NCBI GenBank assembly: GCA_026000155.1
Contig: BNYG01000002.1
Location: 1-64,000, forward strand
Source of the DNA: Bacteroidia bacterium
GTDB taxonomy: Bacteria; Bacteroidota; Bacteroidia; Bacteroidales; Azobacteroidaceae
Direction: 5' to 3'
DNA: 64,000 nt
Shown here: piece after piece, positions 1 through 64,000 of the stretch
Position numbering within the stretch: the stretch's first letter is position 1
How the letters are laid out: each line of letters begins with the position of its first letter
Translations under genes and position numbers: made by a program
Notes under the pieces: generated by a model
The model's input: the letters and a program-made list of their open reading frames with translations, nothing else
What the model was told of the DNA's origin: nothing
Database searches by the model: none

Positions 1-1
1 A

Positions 2-172
2 CATCCGGAAAATATGTTTTTGCAGCGGACCTATCACTCATGTTGGTGGGATAAGTTGTATTCATTCTTTTCTTTATTTGTTGGTACTCATAAAGATACG
101 AAGAATAGGCATATAAACCAACTGATAGTCAATGTTTTATTGTCCATTTTTATTCGTTTATTCTATTTTTAA
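2..172 (+). CDS. Possible 3' end of an unidentified gene (partial)
   Basis: One frame is open from the left edge for 56 codons and stops with TAA at 170-172. The peptide has a Trp-Trp pair near residue 15 and a hydrophobic tail rich in Leu, Ile and Phe. I do not recognise it. An open frame of this length in AT-rich DNA can arise by chance, so this is only a candidate for the C-terminus of a gene that begins outside the window. The remaining bases up to 249 are AT-rich, and I see no clear promoter motif for the next gene in them. Confidence 0.25.
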   Translation, partial: HPENMFLQRTYHSCWWDKLYSFFSLFVGTHKDTKNRHINQLIVNVLLSIFIRLFYF

Positions 173-249
173 ACAGTTTCTAAACTTTTTTTCTTTTTTT
201 CTGTTCTAATTTTAGGTGAATAGTAATCATTAAATAAAAAGATAATAAT

Positions 250-1170
250 ATGCAATTGCAAGGCAGGCGAGAAAGTCAAAATGTGGAAGATAACCGGCGA
301 TCGACCGGAGGTGGTTTCGGAGGCTTCGGCGGCTTCGGTGGTCTGGGAGGAAATACAGGCAATCTGTTTTCGGGGCGCGGCTGTGGTTGCGGTAGTGGTG
401 TCGGCGTCATTATCCTGGTTATCGTTTTGTGGATTATGGGCGTCAATCCTTTGACATTGCTGGATACGGGCGGTGATTCGCTGTCTCTTCAACAAGGTAA
501 TTCCGACTACACTCCTACAGCAGAAGAAGATTCTTATGCTGCCTTTGCAAAGCAAATTTTAGCCAGCACGGAAGATGTATGGACGGATATTTTCAGACAA
601 ATGGGCAAAACCTACCGGCCGCCGACTTTGTCTCTTTACACAAGCGCTGAACGGACTGCTTGCGGTATGGCCTCTGCCGATGTCGGTCCTTTTTACTGTT
701 CGGCCGATGAAAAAATATATCTTGACGTGTCGTTTTTCAACCAAATGGCTTCGCAACTGCATGCCGGAGGCGATTTTGCCTACGCGTATGTTATTGCGCA
801 TGAAGTGGGGCATCATGTACAGAAATTATTGGGAACATTAGACCGGGTAGATACTCAAATGGCGCGTTCTACTGAAAATGTAGCGAATGAATTATCGGTT
901 CGATTGGAACTGCAGGCCGATTTTTATGCCGGTGTCTGGGCGAATCACGAAAATAAAATGTATCAAAGTTTGGAACCGGGCGATATTGAAGAAGCCTTGA
1001 ATGCCGCTTCCCAAATCGGAGACGACACCTTGCAAAAACAGGCGCAAGGCTATGTGCAACCCGATTCGTTTACGCACGGCACTTCCGCTCAACGCTATAA
1101 CTGGTTTTATAAAGGGTATAAAACGGGTAATATTGCCGATGGCGATACATTCAACGCGAATCCGCTGTAA
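250..1170 (+). CDS. YpfJ/KPN_02809-type neutral zinc metallopeptidase
   Basis: Membrane-anchored zinc metallopeptidase of 306 residues. The N-terminus (QGRRESQNVED) is the typical opening of this family and fixes the start. A Gly/Phe-rich low-complexity stretch (about 20-50) is followed by one transmembrane segment (about 51-64), and the catalytic domain should lie outside the membrane. The zinc site HEVGH is at 184-188 and the likely third ligand is Glu220 in the motif ELQAD. Length and order match the family. The physiological substrate is unknown. No operon partner is evident: the next gene begins about 150 bases later behind its own -7 box. Confidence 0.92.
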   Translation: MQLQGRRESQNVEDNRRSTGGGFGGFGGFGGLGGNTGNLFSGRGCGCGSGVGVIILVIVLWIMGVNPLTLLDTGGDSLSLQQGNSDYTPTAEEDSYAAFAKQILASTEDVWTDIFRQMGKTYRPPTLSLYTSAERTACGMASADVGPFYCSADEKIYLDVSFFNQMASQLHAGGDFAYAYVIAHEVGHHVQKLLGTLDRVDTQMARSTENVANELSVRLELQADFYAGVWANHENKMYQSLEPGDIEEALNAASQIGDDTLQKQAQGYVQPDSFTHGTSAQRYNWFYKGYKTGNIADGDTFNANPL

Positions 1171-1249
1171 AGATCCATATCACACGTTGATAGATTCAAT
1201 TTCTATGAGAAAATAATGTTCTCAAGGCAGCATTTTTTGGAAATTTGAC

Positions 1250-1257
1250 TACCTTTG
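1250..1257 (+). promoter_or_regulatory. Bacteroidota -7 box, TACCTTTG
   Basis: TACCTTTG matches the Bacteroidota -7 consensus TAnnTTTG. It overlaps the TTG that would be the longest possible start of the next gene, which argues that translation begins downstream at 1318. No good TTTG lies at the -33 spacing. Confidence 0.5.
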
Positions 1258-1317
1258 TGCGAAAATTTGCTCGGACCTGCTTGCCAAGCCTGTCTGTTAG
1301 CCAAACGAGAATATTTT

Positions 1318-1713
1318 ATGAATCAAAGGGAGGAAGCCAAACAAGCTGCCAAAGAGTTAACAAAGTGGTTCGGTAAAAATTTGCCGGAAGTAAAAGTTGG
1401 GAAATTTATTGCCAAGCGATTCTATGTGGCACACCCAATGATATCCGATTTTATCATTATTAATAAGAATTTTTACACGGAAATTATAGGTTGGCATAGA
1501 GAGGATTTATTATATACCATCAAACTTGAAATTGCAAAATCGGCACACATATTACTTGAAAAGGCATTTTTTGATCGATTTGAAGATTCTGTTCATCATG
1601 CAGAGGTGGAAGCGTTTTTAGTTTTCAAATATGACTATCAAGGACTTTCTATAGAATTTAAAGTGAAGAAAAATCTGGATGGATATTTTTTACATTATAT
1701 GCGAATACTGTAA
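1318..1713 (+). CDS. Conserved hypothetical small protein
   Basis: A 131-residue protein with no signal peptide or membrane segment, so probably cytoplasmic. I do not recognise the family. The N-terminal third is Lys/Glu-rich and helical in character; the rest alternates hydrophobic and charged residues in short strand-like runs and ends in YFLHYMRIL. I chose ATG 1318 because the longer reading frame would start inside the -7 box at 1250-1257. The gene stands alone between the metallopeptidase and the TlpA-like lipoprotein. Confidence 0.6.
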   Translation: MNQREEAKQAAKELTKWFGKNLPEVKVGKFIAKRFYVAHPMISDFIIINKNFYTEIIGWHREDLLYTIKLEIAKSAHILLEKAFFDRFEDSVHHAEVEAFLVFKYDYQGLSIEFKVKKNLDGYFLHYMRIL

Positions 1714-1858
1714 AAAAATAACGGCTTTTCCGTCACCTTCGCCGTGTGCTTTCGCCGACGATAACTTGAAAAACCGTTAATTCTTTGTACAAAGATACTA
1801 TTTAATTTCGAATTAACCAACCATTTCTTCTTTTTTTTCATTTTCTAAAAGATAATGC

Positions 1859-1866
1859 TACCTTTG
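1859..1866 (+). promoter_or_regulatory. Bacteroidota -7 box, TACCTTTG
   Basis: TACCTTTG lies 24 bases before the chosen ATG (1891) of the TlpA-like lipoprotein. A longer in-frame start at 1855 would overlap this box and is therefore unlikely. Confidence 0.6.
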
Positions 1867-1890
1867 CAATTCGAATTTCAATTGCAAAAT

Positions 1891-3039
1891 ATGAAAAAGA
1901 TTATTTTATTCACCGGAATTCTGGCGTGTATGCTGGTTTCCTGCGGGGAAAAAAAGCAACAGTTTACAATCAGCGGGGAAATCTCCGGCAATACCAATAA
2001 AACGCTTTATTTGGAAAATGTCGGGACGGCTAAAATAGTTGTCCTGGATTCTGCTAAAGTGGCGTCGGGGAGTTTCAAATTCAAACAGGAACGCCCGGCA
2101 GTTCCCGGTTTTTACCGTTTACGATTGGGCAATCAGGTAATCAATTTGGCTATCGACAGTACGGAAACCATTACCGTAAAAGCGGATACCGCTCATTTTG
2201 CAAGCGATTATACCTTGGAAGGCGATGTTTACGAATCGCAGAAAATCAAGGAATTAACACTCTTACAGGCACAGGCGGCACGGCAATACACCGATTTGCA
2301 AAAACGGCAGGCAGCCGGCGAACTGTCTATCGACCAATACATTCAGGAAGTCAATACCGTTATTGACGGTTACAAAACAGCTACCAAGCCCTATATTCTT
2401 GCCGATTTTCTGGCTCCACCGGCTTATTTCGCTTTGTTTCAACAAATCAACAATCTGTTTATCTTTGATATTTACGACAAGGACGACAATAAATTGTTTG
2501 GAGCGGTAGCCAATGCCTGGAACAATGCTTATCCCGAATCAACCCGCGCCCTTCAATTGAAAAACATCTATACGAATTCGCGGGCTGTACTCCGTGGAGA
2601 AAAACCGGTGGAAGTACAGGAAACCTCTTCTGCCACGCTATTTGACATTTCCCTTCCTTCCTTGGACGGAAAAGAAATCCGTTTATCGGACGCAGGCCAA
2701 GGCAAAGTGACTATCATTGATTTTACGGCTTATGCAAGCGAAGGATCACCGGCTCACAACCGGCAACTGGCTGAGTTATACGACAAATATCAATCGCAAG
2801 GATTGGAAATTTATCAGATTTCCTTGGATACCGACAGTCATTTATGGAAAAATGCAGCCGTTAATTTACCGTGGATTTGTGTAAGAGATCCGCAATCCAT
2901 TTATTCGGCCATTGCCCAAAAATACAATGTCCGGAATATTCCGGTTTCTTTTATTCGGGACAGGGAAGGAGAAATTACAGCCCGGATAGAAGATTACAGT
3001 ATATTAAATAAAACGTTTGTCAATTATTTTAAAAAATAA
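1891..3039 (+). CDS. DUF4369/TlpA-type thioredoxin-fold lipoprotein lacking CXXC
   Basis: A 382-residue lipoprotein. The signal peptide MKKIILFTGILACMLVSC ends in a lipobox Cys. The N-terminal half resembles the DUF4369 region common in Bacteroidota TlpA proteins (beta-rich, then helical), and the C-terminal half is an AhpC/TSA-Redoxin-like thioredoxin fold. At the usual active site, where the family has WCGPC after the first strand, the sequence reads FTAYASEGSPAHN, so both catalytic cysteines are absent. The cis-Pro region (RNIPVSFI) is kept. It is therefore unlikely to be a thiol-disulphide oxidoreductase and may have a binding or structural role (inference). It is transcribed alone from its own -7 box. 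Confidence 0.82.
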   Translation: MKKIILFTGILACMLVSCGEKKQQFTISGEISGNTNKTLYLENVGTAKIVVLDSAKVASGSFKFKQERPAVPGFYRLRLGNQVINLAIDSTETITVKADTAHFASDYTLEGDVYESQKIKELTLLQAQAARQYTDLQKRQAAGELSIDQYIQEVNTVIDGYKTATKPYILADFLAPPAYFALFQQINNLFIFDIYDKDDNKLFGAVANAWNNAYPESTRALQLKNIYTNSRAVLRGEKPVEVQETSSATLFDISLPSLDGKEIRLSDAGQGKVTIIDFTAYASEGSPAHNRQLAELYDKYQSQGLEIYQISLDTDSHLWKNAAVNLPWICVRDPQSIYSAIAQKYNVRNIPVSFIRDREGEITARIEDYSILNKTFVNYFKK

Positions 3040-3087
3040 AATGTTGAAAAACATCCTTTAAAATTTGGTAATCGGATAAAAGAAGCC

Positions 3088-3095
3088 TAACTTTG
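3088..3095 (+). promoter_or_regulatory. Probable greA promoter -7 box, TAACTTTG
   Basis: TAACTTTG with a TTTG about 21 bases upstream (3063-3066) resembles a full Bacteroidota promoter. Transcription would start near 3100, just before the hairpin at 3114-3145 and about 90 bases before the greA start codon. Confidence 0.6.
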
Positions 3096-3113
3096 TATCA
3101 AGAAAATTCTTAA

Positions 3114-3150
3114 AAAGAGTTCCGGTCTGATGACCGGAATTCTTTTTGTT
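3114..3150 (+). terminator. Intrinsic terminator hairpin in the greA leader
   Basis: AAAGAGTTCCGGTC (3114-3127) pairs with GACCGGAATTCTTT (3132-3145) through 14 bp, one of them G-T, around a 4-base loop. A T-rich run follows. It can terminate readthrough from the upstream lipoprotein gene. It also lies downstream of the apparent greA promoter and could attenuate greA, releasing a leader RNA of about 50 bases. Confidence 0.75.
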
Positions 3151-3191
3151 TTGCTTACAAACAAGCTCGAATAGATAAAGGAAAAAACAGT

Positions 3192-3662
3192 ATGGCAATT
3201 AGTTACATGACCAAGGATGGATACAATAAGTTGCTCGAAGAGATCAGCTATATGGAATCCGAAAAACGGCCTGCAATATCCAGACAGATTGCAGAAGCCC
3301 GGGATAAAGGGGATTTATCCGAAAATGCAGAATATGATGCGGCAAAAGAAGCCCAAGGTATTTTGGAAGCCAAAATTTCGCAATTAAAAACATTGATTTC
3401 CAATGCGCGCTTGATCGATGAGAGTCAAATCTCGACCGAGAGTGTGCAGATTTTAAATAAAGTAACCATACGGAATACCAAGAATAATCAGAAAATCAGT
3501 TATACCTTGGTTGCCGAAAGCGAAACAGACCTGAAAGCCGGTAAAATAGCCGTCAGTACGCCTATCGGCAAAGGTCTGATGGGCAAAAAAGTAGGTGAAG
3601 TGGTAGAAATAAAAATTCCTTCGGGCGTTATTTCGTTCGAAATAATGGATATATCTATATGA
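3192..3662 (+). CDS. greA: Transcription elongation factor GreA
   Basis: GreA rescues backtracked RNA polymerase by stimulating cleavage of the nascent RNA in the secondary channel. The protein has 156 residues, the usual length. The N-terminal coiled-coil hairpin carries the acidic tip motif DKGDLSENAEYD (about 37-48), which holds the two catalytic acidic residues. The C-terminal FKBP-like domain ends with GEVVEIKIPSG. The start follows the family opening (MAISYMTKDGYNKL). The downstream HIT gene overlaps it by 4 bases (ATGA), so the two are translationally coupled. A terminator-like hairpin in the leader suggests attenuation. Confidence 0.96.
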   Translation: MAISYMTKDGYNKLLEEISYMESEKRPAISRQIAEARDKGDLSENAEYDAAKEAQGILEAKISQLKTLISNARLIDESQISTESVQILNKVTIRNTKNNQKISYTLVAESETDLKAGKIAVSTPIGKGLMGKKVGEVVEIKIPSGVISFEIMDISI

Positions 3663-4054
3663 GCAGTATTTTCAGTAAAATTATAGCAGGCAAGATACCG
3701 TCGTATAAAATTGTAGAAGACCCGAATTTTATCGCTTTCTTAGACATTCATCCGGTAGCGAAAGGACATGCTTTGGTGGTTCCCAAAAAAGAAGTCAATT
3801 ACATTTTCGATATGGAAGACAGGGCATTAGCGGATATGATGGTTTTTGCCAAACAAGTGGCTAAAGCCATGCAGAAGGCAATCAGATGCAAAAAAATAGG
3901 GATGGCGGTCATCGGATTGGATGTACCGCACGCACACATTCATTTGATACCGATTAAGGAGGAATCGGATATGTATTTTAATAATCCCCGGAAGGAATTT
4001 CAACCAACCGAATTTGAAACAATTGCTAAGGCAATTGCCGATGCGTTTGAGTGA
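3659..4054 (+). CDS. HIT family nucleotide-binding protein
   Basis: Histidine-triad protein of 131 residues, in the Hint/HinT-like group that hydrolyses nucleoside phosphoramidates or related nucleotides. The catalytic motif is VPHAHIHLIP with His91, His93 and His95. The N-terminus (SSIFSKIIAGKIPSYKI) is typical of the family. It is cytoplasmic with no signal peptide. It overlaps greA by 4 bases, an arrangement often seen in Bacteroidales. The cellular substrate cannot be deduced. Confidence 0.92.
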   Translation: MSSIFSKIIAGKIPSYKIVEDPNFIAFLDIHPVAKGHALVVPKKEVNYIFDMEDRALADMMVFAKQVAKAMQKAIRCKKIGMAVIGLDVPHAHIHLIPIKEESDMYFNNPRKEFQPTEFETIAKAIADAFE

Positions 4055-4099
4055 TTGAGATTAAACTGCGAGGCCGCTGAAAACACGGTTGCAATCAAC

Positions 4100-4480
4100 T
4101 TATTTCTTTTCCAACAAACTTTTCAATAAGGCAATTTGTTCGTCTTTGGCTGCGAGATGTTTTTCGTATTGTTCCAACAGTTTATCATAAATATCTTGAT
4201 TTGCAGAATATTGATGCTCTACATTAGCACTTCCTGTATAGGTACATTCATTGTGATTATTAATCACAACTTTTGATTCAATCCCTTCAAAAAACCTTTC
4301 GGGTGTTATCTCAAATATTGTGAGTAAATCCTCAAAATACTTCGCCCATGTATTTGTTTCGCCTTGCTCCAAGCGTGCATAAGCCGATTGTTCAATATGC
4401 AATTTATCTGCCATTTGCAATTGAGTGAAACCTTTATCTCTTCTTAATTTCCGTATTTTTGAAACAATTTGAGTTTGCAT
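4100..4480 (-). CDS. XRE-family helix-turn-helix regulator
   Basis: A 126-residue DNA-binding protein. An HTH_3 (Cro/C1-type) domain occupies about residues 5-62 (IRKLRRDKGFTQLQMADKL, then SAYARLEQGE). The rest is a short coiled coil ending in KSLLEKK, which could dimerise it. The start at 4480 is chosen because the longer frame (to 4528) runs across the promoter-like CAAAAATA box. It points away from the RiPP cluster starting at 4700 and shares its intergenic region, so it is a candidate regulator of that cluster as well as of itself (inference from position only). Confidence 0.85.
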   Translation of the reverse strand: MQTQIVSKIRKLRRDKGFTQLQMADKLHIEQSAYARLEQGETNTWAKYFEDLLTIFEITPERFFEGIESKVVINNHNECTYTGSANVEHQYSANQDIYDKLLEQYEKHLAAKDEQIALLKSLLEKK

Positions 4481-4505
4481 ATCAGTTACTTTTTTAAATA
4501 AAGTA

Positions 4506-4538
4506 CAAAAATAGTATTTTTTATGCAAAAATAGTATT
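4506..4538 (-). promoter_or_regulatory. Promoter/operator region of the XRE gene: direct repeat with two -7-like boxes
   Basis: On the reverse strand AATACTATTTTTG occurs twice, 20 bases apart (4506-4518 and 4526-4538). Each copy contains TATTTTTG, which fits TAnnTTTG. The proximal copy lies 25 bases upstream of the ATG at 4480. The repeat could be a duplicated -7 box or an operator for autoregulation. Confidence 0.4.
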
Positions 4539-4567
4539 ATTTTATGTAGAAATAACTCTTGGTTTGC

Positions 4568-4598
4568 GTCGTAATATCTTATATTTTTATGTCGTAAT
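4568..4598 (+). repeat. Direct repeat GTCGTAAT, candidate operator
   Basis: GTCGTAAT occurs at 4568-4575 and 4591-4598, 23 bases start to start, just upstream of the RiPP precursor promoter and between it and the divergent regulator. The two-turn spacing would suit a dimeric regulator, but this is inferred only from repetition and position. Confidence 0.3.
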
Positions 4599-4616
4599 CT
4601 TTAAGGTATCGAAAAG

Positions 4617-4647
4617 ATTGCAAAAATAAAAATAATGTATAACTTTG
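4617..4647 (+). promoter_or_regulatory. Promoter of the RiPP cluster (TTG-N19-TAACTTTG)
   Basis: ATTG at 4617-4620 and TAACTTTG at 4640-4647 are separated by 19 bases, the spacing of the Bacteroidota primary promoter. It is 52 bases upstream of the precursor ATG, and I see no comparable promoter further along the cluster. Confidence 0.75.
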
Positions 4648-4699
4648 CAAAACAGAGAATTAATTTTAATTTTTATGTTTTGCGCAAAAAATTAAAAAG

Positions 4700-4993
4700 A
4701 TGAAGAAGTTAGGTAAATTAAAATTGAATCAACTCTCTCAGGCAGAGTTGAACGAACGTGAAATGTGCCTCTTATTGGGAAGCGGAACGCCTGGGGATTG
4801 CAATTGTGGTTGTGGATATGCAAATTCCGGAGGATCTTCTTCTTCCTCTAATTCTTCTGCAAATAATGCACAAGGTTATACAGAAAGCTATGGGTATAGT
4901 GGCGGAAGTGGAGGTTCCTCAACAAATGGTTCTGGACCTGAATGTGGTTATTGGGAAGTAAATTGTACAGGTAGTAATCCTTACTCTTGTTAA
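4700..4993 (+). CDS. GG-Bacteroidales RiPP precursor peptide
   Basis: A 97-residue natural-product precursor. The leader (KLKLNQLSQAELNEREM, then LLLGSG at 24-29) matches the GG-Bacteroidales precursor family (TIGR04149 type). The Gly-Ser-Gly site is the expected cut point for the C39 peptidase of the exporter at 10000. The predicted core (30-97) begins TPGDCNCGCGY, has a long Ser/Gly/Asn/Tyr-rich middle, and ends in a Cys-bearing tail; its cysteines are 34, 36, 38, 82, 89 and 97. A peptide frame in the +1 register is a shadow. Modification enzymes, exporter and glycosyltransferases follow on the same strand. Confidence 0.88.
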   Translation: MKKLGKLKLNQLSQAELNEREMCLLLGSGTPGDCNCGCGYANSGGSSSSSNSSANNAQGYTESYGYSGGSGGSSTNGSGPECGYWEVNCTGSNPYSC

Positions 4994-5079
4994 CTCTCCG
5001 AATGTTGTAAATAATTAATTAATATATCCGGAAGTGTTATGCTATTAATGCTTCTGGATATAAAGTGAAAATCAGTACA

Positions 5080-5916
5080 ATGTATAAATACCTGAATTTG
5101 GTTTTCTGTGCACTTATCTTGTTTTCATGTGGGAACAAAACCAGTTCCGTTTTTTCCATTCCACCGGATGCCATTCCGTTTGATTATTCATTAAGAAATA
5201 TTATTTTGAACGGTTCTATCAACGATACCCTGCCCATCAATGTATTCTTTGATACAGGGGCATCTTTCTCTGCAATAGGATTATGTGATAGTTTGAAAGA
5301 TTTGTTGGGAGAGGATAAACAGTTTTTACAAATAGGAGATATCAAGAAAGAGATGGATGTTTTTTATTTAAAGAGAGAGAATAGTATTTTCCAACGAAGA
5401 GGTACAAATACAGCTTATATAGGATGGCGTTTCTTTGCAGATAATATCTTGGAAATATCTTTTCAACATAAATATATCAGGAAACTAAAAGAAGCGACAG
5501 AACTAAATGGATACAAATGTATAAAAATAGATACTGTACCTTTTTTGAGGATTCCGGTAGAAATATATTTGCAGGAAAAAATGATAAAGGAAGATGTAAT
5601 AATAGATACGGGAAATGATGGATTTCTGGATTTATTTTACAACACGATAAAAAAACATTCAATTCTCATAGATAGTACTCAAACAGAAAAGGTTAATACC
5701 GCTCAAATCGGTTCGTACGAAACTTTTTTTGTGGATGGAGATTCTGTCAAAGCAGGTTATGCCGTTCCCTTTCAATATCATCTTCGATTTTTTAAAGCGC
5801 CTGAATGTCCATTTTCAGGATTAATCGGTACTGCTTTTCTTGACAAATTTGATGTAGTGTTGGATTTGAAAGATTTTTATTTATATTTGAAACCCATTGA
5901 AAAAGAAGAAAAATGA
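5080..5916 (+). CDS. Aspartyl-protease-like lipoprotein in the RiPP cluster
   Basis: A 278-residue lipoprotein. The signal segment ends in LFSC (Cys17). Two retropepsin/pepsin-type catalytic triads are visible, FFDTGAS (Asp58) and VIIDTGND (Asp176), so the chain carries both halves of a two-lobed aspartic protease. ATG 5080 gives a compact signal peptide; a GTG at 5065 adds five residues and cannot be excluded. Placed between precursor and maturase, it may process the exported peptide or act in immunity (inference). Its TGA is the only stop separating it in frame from the next gene. Confidence 0.78.
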   Translation: MYKYLNLVFCALILFSCGNKTSSVFSIPPDAIPFDYSLRNIILNGSINDTLPINVFFDTGASFSAIGLCDSLKDLLGEDKQFLQIGDIKKEMDVFYLKRENSIFQRRGTNTAYIGWRFFADNILEISFQHKYIRKLKEATELNGYKCIKIDTVPFLRIPVEIYLQEKMIKEDVIIDTGNDGFLDLFYNTIKKHSILIDSTQTEKVNTAQIGSYETFFVDGDSVKAGYAVPFQYHLRFFKAPECPFSGLIGTAFLDKFDVVLDLKDFYLYLKPIEKEEK

Positions 5917-5988
5917 TGCAATCCACCTTTTTTTATCCATAGCGAACAAAAAAATGTTTACGTAATTAATATTCACAAGAAGAATATT

Positions 5989-7374
5989 TTGTTGGTGCAT
6001 CCATACATTCCATTTATCCATTTTGAGCGACAAGCAGCCGAAAAAACAATTGAGAGAGAAGATTTTGAATATTATAAAAAAAAGATTGCTTATTATCAAA
6101 GTCACGGAATCATATCCGAAAAGCCGGTTTCAGGCAATGGACAACTCTATCTGTCTCCCGAATTAATAGAAGAAAGTATAAGCAATTTAAAACAGATTGT
6201 ATTTGAAACGACAGAAAAATGCAATCTTCAATGTAAATATTGCTATTACGGAGAATATTACCATACAGCTCCGGAGAGAAAAAATCAGGATATGCCGGTA
6301 GAATACGCAAAAAAAATGATGGAATACCTGTCGAAAAAGCAGTTGTCCGAATTCAATCAATCTTGGAATCATTGGATGTATATCAGTTTTTACGGAGGGG
6401 AACCAATGATGAACATGCCGCTTGTTAAAAGTGTAATTAAAGCAGGTAAAATGAAAAACCGGCAAATAGCTTACTCAATGACCACAAATGCAACTTTGCT
6501 GAATAAAAATGTACCTTTAGTTGTTGATAATGACATTCATCTTACCATCAGTTTAGACGGGAACAAGGAAAACAACAGCTATCGTGTTTTCCGTAACAAG
6601 GCTCAAACTTTTGATAAGATTTTATCTAATCTGAAAAAATTGCAACAACAATATCCAATATATTATGAAAAGAATATCAAATTCAATGCAGTACTTCACA
6701 ACAAAAATTCCGTGCAGGAAATATACGATTTTTTCCAAACGGAATTTAATAAGAAGCCGGCTATTTTGGAGTTAAATAATTCCGGCATTGCAGAAGAAAA
6801 ATCAAATGAATTTTATGCAACCTATCGTAATCGAAATGAAAGTTTAAGTCAATTGGAAAATTATGCACAATTGGAATCAGAATTGTTTTTGGATATGCCT
6901 TCCTATCACTCGGCGCTGATTTTTTTGCATCAATACATTCAATTTGTTTATAAATCGTATGAAGATTTGTTATCAGGAGAAAATAGAATATTATGGACGT
7001 CAACAGGTACCTGTATTCCATTTTCCAGAAAAATATTTATTACGGCAAATGGCAAAATATTGCCTTGCGAAAAAATTGCACAAAAATTTGCATTAGGGAC
7101 GGTAGATGAAAACGGCGTTTATCTGGATGCCACAGAAATTGCAAATAAATACAATACCTATTACAAAACCTTATCGAAACAGTGTGCTGTATGCTATCGT
7201 CAACAAGCATGCAATCAATGTATTTTCTTTCTTGAAAATTTAGAAGACAAGCCCGTATGTCACGGATTTATGGACAAAAACAGTATGCAGAAATATTTGA
7301 CAAACACGATCTCTTTTTTTGAAAATCATCCTCACGATTATTCCCGCATGATGAAAGACGTGATTATATCCTAA
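5989..7374 (+). CDS. Radical SAM/SPASM peptide maturase, GG-Bacteroidales type
   Basis: A radical SAM enzyme of up to 461 residues that should modify the precursor core. The cluster motif CNLQCKYC places the three [4Fe-4S] ligands at Cys78, Cys82 and Cys85. A GGEPM motif follows near 135, and the C-terminal SPASM region is Cys-rich (LPCEK, CAVCYRQQACNQC, KPVC) for auxiliary clusters. There is no ATG near the start: TTG 5989 is used because AAGAAG lies 6 bases upstream; TTG 5992 and GTG 5995 are alternatives. The frame is open back to the stop of the protease at 5914. The family assignment (TIGR04148-like) rests on the neighbourhood as well as the motifs. Confidence 0.85.
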   Translation: MLVHPYIPFIHFERQAAEKTIEREDFEYYKKKIAYYQSHGIISEKPVSGNGQLYLSPELIEESISNLKQIVFETTEKCNLQCKYCYYGEYYHTAPERKNQDMPVEYAKKMMEYLSKKQLSEFNQSWNHWMYISFYGGEPMMNMPLVKSVIKAGKMKNRQIAYSMTTNATLLNKNVPLVVDNDIHLTISLDGNKENNSYRVFRNKAQTFDKILSNLKKLQQQYPIYYEKNIKFNAVLHNKNSVQEIYDFFQTEFNKKPAILELNNSGIAEEKSNEFYATYRNRNESLSQLENYAQLESELFLDMPSYHSALIFLHQYIQFVYKSYEDLLSGENRILWTSTGTCIPFSRKIFITANGKILPCEKIAQKFALGTVDENGVYLDATEIANKYNTYYKTLSKQCAVCYRQQACNQCIFFLENLEDKPVCHGFMDKNSMQKYLTNTISFFENHPHDYSRMMKDVIIS

Positions 7375-7384
7375 TTCAATACAC

Positions 7385-8638
7385 ATGAAACAGCAAGATA
7401 AAATTTATTGGATTGTATTGGAACCCTATGTTCACGTCTCTTTTACCGGGAACGAGGTATTTGTGTATAATACGTTGGATGGTTCGTTTATCGAATCCGG
7501 ATCGAAAAGTATTATTGAATTATTACACAGTATAACAGAAAGTCCCCAAGGTTTAGTTAGCCGAACCGGTTTCTTTTTGGAAGAAGAAACGATGAAAGAT
7601 TTTATTCTGCAACTGCGAAATAAATTTATGGGAGATATAATTGATACCCGATTGAGTCAAGGCTCTCCCATCCAATTATTACCAATACTCAACTTGCAGA
7701 ATAGCGCGGAACGCTTAAAAAACGATGACGAACGAACCGTTGGGGAAAATGTTTTTACTCATTTGCATGAATTACTGATTTTCCTGGACAATCCGGATAC
7801 TTTTCCCACAAAATATTATCCGACTACGTTAAAAGGCCGGATAGAAGAATACCCTCAAATCAATACCGGATTGAATTTCCCAAAAATAAAGAAGTTGTTG
7901 GATCAACTGCCTCCTGCCAAAAAGGATTTGACGGTAAATTTTCTGATGAAAGATTTGTTGGAATACAGGGATTTGGATGAATTAATTTCTTTATTGGAAA
8001 AAATACCGGTCAAAAAGAAGTTTAGTTTCCATTATACGAATTCAAAGATAGAAGCACAAACTTCCCAAATAATGAAAGCGGATATCTGCTTGAATATGTA
8101 TATTGATTTTCCGGTTTGTGAAAATCAATTGCAATCTATAACTAAAGTTTTGGTTCAATTGTCAATCAAGCATGAATGTGTGTTTTTAATTGCTTCGGAC
8201 GAAGATTTTCAATCTGCTGAAGATATGATTACGAAGTATGCGATTGCCCGGTATTCATTTGTTCCCGTTTATACGGGAGATAATGCCGATTTTTTCAAGA
8301 GAAATATCTTTCTTTCAAAAGAAGATATTCTATCTCAACCTGTATCTATGAGGGAAATATTTATACATCAATCATTAAATGTTGAGAATTTTGGAAAACT
8401 GGCGCTTCTCCCGTCCGGAGAGATGTATGCGGATATTTTTTCAAAAAAATTAGGGTCAACATCAGAATATTCTTTATTGGAACTACTTTATAAGGCGATG
8501 GATTCAAACGATTCTTGGTTTAATATTCGAAGTTATGCCCCATGCAGTCATTGCAACTATCAATGGTTGTGTCCATCTCCCTCTTCTTATGAAAGATTAT
8601 TAAACAGAAACAATCTTTGTGAAATAGATAACAAATAA
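7385..8638 (+). CDS. Pseudo-radical-SAM protein, GG-Bacteroidales system
   Basis: A 417-residue partner of the maturase, resembling the pseudo-rSAM family of GG-Bacteroidales clusters (TIGR04150 type). It has no CxxxCxxC cluster motif, so it should not bind SAM chemistry's [4Fe-4S] centre. The C-terminus keeps a degenerate SPASM-like pattern, PCSHCNYQWLCPSPSSYE followed by NLC. It begins 10 bases after the maturase, indicating co-translation. Its likely role is substrate presentation or complex assembly with the active enzyme (inference); no biochemical function is visible from sequence alone. Confidence 0.8.
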   Translation: MKQQDKIYWIVLEPYVHVSFTGNEVFVYNTLDGSFIESGSKSIIELLHSITESPQGLVSRTGFFLEEETMKDFILQLRNKFMGDIIDTRLSQGSPIQLLPILNLQNSAERLKNDDERTVGENVFTHLHELLIFLDNPDTFPTKYYPTTLKGRIEEYPQINTGLNFPKIKKLLDQLPPAKKDLTVNFLMKDLLEYRDLDELISLLEKIPVKKKFSFHYTNSKIEAQTSQIMKADICLNMYIDFPVCENQLQSITKVLVQLSIKHECVFLIASDEDFQSAEDMITKYAIARYSFVPVYTGDNADFFKRNIFLSKEDILSQPVSMREIFIHQSLNVENFGKLALLPSGEMYADIFSKKLGSTSEYSLLELLYKAMDSNDSWFNIRSYAPCSHCNYQWLCPSPSSYERLLNRNNLCEIDNK

Positions 8639-8649
8639 ATTTTAATATC

Positions 8650-9987
8650 ATGGAACAGTATCGTTTAAGCAAGTATAACCATTTTTTGAAAAAAAGAGAA
8701 AAAGTTACCGGTGTGAATTTGTATAATCGACGTCTTTTTTCGATAGATAGGGGAAAATATGATCTATTAATGTCATACAAAACAGATTTGAGTCGGTTGA
8801 AAGAAGAGCAACCTGTTTTATTCAGTACGATGTATAAATTGGGTATTATAGAAGATATTACTATAAATATACCTAACATTCTTTTATTGAAAAACCGGCA
8901 ACAGGTTTTTCAAAATAAAACATATCGTCTGTTTATCAATCCAACATTGAATTGTAATTTTTCCTGTTGGTATTGCTATGAACAGCATAACAAAAAGAGA
9001 ATGAGTAGTGAAGTAATGAATAATACTGTTAAGTATATTGAAAATCTGATAACAAAAGAGAAAATTCAATATCTTCATATTGACTGGTTTGGCGGCGAAC
9101 CTTTATTGTGTTATAAAACAGTGATCAAACCAATCAGCGTGGAAGCACAGCGGATTTGTGAGCAAAACAATGTAAACTTCTGCATGACAATGACCACAAA
9201 CGGTTTTCTGGTAAAACCGGAGATGATTTCTTTTTTCGAAGAACACAAGTACATTCGTTTTCAGATTACCATTGATGGAGATAAAGAAAGTCATAACCGG
9301 ACAAGATTTCAAGGCGACTCTCAAAATGGTTCTTATGATACGATTGTTAATAATATTGGTTTGCTGACCCGACTGCCCAATGTGCGCATCGTATTGAGGA
9401 TCAATTTTACAAGAGAAATTTTATCTCGTTGCGTTCATATCATTGACTGTTTCCCTGAAGAAACAAGAAATAAAATTCAAGTTGATTTGGTACAAGTTTG
9501 GCAAGATAGCCGTCAAAATAAAGATTCGGATTGGAAGGATATTTGGGCAAACGAAAAGAAAATCAAGAATATTTTTCTTGACGCTGGATTCGTGATTCCT
9601 AATCGTAGTTTTGAACACAATAAGTATCATACGTGTTTTGCTGATTTAAATAATGAAGCGATAATTAACTATGATGGAAGAGTTTTTAAATGTACGGCTG
9701 TTGATTTTGAAAATGAAAAAGAAGAAGGTATTTTAAACAATATCGGTGAAATAATTTGGGATGAAGACGCTTTAGGCAAAAGGCTTGCCAAATCACCCTT
9801 TGATAATAAAAAGTGTTTTAAGTGTGATTATTTGCCTATATGTTTCGGAAAATGCAGTACAAATTATTTTATCAGAAAAAAAATGGATAACTGTATCCTC
9901 AGACCTTTACTTAAAGGTAATCTTTATGAAAAAATGAATATTTTTAATAAATCCGATTATAAGATAGCTTACCTTCATCAAATTTAA
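8650..9987 (+). CDS. Second radical SAM/SPASM enzyme of the RiPP cluster
   Basis: A 445-residue radical SAM protein distinct from the first. The cluster motif is CNFSCWYC (Cys102, Cys106, Cys109), followed by WFGGEPLL (about 147-154). The SPASM-like tail has CFADLNN, FKCTAVD and a CFKCDYLPICFGKC run, giving ligands for auxiliary iron-sulphur clusters. About 95 residues precede the radical SAM core and could serve as a leader-recognition region (inference). It begins 11 bases after the pseudo-rSAM gene. Two active radical SAM enzymes in one cluster imply two different modifications or two steps on one core. Confidence 0.88.
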   Translation: MEQYRLSKYNHFLKKREKVTGVNLYNRRLFSIDRGKYDLLMSYKTDLSRLKEEQPVLFSTMYKLGIIEDITINIPNILLLKNRQQVFQNKTYRLFINPTLNCNFSCWYCYEQHNKKRMSSEVMNNTVKYIENLITKEKIQYLHIDWFGGEPLLCYKTVIKPISVEAQRICEQNNVNFCMTMTTNGFLVKPEMISFFEEHKYIRFQITIDGDKESHNRTRFQGDSQNGSYDTIVNNIGLLTRLPNVRIVLRINFTREILSRCVHIIDCFPEETRNKIQVDLVQVWQDSRQNKDSDWKDIWANEKKIKNIFLDAGFVIPNRSFEHNKYHTCFADLNNEAIINYDGRVFKCTAVDFENEKEEGILNNIGEIIWDEDALGKRLAKSPFDNKKCFKCDYLPICFGKCSTNYFIRKKMDNCILRPLLKGNLYEKMNIFNKSDYKIAYLHQI

Positions 9988-9999
9988 TCGAAATTAAGA

Positions 10000-12240
10000 A
10001 TGAAAAAATCTTTCCCACACTATACTCAATTGGACTCCATGGATTGTGGGCCATCCTGTCTCCGTATGATTGCCAAATTTTACGGTCGCAGTTACACACT
10101 CCAAAATTTGCGGGAAAAAAGCTTTATCACTCGTGAGGGTGTAAGTATGCTGGGTATCAGCGATGCCGCCGAAAGCATCGGATTTCATACGCAAGGGGTA
10201 CGTATCACTTTTGAGCAATTAGTTGACGATGTTCCATTACCTTGTATTTTGCATTGGAATCAGAATCATTTTGTGGTGTGCTACGATGTAAAACGCAAAA
10301 GTTCCGGATTGCTTCGCTTCGTTCGCAATGACGACTGCGATTATGCCATTAAAATAGCCGATCCTGCAGGAGAGAAATACACCATGAATAAAGACGAATT
10401 TCTGAAATGCTGGATTAGTACAAAATCGGATGGCAAAGACACGGGAACAGCGTTATTATTAGCTCCTTCTCCCGAATTTTACGATTACGAGGACGACAAA
10501 GAAAAACAGGAGAAAAATTTAAGCTATTACTTCCGTTATTTATTTCCCTATAAGTCGCAATTTGCTCAAATTATTGTCGGGATGATTATCGGCAGTGTGC
10601 TGTCTCTTATTTTTCCATTTCTGACACAAGCGGTTGTTGACCAAGGAATCGGAAACAATAATCTGAATTTTATAACGCTGATTTTGATAGCCCAATTGGT
10701 TTTGTCCATTACACAGATTGGGATGGGTTTTATACAGAGTTGGATATCGCTCCACATGAACACTCGGATTAGTATTTCCCTAATTTCGGATTTTCTTACC
10801 AAATTGATGAAATTACCCCTCCGCTTTTTTGATGCCAAGAATATTGGCGACATTATGCAACGCATTGGCGATCATGGGCGCATACAGGGATTTATGAGTG
10901 GAACGCTGCTTTCTACTCTTTTTTCTTTTGCCAATTTCTTTGTATTTGCCTTTATTATGGCTTACTACAACCTAACCATACTGCTTGTGTTCTTAGCAGG
11001 AAATATATTGTATGTGATTTGGATATTATCGTTTATGCGCTACCGGAAAAAATTGGATCATAAACGTTTTGCCCAATCATCTGCCAATCAAAGCAATATG
11101 ATTCAGTTGATAACCGGTATGCAGGAAATCAAACTCAATAATTGCGAGAAACAACAACGCTGGAAATGGGAGCGCATTCAGGTTAAACTATTTAAAATCA
11201 GTGTTCAAGGTGTCGCATTAGGACAATATCAACAGATAGGGTCTATTTTTTTTAGTCAAACAACAGGCTTACTCATCTCTTTCCTTTCTGCAAAAGCAGT
11301 AGTAGAAGGAGAAATTACCTTGGGTATGATGATGTCTATCGGTTACATTATCGGGCAGTTGTCCGGACCCATTGGACAAGTAATTGGTTTTGCTCAATCC
11401 TTACAAGATGCTAAAATAAGTTTGGAGCGATTGAATGAAATCCACAATAAAGAAGATGAAGAACAAACGATTGAAAATACAATAAACGAACTTCCCGAAA
11501 ATAAAACGATCCGGATAGAAAATGTTTATTTTAGCTACGATGGCGCCGAACGCGATTACGTATTGGAAGATTTGAGTTTGACTATTCCACAAAACAAAAT
11601 AACCGCCATTGTTGGAGCCAGCGGCAGTGGAAAAACGACCATCATCAAATTGCTGCTGGGTTTTTATCCACCCTTGAAAGGTGTTATTAAAGCAGGTAAT
11701 ATGAATATAGAGGAAATTAATCCGCATCTGTGGCGACAAAAATCCGGAGCGGTTATGCAGGACGGTTTTATTTTTTCCGACACCATTGCCAATAATATTG
11801 CCGTAGGGGTGGAAGAGGTGGATAAAAAACGACTTTTACATGCTGTTGAAACGGCTAATATCAAGGAATTTATCGAATCCTTGCCCTTGAAATACAATAC
11901 CAAAATCGGCATGGAAGGCAATGGCATCAGTCAGGGACAACGGCAACGACTGTTGATTGCAAGAGCCGTTTATAAAAATCCGGATTTTATCTTTTTGGAT
12001 GAAGCTACTAATGCCTTGGATACCAATAACGAACGGATTATTATGGATAATCTAAACAGATTTTATAAAGGAAAAACGGTAGTAATTGTAGCGCATCGAT
12101 TAAGTACGGTACAAAATGCAGATAGTATTATTGTATTGGACAAAGGAAAAATTGTAGAAGAGGGAACACATAAAGAATTGACAGCAAAGAAAGGAGCGTA
12201 TTATACCTTGGTGAAAAATCAGTTGGAATTGGGAACATGA
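10000..12240 (+). CDS. C39-peptidase ABC exporter (PCAT) for the RiPP
   Basis: A 746-residue peptidase-containing ABC transporter that should cut the leader and export the core. The C39 domain has DCGPSC with catalytic Cys16, His90 (QNHF) and Asp121 (ADPAG). Six transmembrane segments follow (about 180-460), then the ATPase with Walker A GASGSGKTT, signature ISQGQRQR, Walker B FLDEAT and switch His in VAHRL. Residues about 101-113 (SSGLLRFVRNDDC) are a repeat-derived insertion between His90 and Asp121; see 10306-10333. Its neighbour is the HlyD adaptor, forming a type I-like export route. Confidence 0.95.
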   Translation: MKKSFPHYTQLDSMDCGPSCLRMIAKFYGRSYTLQNLREKSFITREGVSMLGISDAAESIGFHTQGVRITFEQLVDDVPLPCILHWNQNHFVVCYDVKRKSSGLLRFVRNDDCDYAIKIADPAGEKYTMNKDEFLKCWISTKSDGKDTGTALLLAPSPEFYDYEDDKEKQEKNLSYYFRYLFPYKSQFAQIIVGMIIGSVLSLIFPFLTQAVVDQGIGNNNLNFITLILIAQLVLSITQIGMGFIQSWISLHMNTRISISLISDFLTKLMKLPLRFFDAKNIGDIMQRIGDHGRIQGFMSGTLLSTLFSFANFFVFAFIMAYYNLTILLVFLAGNILYVIWILSFMRYRKKLDHKRFAQSSANQSNMIQLITGMQEIKLNNCEKQQRWKWERIQVKLFKISVQGVALGQYQQIGSIFFSQTTGLLISFLSAKAVVEGEITLGMMMSIGYIIGQLSGPIGQVIGFAQSLQDAKISLERLNEIHNKEDEEQTIENTINELPENKTIRIENVYFSYDGAERDYVLEDLSLTIPQNKITAIVGASGSGKTTIIKLLLGFYPPLKGVIKAGNMNIEEINPHLWRQKSGAVMQDGFIFSDTIANNIAVGVEEVDKKRLLHAVETANIKEFIESLPLKYNTKIGMEGNGISQGQRQRLLIARAVYKNPDFIFLDEATNALDTNNERIIMDNLNRFYKGKTVVIVAHRLSTVQNADSIIVLDKGKIVEEGTHKELTAKKGAYYTLVKNQLELGT
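10306..10333. repeat. Dispersed-type repeat lying in frame inside the C39 exporter gene
   Basis: The 28 bases begin GGATTGCTTCGC and end TTCGCAATGACG. ATTGC and GCAAT form the outer arms. The pattern is the GGATTGC...GCAATGACG type of repeat common between genes in Bacteroidota, related to the GGATTGCGGG repeats elsewhere in this window. It is translated as about SGLLRFVRND and does not break the frame. Confidence 0.65.
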
Positions 12241-12266
12241 AACCTCGGATATAAGAATACAAACAG

Positions 12267-13565
12267 ATGAATGAAGAAGAAAACATAGAACTGCGAAGCG
12301 AAGAATTTCAAGAAGTGCTTGGAGGTGTTCCGCCGTGGATATTGCGGTGGGGAATAACCATTTTAGCTATTATCGTGATTATTCTTTTGATTGGAAGCGC
12401 TATTCTCAAATATCCCGATATTATTTCCTCCCGGATTGTTTTGACCGGTTCTGTTCCGCCTGCCGGAATTGTTGCCCGTGCCTCCGGCAAATTGAAAGAA
12501 TTGTATGTAGTCGATAATCAAGGCGTCAAATCCGGAGATTATTTGGCGGTCATTGATAATCCGGCTCATACCCAAGATATTCTGACTTTAAAAGAATACA
12601 TGGATCGTTTGGATATTGACAAAGACTCGCTTCTTTTCCTGCCGGAAAAAGAACTCCGGGTGGGTAATTTGCAATCTGTTTATTCCTCGTTTTACATCTG
12701 TCTTTTTGATTATTTAGAATACAAACGCTTGTTGTATTATCCCCAAAAGATAGAGATGACGCGAGAGCGTATTGTCCAATATGAAGAACAGTACCGGAAT
12801 TTACTTCACCAACAGCAACTGACGAATGAACAATTTACTCTTACCCAAAAACAATTTCAACGGGATTCCTTATTACGTTCCAATGGTGTTATTTCGCAAG
12901 AAGAATTAGAGAAATCCCAAAGTGTATATGTGCAAAGCAAGTTATCTAACGAAAACATGCGCTCTTCTTTGAATAATATGAAAATACAAATTGCACAATT
13001 GAAAGAATCTCTGTTGGATACGGGACATCAGGATATTGAAGCGCTCAACGGATTGCGTACGCAACTTCAATCGTTGATTTCTCAAGTTAAAACGGAAATA
13101 CAGGCGTGGGAAATAAGCTACGTATTGAAAGCTCCGATCAATGGTAGAATTACTTTTACCAACTATTGGATAATGAATCAAAACGTATCGGCAGGGGAAG
13201 ATATATTTACGATTATTCCCGGCAATGTATTTTCGGTAATAGGTAAGGCTTCGCTTCCCGTTGCCCGTTCGGGAAAAGTAGAAATCGGGCAAAAAGTAAA
13301 TATCCGGATAGAGAATTTTCCGGAGAATGAATACGGCATTTTGAGAGGGAAGGTCGAAAATATTTCGCTCGTTCCTACTCAGTCGAGCGAATTGATTTAT
13401 TACACAGTTGAGATCAGTTTTCCCGATAAATTGATTACTACCTACAAAAAAGAATTACCCTATTTGCCCAATATGCAAGGGCAGGCAGATATTATTACAG
13501 AAGATATTTCTTTGTTGGAACGGTTTGTTTTGCCCATCAAGAAAATTTTAAAAGAAAGGATATGA
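12267..13565 (+). CDS. HlyD-family periplasmic adaptor
   Basis: A membrane fusion protein of 432 residues that should link the C39 ABC exporter to an outer-membrane channel. A cytoplasmic N-tail (about 1-26) is followed by one transmembrane helix (about 27-50), a biotinyl-lipoyl half-domain (GKLKELYVVDNQGVKSGDYL), a long alpha-helical hairpin rich in Gln/Glu/Leu (about 165-275), and the second lipoyl half with beta-barrel (VLKAPINGRITF to the C-terminus). The start is 26 bases after the exporter stop and the end overlaps the LanC-like gene by 4 bases. No TolC-type gene is in the cluster. Confidence 0.9.
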   Translation: MNEEENIELRSEEFQEVLGGVPPWILRWGITILAIIVIILLIGSAILKYPDIISSRIVLTGSVPPAGIVARASGKLKELYVVDNQGVKSGDYLAVIDNPAHTQDILTLKEYMDRLDIDKDSLLFLPEKELRVGNLQSVYSSFYICLFDYLEYKRLLYYPQKIEMTRERIVQYEEQYRNLLHQQQLTNEQFTLTQKQFQRDSLLRSNGVISQEELEKSQSVYVQSKLSNENMRSSLNNMKIQIAQLKESLLDTGHQDIEALNGLRTQLQSLISQVKTEIQAWEISYVLKAPINGRITFTNYWIMNQNVSAGEDIFTIIPGNVFSVIGKASLPVARSGKVEIGQKVNIRIENFPENEYGILRGKVENISLVPTQSSELIYYTVEISFPDKLITTYKKELPYLPNMQGQADIITEDISLLERFVLPIKKILKERI

Positions 13566-14200
13566 AGTCTGATGATGAAATTTTACAACGCATTGCCCGC
13601 TATCTGATGTTGCATGGCAGTTTTACAAACAACATTGGACTTTTGAATGGAAAAACCGGCATTGCCCTGTTTTTATACCACTATTTCCGATATACAGGGA
13701 AAAAGTTGTATGATGATTTTGCCGGTGAACTGATAGATGAAATTTATAAGGAAATCCATTTAGAAACACCCTTGAATTTCAAAGATGGACTTTGCGGGAT
13801 AGCTTGGGGTATGGAATATCTGATTAAAAATCGTTTTGTTGATGCCAATCCGGATGAGATATTGGAAGATTTGGATAAACGGATTGTTGAATGGGACGTC
13901 AGGCGCATAACGGATCATTCTTTGGAAACCGGATTAAAAGGAATTGCCGTTTATGTAACCAGTCGATGTGAAAATAGAGGAAAGGATAATCCTTATATTA
14001 CAAAGGAATATATTCGGGATTTAATTGAAGTTTTGAAAAATAGCAAGGACAATATCTACGATGATAAAATCAATCCGGTTTATAATATCGTGGCTCAAAT
14101 CAAATACAAATCAATCTTTAAAAATACAAGACCATTGGGGATTGATGAATCGGGATATGCCGGAATTGGTTTGCAATTAATGGAAATTCACAAACTATGA
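13562..14200 (+). CDS. Short LanC-like protein
   Basis: A 212-residue protein resembling the N-terminal half of lanthionine-synthetase C-like proteins: GKTGIALFLYHY, DGLCGIAWGMEYLI and GLKGIAVYV are the repeated Gly-rich helix caps of the alpha/alpha toroid, and GYAGIGLQLMEI closes the chain. Full LanC proteins are about 400 residues and carry a Cys-Cys-His zinc site that is absent here. It may be catalytically inactive or have a structural role. It overlaps its neighbours by 4 bases on both sides, so truncation by a recent nonsense change seems less likely than a stable short form. Confidence 0.75.
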   Translation: MKSDDEILQRIARYLMLHGSFTNNIGLLNGKTGIALFLYHYFRYTGKKLYDDFAGELIDEIYKEIHLETPLNFKDGLCGIAWGMEYLIKNRFVDANPDEILEDLDKRIVEWDVRRITDHSLETGLKGIAVYVTSRCENRGKDNPYITKEYIRDLIEVLKNSKDNIYDDKINPVYNIVAQIKYKSIFKNTRPLGIDESGYAGIGLQLMEIHKL

Positions 14201-15441
14201 AAAAAAGGCGAATCTATATCTTTAATAAAACAGCAAAAGGCGCAAATTATGGCATTGGAACCTATATCAAGCAATTGACAACCGTTCTGAAAGATTCAGA
14301 TTTGGATGTTACGATTGTGCACCTATACACTCAGGGCAATGAAATGGATGTTGAAGAAAAACAAGATTATCGGCAAATATACATTCCCTCTCCCTCTTCG
14401 AGAACAAAGAATTCGAGGAGCTATTATAATCGAAACATTGCCTACTTGCTGAAAGAGTTTATTTCTGACGATAAAGAAACAGAAATTATTTTCCAACTCA
14501 ACTTTATGGACAATGAAGATTTAATTGTCTATCTGAAAGAGTTTTTCAAATGCAAAACGATTTTAGTTGCTCATTATACGGATTGGAGTTTTGCTCTATT
14601 CGGTGATTATGCAAGATTAAAAGTGATAGTAGAACGACCTCCAAGCACATTAAAAAAACCGGTTGAAAAATCGGTTGAAAAAAATTTCAAGGGAAATTTG
14701 AAAATGATAAAGAAAGCCGACAAATTTGTTTGCGTAGCAAAGCACACATCCGATATATTCCAAAGCTTGGGGAATGTTTCCAAAGAAAAAATAGAAATAA
14801 TCAACAATGCCCTGGAAGATGTTTATATTCCATTAACAGAGAAAAAAAAGACCGCTTTACGTAAAAAATATTGCATAGATGAAAATACAAAAATAATCCT
14901 TTTTGTCGGACGTTTGGATGACGTAAAAGGAGTTAATTTTTTGATTAAAGCTTTTCAAAGAGTAATAATCACCCACTCTAATGTCCGGTTGTTTATTGCA
15001 GGCGATACGATTGATTTTAAAGACTTGTTGAAAGAATCCGCCGACTGCTGGTCGAAAATCAGTTTTACCGGTTTTTTAGAGAAAAAGACGCTGTATGAAT
15101 TTTATCAGATAGCCGACATAGGCGTGGTTTGTTCCCTGCACGAAGAATTCGGATTGGTCGCTATTGAAATGATGATGCACACCTTGCCTCTTATCGTTAC
15201 CAAAACCGGCGGTTTGGATGAAATTGTAGAAGATACGGTTTCCGGTCTTAAAGTCCCGGTAAGAACAATTAGAGGCAAACGACAAGTGGATGTGAAATGT
15301 TTGGCTGATAAGATGGCTTTTTTATTGGATAATCCCATGGTGGCGAAAGAATTGGGCGTAAATGGACGAAAGCGATTTTTGGAAAAATACGGATTATCCT
15401 TATTCAGCGAGAAGATGTTGAACCTATATAATAATTTGTAA
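14197..15441 (+). CDS. GT4-type glycosyltransferase, GG-Bacteroidales peptide system
   Basis: A 414-residue GT-B glycosyltransferase. The C-terminal group 1 domain has the nucleotide-sugar region ILFVGRLDDVKGVNFLIKAF (about 231-250) and the E-x7-E motif region HEEFGLVAIEMM. The N-terminus (IYIFNKTAKGANYGIGTYI) resembles the glycosyltransferases found in GG-Bacteroidales peptide clusters (TIGR04157 type). It is cytoplasmic. Its place in the operon suggests transfer of a sugar to the peptide before export (inference); the sugar and acceptor residue are unknown. It overlaps the LanC-like gene by 4 bases. Confidence 0.85.
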   Translation: MKKRRIYIFNKTAKGANYGIGTYIKQLTTVLKDSDLDVTIVHLYTQGNEMDVEEKQDYRQIYIPSPSSRTKNSRSYYNRNIAYLLKEFISDDKETEIIFQLNFMDNEDLIVYLKEFFKCKTILVAHYTDWSFALFGDYARLKVIVERPPSTLKKPVEKSVEKNFKGNLKMIKKADKFVCVAKHTSDIFQSLGNVSKEKIEIINNALEDVYIPLTEKKKTALRKKYCIDENTKIILFVGRLDDVKGVNFLIKAFQRVIITHSNVRLFIAGDTIDFKDLLKESADCWSKISFTGFLEKKTLYEFYQIADIGVVCSLHEEFGLVAIEMMMHTLPLIVTKTGGLDEIVEDTVSGLKVPVRTIRGKRQVDVKCLADKMAFLLDNPMVAKELGVNGRKRFLEKYGLSLFSEKMLNLYNNL

Positions 15442-15442
15442 T

Positions 15443-17095
15443 ATGGAAAATAAATTGGTCTATGACACAAATACGCCAATTCTCTTTTTGATTTTTAACC
15501 GTCCGGAAACAAGCCGGCAGGTTTTTTCTCAAATCAAAAAAGTAAAACCGCAGCGATTGTATATTGCCACAGACGGTCCTCGTTCTCCGGAAGAGAAAAT
15601 CAAATGCGAGGAAACCCGGAAAATCGTTTTTGAAATAGATTGGGAATGTAGCGTAGAAACGCTTTTCCCCGAGGAAAACGTAGGACGTGGAAAAGCCATC
15701 AGTCAAGCCATCTCTTGGTTCTTTGAACAGGAATCGGAAGGAATTGTTTTGGAAGAGGATTGCTTGCCCTCGGACAGCTTTTTCGGCTTTTGTTCCGCAT
15801 TGCTTGAAAAATACAGGGACGATGACCGAATCGGACATATCTCAGGTGGAAACTACCAAAAAGGAATTGTCCGTGGAGACGGTAGCTATTATTTTTCAGC
15901 GTTGACACATGTCTGGGGATGGGCGGGATGGCGTCGGGTATGGAAGGATTATGATTTGGAAATTAATACATTACCTGTTTTTGATAAATTAAATTATCTC
16001 GAAAAAATGCCTGTTCACGGGCCTTTTAAAAATTATTGGAAGCAACAATTGTATTTTCATTATCAATATAAGGAGCAAAAACATTTCTGGACTTTTCCGT
16101 ATGCTTACCATAATCTTATCAATAATCGGTTATCCATTATTCCAAACGTCAATCTGATTAGCATTATCGGTTATTCGACAAAAAACAATCCAACCAATTA
16201 TTTTCCAAACCATCCTTTTGCATATATACCTTTGGGAGAATTAAAAGAATTGAGACACCCCTCATTTGTACTGAATGACATTGTTGCCGATTTATATTCA
16301 CAATCCATAGAATTAAACAAACCGGTACCTTCTAGCCTCAACAGCGATTATTTTTTTCTCAAAGAAAAACTTTTGAAAATACCTGCCGAAGTCTATCCGT
16401 TGAAAATACCCCGAATTATTCACCAAATATATGAAGACCCATCAGGCCCACCTGAACATTTAATTACAGTATCTGAAACATGGAAAACTTGTCATCCGCA
16501 TTGGGAATATCGGTTTTGGAACAAGCAAGCAATTGAAGATTTCTTAGAATCTGTTTTTCCCGATTTCATCCCTTGTTATTACGCTTTCCCTTTTGATGTG
16601 CAACGCTGGGATGCCATACGTTACCTTATTCTGTATCATTTTGGCGGATTATATGCCGACATGGATTATGAATGTTTAGAGCCTCTGGATGCATTGTTGA
16701 ATGATTCTATTTGTTGCATGGGCATGGAACCGGAAGAAAATGCCATTACTCATCATCGGGATATGATTATCGGGAATGCGCTGATGGCATCTGTTCCGGG
16801 TCATCCTTATTTCAAAATGATTATCGATGATATGCGGCAGAATGATATTCATATAACCCATAAAGCAACACAAATTATGGAAACCACTGGCCCATTTATG
16901 GTTACCAGAATTTATAAAAATTATCCGGAAAAATCGGAAATCACACTTTTGCCCGCAGAATTAATAGCACCACTAACTTTAGAAGAAGTCCGCAAAATTA
17001 TGTCCGAACAGGAAACACAATCCTTAGAGGATAAAGTGGAAAAAGCATTTGCAATACATTATTTTTTCGGATCATGGATGCCACAAACTATCTAA
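15443..17095 (+). CDS. Two-domain glycosyltransferase (GT2-like plus GT32/DXD domain)
   Basis: A 550-residue fusion of two glycosyltransferase domains. Residues about 10-260 look like a GT-A nucleotide-sugar transferase (TPILFLIFNRPETSRQ near the start, VLEEDCLPS as acidic motif). Residues about 320-550 are a GT32/OCH1-like domain: PRIIHQIYED, DVQRWDAIRYLILYHFGG and the DXD motif in YADMDYE. Such fusions could build a disaccharide on one acceptor. It starts one base after the preceding stop and is the last gene of the cluster. No membrane segment is visible. Confidence 0.85.
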   Translation: MENKLVYDTNTPILFLIFNRPETSRQVFSQIKKVKPQRLYIATDGPRSPEEKIKCEETRKIVFEIDWECSVETLFPEENVGRGKAISQAISWFFEQESEGIVLEEDCLPSDSFFGFCSALLEKYRDDDRIGHISGGNYQKGIVRGDGSYYFSALTHVWGWAGWRRVWKDYDLEINTLPVFDKLNYLEKMPVHGPFKNYWKQQLYFHYQYKEQKHFWTFPYAYHNLINNRLSIIPNVNLISIIGYSTKNNPTNYFPNHPFAYIPLGELKELRHPSFVLNDIVADLYSQSIELNKPVPSSLNSDYFFLKEKLLKIPAEVYPLKIPRIIHQIYEDPSGPPEHLITVSETWKTCHPHWEYRFWNKQAIEDFLESVFPDFIPCYYAFPFDVQRWDAIRYLILYHFGGLYADMDYECLEPLDALLNDSICCMGMEPEENAITHHRDMIIGNALMASVPGHPYFKMIIDDMRQNDIHITHKATQIMETTGPFMVTRIYKNYPEKSEITLLPAELIAPLTLEEVRKIMSEQETQSLEDKVEKAFAIHYFFGSWMPQTI

Positions 17096-17153
17096 ATTTA
17101 TTTATAAAAAATTCATTATGATGGAAAAACAGAAATCCAAATAGGTTTAAATT

Positions 17154-18077
17154 TCAATATAATTTGTGTTTCAAAATGATAGACGTTTTAACGTAATTGT
17201 CGAGCGACAAACAAACTTCTCTCGCAAACAATTTCGCCCAATCAATTAATTGATCCCATTGATTTTCCGGCAAAGCGGCGAGAGCTTCCAACGAAATACG
17301 GTTTTTCATCAAGCCGCAGGCAAATCCTGCATTGAAATTATCGCCGGCGCCAATTGTGCTGACAGGAATTATGGCCTCCACCGGATAGGTTTTTTCAAAC
17401 CCAGGCGTTTTCAACAAAATTTCTTTTTCGCCTTGAGTAACAATTAAATTTTTATTATCCGGTAAAAAATACTGCTTGTAAATTTCTGCAATGCTTTGTT
17501 CCGGAAATAAAACAGCCAAATCTTCATCCGAACACCGGATGACGGTTGCGTATTGAAAATTCTCGATGAAAGAAGGCATTAATTGCAATCGTTCGCCGGC
17601 ATGGGCTTTCCTGAAATTAATGTCGTAATAAATAATCGCCTTTTGCGCTTGGGCGCAATGCAACAATTCCCGGACTTTATCCCTTAAAACCGGATTGACG
17701 GCAAAATAAGACCCGAAAATCAACAGGTCGTTTTCGTTGATTTCGGGAAAGGAAATATTCAGCCTTTTTTCGGGAAAATCTTTATAAAAAGCATAGTCGG
17801 CATTCCGGTTTTCGTCCAGAAAAGCCATGGAAACAGGCGATTGTCCGTCTTCAAAAAAATCGACATACTCCGTAGAAAGATTGTTTTCTTCCATGAACGA
17901 TTGGATCCATTCGCCCACTTTATCTTTTCCCAATTCGCTGATAAACAAGGCGGGAATTCCACAACGCCCCAAGGAGACCATGCAATTGAACGTAGAACCG
18001 CCGGGAACCGCCCGCTGGGGCTGGTTATTTTGGAATATAACGTCGAGAATCGTTTCCCCGATACCGATGACTTTCAT
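17154..18077 (-). CDS. PfkB-family sugar kinase
   Basis: A 307-residue ribokinase/fructokinase-type enzyme phosphorylating a sugar with ATP. The N-terminus MKVIGIGETILDVIF and PGGSTFNCMVSLGR form the sugar-binding site; near the C-terminus TIGAGDNFNAGF carries the catalytic Asp and anion hole. Length is normal. The start at 18077 is the one giving this canonical N-terminus; the longer frame adds an unlikely 29 residues. The substrate is probably fructose, but this cannot be proved from sequence. It converges with the RiPP cluster and is divergent from the McrB-like gene. Confidence 0.92.
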   Translation of the reverse strand: MKVIGIGETILDVIFQNNQPQRAVPGGSTFNCMVSLGRCGIPALFISELGKDKVGEWIQSFMEENNLSTEYVDFFEDGQSPVSMAFLDENRNADYAFYKDFPEKRLNISFPEINENDLLIFGSYFAVNPVLRDKVRELLHCAQAQKAIIYYDINFRKAHAGERLQLMPSFIENFQYATVIRCSDEDLAVLFPEQSIAEIYKQYFLPDNKNLIVTQGEKEILLKTPGFEKTYPVEAIIPVSTIGAGDNFNAGFACGLMKNRISLEALAALPENQWDQLIDWAKLFAREVCLSLDNYVKTSIILKHKLY

Positions 18078-18129
18078 TTTTGCTGATTTTTTTGTAAAGG
18101 TACTAAATATTATTGTGAAAAAAAGGTTG

Positions 18130-18137
18130 TATATTTG
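18130..18137 (+). promoter_or_regulatory. Probable -7 box, TATATTTG, of the McrB-like gene
   Basis: TATATTTG fits TAnnTTTG. It overlaps the GTG at 18137 that would be the longest start of the McrB-like frame, which argues for a start at ATG 18152 or 18173. Confidence 0.45.
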
Positions 18138-18172
18138 TGGACAACAATGGTATGACAAAAACAATAGAAATT

Positions 18173-19597
18173 ATGGATAAGCAAATATTTACAGAGATTC
18201 TGAAATTTTTTACAAAAATGGCTCAGGCAAAAATTTATGCCAGGTCGCAATTACAAGGAAAGTACAACTATACGAGGGTTGATACTACTCATAATGTTAT
18301 ATCAAAAGTTTATAAAAAAGAAGATAATATTAAACATTATGAGGAAATTGATGCTTCTTGGTTTGATAAAGGATTGAAGTGTATTCATTTTATGAATGGA
18401 AATGCACAAAACAAGAATCGCGCCTTTCGACATGCTAATTTTCATATCTATAATCCTAATTTGCAAACCTACCTTGCCATTGAAATCGGACCAATTTTTT
18501 CTGAAAATAAAACTTTGGATAACAGTAGCGATGATAATTATGATACTATTTGCGGATATTATGTAACGCTTTTTGAGACAGGATATGAAAAACATAAAAA
18601 TATAGATAAACAAACAAAAGATTATGACAAAGAATTTTACAAAACGTTTGCTCTAACTGATATTGATGGTATATATGCTTATGTGAATGAATTATTGTCT
18701 AAAATTCCTCAAAACATGAAACCGGATAATCCTTTTTTGAATAGTGTTATTGAACTGCTCCAATCAAACGGAAATATAATTTTAACAGGTGCTCCCGGAA
18801 CGGGTAAAACTTATTTGGCAAAGCAAATTGCCGAAGCGATGAAGGCAGAATCGGCTTTTGTACAATTCCATCCCTCCTACGATTATACCGACTTTGTAGA
18901 AGGATTACGACCAACGTCACCTGATGATAATGGAAATATAGGTTTTGAACGGACAAACGGTGTATTTAAAGATTTTTGTAAAAAAGCATTAGCCGATTGT
19001 AAATACAAAGACGTTGATACCAAGCCTGTGTTTGATGAAGAAAATAGTAAAAAATTCATTTTCATCATTGACGAAATAAATCGTGGCGAAAAGGGCAAAG
19101 TACAAACGCAATATCAAAATTTGGTGACAGAAAAAGATAAAAATGGCAAAGATGAACCATTTTACAAAGGTTTTTATGTTCCAGAAAATGTATATATCAT
19201 TGGTACTATGAATGATATAGACCGTAGCGTTGAAAGTTTTGATTTTGCAATGCGGAGGAGGTTTACTTGGAAAGAAATAAAAGCAGAAGACAGCCAAAAA
19301 ATGTTTGAAAATGAAGATTGGAAAGACGAGGCAATCAAACGAATGAATTCCTTAAATAATGCAATTTCTAACATTCAAGGACTTGGCTCGGCGTATCACA
19401 TTGGGGCAGCATATTTCAAAAATAATTTACCAAAATATACCGATAATCCATTGGAAAATGTGTGGAATTATCATTTAAAACCTCTTTTGTTTGAGTACTT
19501 GCGTGGAATGCCTGATGCCGAAACAAAATTAAAAGAATTAGAAAATGCCTATAATTTAAAATCAAATACAACCAATGAGCAAGGAACTTCAAATTAG
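18173..19597 (+). CDS. McrB-like AAA+ ATPase/GTPase without an McrC partner
   Basis: A 474-residue AAA+ protein resembling the motor of McrBC-type restriction. The N-terminal ~190 residues are a putative DNA- or substrate-recognition domain with no recognised family. The AAA+ core has Walker A GAPGTGKT (206-213), Walker B FIFIIDEINRGE, a sensor region IIGTMNDIDRS, and the Arg-rich FAMRRRF. Starts at 18137, 18152 and 18173 are possible; 18173 clears the -7 box. No mcrC gene follows; instead rhuM overlaps by 23 bases. Either the nuclease is supplied elsewhere or the protein works with RhuM (inference). Confidence 0.85.
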   Translation: MDKQIFTEILKFFTKMAQAKIYARSQLQGKYNYTRVDTTHNVISKVYKKEDNIKHYEEIDASWFDKGLKCIHFMNGNAQNKNRAFRHANFHIYNPNLQTYLAIEIGPIFSENKTLDNSSDDNYDTICGYYVTLFETGYEKHKNIDKQTKDYDKEFYKTFALTDIDGIYAYVNELLSKIPQNMKPDNPFLNSVIELLQSNGNIILTGAPGTGKTYLAKQIAEAMKAESAFVQFHPSYDYTDFVEGLRPTSPDDNGNIGFERTNGVFKDFCKKALADCKYKDVDTKPVFDEENSKKFIFIIDEINRGEKGKVQTQYQNLVTEKDKNGKDEPFYKGFYVPENVYIIGTMNDIDRSVESFDFAMRRRFTWKEIKAEDSQKMFENEDWKDEAIKRMNSLNNAISNIQGLGSAYHIGAAYFKNNLPKYTDNPLENVWNYHLKPLLFEYLRGMPDAETKLKELENAYNLKSNTTNEQGTSN

Positions 19598-20603
19598 AAA
19601 TAGCACCGCCGATTTTTTGGTTTTTACGAGGCAAAACGGCGAAGACGGAATTGCTGTGCGCATAGAAGATGAAAATGTGTGGCTACGGGCGGAAGCAATA
19701 GCAGAACTTTTTCAGAAAAGTCGCCCAACTATTGTTGAACACTTGAAACATATTTTTGAATCAGGCGAATTGGATGAAAATTCAGTTTGTCGGAAATTCC
19801 GACAAACTGCCGAAGACGGTAAAAACTACAATGTCAATTTTTACAGTTTGGAAGCAATTATTGCTGTCGGTTATCGGGCAGATTCCGAGCGTGCTATTCA
19901 GTTTCGGCAGTGGGCGACAAAAGTATTGAGCGAATTTTCAAAAAAAGGCTATCTTATAGACAAACAGCGCCTTATCAACGACCAAGTTTTTTCAAAGCGC
20001 TATTTTGATGAACTTGTTGCCGAGATACAGGAGATAAGAGCAAGCGAGCGGAAATTTTATCAAAAAATTACTGATATTTACGCTACAGCCGTAGATTACG
20101 ACAAGGAAAGTTCCACAACACGCGATTTTTTTGCCAATGTTCAAAACAAATTGCATTTTGCCATTCATAGAAATACCGCTGCCGAGTTGATTGTGAAACG
20201 CGCCAACGCAAAAGAAATCAATATGGGGCTTACGAATTGGAAAAATGCGCCTGACGGAAAAATTATCAAAACCGACGTTTCTATCGCAAAAAATTATCTG
20301 TTGCAATTTGAATTGACGGAATTAAACGAGATTGTTGAAATGTATCTTGATTACGCCAATCGTCAGGCGAGGCGGTATGTTCCTATGACCATGAACGATT
20401 GGAAGGCAAAATTAGATGCCTTTCTGAATTTCAATGATGCGCCTTTGTCTGACGGAATTGGAAAAATCACTCACGAAATTGCCAAAGCCTTTGCCGAAAG
20501 CGAATTTGAAAAATACCGCGTCATTCAAGACAAAACCTATATATCTGATTTTGATAAACTTTTGATACAAACGAAACAACTTGCAGAAGAAAACACGAAG
20601 TAG
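19575..20603 (+). CDS. RhuM family protein
   Basis: A 342-residue protein of the RhuM (virulence-associated, DUF-type) family, common beside restriction-modification genes and in mobile islands. Recognisable stretches are VWLRAEAIAELFQKSRPTI (a wHTH-like segment at about 31-49), FYSLEAIIAVGYRADSERA, FRQWATKVLSEF and, near the C-terminus, YLDYANRQARR. The molecular function is not established. Its start overlaps the McrB-like gene by 23 bases in another frame, so the two are co-expressed. A 27-base palindrome lies within it (19783-19809). Confidence 0.88.
   Translation: MSKELQIRNSTADFLVFTRQNGEDGIAVRIEDENVWLRAEAIAELFQKSRPTIVEHLKHIFESGELDENSVCRKFRQTAEDGKNYNVNFYSLEAIIAVGYRADSERAIQFRQWATKVLSEFSKKGYLIDKQRLINDQVFSKRYFDELVAEIQEIRASERKFYQKITDIYATAVDYDKESSTTRDFFANVQNKLHFAIHRNTAAELIVKRANAKEINMGLTNWKNAPDGKIIKTDVSIAKNYLLQFELTELNEIVEMYLDYANRQARRYVPMTMNDWKAKLDAFLNFNDAPLSDGIGKITHEIAKAFAESEFEKYRVIQDKTYISDFDKLLIQTKQLAEENTK
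19783..19809. repeat. 27-base palindrome inside rhuM
   Basis: CAGTTTGTCGGAA and TTCCGACAAACTG form 13-base perfect arms around a single central A. The encoded residues (SVCRKFRQTA) fit the normal RhuM alignment in my reading, so it may be a native sequence rather than an insertion. Confidence 0.6.
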
Positions 20604-20657
20604 GACATCCAATTTTGCTTTCCGATGACGATACCCGACAAAATGTTGCTAAATCAT

Positions 20658-23213
20658 TTATTTTTCAGGATAGAGGACCTCCCACCATTCCGGTTGATTT
20701 TTCAGCCATTTGGCAAACCAGGCATAAATGGTTTTGTTCCACTCGATGCGTTTTTTGTAATCAAGAATACCATGATTTTCCCCTTGTACCTGAATAAATT
20801 CGACTTCTTTGCCCAATATTTTCAAGGCATTATACATCTGGATACTTTCGCCGATAGGAACATTGGTATCTGCCGTTCCGTGCAGCAATAAAAGCGGCGT
20901 ATTGATTTTATCGGCATTGAACAACGGACTTTGCCCGGCATACAAACCGGGATTGTTCCACGGATAACTGTACGCGCTGGCGGCTCCGCTGTAGGCATAT
21001 CCCCAATAACCTTCGCCCCAATAACTGGCAATGGAACTGATGCCCGCATGGGAAACGGCAGCCGCAAAAATATCCGTTTTCGTTTGCAGGTATTGTGTCA
21101 TAAAACCGCCGTAAGAAGCGCCGACGCAACCGACTTTGGTACTATCGACAAACGAATGTTCGCGGTAAAACTGCTGAACGCCTTCGATAATTTCATCGGC
21201 AGTAGTTTTTCCCCAGGCATTGACATGGCGCGCCGAAAATTCCTGTCCGTAACCGGTTGTTCCTGAAGGTTGAAGCGTATAAACGACATAGCCCAAAGAG
21301 GCATAGACCTGTAAGGGATACGTGCTTTCAAATACGCGGGAAACGGGAGAAGTTCCGCCGTAATAATAAACAATCAGCGGATATTTTTTATTCGGATCAA
21401 AATTGGGAGGCAGATAATATCGTCCGTCAATGACCGTGTTGCCGGATGTGAACGTCCAAGTCGTCACCGGCGAAACAATTAATTCATCCAATTGCGATTG
21501 ATAGGGGTCGGACAATAAAGTCGATTTCTGCGATTTCAAATCGTAAGCATAAATCCGGTAAGCATTGGTCGGATTTTCACCCCGGAAAAGCGCTACTGCT
21601 TGGGTATCAGCTACTTTGAAAGCGGCGATAATATCTTCCGGTAAATCCAATAACGTATAGTTTTGGGTTTGTGTATCGTATTTGTAAATGTGAATACAAT
21701 CCTTGTCCTCCGCCCGGAAATAGATGTTTTTATCGTAAGGCGACCATTGGACATCCACTATATTCGGATTGAAATCTTTGGTAATGGCTTCCACTTTTTT
21801 ATCTTTGCGGTGATAAATAAAAGCCTGTTTATCGTAAGTATTGGAAATTTGTCCTTTCGACAGATTTTCCCCGATACCGCCAAAAGCTTCGGCGCTTCCG
21901 GTGACTAAAATATCCTTTCCATCCGGAGAATAAGCAGCTCCCGAAATAAAAGCATCCTGCAATAAAGTATCCAATTGCAAGGTCTGGATATCCAATTCGA
22001 ACAAGATTTGCTTATCAAAAGGACGGTGGGTAATATCCTCTTCGGAGGTAAAAAGCAATGCTTTTTTACTGTCCGGGCTGATATCGGCAAGCCAGGTGTT
22101 TGTTCTTCCGAACGTAATCTGTTGCAAGCTGTTGTCGGAAAAAGAATACAAAGCAAGGGAAGCTCGTTTCCCGAAAGAGCCGTCCCTGCTGGGTGAAAGC
22201 AGGCGTTTTAAATCGCCTTTATCTTCCGGAATTTCTTCATTTACCGACAAAAGCGCCCATTGAGCATCGGGAGAAATCACAAAATAATCGAATGTAAGTC
22301 CTTGGGCAAGCACCGTTTCCTGGAAAGAAGGAATATCCAGCAAAACCAAGTCTTTGTTTTTCAATCCGTTCCGATAATAAACCAACTGGTTTTTCCCGGT
22401 TACCCATTGCGGATTGATTTCGAACGGAAAACGGTAAAGCGTTTGATTGGTCTTCAATTCCCGTAATTCCATGTTGGACAGGCTTTTCCCTCCGGTAGAA
22501 ACTTCTTTGGTATTGATCAGGTAATAATTTCCGGTCGATGAAAGGCTTCCCGCCGTCACGCGGTTGCCGTCAAGAATATCGTTGATGGTTATCCGGCGTT
22601 TTCCACCGGTCGAAAGCGTAACTTGCGCCAATGAATCTTTTTTGGCCATTTTAATACTCACCCGGATTTTCGATTCATTAAAATTCCGCACCTCCGCCAA
22701 ATGTTTGATTATCACTTCGTACCGGCGAGGTTCCAAGGTTAAATCAATCGTCACCGTTTTCGCTTTGGACAAACTGTCTTCCTTGGTTTCCTTGTTTTTA
22801 TCTTCCCTGGCATCATTAATAAACACTTCGAACCGGTCGGTGGACGTAATGTTCAGTTCCGCTTTGCAATAACGGTCGGCGTCGATATTAAACGACAATA
22901 ACTGAATAGCTTTATCGCGACTGGGAATTTGGCGGTCGTAAGGAGCATGTTCCAACGAAAAAATACCGCCGGTATCCGCTTTCAGCACTTGCTTGCTGTT
23001 GCGTACCGCATCAAAATCAACCTGGGTTTTCAAGAGATTTTTAGCCTCAAAGGTCTTTTTGTTTACATCGGTAGAATCTATCAGCACCGGATTGTAAACC
23101 GGAATCAAAGGCGAAGCTTTGAACTGCCGGACGGGAATTTCCGTTTGGGAATAAGCATGGATACTCAAGCACAAAAAGAAAAAAGCAACGAATAAGCGAT
23201 TATGAACTGTCAT
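20658..23213 (-). CDS. S9-family prolyl oligopeptidase-like peptidase
   Basis: An 851-residue secreted or periplasmic serine peptidase. The signal peptide (LFVAFFFLCLSIHAYSQ) is followed by a long beta-propeller region and a C-terminal alpha/beta-hydrolase domain. The catalytic Ser lies in GASYGGF, the Asp in HGTADTNVP and the His in GENHGILD. It is of DPP-IV/acylaminoacyl-peptidase type and should cut short peptides after proline or alanine in nutrient uptake (family knowledge). It is transcribed alone, from a TATCTTTG box upstream, and converges on rhuM. Confidence 0.93.
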   Translation of the reverse strand: MTVHNRLFVAFFFLCLSIHAYSQTEIPVRQFKASPLIPVYNPVLIDSTDVNKKTFEAKNLLKTQVDFDAVRNSKQVLKADTGGIFSLEHAPYDRQIPSRDKAIQLLSFNIDADRYCKAELNITSTDRFEVFINDAREDKNKETKEDSLSKAKTVTIDLTLEPRRYEVIIKHLAEVRNFNESKIRVSIKMAKKDSLAQVTLSTGGKRRITINDILDGNRVTAGSLSSTGNYYLINTKEVSTGGKSLSNMELRELKTNQTLYRFPFEINPQWVTGKNQLVYYRNGLKNKDLVLLDIPSFQETVLAQGLTFDYFVISPDAQWALLSVNEEIPEDKGDLKRLLSPSRDGSFGKRASLALYSFSDNSLQQITFGRTNTWLADISPDSKKALLFTSEEDITHRPFDKQILFELDIQTLQLDTLLQDAFISGAAYSPDGKDILVTGSAEAFGGIGENLSKGQISNTYDKQAFIYHRKDKKVEAITKDFNPNIVDVQWSPYDKNIYFRAEDKDCIHIYKYDTQTQNYTLLDLPEDIIAAFKVADTQAVALFRGENPTNAYRIYAYDLKSQKSTLLSDPYQSQLDELIVSPVTTWTFTSGNTVIDGRYYLPPNFDPNKKYPLIVYYYGGTSPVSRVFESTYPLQVYASLGYVVYTLQPSGTTGYGQEFSARHVNAWGKTTADEIIEGVQQFYREHSFVDSTKVGCVGASYGGFMTQYLQTKTDIFAAAVSHAGISSIASYWGEGYWGYAYSGAASAYSYPWNNPGLYAGQSPLFNADKINTPLLLLHGTADTNVPIGESIQMYNALKILGKEVEFIQVQGENHGILDYKKRIEWNKTIYAWFAKWLKNQPEWWEVLYPEK

Positions 23214-23238
23214 GGAATCAAATTTGAAAATTAAAGTT

Positions 23239-23246
23239 CAAAGATA
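23239..23246 (-). promoter_or_regulatory. -7 box, TATCTTTG, of the S9 peptidase gene
   Basis: On the reverse strand TATCTTTG lies 25 bases upstream of the ATG at 23213, matching TAnnTTTG. No clear -33 TTTG was seen. Confidence 0.5.
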
Positions 23247-23260
23247 ATTAAATTCTATTA

Positions 23261-23300
23261 ATTTGGTTAATTATTTTCCTCAGTGCTATAAAAAATAGTT
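23261..23300. repeat. Dispersed intergenic element, copy A
   Basis: The 40 bases begin ATTTGGTTAATTATTTT and continue through CAGTGCTATAAAAA to TAGTT. A close copy lies at 33633-33676. Both sit near the ends of intergenic regions; this one precedes the toxin-antitoxin promoter. Function unknown. Confidence 0.5.
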
Positions 23301-23309
23301 AAGCAAATT

Positions 23310-23340
23310 TTTGTTTTATCTGTATATAGATGTATCTTTG
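23310..23340 (+). promoter_or_regulatory. Promoter of the toxin-antitoxin and hdrCB run (TTTG-N19-TATCTTTG)
   Basis: TTTG at 23310-23313 and TATCTTTG at 23333-23340 have exact 19-base spacing, the best promoter match in this stretch. It is 24 bases before the antitoxin ATG. As no other promoter is evident before hdrC, it may drive hdrCB as well. Confidence 0.75.
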
Positions 23341-23363
23341 TAATAAATTTACAATAAAAAACC

Positions 23364-23609
23364 ATGCAAGCGGTAAAGTTAAAAAAAGATATTATTTCGT
23401 ATGTAACGGGATTAGATGATAAAAAACTGATTCAGGAACTTTATCAATGGGTGATAACCAAAGAAAAAGCTATTCATTCAGCAGACTTTATTCCACCTAA
23501 ACGCAAAGGTAATTTAACCGAAGGTTATGGTATTTGGTTTGATGATGTATTGAATAATGAACAAGATTATCGCAAAAATATATGGCGAACAGAAAGAAAT
23601 GTTTGGTAG
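23364..23609 (+). CDS. Probable antitoxin partner of the PIN toxin
   Basis: An 81-residue acidic/basic mixed protein directly upstream of and overlapping the PIN-domain gene by 28 bases. The N-terminal half is helical (IISYVTGLDDKKLIQELYQWV) and the C-terminal half holds GYGIWFDDVL. I recognise no defined antitoxin family. The role is inferred from size, order and overlap with a VapC-type toxin. The canonical promoter immediately upstream would be the natural site of autoregulation. Confidence 0.65.
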   Translation: MQAVKLKKDIISYVTGLDDKKLIQELYQWVITKEKAIHSADFIPPKRKGNLTEGYGIWFDDVLNNEQDYRKNIWRTERNVW

Positions 23610-23989
23610 ATACATCTGTAATCATTGCGTTGTTTCGAAAAAACGAAGACGCTAAAAAAGTGTTAGACAGCCTTAACCAAGATGATGTATATATTTGTGA
23701 TATTACCGTTTTGGAAATTTTAGCAGGATGTTTTACGGTGGAAAGAAGAGAGCAAGCGATGAACTTTTTAGATGTTTTCGGACAATTAAAAAATAATGAA
23801 TTGATTTCCGATAAAGCAATTCAATTAATGAAACGCTATTGCATTCAACGAACCGGACAACCTCCTCTTATGCTGCCTGATTGTTTGATTGCCGCTTATG
23901 CCGTATTGCATAAAATGGAATTATTGACATTTAACAAAAAAGACTTTGATTTTATTCAAGGAATTGATATTCATTCAATGAGTAGATAA
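23582..23989 (+). CDS. PIN-domain (VapC-type) ribonuclease toxin
   Basis: A 135-residue PIN-domain protein, probably an RNase toxin. The acidic metal-binding residues are visible: Asp10 in LVDTSVIIALF, Glu in TVLEILAG, and Asp in LPDCLIAAYA, with NKKDFDFI near the C-terminus. VapC toxins cut RNA in the presence of Mg2+ (family knowledge). It overlaps its predicted antitoxin by 28 bases. Its TAA at 23987-23989 is one base from the ATG of hdrC, so the two are likely coupled in translation. Confidence 0.87.
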   Translation: MANRKKCLVDTSVIIALFRKNEDAKKVLDSLNQDDVYICDITVLEILAGCFTVERREQAMNFLDVFGQLKNNELISDKAIQLMKRYCIQRTGQPPLMLPDCLIAAYAVLHKMELLTFNKKDFDFIQGIDIHSMSR

Positions 23990-23990
23990 T

Positions 23991-24542
23991 ATGCAGCTTA
24001 TGCACGAGAAAAAAGGATATATCGCTGAAATAAAATCGAAAACAGGGGTCAATGTGAACCGCTGTTATCAATGTGGAAAATGCTCTGCCGGATGTGCGGT
24101 GGCCGAAGAAATGGATTATCCGCCCAGCCGGGTGATGCGTTTGCTTCAAACCAATGATGTAGAAAATTTCAATCAATTGCTTGGTTCTGAGAGTATTTGG
24201 TTGTGTGTATCTTGTCAAAATTGCCTGACCCGCTGTCCCATGGAAATCGATATTCCCCACCTGATGGATTTCATGCGCGAAAAAGCGATTAAGGAAAAGA
24301 AAGTAATAAAAAAAGCCAATCATATCCTGTCTTTCCACCGGGCTTTTCTGGATTCGGTCCAATATACCGGACGGTTATACGAAATCGGACTGATTGCCGA
24401 TTACAAAGTACGTACTTTCAATCTGATACAGGATATGGATGTCGCTCCCCAAATGTTTCTCAAAGGAAAACTTCCGTTGATTCCTGAACTCGTAGAAGAT
24501 AAAAAACAAATACAGACTATTTTTTCAAAAACGAAAATATGA
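23991..24542 (+). CDS. HdrC-like ferredoxin subunit
   Basis: A 183-residue iron-sulphur protein resembling subunit C of heterodisulphide reductase. Two [4Fe-4S] motifs are complete: CYQCGKCSAGC (Cys25, 28, 31, 35) and CVSCQNCLTRC (Cys72, 75, 78, 82). The chain then runs in a helical C-terminal region. In Hdr and related complexes HdrC passes electrons to HdrB. ATG 23991 is one base after the toxin stop; ATG 24000 is an alternative. It overlaps hdrB by 4 bases. No HdrA flavoprotein follows. Confidence 0.87.
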   Translation: MQLMHEKKGYIAEIKSKTGVNVNRCYQCGKCSAGCAVAEEMDYPPSRVMRLLQTNDVENFNQLLGSESIWLCVSCQNCLTRCPMEIDIPHLMDFMREKAIKEKKVIKKANHILSFHRAFLDSVQYTGRLYEIGLIADYKVRTFNLIQDMDVAPQMFLKGKLPLIPELVEDKKQIQTIFSKTKI

Positions 24543-25384
24543 AAATAGGATTTTATCCCGGCTGTTCCCTGAAAGGCACTTCTTCCGATTATGCCCAATC
24601 GACTTTGGCGTTAGCCAAAGTTTTTGATATCGAACTCGTAGAAATCACGGATTGGAATTGTTGCGGAGCTACGGCAGCGCACAACCTCAATCCCGAATTG
24701 GCCGCCGCCCTGCCGGCAAGAATATTGGCTTTGGCCGAAAAACAAGGATTTACGGAAATCGTCGTTCCTTGTGCAGCTTGTTATAACCGCTTGAGCGTAG
24801 CGCAACATGAATTGAACGAGAATCCGGAACTGAAAAAACGAGTATCCGAAATACTCCAAATGCCTCTGAGCGGCAAGATTCAAATCCTGAATGTGATGCA
24901 ATTCATTGAAAAATACATTGCCGGACGGATAGAAGAAAAAGTAGTGAAGCCGTTTGAACAGAAGGTAGTGTGCTATTACGGATGTTTGTTGGTTCGTCCG
25001 CACAATATTTTGCAATTCGACCGCTTGGAAGACCCGCAATCCATGGATCAACTGATGCGGAAAATCGGAGCCGATTCCTTAGACTGGGGTTACAAAACCG
25101 AATGTTGCGGAGCCGGATTTTCCGTTTCCCGGACCGATATTGTCGCCAAACTTTCCGGTAAGATTGTGAAAGATGCCGCCGACCGTGGAGCCGATGCCAT
25201 TATTGTTGCCTGTCCGATGTGTCAATCGAATCTGGACATGCGCCGCAAACACATAGACCGGTATCTGCACAAAAAAACGACTATTCCGGTGTTGTATATT
25301 ACACAAGCTATAGGCTTGGCTGCCGGTATAAAACCAGCAGCCTTAGGCCTGAAAAAATTGTTTGTAGAACCGGAGTTTGTATAA
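24539..25384 (+). CDS. HdrB-like CCG-domain subunit
   Basis: A 281-residue protein with two cysteine-rich CCG domains, resembling heterodisulphide reductase subunit B, which binds two noncubane [4Fe-4S] clusters. First domain: GCSLKG (about 9), WNCCGA (about 40), PCAACY (about 80). Second: YYGCLLVRP, ECCGAGF and CPMCQSN. All cysteine signatures are present, so it is probably active. The substrate in Bacteroidales is not methanogenic heterodisulphide; a menaquinone or other disulphide role is possible. HdrA is missing downstream, where a convergent dsbA-like gene lies. Confidence 0.87.
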   Translation: MKIGFYPGCSLKGTSSDYAQSTLALAKVFDIELVEITDWNCCGATAAHNLNPELAAALPARILALAEKQGFTEIVVPCAACYNRLSVAQHELNENPELKKRVSEILQMPLSGKIQILNVMQFIEKYIAGRIEEKVVKPFEQKVVCYYGCLLVRPHNILQFDRLEDPQSMDQLMRKIGADSLDWGYKTECCGAGFSVSRTDIVAKLSGKIVKDAADRGADAIIVACPMCQSNLDMRRKHIDRYLHKKTTIPVLYITQAIGLAAGIKPAALGLKKLFVEPEFV

Positions 25385-25395
25385 TTAAGTGTAAA

Positions 25396-25911
25396 TTAAA
25401 TATGCGCTTCCAAAAATTCGAGGAATTCGTTTGTTGTCCAGTCTCCTTCGAATAATTTACCGTTTACGAAGAAAGAAGGCGTTTGGTCTACCTTGGCGAT
25501 ATCACCGGAGAATACATCTGCTTGCACCTTGTTTATGGTAGGTTTGCTTCCAAAATCTTTTTCAAATTTCGCTTCATCCAAACCGATTTTTTTGGCGTAT
25601 GCCGCTAATGAAGGATCGTCTAACCGGCGTTGGTTTTCGAAGATAATGTCGTGCATTTCCCAGAATTTACCTTCTAACCCAGCGGTTTCTGCTGCAAGGG
25701 CTGCATGAAGTGCATGCGGATGCAAGTCTTGCAAAGGATAATTCCGGAACACGAATTGCAATTGATCCCCCAATTTCTTTTGCAGGTTTTTAACGATATA
25801 ATACGCCTGTCCGCAATAAGGACATTGATAATCTCCATATTCAATCAAAATGACCGGTGCATTTTCCTGACCTTGAATATGATCCGAACTTGAAACTTTT
25901 ACTGAACTCAT
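25396..25911 (-). CDS. DsbA-like thioredoxin-fold protein (cytoplasmic)
   Basis: A 171-residue thioredoxin-fold protein of the DsbA/Thioredoxin_4 type. The active site is CPYC (Cys30 and Cys33) in EYGDYQCPYCGQ, and the cis-Pro loop is DQTPSFFVNG. The helical insertion between them is present. There is no signal peptide, so unlike classical DsbA it should act in the cytoplasm, possibly in thiol redox balance or oxidative defence. It is convergent with hdrB, with 11 bases between the stops. Confidence 0.88.
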   Translation of the reverse strand: MSSVKVSSSDHIQGQENAPVILIEYGDYQCPYCGQAYYIVKNLQKKLGDQLQFVFRNYPLQDLHPHALHAALAAETAGLEGKFWEMHDIIFENQRRLDDPSLAAYAKKIGLDEAKFEKDFGSKPTINKVQADVFSGDIAKVDQTPSFFVNGKLFEGDWTTNEFLEFLEAHI

Positions 25912-26018
25912 AAACTATTATTTTTATTGTTATATAATTTAAAACGTCCTTATCTCTCATATTGTTTTGCTAAAGTGCTGAAAAATTTCTAACTTGCACC
26001 GCTTTTTATGCAATATCT

Positions 26019-27212
26019 ATGTTAGCAGGGAAAAAAATCGTTTTAGGAATTACCGGAAGTATTGCCGCTTACAAAGCAGCGTATTTGTGCCGTGCATTCA
26101 TAAAGAAAGGAGCGGAGGTTCAGGTCGTTATAACGCCTGCGGGAAAAGAATTCATTACGCCGGTTACTTTGTCGGCCTTGACCCGGAAACCGCTGGTCAG
26201 TGAATTTTTTACCGCCAATGACGGTACATGGCACAGTCATGTGGATTTGGGTGTCTGGGCGGATTTGATGTTGATCGCTCCGGCTACGGCAGCCACTATC
26301 GGAAAAATGGCGAACGGAATTGCCGATAACATGCTTATTACCACCTATTTATCGATGAAGGCGCCTGTATTTATCGCTCCGGCAATGGATTTGGATATGT
26401 ATGCGCATCCAAGCACTCAACAGAATCTGGAAAAATTGAAATCGTACGGAAACTACATTATCGAACCGGCTACCGGCTTTCTGGCAAGCGCTTTGGAAGG
26501 GAAAGGCCGGATGGAAGAACCGGATACGATTGTGCAGTTTATAGAAGACTTTTTTGAGAAAAAGTCACCCCTTGCAAAAAAAAAAATAGTAATAACAGCC
26601 GGTCCCACGTATGAAAAGATCGATCCCGTACGTTATATAAGTAATTATTCTTCCGGAAAAATGGGTTTTGCTTTGGCGGAAGAATGTGCCTCCCGGGGCG
26701 CGAAAGTTATTTTGATCAGCGGGCCGGTCAAATTAAACACAATTTATCCAAGTATAAAAAGGATAGATGTAGAATCGGCTGAAGAAATGTATCGTGCGGC
26801 ATTGGAATATTTTCCCCAAATGGATGCAGGTATTCTTTGTGCGGCGGTAGCGGATTATAAACCGGTTCATTATTCGGAAAATAAACTCAAACGCAAAACC
26901 GGAGAAGTATTGGATTTAAAATTAACTCCTAATCCGGACATTGCGGCGGCTTTGGGTCAAATCAAGAAACCGGGACAAATATTAGTCGGTTTTGCTTTGG
27001 AAACAGATAGCGAAAGGATTCATGCAGAAGAAAAATTAAAGAAGAAAAACCTTGATTTCATCGTGCTGAATTCATTAAAAGAGGCAGGTTCCGGTTTTCA
27101 GGTCGATACGAATAAAATAACGATTCTTGATTCGCTGGGCAATGTAAAAGATTTTCCGCTGAAATCGAAAAAAGAGGTGGCGAAAGATATTATTAATGAA
27201 ACAATAAAATAA
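26019..27212 (+). CDS. coaBC: CoaBC: PPC decarboxylase / phosphopantothenate-cysteine ligase
   Basis: A bifunctional enzyme of coenzyme A synthesis, 397 residues. The N-terminal flavoprotein decarboxylase (CoaC) opens GKKIVLGITGSIAAYKAAYL and has the family's HVDLGVWADLMLIAPATAAT and PAMD region. The C-terminal ligase (CoaB) begins around residue 185 with KKIVITAGPTYEKIDPVRYI and holds SNYSSGKMG. Both halves are complete. It joins cysteine to 4'-phosphopantothenate and then decarboxylates the product. It heads the conserved block coaBC-DUF4835-recN-rlmB. Confidence 0.96.
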   Translation: MLAGKKIVLGITGSIAAYKAAYLCRAFIKKGAEVQVVITPAGKEFITPVTLSALTRKPLVSEFFTANDGTWHSHVDLGVWADLMLIAPATAATIGKMANGIADNMLITTYLSMKAPVFIAPAMDLDMYAHPSTQQNLEKLKSYGNYIIEPATGFLASALEGKGRMEEPDTIVQFIEDFFEKKSPLAKKKIVITAGPTYEKIDPVRYISNYSSGKMGFALAEECASRGAKVILISGPVKLNTIYPSIKRIDVESAEEMYRAALEYFPQMDAGILCAAVADYKPVHYSENKLKRKTGEVLDLKLTPNPDIAAALGQIKKPGQILVGFALETDSERIHAEEKLKKKNLDFIVLNSLKEAGSGFQVDTNKITILDSLGNVKDFPLKSKKEVAKDIINETIK

Positions 27213-27213
27213 T

Positions 27214-27366
27214 ATGAATAATAGTAATACTCAATGTCCTGAAAGGACAATATATCCCAGCCCAATGGCAACGCCTTGGGAAGAGGATATTTCAAGAAGT
27301 GGATATATGACAATTGAGAAAATGAGGGGATTACTCCATGAAATGGTAAAAAAAGTTTATGCATAA
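27214..27366 (+). CDS. Small ORF between coaBC and DUF4835, possibly repeat-derived
   Basis: A 50-codon frame with ATG one base after the coaBC stop and its TAA overlapping the start of the DUF4835 gene, so the layout is compatible with a coupled gene. Its DNA contains a perfect hairpin, TGTCCT-GAA-AGGACA (27235-27249), and an imperfect one built on CCCAGCCCAATGGC and its complement, a pattern that recurs in Bacteroidota non-coding repeats. It may thus be a repeat element that happens to be open. The peptide includes RGLLHEMVKKVYA. No known family. Confidence 0.4.
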   Translation: MNNSNTQCPERTIYPSPMATPWEEDISRSGYMTIEKMRGLLHEMVKKVYA

Positions 27367-28258
27367 ATTTATAACGATACTGATTTTGTTCCTTGCGACT
27401 GCAACGACATTGCAATCACAGGAATTAAACGCCCGCGTAACCGTCAATAGCGACCGGATACAGGGGACGAACAAAAATATTTTTACTTCGTTGGAACGCG
27501 CATTGAACCAATTTATCAATGGGAGACAATGGAGTAAGGCTATCACCTTATCCAATAACGAACGGATTGATTGTACGTTTTCCATGATTGTTCTCGAACA
27601 AATTTCGGACAATTCTTTCAAAGCCGAATTATTCGTGCAATCCAGCCGGCCGGTCTATAATTCTTCCTACGTGACTACCATGCTCAATTACCGGGATGTC
27701 AATTTTACTTTTGAATATATAGAAAATGCAACCATCGAAATGCAAGAAAATGCCTTGAACAGCAATCTGGAAGCGGTGATTGCTTTCTACGCCAATTTAA
27801 TTATCGCTTTGGATTTCGATAGTTTTTCTCCGATGGGTGGAAGTGTTTTTTTCCGGCAAGCCCAAAATATTGCGAACATGGCGCAATCTTCGAATTGGGG
27901 CGGATGGTCTGCTTTTGACGATAACAAAAGCCGGGGTTCCATGATCAATGCCTATATGGATGAATCTTTAAAAGGATACCACGAATTATGGTACACTTAT
28001 CACCGGAAAGGATTGGATGAAATGGCTGCCAATCCCGACCGGGCGCGGATGACTATTCTAAATGCCATTCCTGCTTTGAAAGAGATGCGCCTGGTTCGTT
28101 CTTCGGAAATCATCTTGCAGATGTTTGCCGATGCCAAATTAGACGAAATCGTGTCTATTGCCGGAAAAGCAACAGAGGATGAAAAGAAAGAAATTTATAC
28201 CCTGCTTCGCAATGTCTTTCCAAGTATGTCCACACAAATTGAACCTTTAAAAAAATAA
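27359..28258 (+). CDS. DUF4835 family secreted protein
   Basis: A 299-residue DUF4835 protein. A signal peptide (FITILILFLATATTLQS) precedes ELNARVTVNSDRIQGT, the conserved start of the mature protein. The rest has the family's QNALNSNLEAVIAFYANLII and GWSAFDDNKSRG segments and a helical C-terminus. It is exported to the periplasm or surface; function unknown. In Bacteroidales it commonly sits between coaBC and recN, as here. It begins inside the end of the small ORF at 27214. Confidence 0.9.
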   Translation: MHKFITILILFLATATTLQSQELNARVTVNSDRIQGTNKNIFTSLERALNQFINGRQWSKAITLSNNERIDCTFSMIVLEQISDNSFKAELFVQSSRPVYNSSYVTTMLNYRDVNFTFEYIENATIEMQENALNSNLEAVIAFYANLIIALDFDSFSPMGGSVFFRQAQNIANMAQSSNWGGWSAFDDNKSRGSMINAYMDESLKGYHELWYTYHRKGLDEMAANPDRARMTILNAIPALKEMRLVRSSEIILQMFADAKLDEIVSIAGKATEDEKKEIYTLLRNVFPSMSTQIEPLKK

Positions 28259-28270
28259 TATTTACCCGGA

Positions 28271-29926
28271 ATGCTCAAAAGTTTATCGATACGAAATTAT
28301 GCTCTTATCTCTCAATTAGAGATCGATTTCTCCCAAGGACTTTCTGTTATTACCGGTGAAACCGGCGCCGGAAAATCCATTATTGTCGGTGCATTGTCGT
28401 TGATCTTAGGACAACGGGCAGATGCTAAAATGATCAAACACAACGAAGACAAATGTTCGATTGAAGGTTTATTTGATATTTCTTCTTACGGATTGGAATC
28501 TTTTTTTACCGAACGGAATTTGGAGTATGACGCTCAAAATTGCATTTTGAGAAGGGATATCTGGACTTCGGGAAAATCACGGGCTTTTATCAACGATATG
28601 CCGGTGAACTTGATGGACTTGAAAGATTTGGGCGCTTTTTTGATCGATATTCATTCGCAACATCAGAATCTATTATTGGGCGAGGACAAATTCCAGTTGC
28701 AAGTGGTCGATATACTGGCTAATAATAAGCGATTAAGGGAGGAATATAAAACCGAATACCGGCATTTTGTATCTATCTGTAAACAAGTAGAAGAATTGAC
28801 TAAAAAAGTGGAAGAACATACGGCTGAACAAGATTATTTACAGTTTCAATTACAACAATTAACGGAAGCCAAATTAAAACCGGACGAACAGTTTGAGTTG
28901 GAAGCAGAACTGATAACGCTTTCCAATATTGAAGAAGTAAAAACAGGCATCTATGCCCTCGAACATCTGCTTTCTGCCGATGAAAAGGGGATTATTGATG
29001 CCTTGCAGGAAGCATCCAATGTCGCTCAATCCATTCAGAAACACTATTCTCCTGCCAACGAAATTTTCGAAAGATTGCAGACCGCCTATTTGGATTTACA
29101 AGATCTGCTGTTGAATATCGGCAATCAGCAGGATGAATTGGAATTAGATCCCAGACGCCTGCAATGGATAAACGAACGCTTGGACACGCTTTATTCGCTG
29201 CAACAAAAACATAAAGCCCATTCTATAGAAGGATTGATCCGATTAAAAAATAATCTGGAAGAGCAATTGCGGGAAATCGAAAATTACGACACAGAAGTAA
29301 AGCAAATGCAGCAACAATGGGAAGAATCAAAAACAATGGTGGAAAAGTTGGCAAATGCTTTGACAAAAACGCGTACGAAAACAGCGGCTCTGTTGGAAAA
29401 ACAGTTGATAAGGCGGGTAAGCAGTTTGGGAATGCCGTCTATGCAATTCCACTGTCAAATAAGCAATAAAAGCGAACCGGACATCACCGGGGCGGATCTT
29501 GTCACTTTTTTGTTTTCAGCGAATAAAAATGTGGAAGTGAAGCCGGTTTCCCAAATAGCTTCCGGCGGTGAAATTTCCCGTTTGATGTTGGGAATAAAAG
29601 CCTTAATTGCAAGAATCACTGCTTTGCCCACCATTATTTTGGATGAAATAGATACGGGAGTATCAGGCGAAGTAGCCGATAAAATGGGGAATATCATGCA
29701 TCAAATGGGTGAAGTGATGCAAGTAATTACCATTACGCATTTACCTCAGATTGCCGCTTGGGGCGATTCCCATTTCTTTGTTTATAAAAAAGAAGACGCT
29801 AAAGTTACGGAAACGCACATCCGCCGTTTGTCCGAAGAAGAAAGAATACAAGAAATTGCACACATGTTGAGCGGCTCCGAATTAACGGAAGCGGCGATTG
29901 AAAATGCTAAAGAACTATTGAAATGA
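28271..29926 (+). CDS. recN: DNA repair protein RecN
   Basis: A 551-residue SMC-like ATPase acting in double-strand break repair. The N-terminal head has Walker A GETGAGKS (about 31-38) and the QHQNLL region; a coiled-coil middle (about 155-370) follows; the C-terminal head has the signature SGGEISRLMLGIKAL and Walker B TIILDEIDTGVSG. Length and order are normal. It starts 12 bases after DUF4835 and overlaps rlmB by 4 bases. Confidence 0.97.
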   Translation: MLKSLSIRNYALISQLEIDFSQGLSVITGETGAGKSIIVGALSLILGQRADAKMIKHNEDKCSIEGLFDISSYGLESFFTERNLEYDAQNCILRRDIWTSGKSRAFINDMPVNLMDLKDLGAFLIDIHSQHQNLLLGEDKFQLQVVDILANNKRLREEYKTEYRHFVSICKQVEELTKKVEEHTAEQDYLQFQLQQLTEAKLKPDEQFELEAELITLSNIEEVKTGIYALEHLLSADEKGIIDALQEASNVAQSIQKHYSPANEIFERLQTAYLDLQDLLLNIGNQQDELELDPRRLQWINERLDTLYSLQQKHKAHSIEGLIRLKNNLEEQLREIENYDTEVKQMQQQWEESKTMVEKLANALTKTRTKTAALLEKQLIRRVSSLGMPSMQFHCQISNKSEPDITGADLVTFLFSANKNVEVKPVSQIASGGEISRLMLGIKALIARITALPTIILDEIDTGVSGEVADKMGNIMHQMGEVMQVITITHLPQIAAWGDSHFFVYKKEDAKVTETHIRRLSEEERIQEIAHMLSGSELTEAAIENAKELLK

Positions 29927-30666
29927 AAGAAACAGAAATGATTTTCGGCACACGCGCCGTCATTGAAGCCGTGCAGACGGGAAAAGAAGTGGATAAAATC
30001 CTGATGCGAAGGGATTTGCAAAACGATTTGTCCCGCGAATTATTCAATATTGTTAAAACAACGCATATTCCGATTCAGCGGGTGCCGCAGGAAAAATTAG
30101 ACCGGTTGACCCGCAAAAATCATCAGGGAGTCATTGCTTTTATTTCTGCTGTTACCTACCAGAAGCTGGAAGATATCGTTCCTTTCCTGTATGAGGAAGG
30201 AAAAAATCCGTTTATCGTCTTGCTGGACGGCGTGACCGATGTCCGCAATTTCGGAGCCATTGCCCGCACTTGCGAATGTGCCGGTGTGGATGCCGTCGTC
30301 ATTCCTGCCCGGAACAGTGTTTCGGTCAATGCAGATGCTGTAAAAACGTCGGCGGGCGCTTTATTGTCTTTGCCGGTGTGTAAAGAAGACAGTATTACGG
30401 AATCCATTAAATTCTTGAAAAATTGCGGTTATAAAGTCATTGCAGCGACAGAAAAAGCGGAAAATCACTATACGCAAGCCGATTATTCCACTCCCACCGC
30501 TATCGTGATGGGCGGGGAAGATATGGGAATTTCCATGGATAACCTCCGGATATGCGATGAAATGGTGAAAATACCTGTGTTTGGAACGATTGCTTCCCTG
30601 AATGTGTCGGCAGCGGCAGCAGTCCTGATGTATGAAGTTGTCCGGCAGCGAATTGAAAAAATATGA
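29923..30666 (+). CDS. rlmB: 23S rRNA 2'-O-methyltransferase RlmB (TrmH/SpoU family)
   Basis: A 247-residue SPOUT-class methyltransferase that should methylate G2251 of 23S rRNA. The N-terminal substrate-binding domain (MIFGTRAVIEAVQTG) is followed by the SPOUT core with LLDGVTDVRNFGAIARTCE, the motif PARNSVSVNADAVKTSAGAL, and the SAM-knot residues VMGGEDMGIS and IPVFGTIASLNVSAAAAVLMYE. The start overlaps recN by 4 bases; an in-frame ATG 15 bases later is possible. The next gene also overlaps by 4 bases. Confidence 0.93.
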   Translation: MKETEMIFGTRAVIEAVQTGKEVDKILMRRDLQNDLSRELFNIVKTTHIPIQRVPQEKLDRLTRKNHQGVIAFISAVTYQKLEDIVPFLYEEGKNPFIVLLDGVTDVRNFGAIARTCECAGVDAVVIPARNSVSVNADAVKTSAGALLSLPVCKEDSITESIKFLKNCGYKVIAATEKAENHYTQADYSTPTAIVMGGEDMGISMDNLRICDEMVKIPVFGTIASLNVSAAAAVLMYEVVRQRIEKI

Positions 30667-31544
30667 AAAATAAACAAACACTTTGGATTGTGATTGTCAT
30701 TGTATTATTAGTGGTGATAGCCGGGGCGGTTTTTTACATTATTCAACAACGAAATCAATTGACGGATTTGGTGCAACAATCCGAATTGGCCAAAGAAGAA
30801 TTGGCGGATGAATACAACGATTTGTCCATTCAATACGAAGGTTACAAACTCCAGATCAATAATGATTCGTTGATTGCCCAGTTGGAAACCGAACAACTGA
30901 AAGTACAACGCTTGCAGGAAGAACTCCGGACGGTGAAATCAACGGATGCCAAACGGATCAACGAACTCAAAAAGGAATTGGAAACCTTGCGGGCAATCAT
31001 GCGCGGCTATGTGGCTCAGATTGATTCGTTGGACCGCTTGAATAAACAATTGATAGTCGAAAAAGCAGAAATTAGCGGACGTTATCAACAAGCGACACAG
31101 ACCGTCACACAACTTTCCGCCGAAAAAGAAAAACTGACGGAAACCGTTCAGATTGCTTCCAAACTGGATGCCGGCAATATCAATGTCCGCGGCATTACGG
31201 ATAAAAACAAAACGACGGACAAAATCAAAAAAATGGATCAGCTGGAAATTCAATTCACCATCACTAAAAATATTACGGCGAATCCCGGCGAAAAAACCAT
31301 TTATATCCGGATTCAAAGACCGGACGATGATGTATTGGTCAAAAATCCGGGCGCAGATGTTTTTACATACGAAAATAAAAAAATCAACTATTCGGCGAAG
31401 CGTACCATCGAATACACCGGCGAAGAAACACCTATGAATATGTACTGGAAAATAGAAGAATTTCTGTTACCCGGCACGTACCGTGTGGATATTTTTGCCG
31501 ATGGCAATTTAATTGGGCGCAAGTCGTTCAAGTTGGATAAATAA
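30663..31544 (+). CDS. Single-pass membrane protein with long coiled coil
   Basis: A 293-residue protein. A transmembrane helix near the N-terminus (about 7-27) leads to a charged coiled coil (about 29-165) rich in Glu, Gln, Leu and Lys. The C-terminal ~100 residues form a beta-rich domain, with IRIQRPDDDVLV and GEETPMNMYWKIEE, ending GRKSFKLDK. It probably faces the periplasm. I know of similar proteins next to rlmB in Bacteroidales, but no function. It overlaps rlmB by 4 bases, so belongs to the same operon. Confidence 0.8.
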   Translation: MKNKQTLWIVIVIVLLVVIAGAVFYIIQQRNQLTDLVQQSELAKEELADEYNDLSIQYEGYKLQINNDSLIAQLETEQLKVQRLQEELRTVKSTDAKRINELKKELETLRAIMRGYVAQIDSLDRLNKQLIVEKAEISGRYQQATQTVTQLSAEKEKLTETVQIASKLDAGNINVRGITDKNKTTDKIKKMDQLEIQFTITKNITANPGEKTIYIRIQRPDDDVLVKNPGADVFTYENKKINYSAKRTIEYTGEETPMNMYWKIEEFLLPGTYRVDIFADGNLIGRKSFKLDK

Positions 31545-31560
31545 TCTTTAATTTTATTGT

Positions 31561-33600
31561 ATGAAACAAAAACAATTTCATTCCCGGCGAGCCTGCCGTT
31601 TCAGGCAGTTCGTCCAAAAATCTTATGCGGCTTTTAACAGTCTGCATAAAGTGGTCACTACCGGCGTGCTGACCGGTTGTATGCTGGTATTTGCGTCTGT
31701 CGCCTCCGCACAGGATGGTAGAGACGCGATTAATCGCGTCTCTACAGACGATGAACAGTCGCTCGATGAGGTCGTCGTCACGGCATCCAAAGCGGAACTG
31801 ACACTGCATCAAACGGCGAAAATCGTCACTGTTATTACCCGCGAAGAGATTGCGCGACAGCCTGTCAGCAGCATTCCCGATTTGCTGAAAAACATCGTTG
31901 GTGTTGATGTCCGCCAACGGGGAGGCAACGGCGTTCAAACAGACATTTCCGTGCGCGGCGGCACTTTCGACCAAATAGCTATTCTTCTCAACGGCGCTAA
32001 TCTCACCAATCCTCACACCGGACATTATTCTTTCGACCTTCCGGTTAATCTTTCCGACATCGATCACATCGAAATCATTCAAGGACCCACTTCGCTTTTG
32101 TACGGCGCAGGCGCATTTTCAGGCGGAATCAATATTGTTACGAAAAAAGATTCCGATACAGGCGCATCCCTGAAAGCCGAAGGCGGCATGCACGAACTTT
32201 GGGGCGTGGAAGGGCGTGGGGCGCTTAAAACTACCAATGCCTCACACAGCCTTTCGGCAGGCTACAATTCGTCTGCCGGATACATTGCCGACAGCGATTA
32301 CAAAATCCTCAATGCGCTCTGGCAAAGCAATTTCCGGGTGGATAATTCCAAATTGGATATTCAATTAGGCTTGAATGACAAAGCCTACGGAGCCAATACA
32401 TTTTATTCGGCTGCTTATCCCGACCAATTCGATGAAACACAATCCCTTTTTGCCGCTGTCCGGGGCGAGTCGGGCGCTCAATTGAAATTTATTCCGCAAA
32501 TCTATTGGAACCGGCATTACGATACCTTCCAATTAATGCGCGGTGATGAATCCAAAGTGCCGTACAATCATCATCAAAGTGATGTTTTCGGTATTAATCT
32601 TAACACGCAATATAAATGGACAGGCGGGATTACCAATTTCGGCGGAGAACTTCGCAACGAAGGTATTTTCAGCAGCAATTTGGGCGTTCCGATGAAGGAG
32701 CCTGTCGGTAAATACAAAAAATCGGACAACCGCACCAATATCAGCTATTTTCTCGAACATACTTATCTGTATCAAGGTTTTACGTTGGGATTGGGCGTGT
32801 TGGCCAATTACAACACAGCGTATGCTCACGATATGGGATTTTATCCGAGCATCAACGCCGCCTATCGGTTTGAAAATAACTTGAAAATATTTGCTTCGTG
32901 GAACAATGCCACCCGCCTGCCGACTTTCACCGATTTATATTACGTCGCTCCCGAGCAGCAAGGGCAACCCGATTTGAAACCCGAAAAATCGGAATCGTAT
33001 GAACTCGGCGTTCAATATAAAAACAGATTCCTCTCGTTTTCTTTCAATGGTTTTAAAGAATATGGCAAAGATTTGATTGATTGGGTCAAAGAAAATCCGA
33101 ATGATGCTAAATGGAAAGCCACTAATCTGACTTCCGTCGATAAAACCGGTTTTGAAACCAATGCGACTATCTCTTTTCAGGAAATACTTCCGCAACTCTC
33201 GACCACTCGTTTGAATGTAGGGTATATGTTCCTCCATCAAACCCGCGATGCGAACCATCTGATTTCCAATTATGTGTTGGATAATTTGCGCCACAAATTC
33301 ACTGCCGGACTTGCCCACCCGGTTTATAAAGGATTGACGGTCGACTGGCAATTCCGCTGGCAGCAACGGGAAGGCAGTTACAGCAAATTCATCGGAAGAG
33401 ATGACCAAAATAAAGCGCTCTATCAAGAAGAGGCTTATCCGGCATTTGCGCTGTTGGATTTGAAACTCAATTGGAAACTGGAGGATTTTACGGTCTGTCT
33501 GACAGCCAATAACCTGTTTAATGTCAGTTACTACGACCGGGGAAATATTCCACAATCCGGCTTTTGGTTATTGGGAGGAGTTTCCTGGAATTGGGAATAA
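31561..33600 (+). CDS. BtuB-like TonB-dependent outer-membrane receptor
   Basis: A 679-residue TonB-dependent receptor. The extended signal region contains SYAAFNSLHKVVTTGVLTG, typical of Bacteroidales receptors. The TonB box is EVVVTASKAE; the plug follows (PDLLKNIVGVDVRQRGG, SVRGGTFDQIAILLNG, GPTSLLYGAGAFSGGINIVT), then a beta-barrel ending in GVSWNWE. The substrate is unknown (cobalamin-like uptake by resemblance). Two stretches look inserted: CRFRQFVQKS in the N-region and GRDAINRVST just after the predicted cleavage site, the latter from a perfect 28-base palindrome (31718-31745). Confidence 0.92.
   Translation: MKQKQFHSRRACRFRQFVQKSYAAFNSLHKVVTTGVLTGCMLVFASVASAQDGRDAINRVSTDDEQSLDEVVVTASKAELTLHQTAKIVTVITREEIARQPVSSIPDLLKNIVGVDVRQRGGNGVQTDISVRGGTFDQIAILLNGANLTNPHTGHYSFDLPVNLSDIDHIEIIQGPTSLLYGAGAFSGGINIVTKKDSDTGASLKAEGGMHELWGVEGRGALKTTNASHSLSAGYNSSAGYIADSDYKILNALWQSNFRVDNSKLDIQLGLNDKAYGANTFYSAAYPDQFDETQSLFAAVRGESGAQLKFIPQIYWNRHYDTFQLMRGDESKVPYNHHQSDVFGINLNTQYKWTGGITNFGGELRNEGIFSSNLGVPMKEPVGKYKKSDNRTNISYFLEHTYLYQGFTLGLGVLANYNTAYAHDMGFYPSINAAYRFENNLKIFASWNNATRLPTFTDLYYVAPEQQGQPDLKPEKSESYELGVQYKNRFLSFSFNGFKEYGKDLIDWVKENPNDAKWKATNLTSVDKTGFETNATISFQEILPQLSTTRLNVGYMFLHQTRDANHLISNYVLDNLRHKFTAGLAHPVYKGLTVDWQFRWQQREGSYSKFIGRDDQNKALYQEEAYPAFALLDLKLNWKLEDFTVCLTANNLFNVSYYDRGNIPQSGFWLLGGVSWNWE
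31718..31745. repeat. Perfect 28-base palindrome, in frame in the TonB receptor gene
   Basis: The arms are GTAGAGACGCGATT and its complement, AATCGCGTCTCTAC, with no loop. The encoded peptide is RDAINRVST just behind the signal-peptide cleavage site. The same outer sequence GTAGAGAC...GTCTCTAC frames a second palindrome in valS (62733-62760). Confidence 0.92.
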
Positions 33601-33619
33601 CATCGACCGGTCGATGTTA
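33598..33619. terminator. 22-base perfect palindrome overlapping the TonB receptor stop
   Basis: TAACATCGACC and GGTCGATGTTA are perfect 11-base arms, and the TAA stop is part of the palindrome. It is followed by AAAT, without a long T run, so it may be a weak terminator or a repeat element. Confidence 0.5.
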
Positions 33620-33632
33620 AATTGACAAAAAC

Positions 33633-33676
33633 ATTTGGTTAATTATTTTTTTCAGGTGCTATAAAAATTAGCTGTT
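33633..33676. repeat. Dispersed intergenic element, copy B
   Basis: ATTTGGTTAATTATTTT, then CAGGTGCTATAAAAA, closely matches 23261-23300 with a few base changes and a small length difference. It lies at the start of the ~1 kb gap after the TonB receptor. Confidence 0.5.
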
Positions 33677-33738
33677 TAACGGCTTAGCAGGAGATTCCTC
33701 CCTTCGGTCGGAATGACGGTGTGAATTTAAAACAGGGA

Positions 33739-33783
33739 GGAGGAGGAATAAGGAGGGGCTTCGCCCCTCCTTATTCCTCCTCC
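33739..33783. repeat. Long perfect hairpin, 21-bp stem
   Basis: GGAGGAGGAATAAGGAGGGGC at 33739-33759 is a perfect inverted match to 33763-33783, with loop TTC. Partial inverted copies of AGCAG-GATT-CTC...GAATGAC flank it (about 33689-33718 and 33806-33837). This is a nested inverted-repeat array and not protein-coding. Confidence 0.85.
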
Positions 33784-33874
33784 CGTTTCACCCCCTACGA
33801 GTGTCGTCATTTCGAGCGTAGCGAGAAATCTGCTGATAAACGTTAATTGGCTTTTGTCATTATTTGCAGAAATA

Positions 33875-33945
33875 GTAGGGGCGAATCGAATTCGCCTTGA
33901 TTAACATTGCATAGTAGGGGCGAATTCGATTCGCCCCTACTATGC
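33875..33945. repeat. Two GTAGGGGCGAAT palindromic elements
   Basis: An incomplete copy starts at 33875 (GTAGGGGCGAATCG, then AATTCGCC). A perfect copy at 33909-33945 has 17-base arms beginning GCATAGTAGGGGCGAAT around loop TCG. The same element type bounds the uvrA stop codon and ends the S41 protease gene (43818 and 43942). Together with 33598-33837 this makes the first 400 bases of the gap repeat-derived. Confidence 0.85.
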
Positions 33946-34013
33946 TGAAAAAAAATTAAAGTTAAAATTTCCAAAAAACAGGTTAAAAAATAGGTTTATT
34001 GAAAAAATTTGCA

Positions 34014-34021
34014 TACCTTTG
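34014..34021 (+). promoter_or_regulatory. -7 box, TACCTTTG, of leader copy 1
   Basis: TACCTTTG fits TAnnTTTG; transcription would begin near 34028 and give a leader of about 600 bases before the ATG at 34630. The same box is present in copy 2. Confidence 0.6.
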
Positions 34022-34048
34022 CATCGTTAAACTTTAGTCCAAAAAACG

Positions 34049-34078
34049 CTGTCACTTCTTAAGTGACAGTTTTTTTTT
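34049..34078 (+). terminator. Early terminator/attenuator in leader copy 1
   Basis: CTGTCACTT (34049-34057) pairs with AAGTGACAG (34061-34069) around loop CTT, then nine T. It lies about 25 bases after the predicted transcription start, so it would stop most transcripts early unless countered. Confidence 0.75.
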
Positions 34079-34629
34079 GCCAAATTGTCATTAAAATGCT
34101 TATCTCCGCCTTTTTAAGTTTTAAATATTTTAAGCGAACAGGATACAGCTTTGCTGAAACCAAGACTTTTGAAATGTAAAATTTCAACGACTTTGTCATC
34201 AGTTGATGATATTATTGTTATTTTCTTATTCTTTAAAAACCCTCATTAAAACAAACCTGTATCCTGTTTTACCTTTCTCTTGTGGTATGCTTTTACGCTG
34301 AATTCAATATTTTGTAAACAAATTGACAAAACTTTACTGTCACTTAAGAAGTGACTTGACATTTAAATTATTAAGCATAAATAATATGTTATTTTTCGTT
34401 TAACATATTATAACACAAAAGAATACAGTAATCGGAAGAGGCGGGAGCGTTTCGTTTTTTTTACTTATAAAATCATTTTCATTCTTTTTTCTCTAAAGAA
34501 ATGGGATGATTTCCTGCCTTTTTCCGGTTATCTAAAATAGAGCCTTAAGGCTCTTAAAGATCTTAAAGATCTTAAGATATTTAAAAGAATTAACAGCCCT
34601 TTGGGGTAAATATATATTAATTAAAAAAA

Positions 34630-35916
34630 ATGAAAATGAAAAAAATGATGTTTTTGATGCTGACACTCTTGATTTGGGGTGCAGCCAGTATGAATGCACA
34701 GGTAGCTATCGGAGGAGATAAAGATCCCGAAAGTTTTGCTGTGTTGGAATTAATTAACGGCGGTACACAGGGCTTACGATTGCCGCAATTGACAGCCGCT
34801 CAACGGACTACACTTACTGCTCAGCTTACCGGTTTGAGTGAGGATAAAAAAGACCTGGCTAAGGGCTTGATTATTTTCAACACTACCGAAAACTGCACGG
34901 AAACATGGAACGGAACAATGTGGATATCTGATGGTACAGGTCCTATTGTATCTGCCTTGATTTCCGGACCTGTTTCCGGAATTACGAGCTTTAACATGTT
35001 CAGTTATCAAACGATAACGTTGACTGCTAACGCCAGTGGGGGAAGTACACCTACCGCTTACCAATGGTATAAAGACGGAGTTCCTGTTGGCGGAGCTACT
35101 GCAAGTACTTACCCTTTTACACCGCCTACTACGGCTAATGAGCGGGATGATTATACGTTCTATTGTAGGATTTCCAATGAATACAGTTCAAATGTACGAT
35201 CCAATGATATCCTCGTAACAGTAGAACAAGCCACCTTCGGTGAATTGAAAGGTATTCCTTTGCGTAAAGATAACGGCGACGTTTTATATATAGCCACACA
35301 ATTTTTAGGGCAGGAAACTGCCACAGATGCCGCCTATACGGGAGATTTGTATCAATACGGCAGGGAGGCTGACGGACATGAGAAACAAAACAGCCCCGTT
35401 ACTACAACACAGGCTACTAATAGCTCAGCCCCGTATGAACCTGCTGATGTACGAGGTAAATTTGTAGCAAAATCTCCGTGGACTACTTCGAGCGACAATA
35501 AGTCGTTGTGGGATAACCCGCATGCGCAAACTAATGACCCTTGTCCGTCCGGTTGGCATCTTCCTACTTATGAGGAATTTCTCTCGATCTTGCCGAAGAA
35601 TGTGACTGCAAGCGGGTCGCAATACACGAGTATAAACTTTGATACCGATAAGAGAACATTCGTGATAAGCGATGGGGACAATATCAAACAGCTGCCAGTG
35701 CACAGCATTAGGTACGAGAGCGGTACAGTGGGAACGCAAAACGCGATTGGAGGTGCAAATGAGTGGACGGCCAGATTTTGGTATAGGCACTACCCGCTCC
35801 CCACCACGCCGGGGTATACGATGCTAAGATACACCGTTACGAATGACTCCTATGCGATTCAAAATTACGGTGCGGGTTACCCGGTGGTTGGTTATGCAGT
35901 GATGTGCGTGAAGTAA
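34630..35916 (+). CDS. Surface protein with Ig-like and Fibrobacter paralogous (FISUMP) domains
   Basis: A 428-residue exported protein. The signal peptide is MKMKKMMFLMLTLLIWGAAS. The mature N-terminus (AVLELINGGTQGLRLPQL) is a short motif shared by many Bacteroidota surface proteins. An Ig-like segment follows (about 115-200, AYQWYKDGVPVGG), then a FISUMP C-terminal domain with PCPSGWHLPTYEEF and a final GYAVMCVK. Function unknown; cell-surface location is likely. Its leader and first ~25 codons closely match those of the gene at 59353, while the rest differs. Confidence 0.82.
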   Translation: MKMKKMMFLMLTLLIWGAASMNAQVAIGGDKDPESFAVLELINGGTQGLRLPQLTAAQRTTLTAQLTGLSEDKKDLAKGLIIFNTTENCTETWNGTMWISDGTGPIVSALISGPVSGITSFNMFSYQTITLTANASGGSTPTAYQWYKDGVPVGGATASTYPFTPPTTANERDDYTFYCRISNEYSSNVRSNDILVTVEQATFGELKGIPLRKDNGDVLYIATQFLGQETATDAAYTGDLYQYGREADGHEKQNSPVTTTQATNSSAPYEPADVRGKFVAKSPWTTSSDNKSLWDNPHAQTNDPCPSGWHLPTYEEFLSILPKNVTASGSQYTSINFDTDKRTFVISDGDNIKQLPVHSIRYESGTVGTQNAIGGANEWTARFWYRHYPLPTTPGYTMLRYTVTNDSYAIQNYGAGYPVVGYAVMCVK

Positions 35917-36081
35917 AAATCAGATAATGTAATAGAATGTTTAGCTGTTGAAATCTTACGGCTTTGTTTATTGCGCCTTTTTCCGAGTAAGGTTGAGCAC
36001 GTTCAGCTATTGTACAACACACAGACCTTGAGACCCTATACAAAGCTAAATAAGGCAACAAGAAAGATGTGATTAAATTGC

Positions 36082-36123
36082 AGGGCGTTGTGTATTTTCA
36101 AATAAAGAAAATCGCAACGCCCT
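36082..36123 (+). terminator. Hairpin between the surface-protein gene and rpsF
   Basis: AGGGCGTTG at 36082-36090 pairs with CAACGCCCT at 36115-36123, and TATTTTC with GAAAAT extends the stem. A T-rich stretch (TTTTGTT) follows. It can act as a bidirectional barrier. Confidence 0.6.
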
Positions 36124-36158
36124 CGTTGCATTTTGTTAATGCATTTCTATCCGGAAAG

Positions 36159-36190
36159 TTTGTTTTTCTAAAAAGGAATCGCTACCTTTG
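36159..36190 (+). promoter_or_regulatory. Promoter of rpsF-rpsR-rplI
   Basis: TTTG at 36159-36162 and TACCTTTG at 36183-36190 are 20 bases apart. The box is 46 bases before the rpsF ATG. Confidence 0.7.
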
Positions 36191-36235
36191 CGCCTCATTT
36201 TATATATTTAGTATAAATCAATTAATTCAGTATTT

Positions 36236-36583
36236 ATGAACAATTACGAAACCGTTTTCATTTTGACTCCCGTTTTGTCTGATGCACAGATGAAGGAAGC
36301 GGTCGACAAATTCAAGGACGTTCTGGCGGCCGAAGGCTCCGAGATCGTGAATGAAGAAAATTGGGGCCTGCGCAAGCTGGCATACCCGATTCAGAAGAAA
36401 TCTACCGGATTCTATTCTTTAGTAGAATTCAAAGCCGATCCCAGTACCATTGCTAAGTTGGAAACCCAGTTCCGCCGCGATGAAAGAGTACTTCGCTTTT
36501 TAACTTTCCGTCAGGATAAGAATTTTGCAGAATATGCAGCTAAAAGAAGAAACAAATCGAAAGAAACTAAAAAGGAGAACTAA
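36236..36583 (+). CDS. rpsF: 30S ribosomal protein S6
   Basis: 115-residue small-subunit protein S6, which pairs with S18 on the ribosome platform. The family opening is [15 protein letters not shown], with [20 protein letters not shown] and [12 protein letters not shown]. Length and tail (KKEN) are normal. It heads the canonical rpsF-rpsR-rplI operon, with rpsR three bases after its stop. Confidence 0.97.
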
Positions 36584-36586
36584 ATC

Positions 36587-36859
36587 ATGGCAGCAAACAA
36601 TAACTCGGAAATCCGTTACTTAACTCCTCCTACTGTTGATGTTAAGAAGAAAAAATATTGCCGTTTCAAAAAAAGCGGTATTAAATTCATTGATTACAAA
36701 GATCCTGAATTTTTAAAGAAATTCCTGAATGAGCAAGGGAAAATCCTTCCCCGCCGGATTACCGGTACTTCGTTGAAATTTCAACACCGTATCGCTCAGG
36801 CAGTGAAGCGCGCCCGTCATTTGGCCCTGCTTCCTTATGTAACCGATTTGATGAAATAA
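36587..36859 (+). CDS. rpsR: 30S ribosomal protein S18
   Basis: 90-residue protein S18. The conserved core is [18 protein letters not shown], then [19 protein letters not shown] and a final LPYVTD. It starts three bases after rpsF and is followed by an AAAGGAGG ribosome-binding site for rplI (about 36861-36868). Confidence 0.97.
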
Positions 36860-36877
36860 TAAAAGGAGGAAACAAAA

Positions 36878-37321
36878 ATGCAAGTCATATTATTAGAAGA
36901 TATTAGCAACCTTGGATACAAGGACGATATCGTTACCGTGAAAAGCGGTTACGGAAGAAATTACCTGATTCCACAAAAGAAAGCGGTTATTGCTTCCGAA
37001 TCAGCTCAAAAAGTATTGGCGGAAAATCTTCGTCAACGTGCTCATAAATTAGAGAAAATCAAAGCGGATGCGCAGGCATTGGCAGCTAAATTAGCGGGAG
37101 TTTCTCTGACTATCGGAGCCAAAACAAGTTCGACCGGTACTATTTTCGGTTCGGTAAACAATATCCAGATTGCCGACGAACTGGCGAAAAAAGGATTTGA
37201 AGTGGACAGGAAAACCATCGTTATCAAAGATCCGGTCAAAGAAGTGGGTTCTTACAAAGCTACTTTGAAACTTCACAAGGAAGTTTCCGTTGAAATTCCT
37301 TTCGAAGTAGTTTCGGAATAA
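36878..37321 (+). CDS. rplI: 50S ribosomal protein L9
   Basis: 147-residue protein L9, binding 23S rRNA domain V. The N-terminal domain ([30 protein letters not shown]) is joined by a long helix to the C-terminal domain with [12 protein letters not shown]. Length is normal. A terminator follows, closing the operon. Confidence 0.97.
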
Positions 37322-37341
37322 ATTAACGTAATAACAAAGGA

Positions 37342-37378
37342 AAAGGCTGTCCCAGAAGTTGGGATAGCTTTTTTTTTT
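37342..37378 (+). terminator. Intrinsic terminator of the rpsF-rpsR-rplI operon
   Basis: GGCTGTCCCA and TGGGATAGC pair with one G-T, around a short GAAG loop, and are followed by about ten T. Position: 20 bases after the rplI stop. Confidence 0.85.
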
Positions 37379-37472
37379 GCAGCAAAAACATTTTTAATGC
37401 AATCAGGTTTGGTTTTAGAAAAACAACAACCGGATAACAAGCCGTTGCTTTTGATTCTTTTGCGTACTCTTC

Positions 37473-38660
37473 TTACGGTGTCAGCATTTCAATAAATATG
37501 GCGCCTTGCCCGGGATTAGAAGTAGTCATTGCTGCTATATTCACTCTGTATATTACACCATTATCCAGATCGTATATCGAGAAAGTTACCATATCGGATC
37601 TGGGAATATTAGGGCTTATATTATCCACCGCAATTTGCGTCCATGTATTTTGAGCCGGAGAATAACTTGCTCCACCACCCGACAGGTATGTAGGATTTGT
37701 ACCGCTTGTTTTGTAACCGCCTATAAGCACGTTGTTTCTCGCTGCGTCGGTAAATCTGAAAGCCATGTGCGTATTTTGTGAGTCCGTTCCAAACAAACCA
37801 CCCAACAAATAGGGATTTGTATCAAATCGTACCTGCAAACTTCCCAATGTGGTGGTAGAAGGAGCCTGATAGTTTGTAGCGCTAAACGTGAATTTACGTG
37901 TAGCGTATTTAAGATTTTTTACTGCCGATGTACCCACTATAGTAACAGTAGTCGTTTTTCCAAGAAAAGAGAAAGGAATACTGACAGCAGTTGTATCGGG
38001 CGTTCCGGTAACAATGTAAGTTAGCCGTCCGTTGCCCGTATTCAATATTCCCGACTGTAAAGTAAAACTAAGTCCATGAGCGGCGATAGAAGCTCCGGCA
38101 GTATAACTACCCCCGTTTCCTCCCAGGTAAGGCAGGGTAAGTGTTCCGCTGTAAGTAGTCCCGGTGGTAAAAGTAGCCGGCGACAACGTGGCATTTATAC
38201 TATCCAAACCGGTTATCGCAGGGGCAATGGTAGAGCTGATGTCTAACTGCATCCAGGCTGAGCCGTTCCAAAATACATATCCGGTAACAGCTAATCCACC
38301 GGTGCCTGTGTTATAGACCAACAAATCCTGTTTCGGATTGGGGATTGTCGTATTATCCGTATTGGAAGTTAACGTTACAACCGGTATTAATATTCCCTTG
38401 TTATTAACGGCCGACATATCCAAAACCGCAGACGTATCAGGTGTAACCGTTCCGATTCCTATTCGCCCAAAGGAGTTTATCACAAAGTCGTTAGCCTGCT
38501 GGGTAGCAGTTGGCGTGCCTGTGGTAGGATTATCGAGGCCGCCATCAACGTGAAATCTACCCAACGGATTCAATGTGCCTACGCCCGTTTGACTATATGA
38601 CGGCGACGATCCAATAAGCAAAAGCAATAGTCCTATAAAAAAATCATATCGTGTGTTCAT
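37473..38660 (-). CDS. Secreted surface protein, tandem paralogue B
   Basis: A 395-residue exported protein. The signal peptide (FFIGLLLLLIGSSPSYS) leads to TGVGTLNPLGRFHVDGG, a short-repeat motif (GIGTVTPDTSAVLDMSA) and the NKGILIPVVTLTS segment typical of Bacteroidota surface proteins. The middle is Thr/Ser-rich and the C-terminus is GQGAIFIEMLTP. It is clearly similar over its length to the next gene up (38673-39851), so the two are tandem duplicates. Function unknown. It is the last gene of a reverse-strand group. Confidence 0.75.
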   Translation of the reverse strand: MNTRYDFFIGLLLLLIGSSPSYSQTGVGTLNPLGRFHVDGGLDNPTTGTPTATQQANDFVINSFGRIGIGTVTPDTSAVLDMSAVNNKGILIPVVTLTSNTDNTTIPNPKQDLLVYNTGTGGLAVTGYVFWNGSAWMQLDISSTIAPAITGLDSINATLSPATFTTGTTYSGTLTLPYLGGNGGSYTAGASIAAHGLSFTLQSGILNTGNGRLTYIVTGTPDTTAVSIPFSFLGKTTTVTIVGTSAVKNLKYATRKFTFSATNYQAPSTTTLGSLQVRFDTNPYLLGGLFGTDSQNTHMAFRFTDAARNNVLIGGYKTSGTNPTYLSGGGASYSPAQNTWTQIAVDNISPNIPRSDMVTFSIYDLDNGVIYRVNIAAMTTSNPGQGAIFIEMLTP

Positions 38661-38672
38661 ATTTTTATTTTT

Positions 38673-39851
38673 TTAGGGCGTCAGCATTTCAATAAATATG
38701 GTACCTTGCCCGGGATTATTAGTATCTCCGGAACCGGTAGTCTTCGCCGCTATACTGACCCTGTATATTACTCCGTTATTCAAATCGAATATCTGAAAGG
38801 TTACCATATCGGAATTGGGAATATTAGGGGAAATGTTAGCTACATTAATCGTTGTCCATGCATTTTGAGCCGGAGAATAATTTGCTCCACCACCCGACAG
38901 GTATGTAGAATTTGTACTGCTTGCGCTTGTCTTGTAGCCTCCTACCAATACATTACTTCTTGCAGCATCTGTAAATCTGAAATTCAAGCTGGTATTAGCT
39001 GTAGCCGTAGGATCACTACTGATTTGTACCTGTAAACTTCCCAATGTGGTAGTGGAAGGAACTAAATAGTTCGTGCTGCTAAACGTGAATTTACGTGCAG
39101 CATAGCGAAGATTTTTTACGGCCGATGTACCTACTATGGCAACCGTGGCTGTTTTTCCAAGGAAAGAAACAGGAACACTGATAGAAGTTGTATCGGGCGT
39201 TCCGGTAACAATATAAGTAAGTTGTCCGCTGCCCACACTCAATGTTCCCGGCTGTAAAGTAAAACTAAGTCCATGAGACGCGATAGGAGCTAAAGAAGTA
39301 TAAGGGCCTCCATTACCTCCTAAATAAGGAAGGGTAAGCGTTCCGCTATAACTGCTTCCGGAGGTAAAAGTAGCCGGCGAAATAGTTGCATTCAAACTGT
39401 CCAAACCGGTTATCGCCGGAGCAATGGTGGATCTGCTGGTTAATTGCATCCAAGCCGATCCGTTCCAAAACACGTATCCGGTAACGCCTAATCCACCGCC
39501 GGTATTATAGGCCAATAAACCCGGTTTCGGATTGGGGATAGTCATATTATCCGTATTGGAAGTCAACTGTACAACAGGGATTAGCAACCCCTTATTATTA
39601 ACAGCCGACATATCCAAAACCGCAGATGTATCGGGCGTAACGGTTCCTATTCCTACTCGTCCAAAGGGATTTATCACAAAGTCGTTGGCTTGCTGGTCAG
39701 ATGCCGGCGTGCCTGTGGCAGGATTATCCTTTCCACCATCTACGTGAAATGTACCCAAAGGATTAGTTGTGCCTACACCTACCTGACCATGCAATAAAGC
39801 CGGCCACAACAGCAAGGGCAACAACAGTAAAAAACCTAATTTTGTTTTCAT
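38673..39851 (-). CDS. Secreted surface protein, tandem paralogue A
   Basis: A 392-residue protein with signal peptide (FLLLLPLLLWPALLHG), then QVGVGTTNPLGTFHVDGG and the same motifs as its neighbour: GIGTVTPDTSAVLDMSA, YLGGNGGPY, ATVAIVGTSAVKNL, and GQGTIFIEMLTP at the end. The two differ mainly in a variable middle-to-late stretch (about 270-330). Twelve bases separate them. Surface or secreted location is inferred from the signal peptide and the T9SS neighbour. Function unknown. Confidence 0.75.
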   Translation of the reverse strand: MKTKLGFLLLLPLLLWPALLHGQVGVGTTNPLGTFHVDGGKDNPATGTPASDQQANDFVINPFGRVGIGTVTPDTSAVLDMSAVNNKGLLIPVVQLTSNTDNMTIPNPKPGLLAYNTGGGLGVTGYVFWNGSAWMQLTSRSTIAPAITGLDSLNATISPATFTSGSSYSGTLTLPYLGGNGGPYTSLAPIASHGLSFTLQPGTLSVGSGQLTYIVTGTPDTTSISVPVSFLGKTATVAIVGTSAVKNLRYAARKFTFSSTNYLVPSTTTLGSLQVQISSDPTATANTSLNFRFTDAARSNVLVGGYKTSASSTNSTYLSGGGANYSPAQNAWTTINVANISPNIPNSDMVTFQIFDLNNGVIYRVSIAAKTTGSGDTNNPGQGTIFIEMLTP

Positions 39852-39863
39852 ATTTTTTATCTT

Positions 39864-40187
39864 TTATATTTGTACAATATTATTTATTTTTATATTCCGG
39901 CGGCGTTTATACGCAATCAACGCAATGTATAACAGACTGATAACAATCAGTGGCGCAATTCCGTTTTCAATGGGTGCGCCGACAAATGCGCCGGCTCCAT
40001 CATCTTGCGTGGACGGTCCGTTTCCCCACCAGTCATCGCTGGGAGACGGAGGGTCGTAAGACGGGCCTGATCCGTATATCTGATCCTGTATTTCTTCCGA
40101 AGGCAACTTCGCCAATGATTCGTCGGCATAAATAGATACCTGAAAAAACAGGATCAGTAAAATTATAAGGGCTACGCGATTTTTCAT
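39864..40187 (-). CDS. Small protein with signal peptide and C-terminal membrane anchor
   Basis: A 107-residue protein. Signal peptide VALIILLILFFQVSIYA; a Pro/Ser/Asp/Gly-rich middle (SYDPPSPSDDWWGNGPS); then a transmembrane helix (about 78-95, APLIVISLLYIALIAY) followed at once by KRRR. This layout resembles short exported proteins with a C-terminal hydrophobic segment and basic tail. It lies between the T9SS protein and the paralogues, only a few bases from each, so all four are likely one transcript. No family recognised. Confidence 0.7.
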   Translation of the reverse strand: MKNRVALIILLILFFQVSIYADESLAKLPSEEIQDQIYGSGPSYDPPSPSDDWWGNGPSTQDDGAGAFVGAPIENGIAPLIVISLLYIALIAYKRRRNIKINNIVQI

Positions 40188-40191
40188 CTTT

Positions 40192-42183
40192 TTATTGTAT
40201 TAACACTTTCTTTGCGATGGCATCAAACTTAACAATGTATGTTCCGGCCGGCAAATGAGTCGCGATTTTTTCCGCAGGAACTTGCCTGACCGGATTTTCC
40301 TGTATAAGCCGTCCATACATATCAAAAATCTTCACCACAGAGCCTTTGTCCGTTTCACTTAATCCTTGTATCGTAATGATCCCTGTATTGTAATATATAT
40401 TTACAGCCTGACGGTCGCCGATTGTTTCGATACCTGTTTGATTGTCAAAATGCAGGATAAAGCGGTCGAAACTGTCCGTCGGACGCGAGAGAAACGCATA
40501 ATCGGGCGTTGAAAGCAAATCGGTTTTCGTACCGGTTTTCTTATCTTCCAAAATCACTTTTTGGATGGACGACAGCGAACTTTGCCGGTAGGCTTCCAAC
40601 ACCACTTCCTGTTCCTGATTGGCCGGCTCAAAATACAAAATTAACTGTTGCGGATCGGTAGAAATGACGTTGGTCGTCATCGACTTTCCGTCCGATGATT
40701 TCGTATAAATCTGATTGACACCTCCCGACCGGTTGAAAATCTTGCTCGCATCGTAGGGGTCGTTCGATTGCAGGGTGGCGTCTTCGCGGAAAACGACACA
40801 CAAACGGTCGTAGCCGCCTGTCCGGCTGTCGCGTGTTTCTATCAACAATTCGTCCGTTACGAGCGGAGCGCTTCGCAAATAGCTTACTTTGCCATGGGTT
40901 CTGGCCGAAGCCGGAATTGTCATGCTTTTAGATGCCACAGCATCCCGACCGACTATAAACATCTGCATCGGAGCTATTAATGCCGAAGTACCTCCATTGT
41001 AAGAGATTGTTCCACCGACTGCCTGACCAAACAGATAGCTGACATTGAATGTGAATCTTTCGGTTGAAGCGTTGTACGAACCTGTTCCTTGCGACATCAC
41101 ATAAAAACTGTTTCGGACATCGGCCGTTCCGTCCGGAGCGCGGGTCACGTCCCAAGCGTCTGCCGTATTGGTTGCTGAAACGAAACCGGACATATCCAGC
41201 GGAACGGTAAAAGGATTGCCAATGTAATTAAATCCCTGTTTCAACGGGACAGTTACATCTCCGACAGTAAGTTCTTCACCGGTAAAACGGTCGGAAGCCG
41301 TAGCAACCATTATGGACGACGGGGCAAAATTGCGGGCAAAAGACAAAGTATCTTTCGCTTTGTCGCTGTATTGCGCCGTGCTGTACAGCGGATTGAGCCG
41401 GTTGGTGTAATATGGGTCGCCGTCAGGAACGATTCCCAACCCGACAATATAACCTGTTCCCGCATCCATTGGCGTTTGCGGATCGATTATCAATGTACCG
41501 TTGTCGCCAAACAAGCCGGCATTGGTCGGCTGCGACAGAAAATTGAAGAAGAAGTAATCTGCGTATATTTTTTTGAACGGAGGCGTGAAGCCGGTCAGCC
41601 GTTTCTCCTTATAATTATTGCCTAAAGCTAAATTGACTTGGATAATCCCTTGGTCATAAGCGTTGGCGGGCGCACGATTGTAAGCAATCGTTCCTTCTAC
41701 CAGCAAATGCGCCACATTGCTTTGACGAGTGCTGTTCGTATCCGAATCGAGCGTCAATCTTCCGCGAGTGAGGACGAGGTTTTTCATCGTAGCTCCCATC
41801 GACGGACTGATTACCACCACAACTGAGTCCGGATTGGCGTTTTGGTTGTTAATCGTCAGCGTTTCAGGAAACCAAATATAGTTGGTTTCTCTGTCGGCCG
41901 TACCGAAGATATGTTGAGCTGTCGAGCCTCTGAATTCAAATGCGCCGGTGCGGATGGAAAAAACTTTTCCGGTATCCACATTATTAATGAAATCGCCGGT
42001 CAGAATGGTATTACCTGTCTGAGAAACGCTTGCATTCGCGTCATTTTCATAATCTCCACCTATATACAGGACATCTCCTACCGACATAATTCCTCTGTTA
42101 TAAAGAGCCACTTTATTTTGTCCCTGCGCACAAAAATTCAGAGTCAGAATAACACTGATCATAAAAAAAACATATTTTTTCAT
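40192..42183 (-). CDS. Large secreted protein with T9SS type A sorting domain
   Basis: A 663-residue exported protein. Signal peptide near the N-terminus (YVFFMISVILTLNFCAQG) precedes a beta-rich repeat region with Gly/Asn/Thr-rich motifs. The last ~75 residues are the C-terminal sorting domain of the type IX secretion system: VNIYYNTGIITIQGLS, KIFDMYGRLI, THLPAGTYIVKFDA, KKVLIQ. It should cross the outer membrane by T9SS. First gene of the reverse-strand group; no strong promoter motif was found upstream. Confidence 0.85.
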   Translation of the reverse strand: MKKYVFFMISVILTLNFCAQGQNKVALYNRGIMSVGDVLYIGGDYENDANASVSQTGNTILTGDFINNVDTGKVFSIRTGAFEFRGSTAQHIFGTADRETNYIWFPETLTINNQNANPDSVVVVISPSMGATMKNLVLTRGRLTLDSDTNSTRQSNVAHLLVEGTIAYNRAPANAYDQGIIQVNLALGNNYKEKRLTGFTPPFKKIYADYFFFNFLSQPTNAGLFGDNGTLIIDPQTPMDAGTGYIVGLGIVPDGDPYYTNRLNPLYSTAQYSDKAKDTLSFARNFAPSSIMVATASDRFTGEELTVGDVTVPLKQGFNYIGNPFTVPLDMSGFVSATNTADAWDVTRAPDGTADVRNSFYVMSQGTGSYNASTERFTFNVSYLFGQAVGGTISYNGGTSALIAPMQMFIVGRDAVASKSMTIPASARTHGKVSYLRSAPLVTDELLIETRDSRTGGYDRLCVVFREDATLQSNDPYDASKIFNRSGGVNQIYTKSSDGKSMTTNVISTDPQQLILYFEPANQEQEVVLEAYRQSSLSSIQKVILEDKKTGTKTDLLSTPDYAFLSRPTDSFDRFILHFDNQTGIETIGDRQAVNIYYNTGIITIQGLSETDKGSVVKIFDMYGRLIQENPVRQVPAEKIATHLPAGTYIVKFDAIAKKVLIQ

Positions 42184-42338
42184 GAATCTTTAATTTTAAT
42201 TGTTTAGTTCTATTTCTCTATATAATAACAATATAGTTATATTTTTGTTTTGAAGTTTAGAAAAAGATTTTTTCGACAAGACTAAAAGGGATAATTCCGA
42301 AATATCATTCATATCTTCTATATAAGAAATTTTTTATT

Positions 42339-42346
42339 TATTTTTG
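42339..42346 (+). promoter_or_regulatory. -7 box, TATTTTTG, of the S41 protease gene
   Basis: TATTTTTG fits TAnnTTTG and lies 27 bases before the ATG at 42374. Confidence 0.45.
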
Positions 42347-42373
42347 TATTAATATTAATATAAACTATAGATT

Positions 42374-43816
42374 ATGCAACATTTTCTTTCAAAAAAAATC
42401 AGCCTCACACTTATTCTGCTTGCCTTGTTAACGGTCATTTCGTCGTGCAAAGAAGACGATCCGGTAAGCGACGAAATCAGCAGTAACCGGAATGTCAACG
42501 ACTGGATATTGGGAAATATGCAAACCTGGTATTTGTGGAGCGACAAACTGCCAGGCAAGACCAACAAAAACCTGCATCCGGCGGATTATTTTGAATCGCT
42601 GCTCTACAAAAAGGAAGACCGTTTTTCGTGGATTCAGGAAAATTTTATTGAATTAAAGGAAATGATTTCCGGCATACAAATGGAAGCGGGATATGATTAT
42701 AGTCTGGGGCAAAATAAAGGCAATGACGTAGTGGGTTTAATCAACTATGTTAAACCCAATTCTCCGGCATCGGAAGCCGGTTTGAAACGGGGCGATTTTT
42801 TCCACACCATCAATAGGACTCAACTGACCATAGACAATTATCAAACGTTACTTGGCAAAATTTCTTCCGCTCATACTTTGGGAATTGGGGATATAGAGCG
42901 TGTCCACAAATCCGTGTCCCTATCAGTCACTAAATACGAAGAAAATCCTATTTTATTGGATACCATTTACGAAATAAACAATCAAAAGATTGGTTATCTG
43001 CTATACAATTTTTTTGCCCAGGATAACGGAAACAACAGCCTCTCGTATGTAAAGGAATTGAATCAGGTTTTTGGTAAATTTCAAGGAAGCGGTATCAACG
43101 AATTGATTCTCGATTTGCGTTACAACAGCGGCGGCGCAATTACAACTTCAGTGGCTCTCTCCAGCATGATTGCTAACCGTACGGCATCAGACTTGTTTGC
43201 AATGGAAGAATACAATTCATTCATTGACAACTATTTCCGTAAAGCGGAAGGAGAGAATTACAACAAAATCTTTTTCCAGGATCAATTGGAAAAATACGAT
43301 GAAAGGGGTAATGTTTTGGAAAGTGTCCCTGTTAATAAACTGGCGGGGTTGAATCAACTCTATGTTATTACTTCCGAAAGAACAGCATCAGCAAGCGAAT
43401 TGGTAATCAACGGATTAATTCCGTACATGAAAGTCATTCTCATCGGAGAGACTACCTACGGTAAAAATGTGGGTTCGGTCACGCTTTATGAAGAAGATTC
43501 CGAAAAGCAAAAAAACAATACTTGGGGAATGCAGCCCATTGTGGTAAAATTGGCTAATGTAAACAATGAATCCGGCTATGGCAATGGTTTTGCGCCGGAT
43601 GAGATAGTGTCTGAATATAAGCATCTGCCTTTATTGCCTTTAGGCGACACCAACGAAGTCATGCTGCAAACGGCTCTCATCCGGATGGGTGTACTGCCGG
43701 CGAATAGTCTGCGTAGCGCCGGAAAGACAGAAGCGCTGCAATTTCATCCGGTGAGTTCATCCATCGACCGGACTCCGGTGCGCAGGAATCTGTATGTAAA
43801 ACCGGCAAAGTTGTAA
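42374..43816 (+). CDS. S41-family (C-terminal processing type) protease lipoprotein
   Basis: A 480-residue lipoprotein peptidase. The signal peptide ends in VISSC (lipobox), followed by a helical domain (about 35-75) and a PDZ domain with NSPASEAGLKRGDFFHTIN (about 130-150). The S41 catalytic domain follows: ELILDLRYNSGGAITTS, then TSERTASASELVINGL with the likely catalytic Ser, and ETTYGKNVGS with the general-base Lys. It is Ctp/tricorn-like and acts on the periplasmic side. A palindromic repeat with a T-run at 43818 ends the gene. Confidence 0.88.
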   Translation: MQHFLSKKISLTLILLALLTVISSCKEDDPVSDEISSNRNVNDWILGNMQTWYLWSDKLPGKTNKNLHPADYFESLLYKKEDRFSWIQENFIELKEMISGIQMEAGYDYSLGQNKGNDVVGLINYVKPNSPASEAGLKRGDFFHTINRTQLTIDNYQTLLGKISSAHTLGIGDIERVHKSVSLSVTKYEENPILLDTIYEINNQKIGYLLYNFFAQDNGNNSLSYVKELNQVFGKFQGSGINELILDLRYNSGGAITTSVALSSMIANRTASDLFAMEEYNSFIDNYFRKAEGENYNKIFFQDQLEKYDERGNVLESVPVNKLAGLNQLYVITSERTASASELVINGLIPYMKVILIGETTYGKNVGSVTLYEEDSEKQKNNTWGMQPIVVKLANVNNESGYGNGFAPDEIVSEYKHLPLLPLGDTNEVMLQTALIRMGVLPANSLRSAGKTEALQFHPVSSSIDRTPVRRNLYVKPAKL

Positions 43817-43817
43817 C

Positions 43818-43848
43818 GTAGGGGCGAATCATTATTCGCCCTTTCTTT
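43818..43848 (+). terminator. GTAGGGGCGAAT repeat used as terminator of the S41 protease gene
   Basis: GGGCGAAT (about 43822) pairs with ATTCGCCC (43834-43841) around loop CAT-T, followed by TTTCTTTTTTT. The element is of the GTAGGGGCGAAT type and begins two bases after the stop. Confidence 0.7.
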
Positions 43849-43941
43849 TTTTCCACCATTTTTCATCCTGCCAACAATGCACCTAATAAATAAGGCGAAA
43901 TTGTTAACGTAATGTTAACACAATGATAACCTAAATTATTT

Positions 43942-43965
43942 GGGCGAATGATGATTCGCCCCTAC
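43942..43965. repeat. GTAGGGGCGAAT repeat supplying the uvrA stop codon
   Basis: GGGCGAAT at 43942-43949 and ATTCGCCC at 43954-43961 are arms, then CTAC. On the uvrA strand GTAGGGGCGAAT begins at 43965 and its TAG is the uvrA stop codon (43962-43964). It is in inverted orientation to the copy at 43818. Confidence 0.85.
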
Positions 43966-46760
43966 GGTGTTAATTTTTCCTTCAAAAATTTCCCCGTAAA
44001 CGAATTTTCATTAGCAGCTATTTCTTCGGGCGTTCCGGCTCCGACCAAATAACCGCCGTTTTCTCCTCCTTCGGGACCCAAATCAATCACATGATCGGCA
44101 ATTTTGATGACGTCCATATTGTGCTCGATGATGACAATGGTGTGTCCCCGGGCGATTAAAGCGTCAAACGCGCGCATCAAGGTCTTGATGTCGTGGAAAT
44201 GCAAGCCGGTGGTCGGTTCGTCAAAAATAAACAACGTCGGTTGCGCCTTTTCTTCACTTAAATGATAAGCCAGTTTGACCCGCTGGTTTTCCCCTCCGGA
44301 AAGGGTAGAAGAACTTTGCCCGAGTTTGATATAACCCAATCCCACTTCCTGCAAGGTTTGCAATTTCTTAATGATTTTTTTCGTCTGGCTGTCTTCCTTT
44401 TCTTTGAAAAAAGTAATGGCTTCATCCATAGTCATTTCCAGCATATCATAAATATTTTTACCGCGGTATTCCACATCCAATACATCGGACGAAAAGCGTT
44501 TGCCGTGGCAGGATTCACATTCCAGCACCACGTCGGCCATGAACTGCATTTCGACCGTAATCACGCCTTCGCCTTTACATTCTTCGCACCGTCCGCCTTC
44601 CACATTGAACGAGAAATAGGCAGGCGTAAAGTGCATTTGCTTCGCTAAAGGCTGGTCGGCAAACAGTTTCCGGATTTCGTCGTAAGCCTTGATATAAGTC
44701 ACCGGATTGGAGCGGGAGGACCGACCAATCGGATTCTGATCGACAAATTCCACCTGGTTTACCAAGTGCAAATCACCGGAAATCCCTTTTATTTCCTGTG
44801 ACCGGGCGCCGTCGTAATATTGTTTCAAACCCCGGTAAAAAACATCCTTCACCAAAGACGATTTTCCCGAACCGCTGACTCCGGTTACTACAGTGATCAC
44901 GTTCAATGGAAAACGGACGGTTATATTTTTCAGGTTATTTTCCCTGGCGCCTGTTACTTCAATGTAATTATTCCATTTCCGGCGCTGTTTGGGAACTTCT
45001 ATCTTTTCTTTGCCGGTCAGGTAATTAACGGTATGACTGTCTTGGGATTGCGGGTCAAGCCCGCAATGACAGAGAGAACTGAGAGGGCCTTGGTAAATCA
45101 CCCGTCCACCCCATTGTCCCGCATCGGGACCGATATCAATGATATAATCGGCAGCACGGATAATTTCTTCATCATGTTCCACCACCACCACCGTATTTCC
45201 CAAGGCTTGCAATTGGCGCAGTACTTTAATCAACAAATCCGTGTCTTTGGAATGTAAGCCGATACTCGGTTCATCCAAAATATACAACGAACCGACCAGA
45301 CTGCTTCCCAAGGAAGTTGCCAGATTAATCCGTTGACTTTCTCCGCCGGACAAAGTAGCCGATAAACGGTCTAAAGTCAGATAACCCAAACCGACATCGG
45401 TCAGGAATTGCAAGCGGGAACGAATTTCTATCAATAAACGCTTGGCTACCTGGGCATCGTGTTCGTCCAAGGACAGGTTTTCAAAAAACGGTTTCAGCTT
45501 GCTGACCGGCATACTTACCAGATCCGTAATGGTTTTGCCTGCTATTTTTACATACAATGCCTGTGGTTTCAAGCGTTGCCCTTTACAGACCGGACAGGTC
45601 GTTTTTCCCCGGTAGCGGGCATACATCACCCGGAATTGGATTTTGTATAAATTCTCTTCCACATATTGAAAAAAGGCGTCAATTCCTTTTAAGGAGCCTT
45701 TCCCATGCCACAACAAGTCTTTTTGTTCGGATGTCAATTCATAATACGGACGGTGAACCGGGAAATCATACTTGCCGGATTGACTAATAAAATACTGCTT
45801 CCATTCGCTCATTTTCTCGCCTTTCCAGCAAGCTACGGCATCTTCATACACTGACAGGGAAGTGTCTGGAATGACTAATTCTTCCGCAATGCCCATGGTT
45901 TTGCCGAATCCTTCACAAACCGGACAGGCGCCTGCCGGACTGTTGAAATTAAACATCAAATCCGACGGTTCTTCAAATTCGATTCCATCGACTTCAAACT
46001 TCCTGGAAAATTCTTTGGAAACCACGCCGTTTTCCGTATAAAAACGCAGGATGCAATAACCGTTTCCTTCAAAAAAAGCCGTTTCCACCGAATCGGACAA
46101 ACGAGAAATGATTTGCGGATCGCTGGAAGCCGTCAAACGGTCGATTAACAAATATACTGTGTTCGGCGTAGCGTCATTTGCAATTACATCGTCAATCCGT
46201 TGGATTTTTCCATCCATTTCCACACGCGAAAAGCCTTCTTTTACCAAAATTTCCAACTGTTCGGACATCGTTCGAGAAGCACTTGGAAGGATTCGTGTCA
46301 GCAATTCCATTTTGGTTCCTTCCGGATAGCGCAACATTTCGTCCGTTACATCGCTGACCTGGTGCTTGCGCACTTCTTCGCCCGAAACCGGCGAAATGGT
46401 TTTACCGACCCGGGCAAACAGCATCCGCAAATAATCGTAAATTTCGGTGGAGGTACCCACCGTGGAACGCGGATTGCGGGTATTGACTTTTTGTTCGATC
46501 GCAATCGCCGGCGGAATGCCCTTGATAAAATCCGTTTCCGGTTTGCTGATCCGTCCCAAAAACTGGCGGGCATACGACGAAAGGCTTTCCACGTAACGCC
46601 TTTGCCCTTCCGCATACAAGGTATCGAAGGCTAAAGAGGATTTTCCGGAACCGGATAATCCGGTAATAACGATGAATTTATCGCGGGGGATTTCTACGTC
46701 AATATTTTTCAGGTTGTTGACTCTCGCCCCCTTAATGATGATATTTGATTCTAATGCCAT
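43962..46760 (-). CDS. uvrA: Excinuclease ABC subunit A (UvrA)
   Basis: 932 residues, the DNA-damage recognition ATPase of nucleotide excision repair. Walker [13 protein letters not shown] (about 33-44) and [11 protein letters not shown] (second half), signatures LSGGESQRI and LSGGENQRV, Walker [12 protein letters not shown] and [11 protein letters not shown], and zinc modules CPVCKGQRL and [18 protein letters not shown]. Residues about 584-596 ([13 protein letters not shown]) come from a REP-type repeat (45044-45070) inserted in frame before the second half. The stop codon comes from another repeat (43942). It is divergent from the LysE gene, with its own -7 box. Confidence 0.97.
45044..45070. 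repeat. REP-type GGGATTGCGGG element, in frame inside uvrA
   Basis: The outer arms are ATTGCGGG and CCCGCAAT with TCAAG between; the unit begins GGG and ends GAC. The same unit is found intergenically at 53424-53450, 53485-53512 and 58513-58539. It is translated on the uvrA strand as about [11 protein letters not shown]. Confidence 0.92.
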
Positions 46761-46782
46761 GTTCTTTCAACAAAATAAGTTA

Positions 46783-46790
46783 CAAAAATA
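46783..46790 (-). promoter_or_regulatory. -7 box, TATTTTTG, of uvrA
   Basis: On the reverse strand TATTTTTG lies 22 bases before the uvrA ATG at 46760. Confidence 0.5.
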
Positions 46791-46802
46791 CGAAATTTTT
46801 TC

Positions 46803-46810
46803 TATCTTTG
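46803..46810 (+). promoter_or_regulatory. -7 box, TATCTTTG, of the LysE gene
   Basis: TATCTTTG ends only four bases before the ATG at 46815, so the transcript start would fall at or next to the start codon, giving a leaderless or nearly leaderless mRNA. Confidence 0.55.
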
Positions 46811-46814
46811 CACC

Positions 46815-47450
46815 ATGATTCATATCATCTACAGAGGCATACTTATCGGCATCTTAGTATCAGCGCCCATGGGACCTATCGGGTTGCTCTGTCTTCAACG
46901 TACTTTATATAAAGGAAGATGGCATGGTTTTTTTTCCGGTATAGGCGCTGCTTTTTCCGATCTTTTTTACGCCTTGATTACTTGTATGGGGATGGGAATT
47001 GTGATTGCTTTTATAGAAGATAATCAATCGGTATTGCAAATTGTGGGAAGTGTTTTGTTAATGTTCTTCGGTATTTATACCTATAAATCCAATCCCAGTT
47101 TGAGAAAGCCGAAACATACCTACTCGTATTCGCAGGATGCATTGAGCGCCTTTTTCCTGACGTTCTCCAATCCGTTTATTATCTTTTTATTCATCGCCCT
47201 TTTCGCCCGTTTCAATTTTATTTCACCGGACGAAGACGAAGCGTTGCATTCGATCATATTGGGATTAGCCGGCATTTTTGCCGGTGCCGTGCTTTGGTGG
47301 TTTGCCATGACTACCGTAGTGGGTAAACTGCGCAAAGTTTTTAAAGACCGCGGTCTATTGATCATGAACCGGATTGTAGGGATTGTGATTATTGTCCTGT
47401 CTGTATTGGGAATTATTTTATCTTTCCGGGATATTTTAGGCAAAGGATAA
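46815..47450 (+). CDS. LysE-family amino-acid exporter
   Basis: A 211-residue inner-membrane protein with about six hydrophobic helices. The N-terminus [20 protein letters not shown], with [11 protein letters not shown] and the [15 protein letters not shown] loop, is typical of the LysE translocator family that exports lysine, homoserine or related amino acids. Further helices end with [15 protein letters not shown]. The substrate is not deducible. The -7 box sits almost on the start codon. Confidence 0.85.
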
Positions 47451-47535
47451 TGTTTATTTTTCCCAGATTCGGAAATATTGAGCGCAATGCGCGATTTTTG
47501 CGCGATTTTTATATCTCATAATACAAAACTGCTGT

Positions 47536-47577
47536 TATCGGCAATTTATCGGCAATATCGGCAATTTATCGGCAATT
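47536..47577. repeat. Tandem repeat, 11-base unit TATCGGCAATT
   Basis: Four units, the second shortened by two bases: 47536-47546, 47547-47555, 47556-47566, 47567-47577. The last copies cover the final codons and stop (47566-47568) of the AlbA-type gene on the other strand. Slippage could alter the C-terminus or the stop position. Confidence 0.9.
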
Positions 47578-48888
47578 TGCATAAATATATTCAGACGATT
47601 TGTTCTCTCCTTTCTTGATTAACAAGCCTTTATCTACCATTGCACTTAAATCGTATCGTGCTGTTCTTTCGGCAATATTAAACTTTTCCATATATTCTGA
47701 GTTTGTAATTTTTTGTTGTTCTTTAAAAAACAATAGTGCATCTATTTGCCTTTCATTCAATCCCAAATTTTGCAATTCTTCTTCCGAAAATTTATCTTTG
47801 AAAAGCGTTACGATAAAACCGCCCTCTTTTTCGCTCATTTCGGGCGTGGGCAAGCCTGCCAATTTACAAGTATCTATAATTTTCTGAATACCGCTGCCCC
47901 ACGAATCAATGTAACCGCCACGGAAACAAGCCTCTGCAAGTATCGGATTGCGCGGATGCGAAGAATGAGGCTGTTTGAGTTGTGCCAAAGTAATAGTTAC
48001 AGGCAAACCGCCATCGTTCCATACAAACATTTTATTGTCATAAACACGAATTTGCGTGGGCGCACCCATATAATTACGGTGGATAAGTGAGTTTAAAAGC
48101 ACCTCACGAAGGGCAGGAACCGGATATTCGAGCGTTTCAATGCGATTCATTCCTTCAAACGAAATGTTGCGTATCAGAAATTTATAGTCGAGTGTGCGCA
48201 AAACCTTGTCCAATACCTGAATAATATTACCTTCTTCGGTTTCTTGAAAACGAATGGTGAAATCATCGCCTTCAAATTTGCCGATTTTTACAAAAGTGTT
48301 TGGGTAAAATCGTCCCGGGTCTTTGCCAAACAAAACGATTGCTGCACGTTTGAGTTGTCCGTTTTCCGACAAACGCAGTTTTTCCAACAATTCGGGCGTA
48401 GTAAGTCCGTCAATATCGGGCAAACGACCGGCTTCTTCCGCTTTGCGTAGGAAAATCTTAACTGTTCTTTCGTCAATATCATCAAATGAGGCGCGAGTTT
48501 CTATCACATCATCCCAAGTATGACCGGCACGTTTGAGTAAAAACTCATTCAAGGCAGCTCCTGTCAATTCCTGTTTTACACTTCCGCTGCGGTAGTAATA
48601 CCTGCCGCGCAAAGAAATCGGTACAGAATAGGGTAAAACAATAATTTCAATGAAATTTTTATCGTCTTCCTGCAAAAGATTGACTTCGGCAGTAATTCCC
48701 ATAAGGTTTTTGATTTTGTTGGGAATATCGTCCATCAATTTTTTATAATCTTCTAAACCAACGACTTTCCCGTCATCGTTTTTGCCGATATAAATCCGTC
48801 CGCCTTGTGCGTTGGCAAATCCGCATACCCATTTGAGGTAGTCGTCGTGCCACGAGGATTTGTATTCTATGTTTTGTTTTTCGGGCAT
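47566..48888 (-). CDS. AlbA/Schlafen-type ATP-binding protein with C-terminal HTH
   Basis: A 440-residue protein with the AlbA_2 (Schlafen-like, divergent AAA) N-terminal domain: NIEYKSSWHDDYLKWVCGF, ANAQGGRIYIGKNDDG and RYYYRSGSVKQEL (about 5-110), a middle with GHL-type HATPase motifs (FRGGYIDSWGSGIQKI), and a C-terminal winged-HTH (ITNSEYMEKFNIAERTARYD). Members are found in defence and mobile islands; roles vary. It lies 33 bases from the DUF4062 gene on the same strand, and its 3' end is in a tandem repeat array. Confidence 0.85.
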   Translation of the reverse strand: MPEKQNIEYKSSWHDDYLKWVCGFANAQGGRIYIGKNDDGKVVGLEDYKKLMDDIPNKIKNLMGITAEVNLLQEDDKNFIEIIVLPYSVPISLRGRYYYRSGSVKQELTGAALNEFLLKRAGHTWDDVIETRASFDDIDERTVKIFLRKAEEAGRLPDIDGLTTPELLEKLRLSENGQLKRAAIVLFGKDPGRFYPNTFVKIGKFEGDDFTIRFQETEEGNIIQVLDKVLRTLDYKFLIRNISFEGMNRIETLEYPVPALREVLLNSLIHRNYMGAPTQIRVYDNKMFVWNDGGLPVTITLAQLKQPHSSHPRNPILAEACFRGGYIDSWGSGIQKIIDTCKLAGLPTPEMSEKEGGFIVTLFKDKFSEEELQNLGLNERQIDALLFFKEQQKITNSEYMEKFNIAERTARYDLSAMVDKGLLIKKGENKSSEYIYANCR

Positions 48889-48921
48889 AATATTATTTAC
48901 GTTTTATTACTTGAACGCGGG

Positions 48922-51555
48922 CTAATTATTTTCATTATTTTCCTCTCTTTTTGGCAAATTTGAATTTGGAATTAATTTAATTTTTTCAATCCAATTTTTT
49001 GCTCCAAATTCATGTTTTGCTAATCCCTTTTTTATCATTACACCTATTTCTCGTAACTCCGATTCATTTACAAATGCAAAACGATATTGTGCTCGAAGTG
49101 AATTGACAATGTCATATAAAAAGAAAGAGTCCTTGGGTAATGAAACAATATATTTGTCAATTATTTGTCTCCATTCCCTTGGCCTTCCAAAAATGATTAA
49201 AAGTGCTATTTGGTGTTTTGATAATGGATTAGTTTCTTGCTCAAATCGGTTATATAACAGAGGTCCTATTTTTCCCGAATATATATCATCTCTAAAAAGA
49301 CCAACAACGTTTGTTGGATTGGAAAATATTATCGCCCTAATGCGTTCCTCAAAACTATTGCCAAAATCACCTCTTAATGTAAAGTTAGCACCTCCAAATC
49401 CAGCATTTCCTCTTGTCGCTAAAAGTGGAGCCAATGCAAATAGGACTTTTGATAGTTGTAACCAACTTCTAAGAATTTCTTGTAACAATTCCTTTTTTAC
49501 TTCTGAATCAGCATAATCACTATTTCGCAATGCTCTTGAAGTGGCTTTGATTTCTTGCATTAAATTATGCAAAGAATATTCTTCAAATATAGTTTGAATT
49601 ATTATTTGTTGATTATATGGCTTAATTTGGTTATAGTTTTTGTCTGCGTATCTATCTTTTACATCATCAGGCAATCTTGAATTTAAAACATTTTCGCCAA
49701 TTTCTGCCTGCATTTTTTCAATATGTTCTTCTGTAGGTTTCCAATGAGCGTGAAGAAAAGGATTTATATTATCGGGCATTCCAATTTTAGTGAATACCAA
49801 ATCACAAGTTTGTTTTATATCATTTTTCAATATTGATAAAGCATCAGAACGGTTTCTATCAATTCCCGTGTAAAACTCAATGATTTCAGGGAAATTCAGA
49901 TATTTCTTTGAGTTAAAAATATAATCAGAAAAGTCTTTGTCGCTATGCATTCGCTTCGCTGCAAAGTAAAATATCCAAAAAGAAGATCTAAAAAATGCTG
50001 TTTCATTATGTGCTATAATATTATTTGCAAATAAAACATCAAAAACAACTTCAACTTCAAGGTCTATGAGTTTTTCTTTACAAAACAGATTTAGTTCATC
50101 AACAAAATATTTTCTTGTAAATGTGTAATTATCACTTCGGATAAGTTTTTCACAAAAACGCCCCAAAACATACTCGCAGTCTTTTACATCTGGTTTAATT
50201 TTATAAGTCGGAAGTTCACCTAAATCAAATAATACAAATAACACCATTTCTAACATTTTAGTCCTATTGACAGGACTTTCGTCAAAATGTTTTTCGGCTA
50301 CTCTCAATAGAGTCAAACAATTTTGTGGTGTTCTATGAATATTTAAGACTTCGAGGTCTGAAACAACTTTTGTTAGCAACACATCTTCTTCTGCTATGCT
50401 TTTTACTTTATTGTATTCCGCTACAACTTTTCTTAATTGTGTCCTTGGCAATGCCAATAGGTACAAAAGCACAAATTGTCTGTTTATTGTAATTTCTTCC
50501 TGCTTTTCGGTAATAAACTTTGCATCATCTATCGTTTGCATCACAATAATGGGAATATCTTTATGACTATCAGATAAATTTCTTAACTTTTTGAACGAAT
50601 CACTTTTAGACACACTCCATGAATCTAAAATTATACATTGCACATCGGTAACATTTTGTTTTAATAATTCTGATTCGTTTTTTACCGAATTTTGAATTTT
50701 ATGAGCCTTGGTAGTGTGTGCATCAATATATATCCACAATTTATTTTTCTTCCACGCATTTAAAACCAAATAATGGGCAAGACTTGTAAGCCCAAATTGA
50801 GGCGGTGCAGATATAATGTATGATTGTGGATTGTCTATCAAACCATCAACGTCTATACGATTATCATAATTTTCATCTGGATTTTGCGCTATTTCATTTG
50901 TTTTACTAAGGATGGGATCAACCCAAATAATAGGTTGTCCTTCAAACATACTTAAAGAATCACTTAATCTTTTTTCAAAGATTTGAGTAATTTCATTTTT
51001 GCTTGTCAAGTTTGGTTTATCAGAAATTTTATATTTATTTATGAAAAGATTATTAAAATGGGTTCTGATTTTTTCCTCAAAATCACCACAGCCATTATAT
51101 TCACAATATAGACCACCACAAGAAGATACTTTCTTTTTAAAAGTATTCACATTTGCTAATTCGGTTGGGTCTATATCACTCAAATTTGCAGGTGACTCGT
51201 TATTGAAATAAAACATTATTTCAATAGAAGAATCATTTTTTGAGTATCTCTCATAAACATTATTAAATTCTTCTTCTGTACCAGAACCTGCTGTTGTAGT
51301 AGGACTGCCAAATTTTTTGTACATAATCCCAACAAATAAATCAAAATCATTACCTATTTGTGTGTTTATAACATCTTGGCCATCTAAACCAAAACTTGGT
51401 CGTACATCATTTTCCCACTTCAACGATTCAATTCGGAAATTATGCTCTTTTCCTAAAATTTTATTTATTTCATCGAAAACTTTATCACAAATATTTCTTT
51501 CGTTATTTGTGTCGCTGGGTGAAGCAATAAAGCACCTATAAATTTTCATATCCAT
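48922..51555 (-). CDS. DUF4062 protein with degenerate STAND-like P-loop region
   Basis: An 877-residue protein. Residues 1-170 are DUF4062 (YRCFIASPSDTNNERNICDK, NDFDLFVGIMYKKFG). After about 200 residues a nucleotide-binding-like segment follows: SYIISAPPQFGLTSLAHYLV, where the P-loop Gly-Lys-Ser/Thr is replaced by Gly-Leu-Thr-Ser, and a Walker-B-like VQCIILDSWS. The rest (about 350-877) is helical with no recognised family. This order (effector domain, NTPase-like middle, helical sensor) resembles STAND defence proteins, but the key Lys is missing. Start could also be two codons later. Confidence 0.6.
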   Translation of the reverse strand: MDMKIYRCFIASPSDTNNERNICDKVFDEINKILGKEHNFRIESLKWENDVRPSFGLDGQDVINTQIGNDFDLFVGIMYKKFGSPTTTAGSGTEEEFNNVYERYSKNDSSIEIMFYFNNESPANLSDIDPTELANVNTFKKKVSSCGGLYCEYNGCGDFEEKIRTHFNNLFINKYKISDKPNLTSKNEITQIFEKRLSDSLSMFEGQPIIWVDPILSKTNEIAQNPDENYDNRIDVDGLIDNPQSYIISAPPQFGLTSLAHYLVLNAWKKNKLWIYIDAHTTKAHKIQNSVKNESELLKQNVTDVQCIILDSWSVSKSDSFKKLRNLSDSHKDIPIIVMQTIDDAKFITEKQEEITINRQFVLLYLLALPRTQLRKVVAEYNKVKSIAEEDVLLTKVVSDLEVLNIHRTPQNCLTLLRVAEKHFDESPVNRTKMLEMVLFVLFDLGELPTYKIKPDVKDCEYVLGRFCEKLIRSDNYTFTRKYFVDELNLFCKEKLIDLEVEVVFDVLFANNIIAHNETAFFRSSFWIFYFAAKRMHSDKDFSDYIFNSKKYLNFPEIIEFYTGIDRNRSDALSILKNDIKQTCDLVFTKIGMPDNINPFLHAHWKPTEEHIEKMQAEIGENVLNSRLPDDVKDRYADKNYNQIKPYNQQIIIQTIFEEYSLHNLMQEIKATSRALRNSDYADSEVKKELLQEILRSWLQLSKVLFALAPLLATRGNAGFGGANFTLRGDFGNSFEERIRAIIFSNPTNVVGLFRDDIYSGKIGPLLYNRFEQETNPLSKHQIALLIIFGRPREWRQIIDKYIVSLPKDSFFLYDIVNSLRAQYRFAFVNESELREIGVMIKKGLAKHEFGAKNWIEKIKLIPNSNLPKREENNENN

Positions 51556-51924
51556 ATTATTATTTCTTTATATTTTCATTTGCAATATTCAATGCATTTC
51601 CCGCCAATAGCCGTAATAATTTTGTCAGCAAACCAAAGGCTTGCCCGTGTGTTTTCAGAAATTGTGTAATTACTGCAATTCATTTCTGTTTTGCAGGTCG
51701 TCCGCCACGCTCAATTTCACTACACATTGGTGTATCTATCTCTAATACAGCCGTAAATTGCTCACACCATTTTAAATTGTCAAATTTTTCATAAAAATAC
51801 AAAATTTATTAATGCAAAAATTACTTGCCTTGAAAAATATCTTTGTCCTCGATGTTTCATTGGAAGAAGAAATTAGTGAGTTAAAGTTTTGTTGAACAAT
51901 AAATCAATGTCCTGTTTAGGCATA
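51556..51924. other. Gap between the DUF4062 gene and the TPM gene
   Basis: This 369-base stretch is AT-rich. A 40-codon reverse-strand frame (51680-51802) is noted separately. A 27-codon forward frame (51812-51895) is also present but too short to call. I see no repeat or RNA gene. Confidence 0.5.
51680..51802 (-). pseudogene. Possible remnant of a gene (C-terminal fragment)
   Basis: A reverse-strand frame of 40 residues opens only from a TTG and ends with ERGGRPAKQK. It reads like the tail of a larger protein (KFDNLKWCEQFTAVLEID), preceded by two adjacent stops. I do not recognise the parent. It may be the degraded remainder of a gene lost from this island-like stretch. Confidence 0.3.
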
Positions 51925-52722
51925 TTACCAGCCGCCTCGTGCGCCACCACCACCGGTGCGTCCGCCGCCAAAACCGCCGCCCATACTTCCGCCTCTGCTT
52001 GATCCACCGCCAAAACTTCCGCCGCCAATACCGCCAAAACCGCCGCCGCTCCTTTTATTTCCCATTCCTGCCGGCGGATCATTATTGAAATTACTATCTT
52101 TATAAGACCGTTTGGCAATGATGATAAAGAAAACGATTATCAGGATAGCGATAAAAATAGCGGCCACCATATCTTGAGGATTGCTTGACTTCTCTGCATC
52201 CTGCGCCAGGATTTCCTGCACCGCTTCCGGATTTAAAAGATACCGGCATACTTTTTCTATGCCTGTCAGAATTGCCTGATCCGTATTGCCTTGGGACATT
52301 AAGGGAGAAATATCGTTCCGTATAATCCGGGAAAGGATGACATCGGGCAATACGCCTTCCAAACCGTAACCTGTCCGGAAAATCATTTGGCGTTGGTCTT
52401 CTATTAAAAGGAAAAGCAAACCGTTGTCTTTCTGTCTTTTACCGATTCCCCATTGGGTAAAAAGGCGGGTGCCGAAATCATCTATATCCGCATTTCCGAT
52501 GGATTTCAATAAAACGACAGCCATCTCGGCGGAAGCAGAATCTTTTACGAGCGTAATCATGGAATTGAGTTGCTGCTCCGCTGCCGGTGAAATAATTCCA
52601 TCCGGATTGCTGACGAAATCGTATTTATTTTTCAGATTATCATATGGAACCTGGTCCACCGTATAAGTCTGTGCCGATACGGAGAACGTGATCAGGAATA
52701 ACAGGGACAGTATATTTCTCAT
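51925..52722 (-). CDS. TPM-domain (YgcG-type) membrane protein
   Basis: A 265-residue protein with signal peptide (ILSLLFLITFSVSAQ). The TPM domain (about 30-180) holds NPDGIISPAAEQQLNSM, MAVVLLKSIGNADIDDFGTR and the NGLLFLLIEDQRQM strand. A transmembrane helix (about 190-210) leads to a Gly-rich low-complexity tail (GGGFGGI and repeats) ending in GGW. TPM proteins are periplasmic or membrane-linked, with reported phosphatase or chaperone activity. It overlaps the ABC ATPase gene by 4 bases; they form an operon. Confidence 0.9.
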   Translation of the reverse strand: MRNILSLLFLITFSVSAQTYTVDQVPYDNLKNKYDFVSNPDGIISPAAEQQLNSMITLVKDSASAEMAVVLLKSIGNADIDDFGTRLFTQWGIGKRQKDNGLLFLLIEDQRQMIFRTGYGLEGVLPDVILSRIIRNDISPLMSQGNTDQAILTGIEKVCRYLLNPEAVQEILAQDAEKSSNPQDMVAAIFIAILIIVFFIIIAKRSYKDSNFNNDPPAGMGNKRSGGGFGGIGGGSFGGGSSRGGSMGGGFGGGRTGGGGARGGW

Positions 52723-53408
52723 TTCGTTAATTCTTTAAATAAAACGTCCAAATCTTCAATTTCATTTGCCGGTAAATCCGCTACAATTTCCCCTCGATGA
52801 ATAAACAAAATCCGGGTACAAATAGTTGCTACTTCCGGCAAAGTATGGGAAGAAAAAAGGATGCCTTTCTCCCGGCTCAACGACAACAACAACCGGTTGA
52901 TTTCTTCCGTCTGATTGGGATCCAGGCCGGAGGTAGGTTCGTCCAACAGCAGTACGTCCGGTTGGTGAATGATGGCCTGGGCAAGACCCACCCGTTGCCG
53001 GTAACCTTTGGACAATTGTTCGATTTTTTTATGCACTTCCGGTTGCAGTCCGGTTTGCCGGATTACTTCGATGACTCTTTCTCTCTTGTTGTCCAAGGCA
53101 TACAGACCGGCCACATATTCGAGGTATTCGGGAATGTACATTTCGTCGTAGAGCGGATTATTTTCGGGTAGAAAACCAAGCTGTGATTTCGCTTGCAAAG
53201 CCTCCTGCCGGATATCCGCACCGGCTATTTTCACCGTTCCCGCATCCAAAGGGATACTGCCGGCTATCATCTTCATCGTAGTCGATTTCCCGGCTCCGTT
53301 AGGCCCCAAAAAGCCTACGATTTCCCCTTTGTTTACCGAAAAGGAAACATTTTTGACTGCTTGTTGCGAGCCGTAGCGCTTGGATATTTTTTCTACTTCT
53401 AAAACCAT
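52719..53408 (-). CDS. ABC transporter ATPase, GldA-like
   Basis: A 229-residue ATPase. Walker A GPNGAGKST (about 35-43), Q-loop, signature LSKGYRQRV (about 133), Walker B VLLLDEPTSGLD (about 151), and a SSHTLPE switch. It resembles the ATPases of GldA/NosF-type exporters in Bacteroidota, but no permease gene is adjacent, so its partner is unknown. The downstream TPM gene overlaps by 4 bases. Two REP-type repeats lie just upstream. Confidence 0.85.
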   Translation of the reverse strand: MVLEVEKISKRYGSQQAVKNVSFSVNKGEIVGFLGPNGAGKSTTMKMIAGSIPLDAGTVKIAGADIRQEALQAKSQLGFLPENNPLYDEMYIPEYLEYVAGLYALDNKRERVIEVIRQTGLQPEVHKKIEQLSKGYRQRVGLAQAIIHQPDVLLLDEPTSGLDPNQTEEINRLLLSLSREKGILFSSHTLPEVATICTRILFIHRGEIVADLPANEIEDLDVLFKELTK

Positions 53409-53423
53409 ATACTATATATATCT

Positions 53424-53512
53424 GTCATTGCGGGCTTGACCCGCAATCCCACGAATACCGTTAAACACTTATTAACGATTAGCAGGGGATTGCGGGTCAA
53501 GCCCGCAATGAC
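53424..53512. repeat. Pair of inverted REP-type GGGATTGCGGG elements
   Basis: Two copies face each other at 53424-53450 and 53485-53512, each with ATTGCGGG and CCCGCAAT arms. A third partial copy (CCGCAATGACAG) follows at about 53523. They fill the space between the ABC ATPase and rpsA genes. Confidence 0.9.
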
Positions 53513-53547
53513 AAAATAGGGTCCGCAATGACAGATAGAGAGGGAAA

Positions 53548-55623
53548 TTATTCCTTATTCCCCGCCATTTTTTCTTTCAATTCAGCTAATTCGGAAATAT
53601 CACCTAAAGTGGTTCTTTCCAAAGCCGGTTGTTGAGGAAGTTCTTCCTTTTCCTTTTTCACCTTCTTAGCTGTTTTCTTTTCCGTGGAAGCGGGAATCGC
53701 TTCTTTTTTAGCTTCGGAACGTTGTTCATCTTCGAAGATGCGGCTGTGTGAAAGGATAATCCGTTTGGAATCTTTGTTGAATTCAATGACTTTGAATTCT
53801 AATTTTTCATCCAATGAAGCTTGTGAACCGTCTTCTTTTACCAAATGTTTGGGAGTTGCAAAACCTTCCACGCCATACGGGAGGGAAATGACTGCGCCTT
53901 TATCCAACAATTCGACAATCGTTCCTTCGTGTACCGAACCTACGGTAAAGATGGTTTCGAATACATCCCATGGATTTTCTTCCAATTGTTTGTGTCCCAA
54001 GCTCAAACGACGGTTTTCCTTGTCAATTTCCAATACTTGTACGTCGATATCAGAACCGATGGAAGTAAATTCGCTCGGATGTTTGATTTTCTTGGTCCAG
54101 GAAAGGTCGGAAATGTGAATTAAACCTTCTACGCCTTCTTCGATTTCTACGAATACGCCGAAATTGGTGAAGTTGCGCACTTTGGCGGTATGTTTGCTGC
54201 CGACTGCATATTTGCTTTCCACATCATCCCAAGGATCGGTTTTCAATTGCTTGATACCCAACGACATTTTACGTTCGTCGCGATCCAAAGTCAAGATTAC
54301 CGCTTCGATTTCGTCTCCTACTTTCATGAAATCCTGAGCGCTGCGCAAATGTTGTGTCCAGCTCATTTCCGAAACGTGGATCAATCCTTCTACGCCCGGA
54401 GCAATTTCGATGAATGCACCGTAATCAGCCATAACGACTACTTTACCTTTAACTACATCGCCTACTTTCAGGTTTTCGTCCAAAGCATTCCAGGGATGCG
54501 GAGTCAATTGTTTCAGACCAAGGGCAATCCGTTTCTTTTCGTTGTCGAAATCAAGGATGACTACGCTGATTTTTTCGTCTAATTTCACCACTTCTTCCGG
54601 ATGGGAAACACGTCCCCAGCTTAAGTCCGTGATGTGGATCAAACCGTCCACGCCGCCCAAGTCGATGAAAACGCCGTAGCTGGTGATGTTTTTAACCACA
54701 CCTTCCAGAATCTGACCTTTTTCAAGACCGGAGATAATATCTTTCTTTTGTTGTTCTAATTCAGCTTCGATAAGCGCTTTGTGAGAAACCACCACGTTTT
54801 TGAATTCCTGATTGATTTTCACCACTTTGAATTCCATGGTTTTATCGACAAATACATCGTAATCGCGAATCGGTTTAACGTCGATTTGAGAACCCGGCAA
54901 GAAAGCTTCAATGCCGAATACATCGACAATCATACCGCCTTTGGTACGGCATTTCACGTAACCTTTGACGATTTCGTTGTTTTCAAGGGCAGCGTTTACT
55001 TTATCCCATGACCGGGTGGCGCGCGCTTGTTTGTGTGAAAGGATCAATTGTCCTTTTTTGTCTTCCTGGCTTTCAATATACACTTCCACTTCGTCCCCTA
55101 CTTTCAAATCGGGATTGTAACGGAATTCTCCCATTGAAACCACACCATCGGATTTGTAACCGATGTTCACCACCACTTCCCTTTTGTTCAAGGAAGTTAC
55201 TTTACCAATCACTACCTCGCGGTCGTTGATTTTGTTTAAAGACTGGTTGTACTTTTCCGTCAACTCTTCTTTGTTGACATCTCCGTACGTTTCGCCGTGT
55301 TCGTAAGCCTCCCAATCGAAATCTTCTTTCGGGGCATGTGCTTTAGGCGCTTTTTTCTCTTCTTTTTTTACTTCTGCTACCGGAGCAACTTCCTCTACTA
55401 CAGGAACTACTTCTTCAGCAACAGGAGCTGTTTCTTCTACCACCGGAGTTTCTTCTACTACCGGTGCGATTTCTTCCACTACAGGAGCAACTTCCTCTAC
55501 TACCGGAGCAATTTCTTCAGTTACAGCAACTTCAACAGGAGCTACAGTTTCTTCTACTACCGGAGCTTCTACGGGTTGTTCATTGTTTAATTGGCTTTCG
55601 CCGAACGTTGTTTCTTCACTCAT
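53548..55623 (-). CDS. rpsA: 30S ribosomal protein S1
   Basis: A 691-residue S1 protein that helps recruit mRNA to the 30S subunit, important where Shine-Dalgarno use is weak as in Bacteroidota. Six S1 RNA-binding domains (about 110-650) are seen, for example EGVVKNITSYGVFIDLG and KGKVVVMADYGAFIEI. The first ~90 residues form an acidic low-complexity extension of near-repeats of VEE-APV. The C-terminal tail is rich in Lys and Glu. The promoter lies inside the end of the adjacent reverse-strand gene. Start at 55623 follows a TSEETTFGES opening. Confidence 0.95.
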   Translation of the reverse strand: MSEETTFGESQLNNEQPVEAPVVEETVAPVEVAVTEEIAPVVEEVAPVVEEIAPVVEETPVVEETAPVAEEVVPVVEEVAPVAEVKKEEKKAPKAHAPKEDFDWEAYEHGETYGDVNKEELTEKYNQSLNKINDREVVIGKVTSLNKREVVVNIGYKSDGVVSMGEFRYNPDLKVGDEVEVYIESQEDKKGQLILSHKQARATRSWDKVNAALENNEIVKGYVKCRTKGGMIVDVFGIEAFLPGSQIDVKPIRDYDVFVDKTMEFKVVKINQEFKNVVVSHKALIEAELEQQKKDIISGLEKGQILEGVVKNITSYGVFIDLGGVDGLIHITDLSWGRVSHPEEVVKLDEKISVVILDFDNEKKRIALGLKQLTPHPWNALDENLKVGDVVKGKVVVMADYGAFIEIAPGVEGLIHVSEMSWTQHLRSAQDFMKVGDEIEAVILTLDRDERKMSLGIKQLKTDPWDDVESKYAVGSKHTAKVRNFTNFGVFVEIEEGVEGLIHISDLSWTKKIKHPSEFTSIGSDIDVQVLEIDKENRRLSLGHKQLEENPWDVFETIFTVGSVHEGTIVELLDKGAVISLPYGVEGFATPKHLVKEDGSQASLDEKLEFKVIEFNKDSKRIILSHSRIFEDEQRSEAKKEAIPASTEKKTAKKVKKEKEELPQQPALERTTLGDISELAELKEKMAGNKE

Positions 55624-55683
55624 ACTTGTTAAAAAATTTGCTAATTAATAAGTTAGACATTATATTATCAATAAAAACGGGTG

Positions 55684-55713
55684 CAAAGTTAATCTTTAAT
55701 TTCCGATTTCCAA
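55684..55713 (-). promoter_or_regulatory. Promoter of rpsA (TTG-N19-TAACTTTG)
   Basis: On the reverse strand TTG (55711-55713) and TAACTTTG (55684-55691) have 19-base spacing. It overlaps the last codons of the upstream 165-residue gene and lies about 60 bases before the rpsA ATG. Confidence 0.8.
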
Positions 55714-56193
55714 TGAATTGGGCGTATTTTTAGTCAATATCTTTTTTATTTCTTGAACGTGTGATTTAGATACCGGTAAATGAAAAGGCCGGTTGTCATT
55801 ATTCATAATAATACAAAGACAATCTACCGGCAGCCAATTCACCGTTTTTTTACCTAACGGAATTGAAATTCTGTGTGTTTTATATTCTTTTATCGTATGT
55901 GCCAGTGCTCCGGATTTTAAACAATTTATCAGCCGGTCGATTTCTTTGGTACAGCTATTCCATAATTTCAAAGAGCAATAAAAGGGATAAAGTACGGTTC
56001 CAACCATAGCGGCAATCACCAGATAAATTAAATATTCATCTGCTTGATTCGCTCTTAACGCTAAAACCAAAAATAAAATAGCACTAAAAACCAACAGGAT
56101 ACCTAAGCTCCTGATGACATAATTAATAAATGCCCGCCGTCTATCTTCCTTATGTGCTTGAAGAAAGATTGCTTTCAAATGATCTGTTGTCAT
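55696..56193 (-). CDS. Small membrane protein of unknown function
   Basis: A 165-residue protein with two transmembrane helices (about 27-46 and 53-72). The C-terminal ~90 residues are cytoplasmic or periplasmic and include KKTVNWLPVDCLCIIMNNDN. No family recognised. It is on the same strand as rpsA and its 3' end carries the rpsA promoter, so transcription of the two is partly linked. Confidence 0.6.
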   Translation of the reverse strand: MTTDHLKAIFLQAHKEDRRRAFINYVIRSLGILLVFSAILFLVLALRANQADEYLIYLVIAAMVGTVLYPFYCSLKLWNSCTKEIDRLINCLKSGALAHTIKEYKTHRISIPLGKKTVNWLPVDCLCIIMNNDNRPFHLPVSKSHVQEIKKILTKNTPNSLEIGN

Positions 56194-56255
56194 AGTTATA
56201 ATATAATTACTAACTATAAAACAACAAAGATAATACCAAATTGTTGTTGTTTTTA

Positions 56256-58493
56256 TTAAAATTTTAAAATAAAATTTGTCATAATGTTTGTTCCTGCCTG
56301 CGGAAAATAACTTTTTTCGACATACGGATCCAAACCGTCCTTATCATTATGATAGTAAGCAGCCCATACCCAGCCGTTTGTCTCGTATTCGGCATTGAAA
56401 AAATTATTTATCAATAAATTGACGGACAATTCTTTTATTCCTTTCAATCGAAAGTCGTAACCCAAACGGAGATTGCTTACAAAATAAGAGTCAATACTCC
56501 GGTCGTCGTTGCCGGTGTTGTCCAAATATTGTTTGCTGACGTAAGTAGATTGAAATCCGGCATTAAATGATTTGTACCGATACGTAAACAAACTATTGGC
56601 GATAACATCCGGAGAGTAGGCTATATTCGTAGTACCATAATAGTCCGCTTGTTGTGGAGCATATCCATCATCCACCAACACATATTCCGTGTAATTTTTA
56701 ATTTTGTTCCGGCTCAGCGTGAGATTGCCGTTCCATTTCAAAGCATTCGTAATTTGAGCGCCCAATAATAATTCGATTCCCATGCGGTAACTATCCGGAA
56801 CATTGGATGTCAGCGGTTCACCGATTTCATTTACTTTTCCGGTCAATACCAATTGGTCTTTGTAATCCATATAATACAAATTCACTCCGGCGGCAAAAAT
56901 CCGGTTATTGAATTTATAACCTACTTCATAATCCAATAAACGCTCCGACTGAGGCACTTCGTTGATAGCAGCATCCGTATAATTGTTGCGATTCGGTTCG
57001 CGATGCGCTACCGCAAAAGAACCGAAGACATTATTCTCCTTGTTCAGTTGATAAAACAGACCGGCTTTCGGATTAAAGAAATGAAAGGGTTGGTGTACAT
57101 CCAAGTTTTGCATTTCTCCGTTGTTCCAATCCCAAGTATCGTTTTTTCCTTCGATAGAATAATCAATGTGCCGGTATTGTACATCACCATAAAGACTTAA
57201 ATCGGTGGTTACTTGATAATTGGCTTTTAAATATACATTGGCATCGGTTTTCTTTCCGGTACTCCGGTAATATTCGTGGTTGGTGTTGCCTAATTCTTCT
57301 TTCACCCAGATGACTTTTCCGAAATGGTTGCCGTCGTATTGGTTCATGCCTCCGCCCAGCGACACCTTCCATTGATCTCGGAAATAATCCAAGGAAAAGA
57401 TACCGCCGTAAAAATCGTTATCCAAATGTTTTCGGCGAACCAAGTCGCTTTTTTTAATGTCGTCCACTTGTAATCCGTATTCCTCCAAAGTCCGCCCTGT
57501 TTTGTACTCTTCATAATATCCCAAGCCTTTGGTATAATGCAAAGCCGCATTTAAATTCAAATGGGAATTTAATTTTTGCAACAAGCTGAATTGGTAATGC
57601 GTTTGCCGGTAATTATCCGTTTGATTTTTGTAATACAACGGATTTCCGTTTTCATCATCACCCATATAACCCGAAGGATTGTAGCTGCGGTTATCTTTCA
57701 TGAAAATATCCGACAGGATATAGTCGGGTACACCGTCCCAGGCATGGTAAGTTTTTTCTTTTCCACCGAAAGTAATGAATTTCAACAAAGTATTTTCGTT
57801 GAAATAAGCGCCTTGGGCAAAGTAGGATTTCAAATCCACGCCGGCCCGGTCGATAAATCCGTCGGAAGTGATGGACGAAATCCGTCCGTCAAAAGCCCAA
57901 TGGTCGTTGATGATTCCGGTACCTAATTTAAAAGCCGCTTTAGCGGTATTGAATGAACCGTAACCGCCGTCGAATTCGCCGTAAGATTCCAACGGAATAC
58001 TGCCGGTTTTCATATTGATGGAAGCGCCGAATGCGCCTGCGCCATTGGTTGAAGTTCCCACGCCGCGTTGTATCTGCAAATCCTGCAGAGAAGAAGCAAA
58101 ATCCGGCATATTCACCCAGAACACGCCATGCGATTCGGAATCGTTCAACGGAATGCCGTTGGTGGTGATATTGATACGGTTGGCATCCGTTCCCCGTACA
58201 CGAAATCCGGTGTAACCGATTCCGGTTCCGGCATCCGAAGTCGCAATCACCGAGGGAGTTAAAGTAAGCAGAAAAGGAATGTCCTGTCCGAAATTAAACG
58301 CTTCGATTTCCTGCTTATTCATGTTGGAATAAGCCACCGGCGTTTTGTCACCGGCACGGACGGAAACAATTTCTACTTCCTGCAAATTTTGTACGCTGAT
58401 TGAATCGGGCGTATTCGATACGCCCCCGCTTTGTGCTTGTACGGACGTATGGCATACGCCCCAAATCATTAAAAATAAAAAAACCTTTTTCAT
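56256..58493 (-). CDS. TonB-dependent receptor under a TPP riboswitch (probable thiamine uptake)
   Basis: A 745-residue outer-membrane receptor. Signal peptide VFLFLMIWGVCHTSVQAQ; the N-terminus has QNLQEVEIVSVRAGDK as TonB-box region; the plug holds IGYTGFRVRGTDANRINIT and QRGVGTSTNGAGAFGASIN; a long beta-barrel follows and ends with NIMTNFILKF. The upstream TPP riboswitch (58613-58689) indicates control by thiamine pyrophosphate, so the ligand is likely thiamine or a precursor (inference from regulation). It has no PnuT-like neighbour here. A REP element lies between riboswitch and start. Confidence 0.92.
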   Translation of the reverse strand: MKKVFLFLMIWGVCHTSVQAQSGGVSNTPDSISVQNLQEVEIVSVRAGDKTPVAYSNMNKQEIEAFNFGQDIPFLLTLTPSVIATSDAGTGIGYTGFRVRGTDANRINITTNGIPLNDSESHGVFWVNMPDFASSLQDLQIQRGVGTSTNGAGAFGASINMKTGSIPLESYGEFDGGYGSFNTAKAAFKLGTGIINDHWAFDGRISSITSDGFIDRAGVDLKSYFAQGAYFNENTLLKFITFGGKEKTYHAWDGVPDYILSDIFMKDNRSYNPSGYMGDDENGNPLYYKNQTDNYRQTHYQFSLLQKLNSHLNLNAALHYTKGLGYYEEYKTGRTLEEYGLQVDDIKKSDLVRRKHLDNDFYGGIFSLDYFRDQWKVSLGGGMNQYDGNHFGKVIWVKEELGNTNHEYYRSTGKKTDANVYLKANYQVTTDLSLYGDVQYRHIDYSIEGKNDTWDWNNGEMQNLDVHQPFHFFNPKAGLFYQLNKENNVFGSFAVAHREPNRNNYTDAAINEVPQSERLLDYEVGYKFNNRIFAAGVNLYYMDYKDQLVLTGKVNEIGEPLTSNVPDSYRMGIELLLGAQITNALKWNGNLTLSRNKIKNYTEYVLVDDGYAPQQADYYGTTNIAYSPDVIANSLFTYRYKSFNAGFQSTYVSKQYLDNTGNDDRSIDSYFVSNLRLGYDFRLKGIKELSVNLLINNFFNAEYETNGWVWAAYYHNDKDGLDPYVEKSYFPQAGTNIMTNFILKF

Positions 58494-58512
58494 TTGAAAA
58501 TAAATTACGCAT

Positions 58513-58539
58513 GGGATTGCGGGTCAAGCCCGCAATGAC
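58513..58539. repeat. REP-type GGGATTGCGGG element in the TPP leader
   Basis: Arms ATTGCGGG and CCCGCAAT with TCAAG between. It lies in the leader between the riboswitch and the ATG of the TonB receptor, 20 bases before the start codon. Confidence 0.9.
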
Positions 58540-58599
58540 AAGCTATTGTTAAACAAAAAAGGGGATGAATGAGATAAGAATTTCCAATCAAGGAAAATT

Positions 58600-58611
58600 G
58601 CCGGAACCGGC
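58600..58611 (-). terminator. Candidate expression-platform hairpin of the TPP riboswitch
   Basis: GCCGG and CCGGC around TT form a hairpin that on the reverse strand is followed by AATTTTCC. It sits just after the aptamer, as expected for a terminator-type expression platform, though the T-run is short. Confidence 0.45.
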
Positions 58612-58612
58612 G

Positions 58613-58689
58613 ATCTTTGTCCCTCCGCAGGCATTAACCTGTTCAGGTTCAAAGGGTATAATCTCAGCCCTATGGGCACCCCTAAAGAT
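58613..58689 (-). promoter_or_regulatory. TPP riboswitch (THI element)
   Basis: On the reverse strand: P1 arms ATCTTT and AAAGAT close the aptamer; the conserved CTGAGA (58662-58667) and the pyrophosphate-side segment TGAACCTGAACAGGTTAATGCC region (58630-58651) are both present, with GCGGAGGGA following. Order and spacing match the THI consensus. TPP binding normally represses the downstream gene. Confidence 0.95.
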
Positions 58690-58697
58690 ATCGGGCA

Positions 58698-58705
58698 CAA
58701 AGATA
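58698..58705 (-). promoter_or_regulatory. -7 box, TATCTTTG, of the TPP-controlled transcript
   Basis: TATCTTTG on the reverse strand lies 9 bases before the riboswitch 5' end, so the aptamer starts almost at the 5' end of the RNA. Confidence 0.65.
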
Positions 58706-58772
58706 ATAAAAAATTTAGAAAATCAAAAAAGTTAAAGTTTCTCAAAGCGTAGGTTAATTAAAAAAATTTGCG

Positions 58773-58780
58773 TACCTTTG
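58773..58780 (+). promoter_or_regulatory. -7 box, TACCTTTG, of leader copy 2
   Basis: Same position within the block as the box at 34014; predicted leader about 570 bases. Confidence 0.6.
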
Positions 58781-58807
58781 CATCGTTAAACTTTAGTCCG
58801 AAAAATG

Positions 58808-58836
58808 CTGTCACTTCTTAAGTGCCAGTTTTTTTT
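58808..58836 (+). terminator. Early terminator/attenuator in leader copy 2
   Basis: CTGTCACTT pairs with AAGTGCCAG around CTT, followed by nine T. Relative to copy 1 one stem position is mismatched (C for A), so this terminator should be weaker. Confidence 0.65.
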
Positions 58837-59352
58837 TGCCAAATTGTCATTAAAATGCTTATTTCCGCCTTTTTAAGTTTTAAATATTTTAAGCGAAAAG
58901 GGTACAGCTTTGCTGAAACCAAGACATTTGAAATATAAAATTTCAACGATTGTGTCATCAGTTGATGATATTATTGTTATTTTCTTATTCTTTAAAAACC
59001 CTCATTACAACAAACCTATATCCTGTTTTACCTTTCTCTTGTGGTATGCTTTTGCCCTGAATTCAATATTTTAACAACAATTCGGCAAAACTTTACTGTC
59101 ACTTAAGAAGTGACTTGATATTCAAATCATTAAGCATGAGTACTATGTTATTTTTGATTTAACATATTATAACACAAAAAAATACAGCAATCGGAAAAGG
59201 CGGGAGCGTTTCGTTTTTTTTACTTATAAATCATTTTCATTCTTTTTTTCTCTAAAGAAATGGGATGATTTCCTGCCTTTTTCCGGTTTGATTTCATAAT
59301 AAGTTAAAAATTAACAGCCCTTTGGGGCAAAATATAAATTAATATAAAAAAA

Positions 59353-60396
59353 ATGAAAATGAAAAAAATGATTTTTTTAGTGCTGACACTCTTGACTTTG
59401 AGTGCGGCAAGTATGAATGCACAAGTAACGATCGGGGCCGATACGGATCCTCATGCAGGTGCAGTCCTGGATTTAAAATCCACTACCCAGGGATTGAAAC
59501 TACCGGCTGTTTCGTTGAGTGATGTCAATACATTCCAACTGGATGGTGACCCGACACAAGCCATCGGTATGACTGTTTACAATACCAATTATAATGTAAC
59601 CGGCTGGAAGGGAGTAGGACTTTATACTTGGACCGGAAGTGTGTGGACAACCGCACAGCCAGATCCCGCGGAATATTGTCCTTCATCCGTTACTGATATT
59701 GACGGGAATACGTATGCTGCTAAATTATTTGGTTCCCAATGTTGGATGACTCAGGATTTGCGGGTAACGCGTACTCCGGATGGGGTCGCATTAGATTCTG
59801 TTTATTTAAATGGAGGTTTTTACAATACTGAAAATGCTGCGGTAAAGGTTGAGTGGGATGGAACTCAAGTCATTTATACACCCGATATAAATTCAGGTAT
59901 CGGTGCTACTTACACTCGAGATGGGGTGCTGAAAGAAAATGTACCTTGGGCAGATTTTGCCAATACATTTGGTTTGAAATACACTTATACTCAAGCACAA
60001 AAGGCCTGCCCATCAGGGTGGCATTTGCCTACGAACAACGAGCTGTGGGCATTAGGCGAATGGAGTAATAAGTTTTGGAAGCCAGGTTATAAACATGGCA
60101 ATGCGGGCAAATTGAAAGCGGATAACGCCGTATATATGGGACGCGACACCGACAATGAACGTAAATGGGGAGGTGCCGCTGATGCATCCGCACGTTCGGG
60201 TTTTAACGCACTTCCGAGCGGGTATGTGAAAAAAGATAAAACAGCGTTTGGTTTCACATACTCGTGGCAGGTGTGGTTGTCCCCATCGGCAAAAGGCGAC
60301 ATGTTCGCCGCGATCTTTCAAGTTTATAATGCTTTGTATGCATACTACAACGACGAAGACTCTCTTCTTGGAGTGCGCTGCGTGAAACTTGAATGA
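59353..60396 (+). CDS. Surface protein with Fibrobacter paralogous (FISUMP) domain
   Basis: A 347-residue exported protein. The signal peptide MKMKKMIFLVLTLLTLSAAS and the mature start NAQVTIGADTDPHAGAVLDL match the gene at 34630. The rest is a FISUMP domain with DIDGNTYAAKLFGSQCWMTQDL, KACPSGWHLPTNNELW and the terminal LLGVRCVKLE. Surface exposure is likely; function unknown. It has no Ig-like insert. The long leader copy upstream suggests shared regulation with its paralogue. Confidence 0.85.
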   Translation: MKMKKMIFLVLTLLTLSAASMNAQVTIGADTDPHAGAVLDLKSTTQGLKLPAVSLSDVNTFQLDGDPTQAIGMTVYNTNYNVTGWKGVGLYTWTGSVWTTAQPDPAEYCPSSVTDIDGNTYAAKLFGSQCWMTQDLRVTRTPDGVALDSVYLNGGFYNTENAAVKVEWDGTQVIYTPDINSGIGATYTRDGVLKENVPWADFANTFGLKYTYTQAQKACPSGWHLPTNNELWALGEWSNKFWKPGYKHGNAGKLKADNAVYMGRDTDNERKWGGAADASARSGFNALPSGYVKKDKTAFGFTYSWQVWLSPSAKGDMFAAIFQVYNALYAYYNDEDSLLGVRCVKLE

Positions 60397-60463
60397 AATA
60401 GTTCGTTAAATTTTATTTCATGATCATACATACACTGGATGATAGGATAGACTTATGCTGAAA

Positions 60464-60501
60464 AAATAAGAGGTCAAACACCACGACCTCTTATTTCTTT
60501 T
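60464..60501 (+). terminator. Intrinsic terminator after the second FISUMP gene
   Basis: AAATAAGAGGTC (60464-60475) and GACCTCTTATTT (60485-60496) form a 12-bp stem with a 9-base loop, then CTTTTT. Confidence 0.85.
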
Positions 60502-60546
60502 TCATTCTATATCGCCTTTCCATTTGAATTACTCGAAACTGTTTTG

Positions 60547-60554
60547 TATTTTTG
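60547..60554 (+). promoter_or_regulatory. -7 box, TATTTTTG, of valS
   Basis: TATTTTTG fits TAnnTTTG and lies 29 bases before the valS ATG. Confidence 0.5.
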
Positions 60555-60583
60555 CAATCTAATTCAATATCAACTCTCATAAA

Positions 60584-63220
60584 ATGGAAATTGCAACTAA
60601 ATACGACCCTTCGGAAGTGGAAGACAAATGGTATCAGTATTGGATGGAAAACGGTTTTTTTCATTCGGAACCCGATGAACGCGAACCTTATACCATCGTG
60701 ATTCCGCCGCCCAATGTGACCGGTGTTTTGCACATGGGGCACATGCTGAACAATACCATCCAGGATATTCTCATTCGCCGCGCCCGGATGCTGGGTAAAA
60801 ATGCCTGCTGGGTGCCGGGAACCGACCATGCTTCCATCGCTACCGAAGCGAAAGTAGTTGCCAAATTAGCACAGGAAGGTATCAAAAAGATCGACCTCAC
60901 CCGCGAACAATTTTTGACACACGCTTGGGATTGGACGCATAAACACGGCGGTCTGATTCTCGAACAGTTGAAAAAACTTGGCGCCAGTTGCGATTGGGAA
61001 CGCACTTGTTTTACAATGGACGAAAAACGGTCGGAAAGTGTGATCAAAGTATTTGTCGATTTATACAATAAAGGACTGATTTACCGCGGTGTCCGGATGG
61101 TCAATTGGGATCCGGCCGCCAAAACCGCCCTTTCGGACGAAGAAGTGATTCATAAAGAACAAAACGGAAAATTGTATTATCTGCGGTACAAAATTGCGGG
61201 CGAAAACGGTTACGCTGTGATTGCTACTACCCGTCCCGAAACGATTTTCGGCGATACTGCCGTTTGTATTAATCCGAATGACCCGCGCAATGCTCATCTG
61301 AAAGGCAAAAAAGTAATAGTGCCGATTGCCAACCGAGAAGTACCGATTATCGAAGACGAATATGTTGATTTGGAATTCGGTACCGGTTGCCTGAAAGTGA
61401 CTCCCGCCCACGATGTCAATGACTATATGCTGGGCGAAAAATACAATCTGGAAATCCTCGATATTTTTAATGATGATGGAACATTGAATCAATACGGTTT
61501 GCAATACGAAGGAAAAGACCGCTTTGCTGTCCGCAAACAAATCGAAAAAGATTTGGAAGCGGCCGGTTTGATGGAAAAAGTGGAAGCCTACGAAAACAAA
61601 GTCGGTTTTTCCGAACGCACCAATGTACCTATCGAACCCAAATTGTCCATGCAATGGTTCCTGAAAATGAGCGATCTGGCAAAACCGGCATTGGAAGCAG
61701 TCGAAAACGATACTATCCGGTTTTTTCCGCCCAAATATAAAAATACCTACCGCCATTGGATGGAAAATATCCGCGATTGGAATATCTCAAGACAATTGTG
61801 GTGGGGGCACCGGATTCCGGCGTATTACCTTCCGCAAGGCGGATTGGTAGTAGCAGAAACAAAAGAAGAAGCGTATAAAAAGGCATTGTCAATTGTCAAT
61901 TATCAATTATCAATTGAAGACTTGCGGCAAGACGAGGATTCGTTGGATACCTGGTTTTCAAGTTGGTTGTGGCCAATTTCTGTTTTTGACGGTGTAAATG
62001 ACCCGCACAACCAGGAAATTGACTATTATTATCCGACCAACGATTTGGTTACAGGTCCCGATATTATTTTCTTCTGGGTAGCCCGCATGATTATGTCGGG
62101 TTACGAATTGCGGGAAAAACCCTGTTTTCACAATGTTTATTTTACCGGAATTGTCCGGGATAAACAGGGTCGCAAAATGAGTAAATCCTTGGGTAATTCA
62201 CCCGAACCCTTGGATTTGATTGCCAAATACGGTGCGGACGGCGTACGTATGGGATTGATGTTGTCGGCGCCTGCGGGAAATGATATTTTGTTTGATGAAA
62301 CGCTTTGCGAACAGGGGCGGAATTTCAATAATAAAATCTGGAATGCCTTCCGTTTGGTCAAAGGCTGGGAAGTAGCTGCTATTCCTCAACCCGAATCATC
62401 GGCAATTGCTATTCGTTGGTTTGAAGCGCAATTAAGTAAAACTATCGAAAGCATCAACGATTTGTTTGACAAATATCGCATTTCGGAAACGCTGATGGAA
62501 GTTTACAAACTGTTCTGGGACGAATTTTCTTCCTGGTACCTGGAAATGATTAAACCGGGATATCAGCAACCGGTTGACCGGAAAACCTACGAAGCGACTT
62601 TGGGTTTCTTCGATGCGCTACTGAGGTTGTTGCATCCGTTTATGCCGTTCATTACGGAAGAATTGTGGCAGGCGTTGGAAACACGGAAAGAAGGGGAAAG
62701 CATTATGGTGGTAACAATGCCGGTGTCGCAACGTAGAGACAAGGCATGCCTTGTCTCTACAACCGAACAATTATTGTTGGGCATGGAAGAAACCAAAGAA
62801 ATTATTTCCAATATTCGTACCATACGGTTGCAAAAAAATATTCCCGGCAAAGAGCCTTTATCCTTACAGGTTTTGGGAGAATACAAGGCGGATTATAATT
62901 CCGTTATTGCCAAAATGGCGAATCTTTCAAGTATTGAAAAAGTCCGGGAAAAAGCGCCCGGCGCCGTGTCTTTCTTGGTGAAAACCACGGAATTGGCCAT
63001 TCCGGTGGGTAATGCTATTAATATAGAAGAAGAATTGGCGAAATTAGAAACGGATTTACACTATCAACGCGGCTTTTTAAAGTCCGTTTTGGGTAAATTG
63101 AGTAATGAGAACTTTGTTTCCAAAGCGCCCGCCCCAGTCATTGAAGCGGAACGGAAGAAACAAGCCGATGCGGAAAGTAAAATTAAATCATTGGAAGAAA
63201 GTATTGCTGCATTAAAATGA
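60584..63220 (+). CDS. valS: Valine-tRNA ligase (ValS)
   Basis: 878 residues, class Ia aminoacyl-tRNA synthetase. HIGH motif [14 protein letters not shown] (about 43-56), editing domain with [18 protein letters not shown] motif [11 protein letters not shown] (about 528), and anticodon-binding and coiled-coil C-terminus. Two short inserts look repeat-derived: [13 protein letters not shown] from four heptamers (61889-61916), before [11 protein letters not shown], and [14 protein letters not shown] from a 28-base palindrome (62733-62760), between the catalytic/anticodon region and the terminal arm. Both keep the frame. The next gene overlaps by 4 bases. Confidence 0.97.
61889..61916. repeat. Four heptamers TCAATT(G/A), in frame in valS
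   Basis: TCAATTG, TCAATTA, TCAATTA, TCAATTG lie head to tail; the array is 28 bases long and encodes part of SIVNYQLSI. Confidence 0.9.
62733..62760. repeat. Perfect 28-base palindrome, in frame in valS
   Basis: Arms begin GTAGAGACAAGGCA and end with the complement; no loop. The outer sequence GTAGAGAC...GTCTCTAC is shared with the palindrome at 31718 but the centre differs. Encodes about [10 protein letters not shown]. Confidence 0.93.
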
Positions 63221-64000
63221 ATAAGTGTTTAACGGACATCATGGGATGGCGGGTCAAGCCCGCCATGACAGGGCTTATCTTTATTATTTTTCTGTCTTCT
63301 TGCGCCTCCACGCATCAAATGACGATTGAAGTGCAGGAACCGGCGAATATTACCTTTCCGGCGGATATAAACACGCTTTTGGTTGTCAATAATGCTGCCA
63401 AACAACCCGGGCATTCGGGCATTACCCGGACGTACAATGGAACAGTCGTAAAAGATCCTGAACTGGATTTGGATTCCGCGGCTTGGATTTCCACCTTTTC
63501 CCTTCTGTCGCGTATCAAGGAAACGCAATTTTTTGAAGAAGTTTCACTTTGTGCCGAAGCATTACGGGAAGATGATGAATGGTTGGTGGCCGCACCTTTG
63601 TCCAAAAAATTCCGGGAAGAAATTTTTGAAACACAAGACGGAATTATTTCCATTGACCGTCTCTTAATTAATCTGGACGAACTGGTAACTGCCAATGATA
63701 TAAAACAATCGGCAGGGGTTAGAGTAGAGGCTAAACTTACGTGCAGTATTTATGTGTATGACCGGGAAAAACCGTTAACAGCTTTTACTGTTTCCGATAC
63801 CTTAGTTTTCTCGGAAATTTTCTATGAGAACAAAGATAGTGTGGGTGTATTGAAATACCTGCCCGAATATCTGATTGACGAATTGGCTTACAGCATCGGT
63901 GAAAAATTAGCGTATTATTTTACTCCTTCCTGGACATTGAAAGACCGTACGCTTTATTCCGGTTCCAATGCCCGGCTGCAGGAAGCATTTAGTTTTGCAA
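63217..64000 (+). CDS. DUF6340-like lipoprotein, 3' end outside window
   Basis: The frame runs from ATG 63217 (overlapping the valS stop by 4 bases) off the end of the window, giving at least 261 residues. The N-terminus is MNKCLTDI, then [10 protein letters not shown] from a REP-type repeat, then the hydrophobic [11 protein letters not shown] with a lipobox Cys and [10 protein letters not shown]. The mature part resembles DUF6340-type lipoproteins ([21 protein letters not shown], then [21 protein letters not shown]). The repeat lies inside the N-region of the signal peptide. Function unknown; cell-envelope location likely. Confidence 0.7.
63243..63270. repeat. REP-type element with compensatory arm changes, in frame in a signal peptide
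   Basis: Arms ATGGCGGG and CCCGCCAT, against ATTGCGGG and CCCGCAAT in the other copies: both arms changed together, keeping the pairing. It encodes [10 protein letters not shown] within the signal peptide of the lipoprotein. Confidence 0.9.

What the first reader, a model, noticed from the sequence alone, without database searches (positions are those of the whole stretch)
4617..17095. Large GG-Bacteroidales RiPP cluster with two radical SAM enzymes, a pseudo-radical SAM partner and two glycosyltransferases
Seen: one precursor, aspartyl-protease lipoprotein, maturase, pseudo-rSAM, second radical SAM, C39 exporter, HlyD, short LanC-like, GT4-type and a two-domain GT, all on one strand with tiny gaps or 4-base overlaps behind a single clear promoter. 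Known: GG-Bacteroidales systems pair such a precursor with a maturase and pseudo-rSAM. Inference: an additional radical SAM step plus glycosylation would give a glycosylated, multiply modified peptide, a product type I cannot name.
Basis: partly seen in the sequence, partly recalled or inferred. Interest (0 to 1): 0.82.

Follow-up and report, generated by a model that had tools for sequence, protein, structure and literature searches.

The report
Glycopeptide-type RiPP cluster with added maturase
A bacterium of the Bacteroidales kind carries a gene cluster for a small secreted peptide that seems to be modified by two radical enzymes of different families, each probably working on its own part of the peptide, and perhaps decorated with sugars; most of the set is a known kind, but the second enzyme and the matching peptide tail are a new variant.

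Summary
In detail: ten co-directional genes (4700-17095) encode a TIGR04149 precursor, an aspartyl-protease-like lipoprotein, a TIGR04148 maturase, a TIGR04150 pseudo-rSAM, a second radical SAM/SPASM enzyme (rSAM2), C39 exporter and HlyD, a LanC-like protein and two glycosyltransferases. Most of this is ordinary: LanC-like and glycosyltransferase genes recur in such clusters, and hybrids of that sort are in print (PMC10352776). The unusual part is rSAM2, of a family otherwise seen as sole maturase beside short Cys-rich peptides. Of 68 other sampled TIGR04148/TIGR04150 loci 3 have it; there, as in the window, the precursor has a Cys-bearing C-terminal tail (5 of 6 precursors, against 1 of 72 elsewhere). 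A precursor-profile search then found a decayed fifth case. The rSAM2 tree rejects one clade for the hybrids (AU p 1e-6), pointing to two separate pairings. Best reading: a two-module precursor, the CxCxC/GGSS part processed by the standard pair, the tail cross-linked by rSAM2 (probably thioether), then perhaps glycosylated, and exported. Chemistry is unproven; of the three other intact hybrids only L040 has the full LanC-like/glycosyltransferase set. The LanC-like protein lacks zinc-ligand motifs. New variant of a known kind.

The parts
4100..4528 (-). divergent HTH protein, possible regulator; not part of the operon
   Evidence: Pfam HTH_19/HTH_3
4618..4647 (+). Bacteroidota-type promoter match TTG-N19-TAACTTTG
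   Evidence: pattern scan; consensus recalled
4700..4993 (+). precursor peptide, 97 aa, TIGR04149
   Evidence: 53.2 bits, cut-off 25
4700..4783 (+). leader (residues 1-28, ...NEREMCLLLGS); C39 cleavage after G27-S28 inferred
   Evidence: TIGR04149 match covers residues 1-46; alignment A3
4784..4879 (+). core module 1 (residues 29-60), GTPGDCNCGCGYANSGG...ANNAQGY, resembling the core start of many TIGR04149 precursors
   Evidence: alignments and lists
4940..4990 (+). core module 2, C-terminal Cys tail (residues 81-97), ECGYWEVNCTGSNPYSC
   Evidence: C-x5-8-C at the end in 5 of 6 precursors of rSAM2 loci against 1 of 72 (L085) elsewhere; C82 and C97 invariant and C89 nearly so in A3
5065..5916 (+). 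lipoprotein with two DTG motifs, aspartyl-protease-like
   Evidence: Asp_protease_2 and TIGR03698 matches below their cut-offs; 19-21% identical to lipoproteins near the precursors of L040, L052 and L140, 35-37% to those of L141
5989..7374 (+). radical SAM/SPASM maturase, TIGR04148 (rSAM1)
   Evidence: 473.9 bits, cut-off 300; CxxxCxxC at residue 78
7385..8638 (+). TIGR04150 pseudo-radical SAM partner; no CxxxCxxC here
   Evidence: 352.7 bits; Cys positions; tree
8650..9987 (+). second radical SAM/SPASM enzyme (rSAM2); N-terminal strands and helices resemble an RRE (my reading)
   Evidence: Pfam Radical_SAM; CxxxCxxC and six C-terminal Cys invariant in 50 aligned sequences; model pLDDT 90, best PDB match 5why/5wgg
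10000..12240 (+). C39-peptidase ABC exporter
   Evidence: Pfam Peptidase_C39, ABC_membrane, ABC_tran
12267..13565 (+). HlyD-type membrane fusion protein
   Evidence: Pfam HlyD_3
13562..14200 (+). short LanC-like protein without zinc-ligand motifs; possible accessory of the glycosyltransferase
   Evidence: Pfam LANC_like 32 bits, cut-off 23; 24 of 25 GT4 loci have one; model matches LanC folds in part
14197..15441 (+). GT4-type glycosyltransferase, TIGR04157
   Evidence: 444.1 bits, cut-off 400
15443..17095 (+). 550-aa protein: N-terminal half unassigned by Pfam (GT2-like by eye), C-terminal DXD sugar-transferase domain
   Evidence: Pfam Gly_transf_sug 337-420; PDB 9n3s, an alpha-1,6-mannosyltransferase, residues 286-418

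Best explanation
An operon for a secreted RiPP, probably glycosylated, with a two-module precursor. Module 1 (GTPG-CxCxC-Y...GGSS...ANNAxGY) is the substrate of the standard TIGR04148 maturase with its TIGR04150 partner. Module 2 (tail ECGYWEVNCTGSNPYSC) is the substrate of rSAM2, a CteB-like SPASM enzyme from another family of Cys-rich-peptide maturases; it most likely forms one or more Cys-to-carbon thioether links there. The LanC-like protein helps the TIGR04157 GT, and the two-domain GT adds further sugar, probably at the Ser/Asn-rich stretch. The C39/HlyD exporter removes the leader near LLGS and exports the product. Shown: gene content, order, families, intact metal-binding motifs of both radical SAM enzymes, the rSAM2-tail association in the sample, and two placements of the hybrids' rSAM2. 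Inferred: which enzyme modifies which part, thioether chemistry, glycosylation of the peptide, the cleavage site, and the role (antagonism or signalling).
For: Families and motifs. rSAM2 tracks the precursor tail: C-x(5-8)-C within 4 residues of the end in 5 of 6 precursors of rSAM2 loci (window included; two of the five are near-copies in L140) against 1 of 72 in loci without it; by locus 4 of 4 against 0 of 58 for tail plus MC leader (the type was defined after seeing the loci and loci are related, so the p of 2e-6 is optimistic). Out of sample: the precursor profile (393, 123 and 45 genomes, overlapping) gave 9 new loci; the one with a near full-length match and a Cys tail (L141) carries rSAM2 and maturase remnants, the other 8 show no rSAM2. 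rSAM2's nearest relative with known surroundings (44-46% identical, L048, no TIGR04148 or TIGR04150 match) lies beside a short GG-leader peptide ending CGSKSGTYC, the same C-x7-C end as the window's CTGSNPYSC. 13 of 17 rSAM2 loci outside GG clusters that I checked have a Cys-bearing small ORF nearby (the filter itself asked for two Cys). The CteB structures are the best match by sequence and fold. GT and LanC-like genes go together (Fisher p 6e-9).
Against: No chemistry or expression data. The rSAM2/tail link rests on four intact loci and one decayed one, three of them from one rSAM2 clade. L141's precursor has the tail but neither the MC nor the GTPG feature. In L140 the maturase/TIGR04150 pair is on the opposite strand and groups elsewhere in both trees, so it may serve another peptide. 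The window's rSAM2 is only 33-36% identical to that of the intact hybrids, so enzyme and tail need not have moved together. Closer rSAM2 relatives exist in the protein database (83, 61, 57%) whose surroundings I could not see. L040 shows no C39/HlyD match within 19.9 kb; L052 and L140 lack LanC-like matches and a full GT4. Nothing ties the sugars to the peptide directly.
Confidence: 0.48

Rival explanations
1. rSAM2 acts on module 1 (the CxCxC region) or on both modules, in relay with the TIGR04148 enzyme; the tail Cys are free, disulfide-bonded or used by other enzymes.
For: Some rSAM2 homologues outside GG clusters lie beside peptides with CxC or CxCxC motifs (L001, L051), which module 1 resembles. 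The window's TIGR04150 partner lost its CxxxCxxC, so a second active radical SAM enzyme could replace a lost step.
Against: Cores resembling module 1 are common in clusters without rSAM2, the tail is not. In the three other intact hybrids the TIGR04150 protein keeps CxxxCxxC, so rSAM2 is not simply a substitute.
Confidence: 0.25
2. The peptide is processed as in ordinary GG clusters and rSAM2 is a recent passenger without effect on it.
For: The gene set without rSAM2 exists elsewhere: L112 and L119 have the same order without it, with 78% identical C39. The congener copy in L141 is decayed.
Against: rSAM2 sits mid-operon with 11-12 base gaps and intact metal motifs, and rSAM2s of two separate placements accompany this precursor type.
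Confidence: 0.12
3. The glycosyltransferases and LanC-like protein build a surface glycan or act on another protein; the peptide itself is not glycosylated. (Compatible with the rSAM2 reading above.)
For: 32 of 68 loci have neither LanC-like nor GT4 match (some are cut by contig ends), and two of the three other intact hybrids lack the full set; such GT domains are common in surface polysaccharide loci (recalled).
Against: NCBI names TIGR04157 for this context (glyco_rSAM_CFB); the LanC-like gene overlaps HlyD and GT4 by 4 bases; the Ser/Asn/Gly-rich core offers acceptor sites.
Confidence: 0.3

Closest known systems
GG-Bacteroidales systems (TIGR04149 precursor, TIGR04148 maturase, TIGR04150 pseudo-rSAM)
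   Same: All three families met over curated cut-offs; exporter, LanC-like and GT genes recur in other such loci.
   Different: A second radical SAM enzyme of another family and a Cys-tail precursor; leader ends LLGS instead of GG.
Bacteroidales rSAM + LanC-like (+ glycosyltransferase) RiPP clusters: 41 rSAM+LanC+GlyS areas and BGC3-5 of PMC10352776 (passages and section 13 read)
   Same: Pseudo-rSAM and LanC-like proteins without zinc ligands in BGC3-5, a glycosyltransferase in BGC3; BGC5 has two rSAM genes and CAZymes.
   Different: The parts I read describe no second rSAM tied to a precursor tail; BGC3 and BGC5 lack a C39 exporter. Whether BGC5's two rSAMs are of one family I did not test.
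CteB, a ranthipeptide maturase (PDB 5wgg/5why; name from a passage of PMC10352776)
   Same: Closest solved relative of both radical SAM enzymes by sequence and of rSAM2 by fold over nearly the full length.
   Different: About 20% identity; different substrate sequence; no product known here.
RiPPs made with two radical SAM enzymes: ruminococcin C (PMC6779426, PMC8188230) and thuricin CD (PMC12093266); search listing and abstract starts only
   Same: Two radical SAM enzymes in one pathway.
   Different: No pseudo-rSAM or sugar enzymes are mentioned in the abstract starts I saw; here the two enzymes are of different families.

Membership tests
GG-Bacteroidales RiPP system | TIGR04149 precursor | tested here: met
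   53.2 bits, cut-off 25
GG-Bacteroidales RiPP system | TIGR04148 maturase with CxxxCxxC | tested here: met
   473.9 bits; CNLQCKYC at residue 78
GG-Bacteroidales RiPP system | TIGR04150 partner | tested here: met
   352.7 bits; no CxxxCxxC
GG-Bacteroidales RiPP system | double-Gly leader end | tested here: not met
   LLGSG in the window; GG in most relatives, not all. The family model itself is passed; that C39 enzymes tolerate GS is recalled.
Ranthipeptide / thioether RiPP | SPASM radical SAM maturase with auxiliary-cluster Cys | tested here: met
   C329, C348, C389, C392, C398, C402 invariant in 50 aligned sequences; C415 also in the window. Pfam's SPASM model did not match rSAM2.
Ranthipeptide / thioether RiPP | Cys to C-beta or C-gamma thioether in the product | not testable with these tools
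   needs mass spectrometry or NMR
Class I lanthipeptide | LanC zinc ligands | tested here: not met
   no CHG or WCxG motif in 38 of 38 LanC-like proteins of the loci; none in the window's own sequence
Class I lanthipeptide | LanB dehydratase | tested here: not met
   none among the 10 cluster genes and 9 neighbouring ORFs scanned; rest of the genome not searched
Glycosylated RiPP | peptide-directed glycosyltransferase in the cluster | tested here: inconclusive
   TIGR04157 GT and Gly_transf_sug protein present; acceptor unknown
Glycosylated RiPP | sugar on the peptide | not testable with these tools
   needs mass spectrometry

The most novel reading that the evidence does not exclude
A modular RiPP class whose core is built from two separately recognised segments, each with its own radical SAM enzyme, so that a tail and a maturase of another family can be added to a GG-Bacteroidales peptide; this arose at least twice, and here the product carries two kinds of radical-made links plus sugars.
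Probability: 0.33. Interest if true: 0.72.

Novelty: new variant of a known kind. Interest (0 to 1): 0.5.

Why it matters
If right, it is a natural example of two radical SAM systems combined on one peptide by adding a tail, of use for peptide engineering and for learning what the widespread but uncharacterised GG-Bacteroidales peptides are. It gives a concrete test: which enzyme acts on which segment.

Tried and rejected
Lanthipeptide reading of the LanC-like gene: rejected; no zinc-ligand motif in 38 of 38 relatives nor in the window's own sequence, no dehydratase among the ORFs scanned; fold only partly LanC-like. rSAM2 as a second TIGR04148 enzyme: rejected; in that family's search it scores 51 bits against a cut-off of 300 and its relatives outside the hybrids have no TIGR04150 match. 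One origin of the hybrids' rSAM2: rejected by the AU test, p 1.1e-6 (the group was set by locus type, but I had already seen the identities and the tree). Plasmid relatives: none for the related precursor P0024. A PDB sequence search of the LanC-like protein gave only hits with E over 0.3. Two or more Cys in the last 25 residues is not specific to the hybrids (5 of 6 against 26 of 72), so I use the narrower end motif. The first CxxxCxxC count for TIGR04150 (whole proteins) was repeated on the canonical region with the same number, 30 of 67.

Rows dropped and limits: the gene-content count uses 68 fetched loci with a TIGR04148-like hit over 500 bases at 29% or more and a TIGR04150 hit; L014 was dropped as a copy of L052; L046, L047, L078 and L120 lacked one of the two. 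Hits over 150 bases count, so some C39 entries match only the ATPase part (L108, L109) and some LanC or GT4 entries are partial. Loci are often cut by contig ends, so absences are upper bounds. In some searches at most 4 candidates a genome were scored. The rSAM2 tree uses hits longer than 880 bases: broken or partial copies in L008, L056, L060, L062, L063 and L071 were left out, L061 stayed in as a shortened row. The TIGR04150 tree drops rows of 360 residues or fewer. The maturase and TIGR04150 trees are quick searches with SH-aLRT support only.
Full report
What is there. The window (contig C2 of an unnamed assembly of 2.85 Mb in 282 contigs) holds ten co-directional genes from 4700 to 17095. 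NCBIfam and Pfam assign the precursor (TIGR04149), maturase (TIGR04148), partner (TIGR04150), TIGR04157 glycosyltransferase, C39 exporter and HlyD; the LanC-like protein passes Pfam's cut-off weakly; the lipoprotein stays below cut-offs; rSAM2 is a radical SAM protein below the cut-offs of the 25 families shown of 52 matched; the last gene has a C-terminal Gly_transf_sug domain. The own genome has one TIGR04149 match. One rSAM2 relative is named from Candidatus Azobacteroides (P0053, 51%), which suggests, but does not prove, kinship of the host.

What is ordinary. I searched for TIGR04148 in 45 genomes of the own family, 393 of the order and 123 of the family of G289 (the sets overlap) and fetched the surroundings of the stronger matches. 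In 68 loci with both TIGR04148- and TIGR04150-like genes, tblastn finds a match to the LanC-like gene in 35, to C39 in 30, to the TIGR04157-type GT in 25, to HlyD in 20 and to the two-domain GT in 7 (some matches are partial). 24 of the 25 GT loci also match the LanC-like gene, the exception being L052 (Fisher p 6e-9; loci are related, so this is a guide). L112 and L119 have the window's order without rSAM2, with 78% identical C39. PMC10352776 (passages and section 13 read) lists 41 rSAM+LanC+GlyS areas among 1,340 and clusters with pseudo-rSAM, LanC-like proteins lacking zinc ligands, and glycosyltransferases. PMC4573289 (passages) describes simpler TIGR04149/TIGR04150 clusters.

What is not. 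rSAM2 was found in 3 of those 68 loci (L040, L052, L140). In 393 genomes of the order 24 have a match at E up to 1e-30. Of 29 fetched rSAM2 loci other than L040 and L052 none matches TIGR04150 and 22 have a C39 match; of the 8 from named genomes none matches TIGR04150 and 7 have C39. Of 17 such loci checked, 13 have a Cys-bearing small ORF nearby (the filter asked for two Cys). The precursors of the intact hybrids are of one type: an MC before the cleavage region, GTPG, CxCxC, GGSS-like and ANNA-like stretches, and a Cys tail. C-x(5-8)-C at the very end occurs in 5 of 6 precursors from rSAM2 loci (window included; the sixth, in L052, is a second, ordinary precursor; two of the five are near-copies in L140) and in 1 of 72 from other loci (L085). 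The GTPGxCxCxC motif occurs in 1 of 72 (L125, whose contig ends about 350 bases later), and L124 has an MC leader without the tail. Two or more Cys in the last 25 residues is not specific (5 of 6 against 26 of 72).

Out-of-sample check. The precursor profile A3, run over the same genomes, gave four genomes with scores over 100 bits, all hybrids and all rows of the profile, then a gap to 76 bits. All nine further loci were fetched (the tenth region, L150, re-fetches L140). One, L141 in a congener, has a near full-length match with a Cys tail, though without the MC and GTPG features; beside it lie three lipoprotein copies, an N-terminal rSAM2 piece (132 residues, 58% identical to the window's and up to 87% to database proteins) and short rSAM2 and maturase remnants: a decayed hybrid. 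The other eight show no rSAM2; some, such as L142, are short contigs.

Origins. In a 37-row tree the hybrids' rSAM2 fall in two places: L040, L052 and L140 together (100/100), and the window with L048, which has no TIGR04148 or TIGR04150 match (100/99). One clade is rejected (AU p 1.1e-6; tree seen before the test). The tree needs two changes of the label but cannot tell gain from loss; two gains are the simplest reading. Closer database relatives of the window's rSAM2 (83, 61, 57%) could not be placed in context. In the quick TIGR04150 tree the window lies in a 17-row clade without CxxxCxxC (95), L040 and L052 in a 12-row clade that keeps it (98); in the quick maturase tree the window lies in the same loose 13-row group (91) as L040 and L052, and L140 elsewhere. 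This fits a mosaic cluster but does not prove one.

Mechanism. rSAM2 has CxxxCxxC and six invariant C-terminal Cys in 50 aligned sequences (47 of the 120 database hits listed, the window, L040 and L052). Its model (pLDDT 90) begins with strands and helices like a RiPP recognition element (my reading) and matches the CteB structures best. The peptide next to its relative in L048 ends CGSKSGTYC; the window's tail ends CTGSNPYSC, both C-x7-C at the very end. I therefore assign the tail to rSAM2 and module 1 to the TIGR04148/TIGR04150 pair; this is inference. The LanC-like protein aligns to LanC folds over about 165 of some 400 residues and lacks zinc-ligand motifs; its tie to the GT suggests an accessory role. 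The lipoprotein is related (19-21% identity, conserved DTG) to those near the precursors in L040, L052 and L140, which add a PDZ match, above cut-off only in L052; it may be an immunity or processing factor.

A side result. The TIGR04150 family is only partly pseudo: 30 of 66 full-length members keep CxxxCxxC at the canonical place, including those of L040, L052 and L140, and the tree needs 8 changes, at least 5 forced by starred branches.

Literature. Seven searches of the held library listed no paper whose title or abstract start describes this hybrid; apart from the parts named of PMC10352776 and PMC4573289 I read no paper. Most subscription journals and preprints are outside the library, so this is no proof of novelty.

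Verdict. A real, largely ordinary cluster of a known kind with an unusual, recurring addition: a new variant of a known kind, interest 0.5.

Noticed in passing
TIGR04150 members in L040-L140 (66 full-length rows, window included): The so-called pseudo-rSAM family is mixed: 30 of 66 keep a canonical CxxxCxxC and 36 do not; the tree needs 8 changes, so the name misleads for nearly half of this sample.
   Followed up: partly
L141 (G394, same genus), 9146-13307: Decayed hybrid cluster: precursor with Cys tail, three lipoprotein copies, truncated rSAM2 and a short maturase remnant.
   Followed up: yes
L060 (own genome, C3), 5155-10568: Another locus in the same genome with C39 and HlyD 69% identical to the window's and an rSAM2-like stretch with an in-frame stop.
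   Followed up: no
L049 (own genome, C17), 4844-11512: An rSAM2 relative without GG maturase in the same genome, with C39, HlyD and a small GG peptide with Cys.
   Followed up: no
L043 (G428), 5956-13972: Two TIGR04148/TIGR04150 pairs in tandem, each preceded by its own precursor.
   Followed up: no
18137-20603: AAA ATPase gene followed by a RhuM-family gene downstream of the cluster.
   Followed up: no
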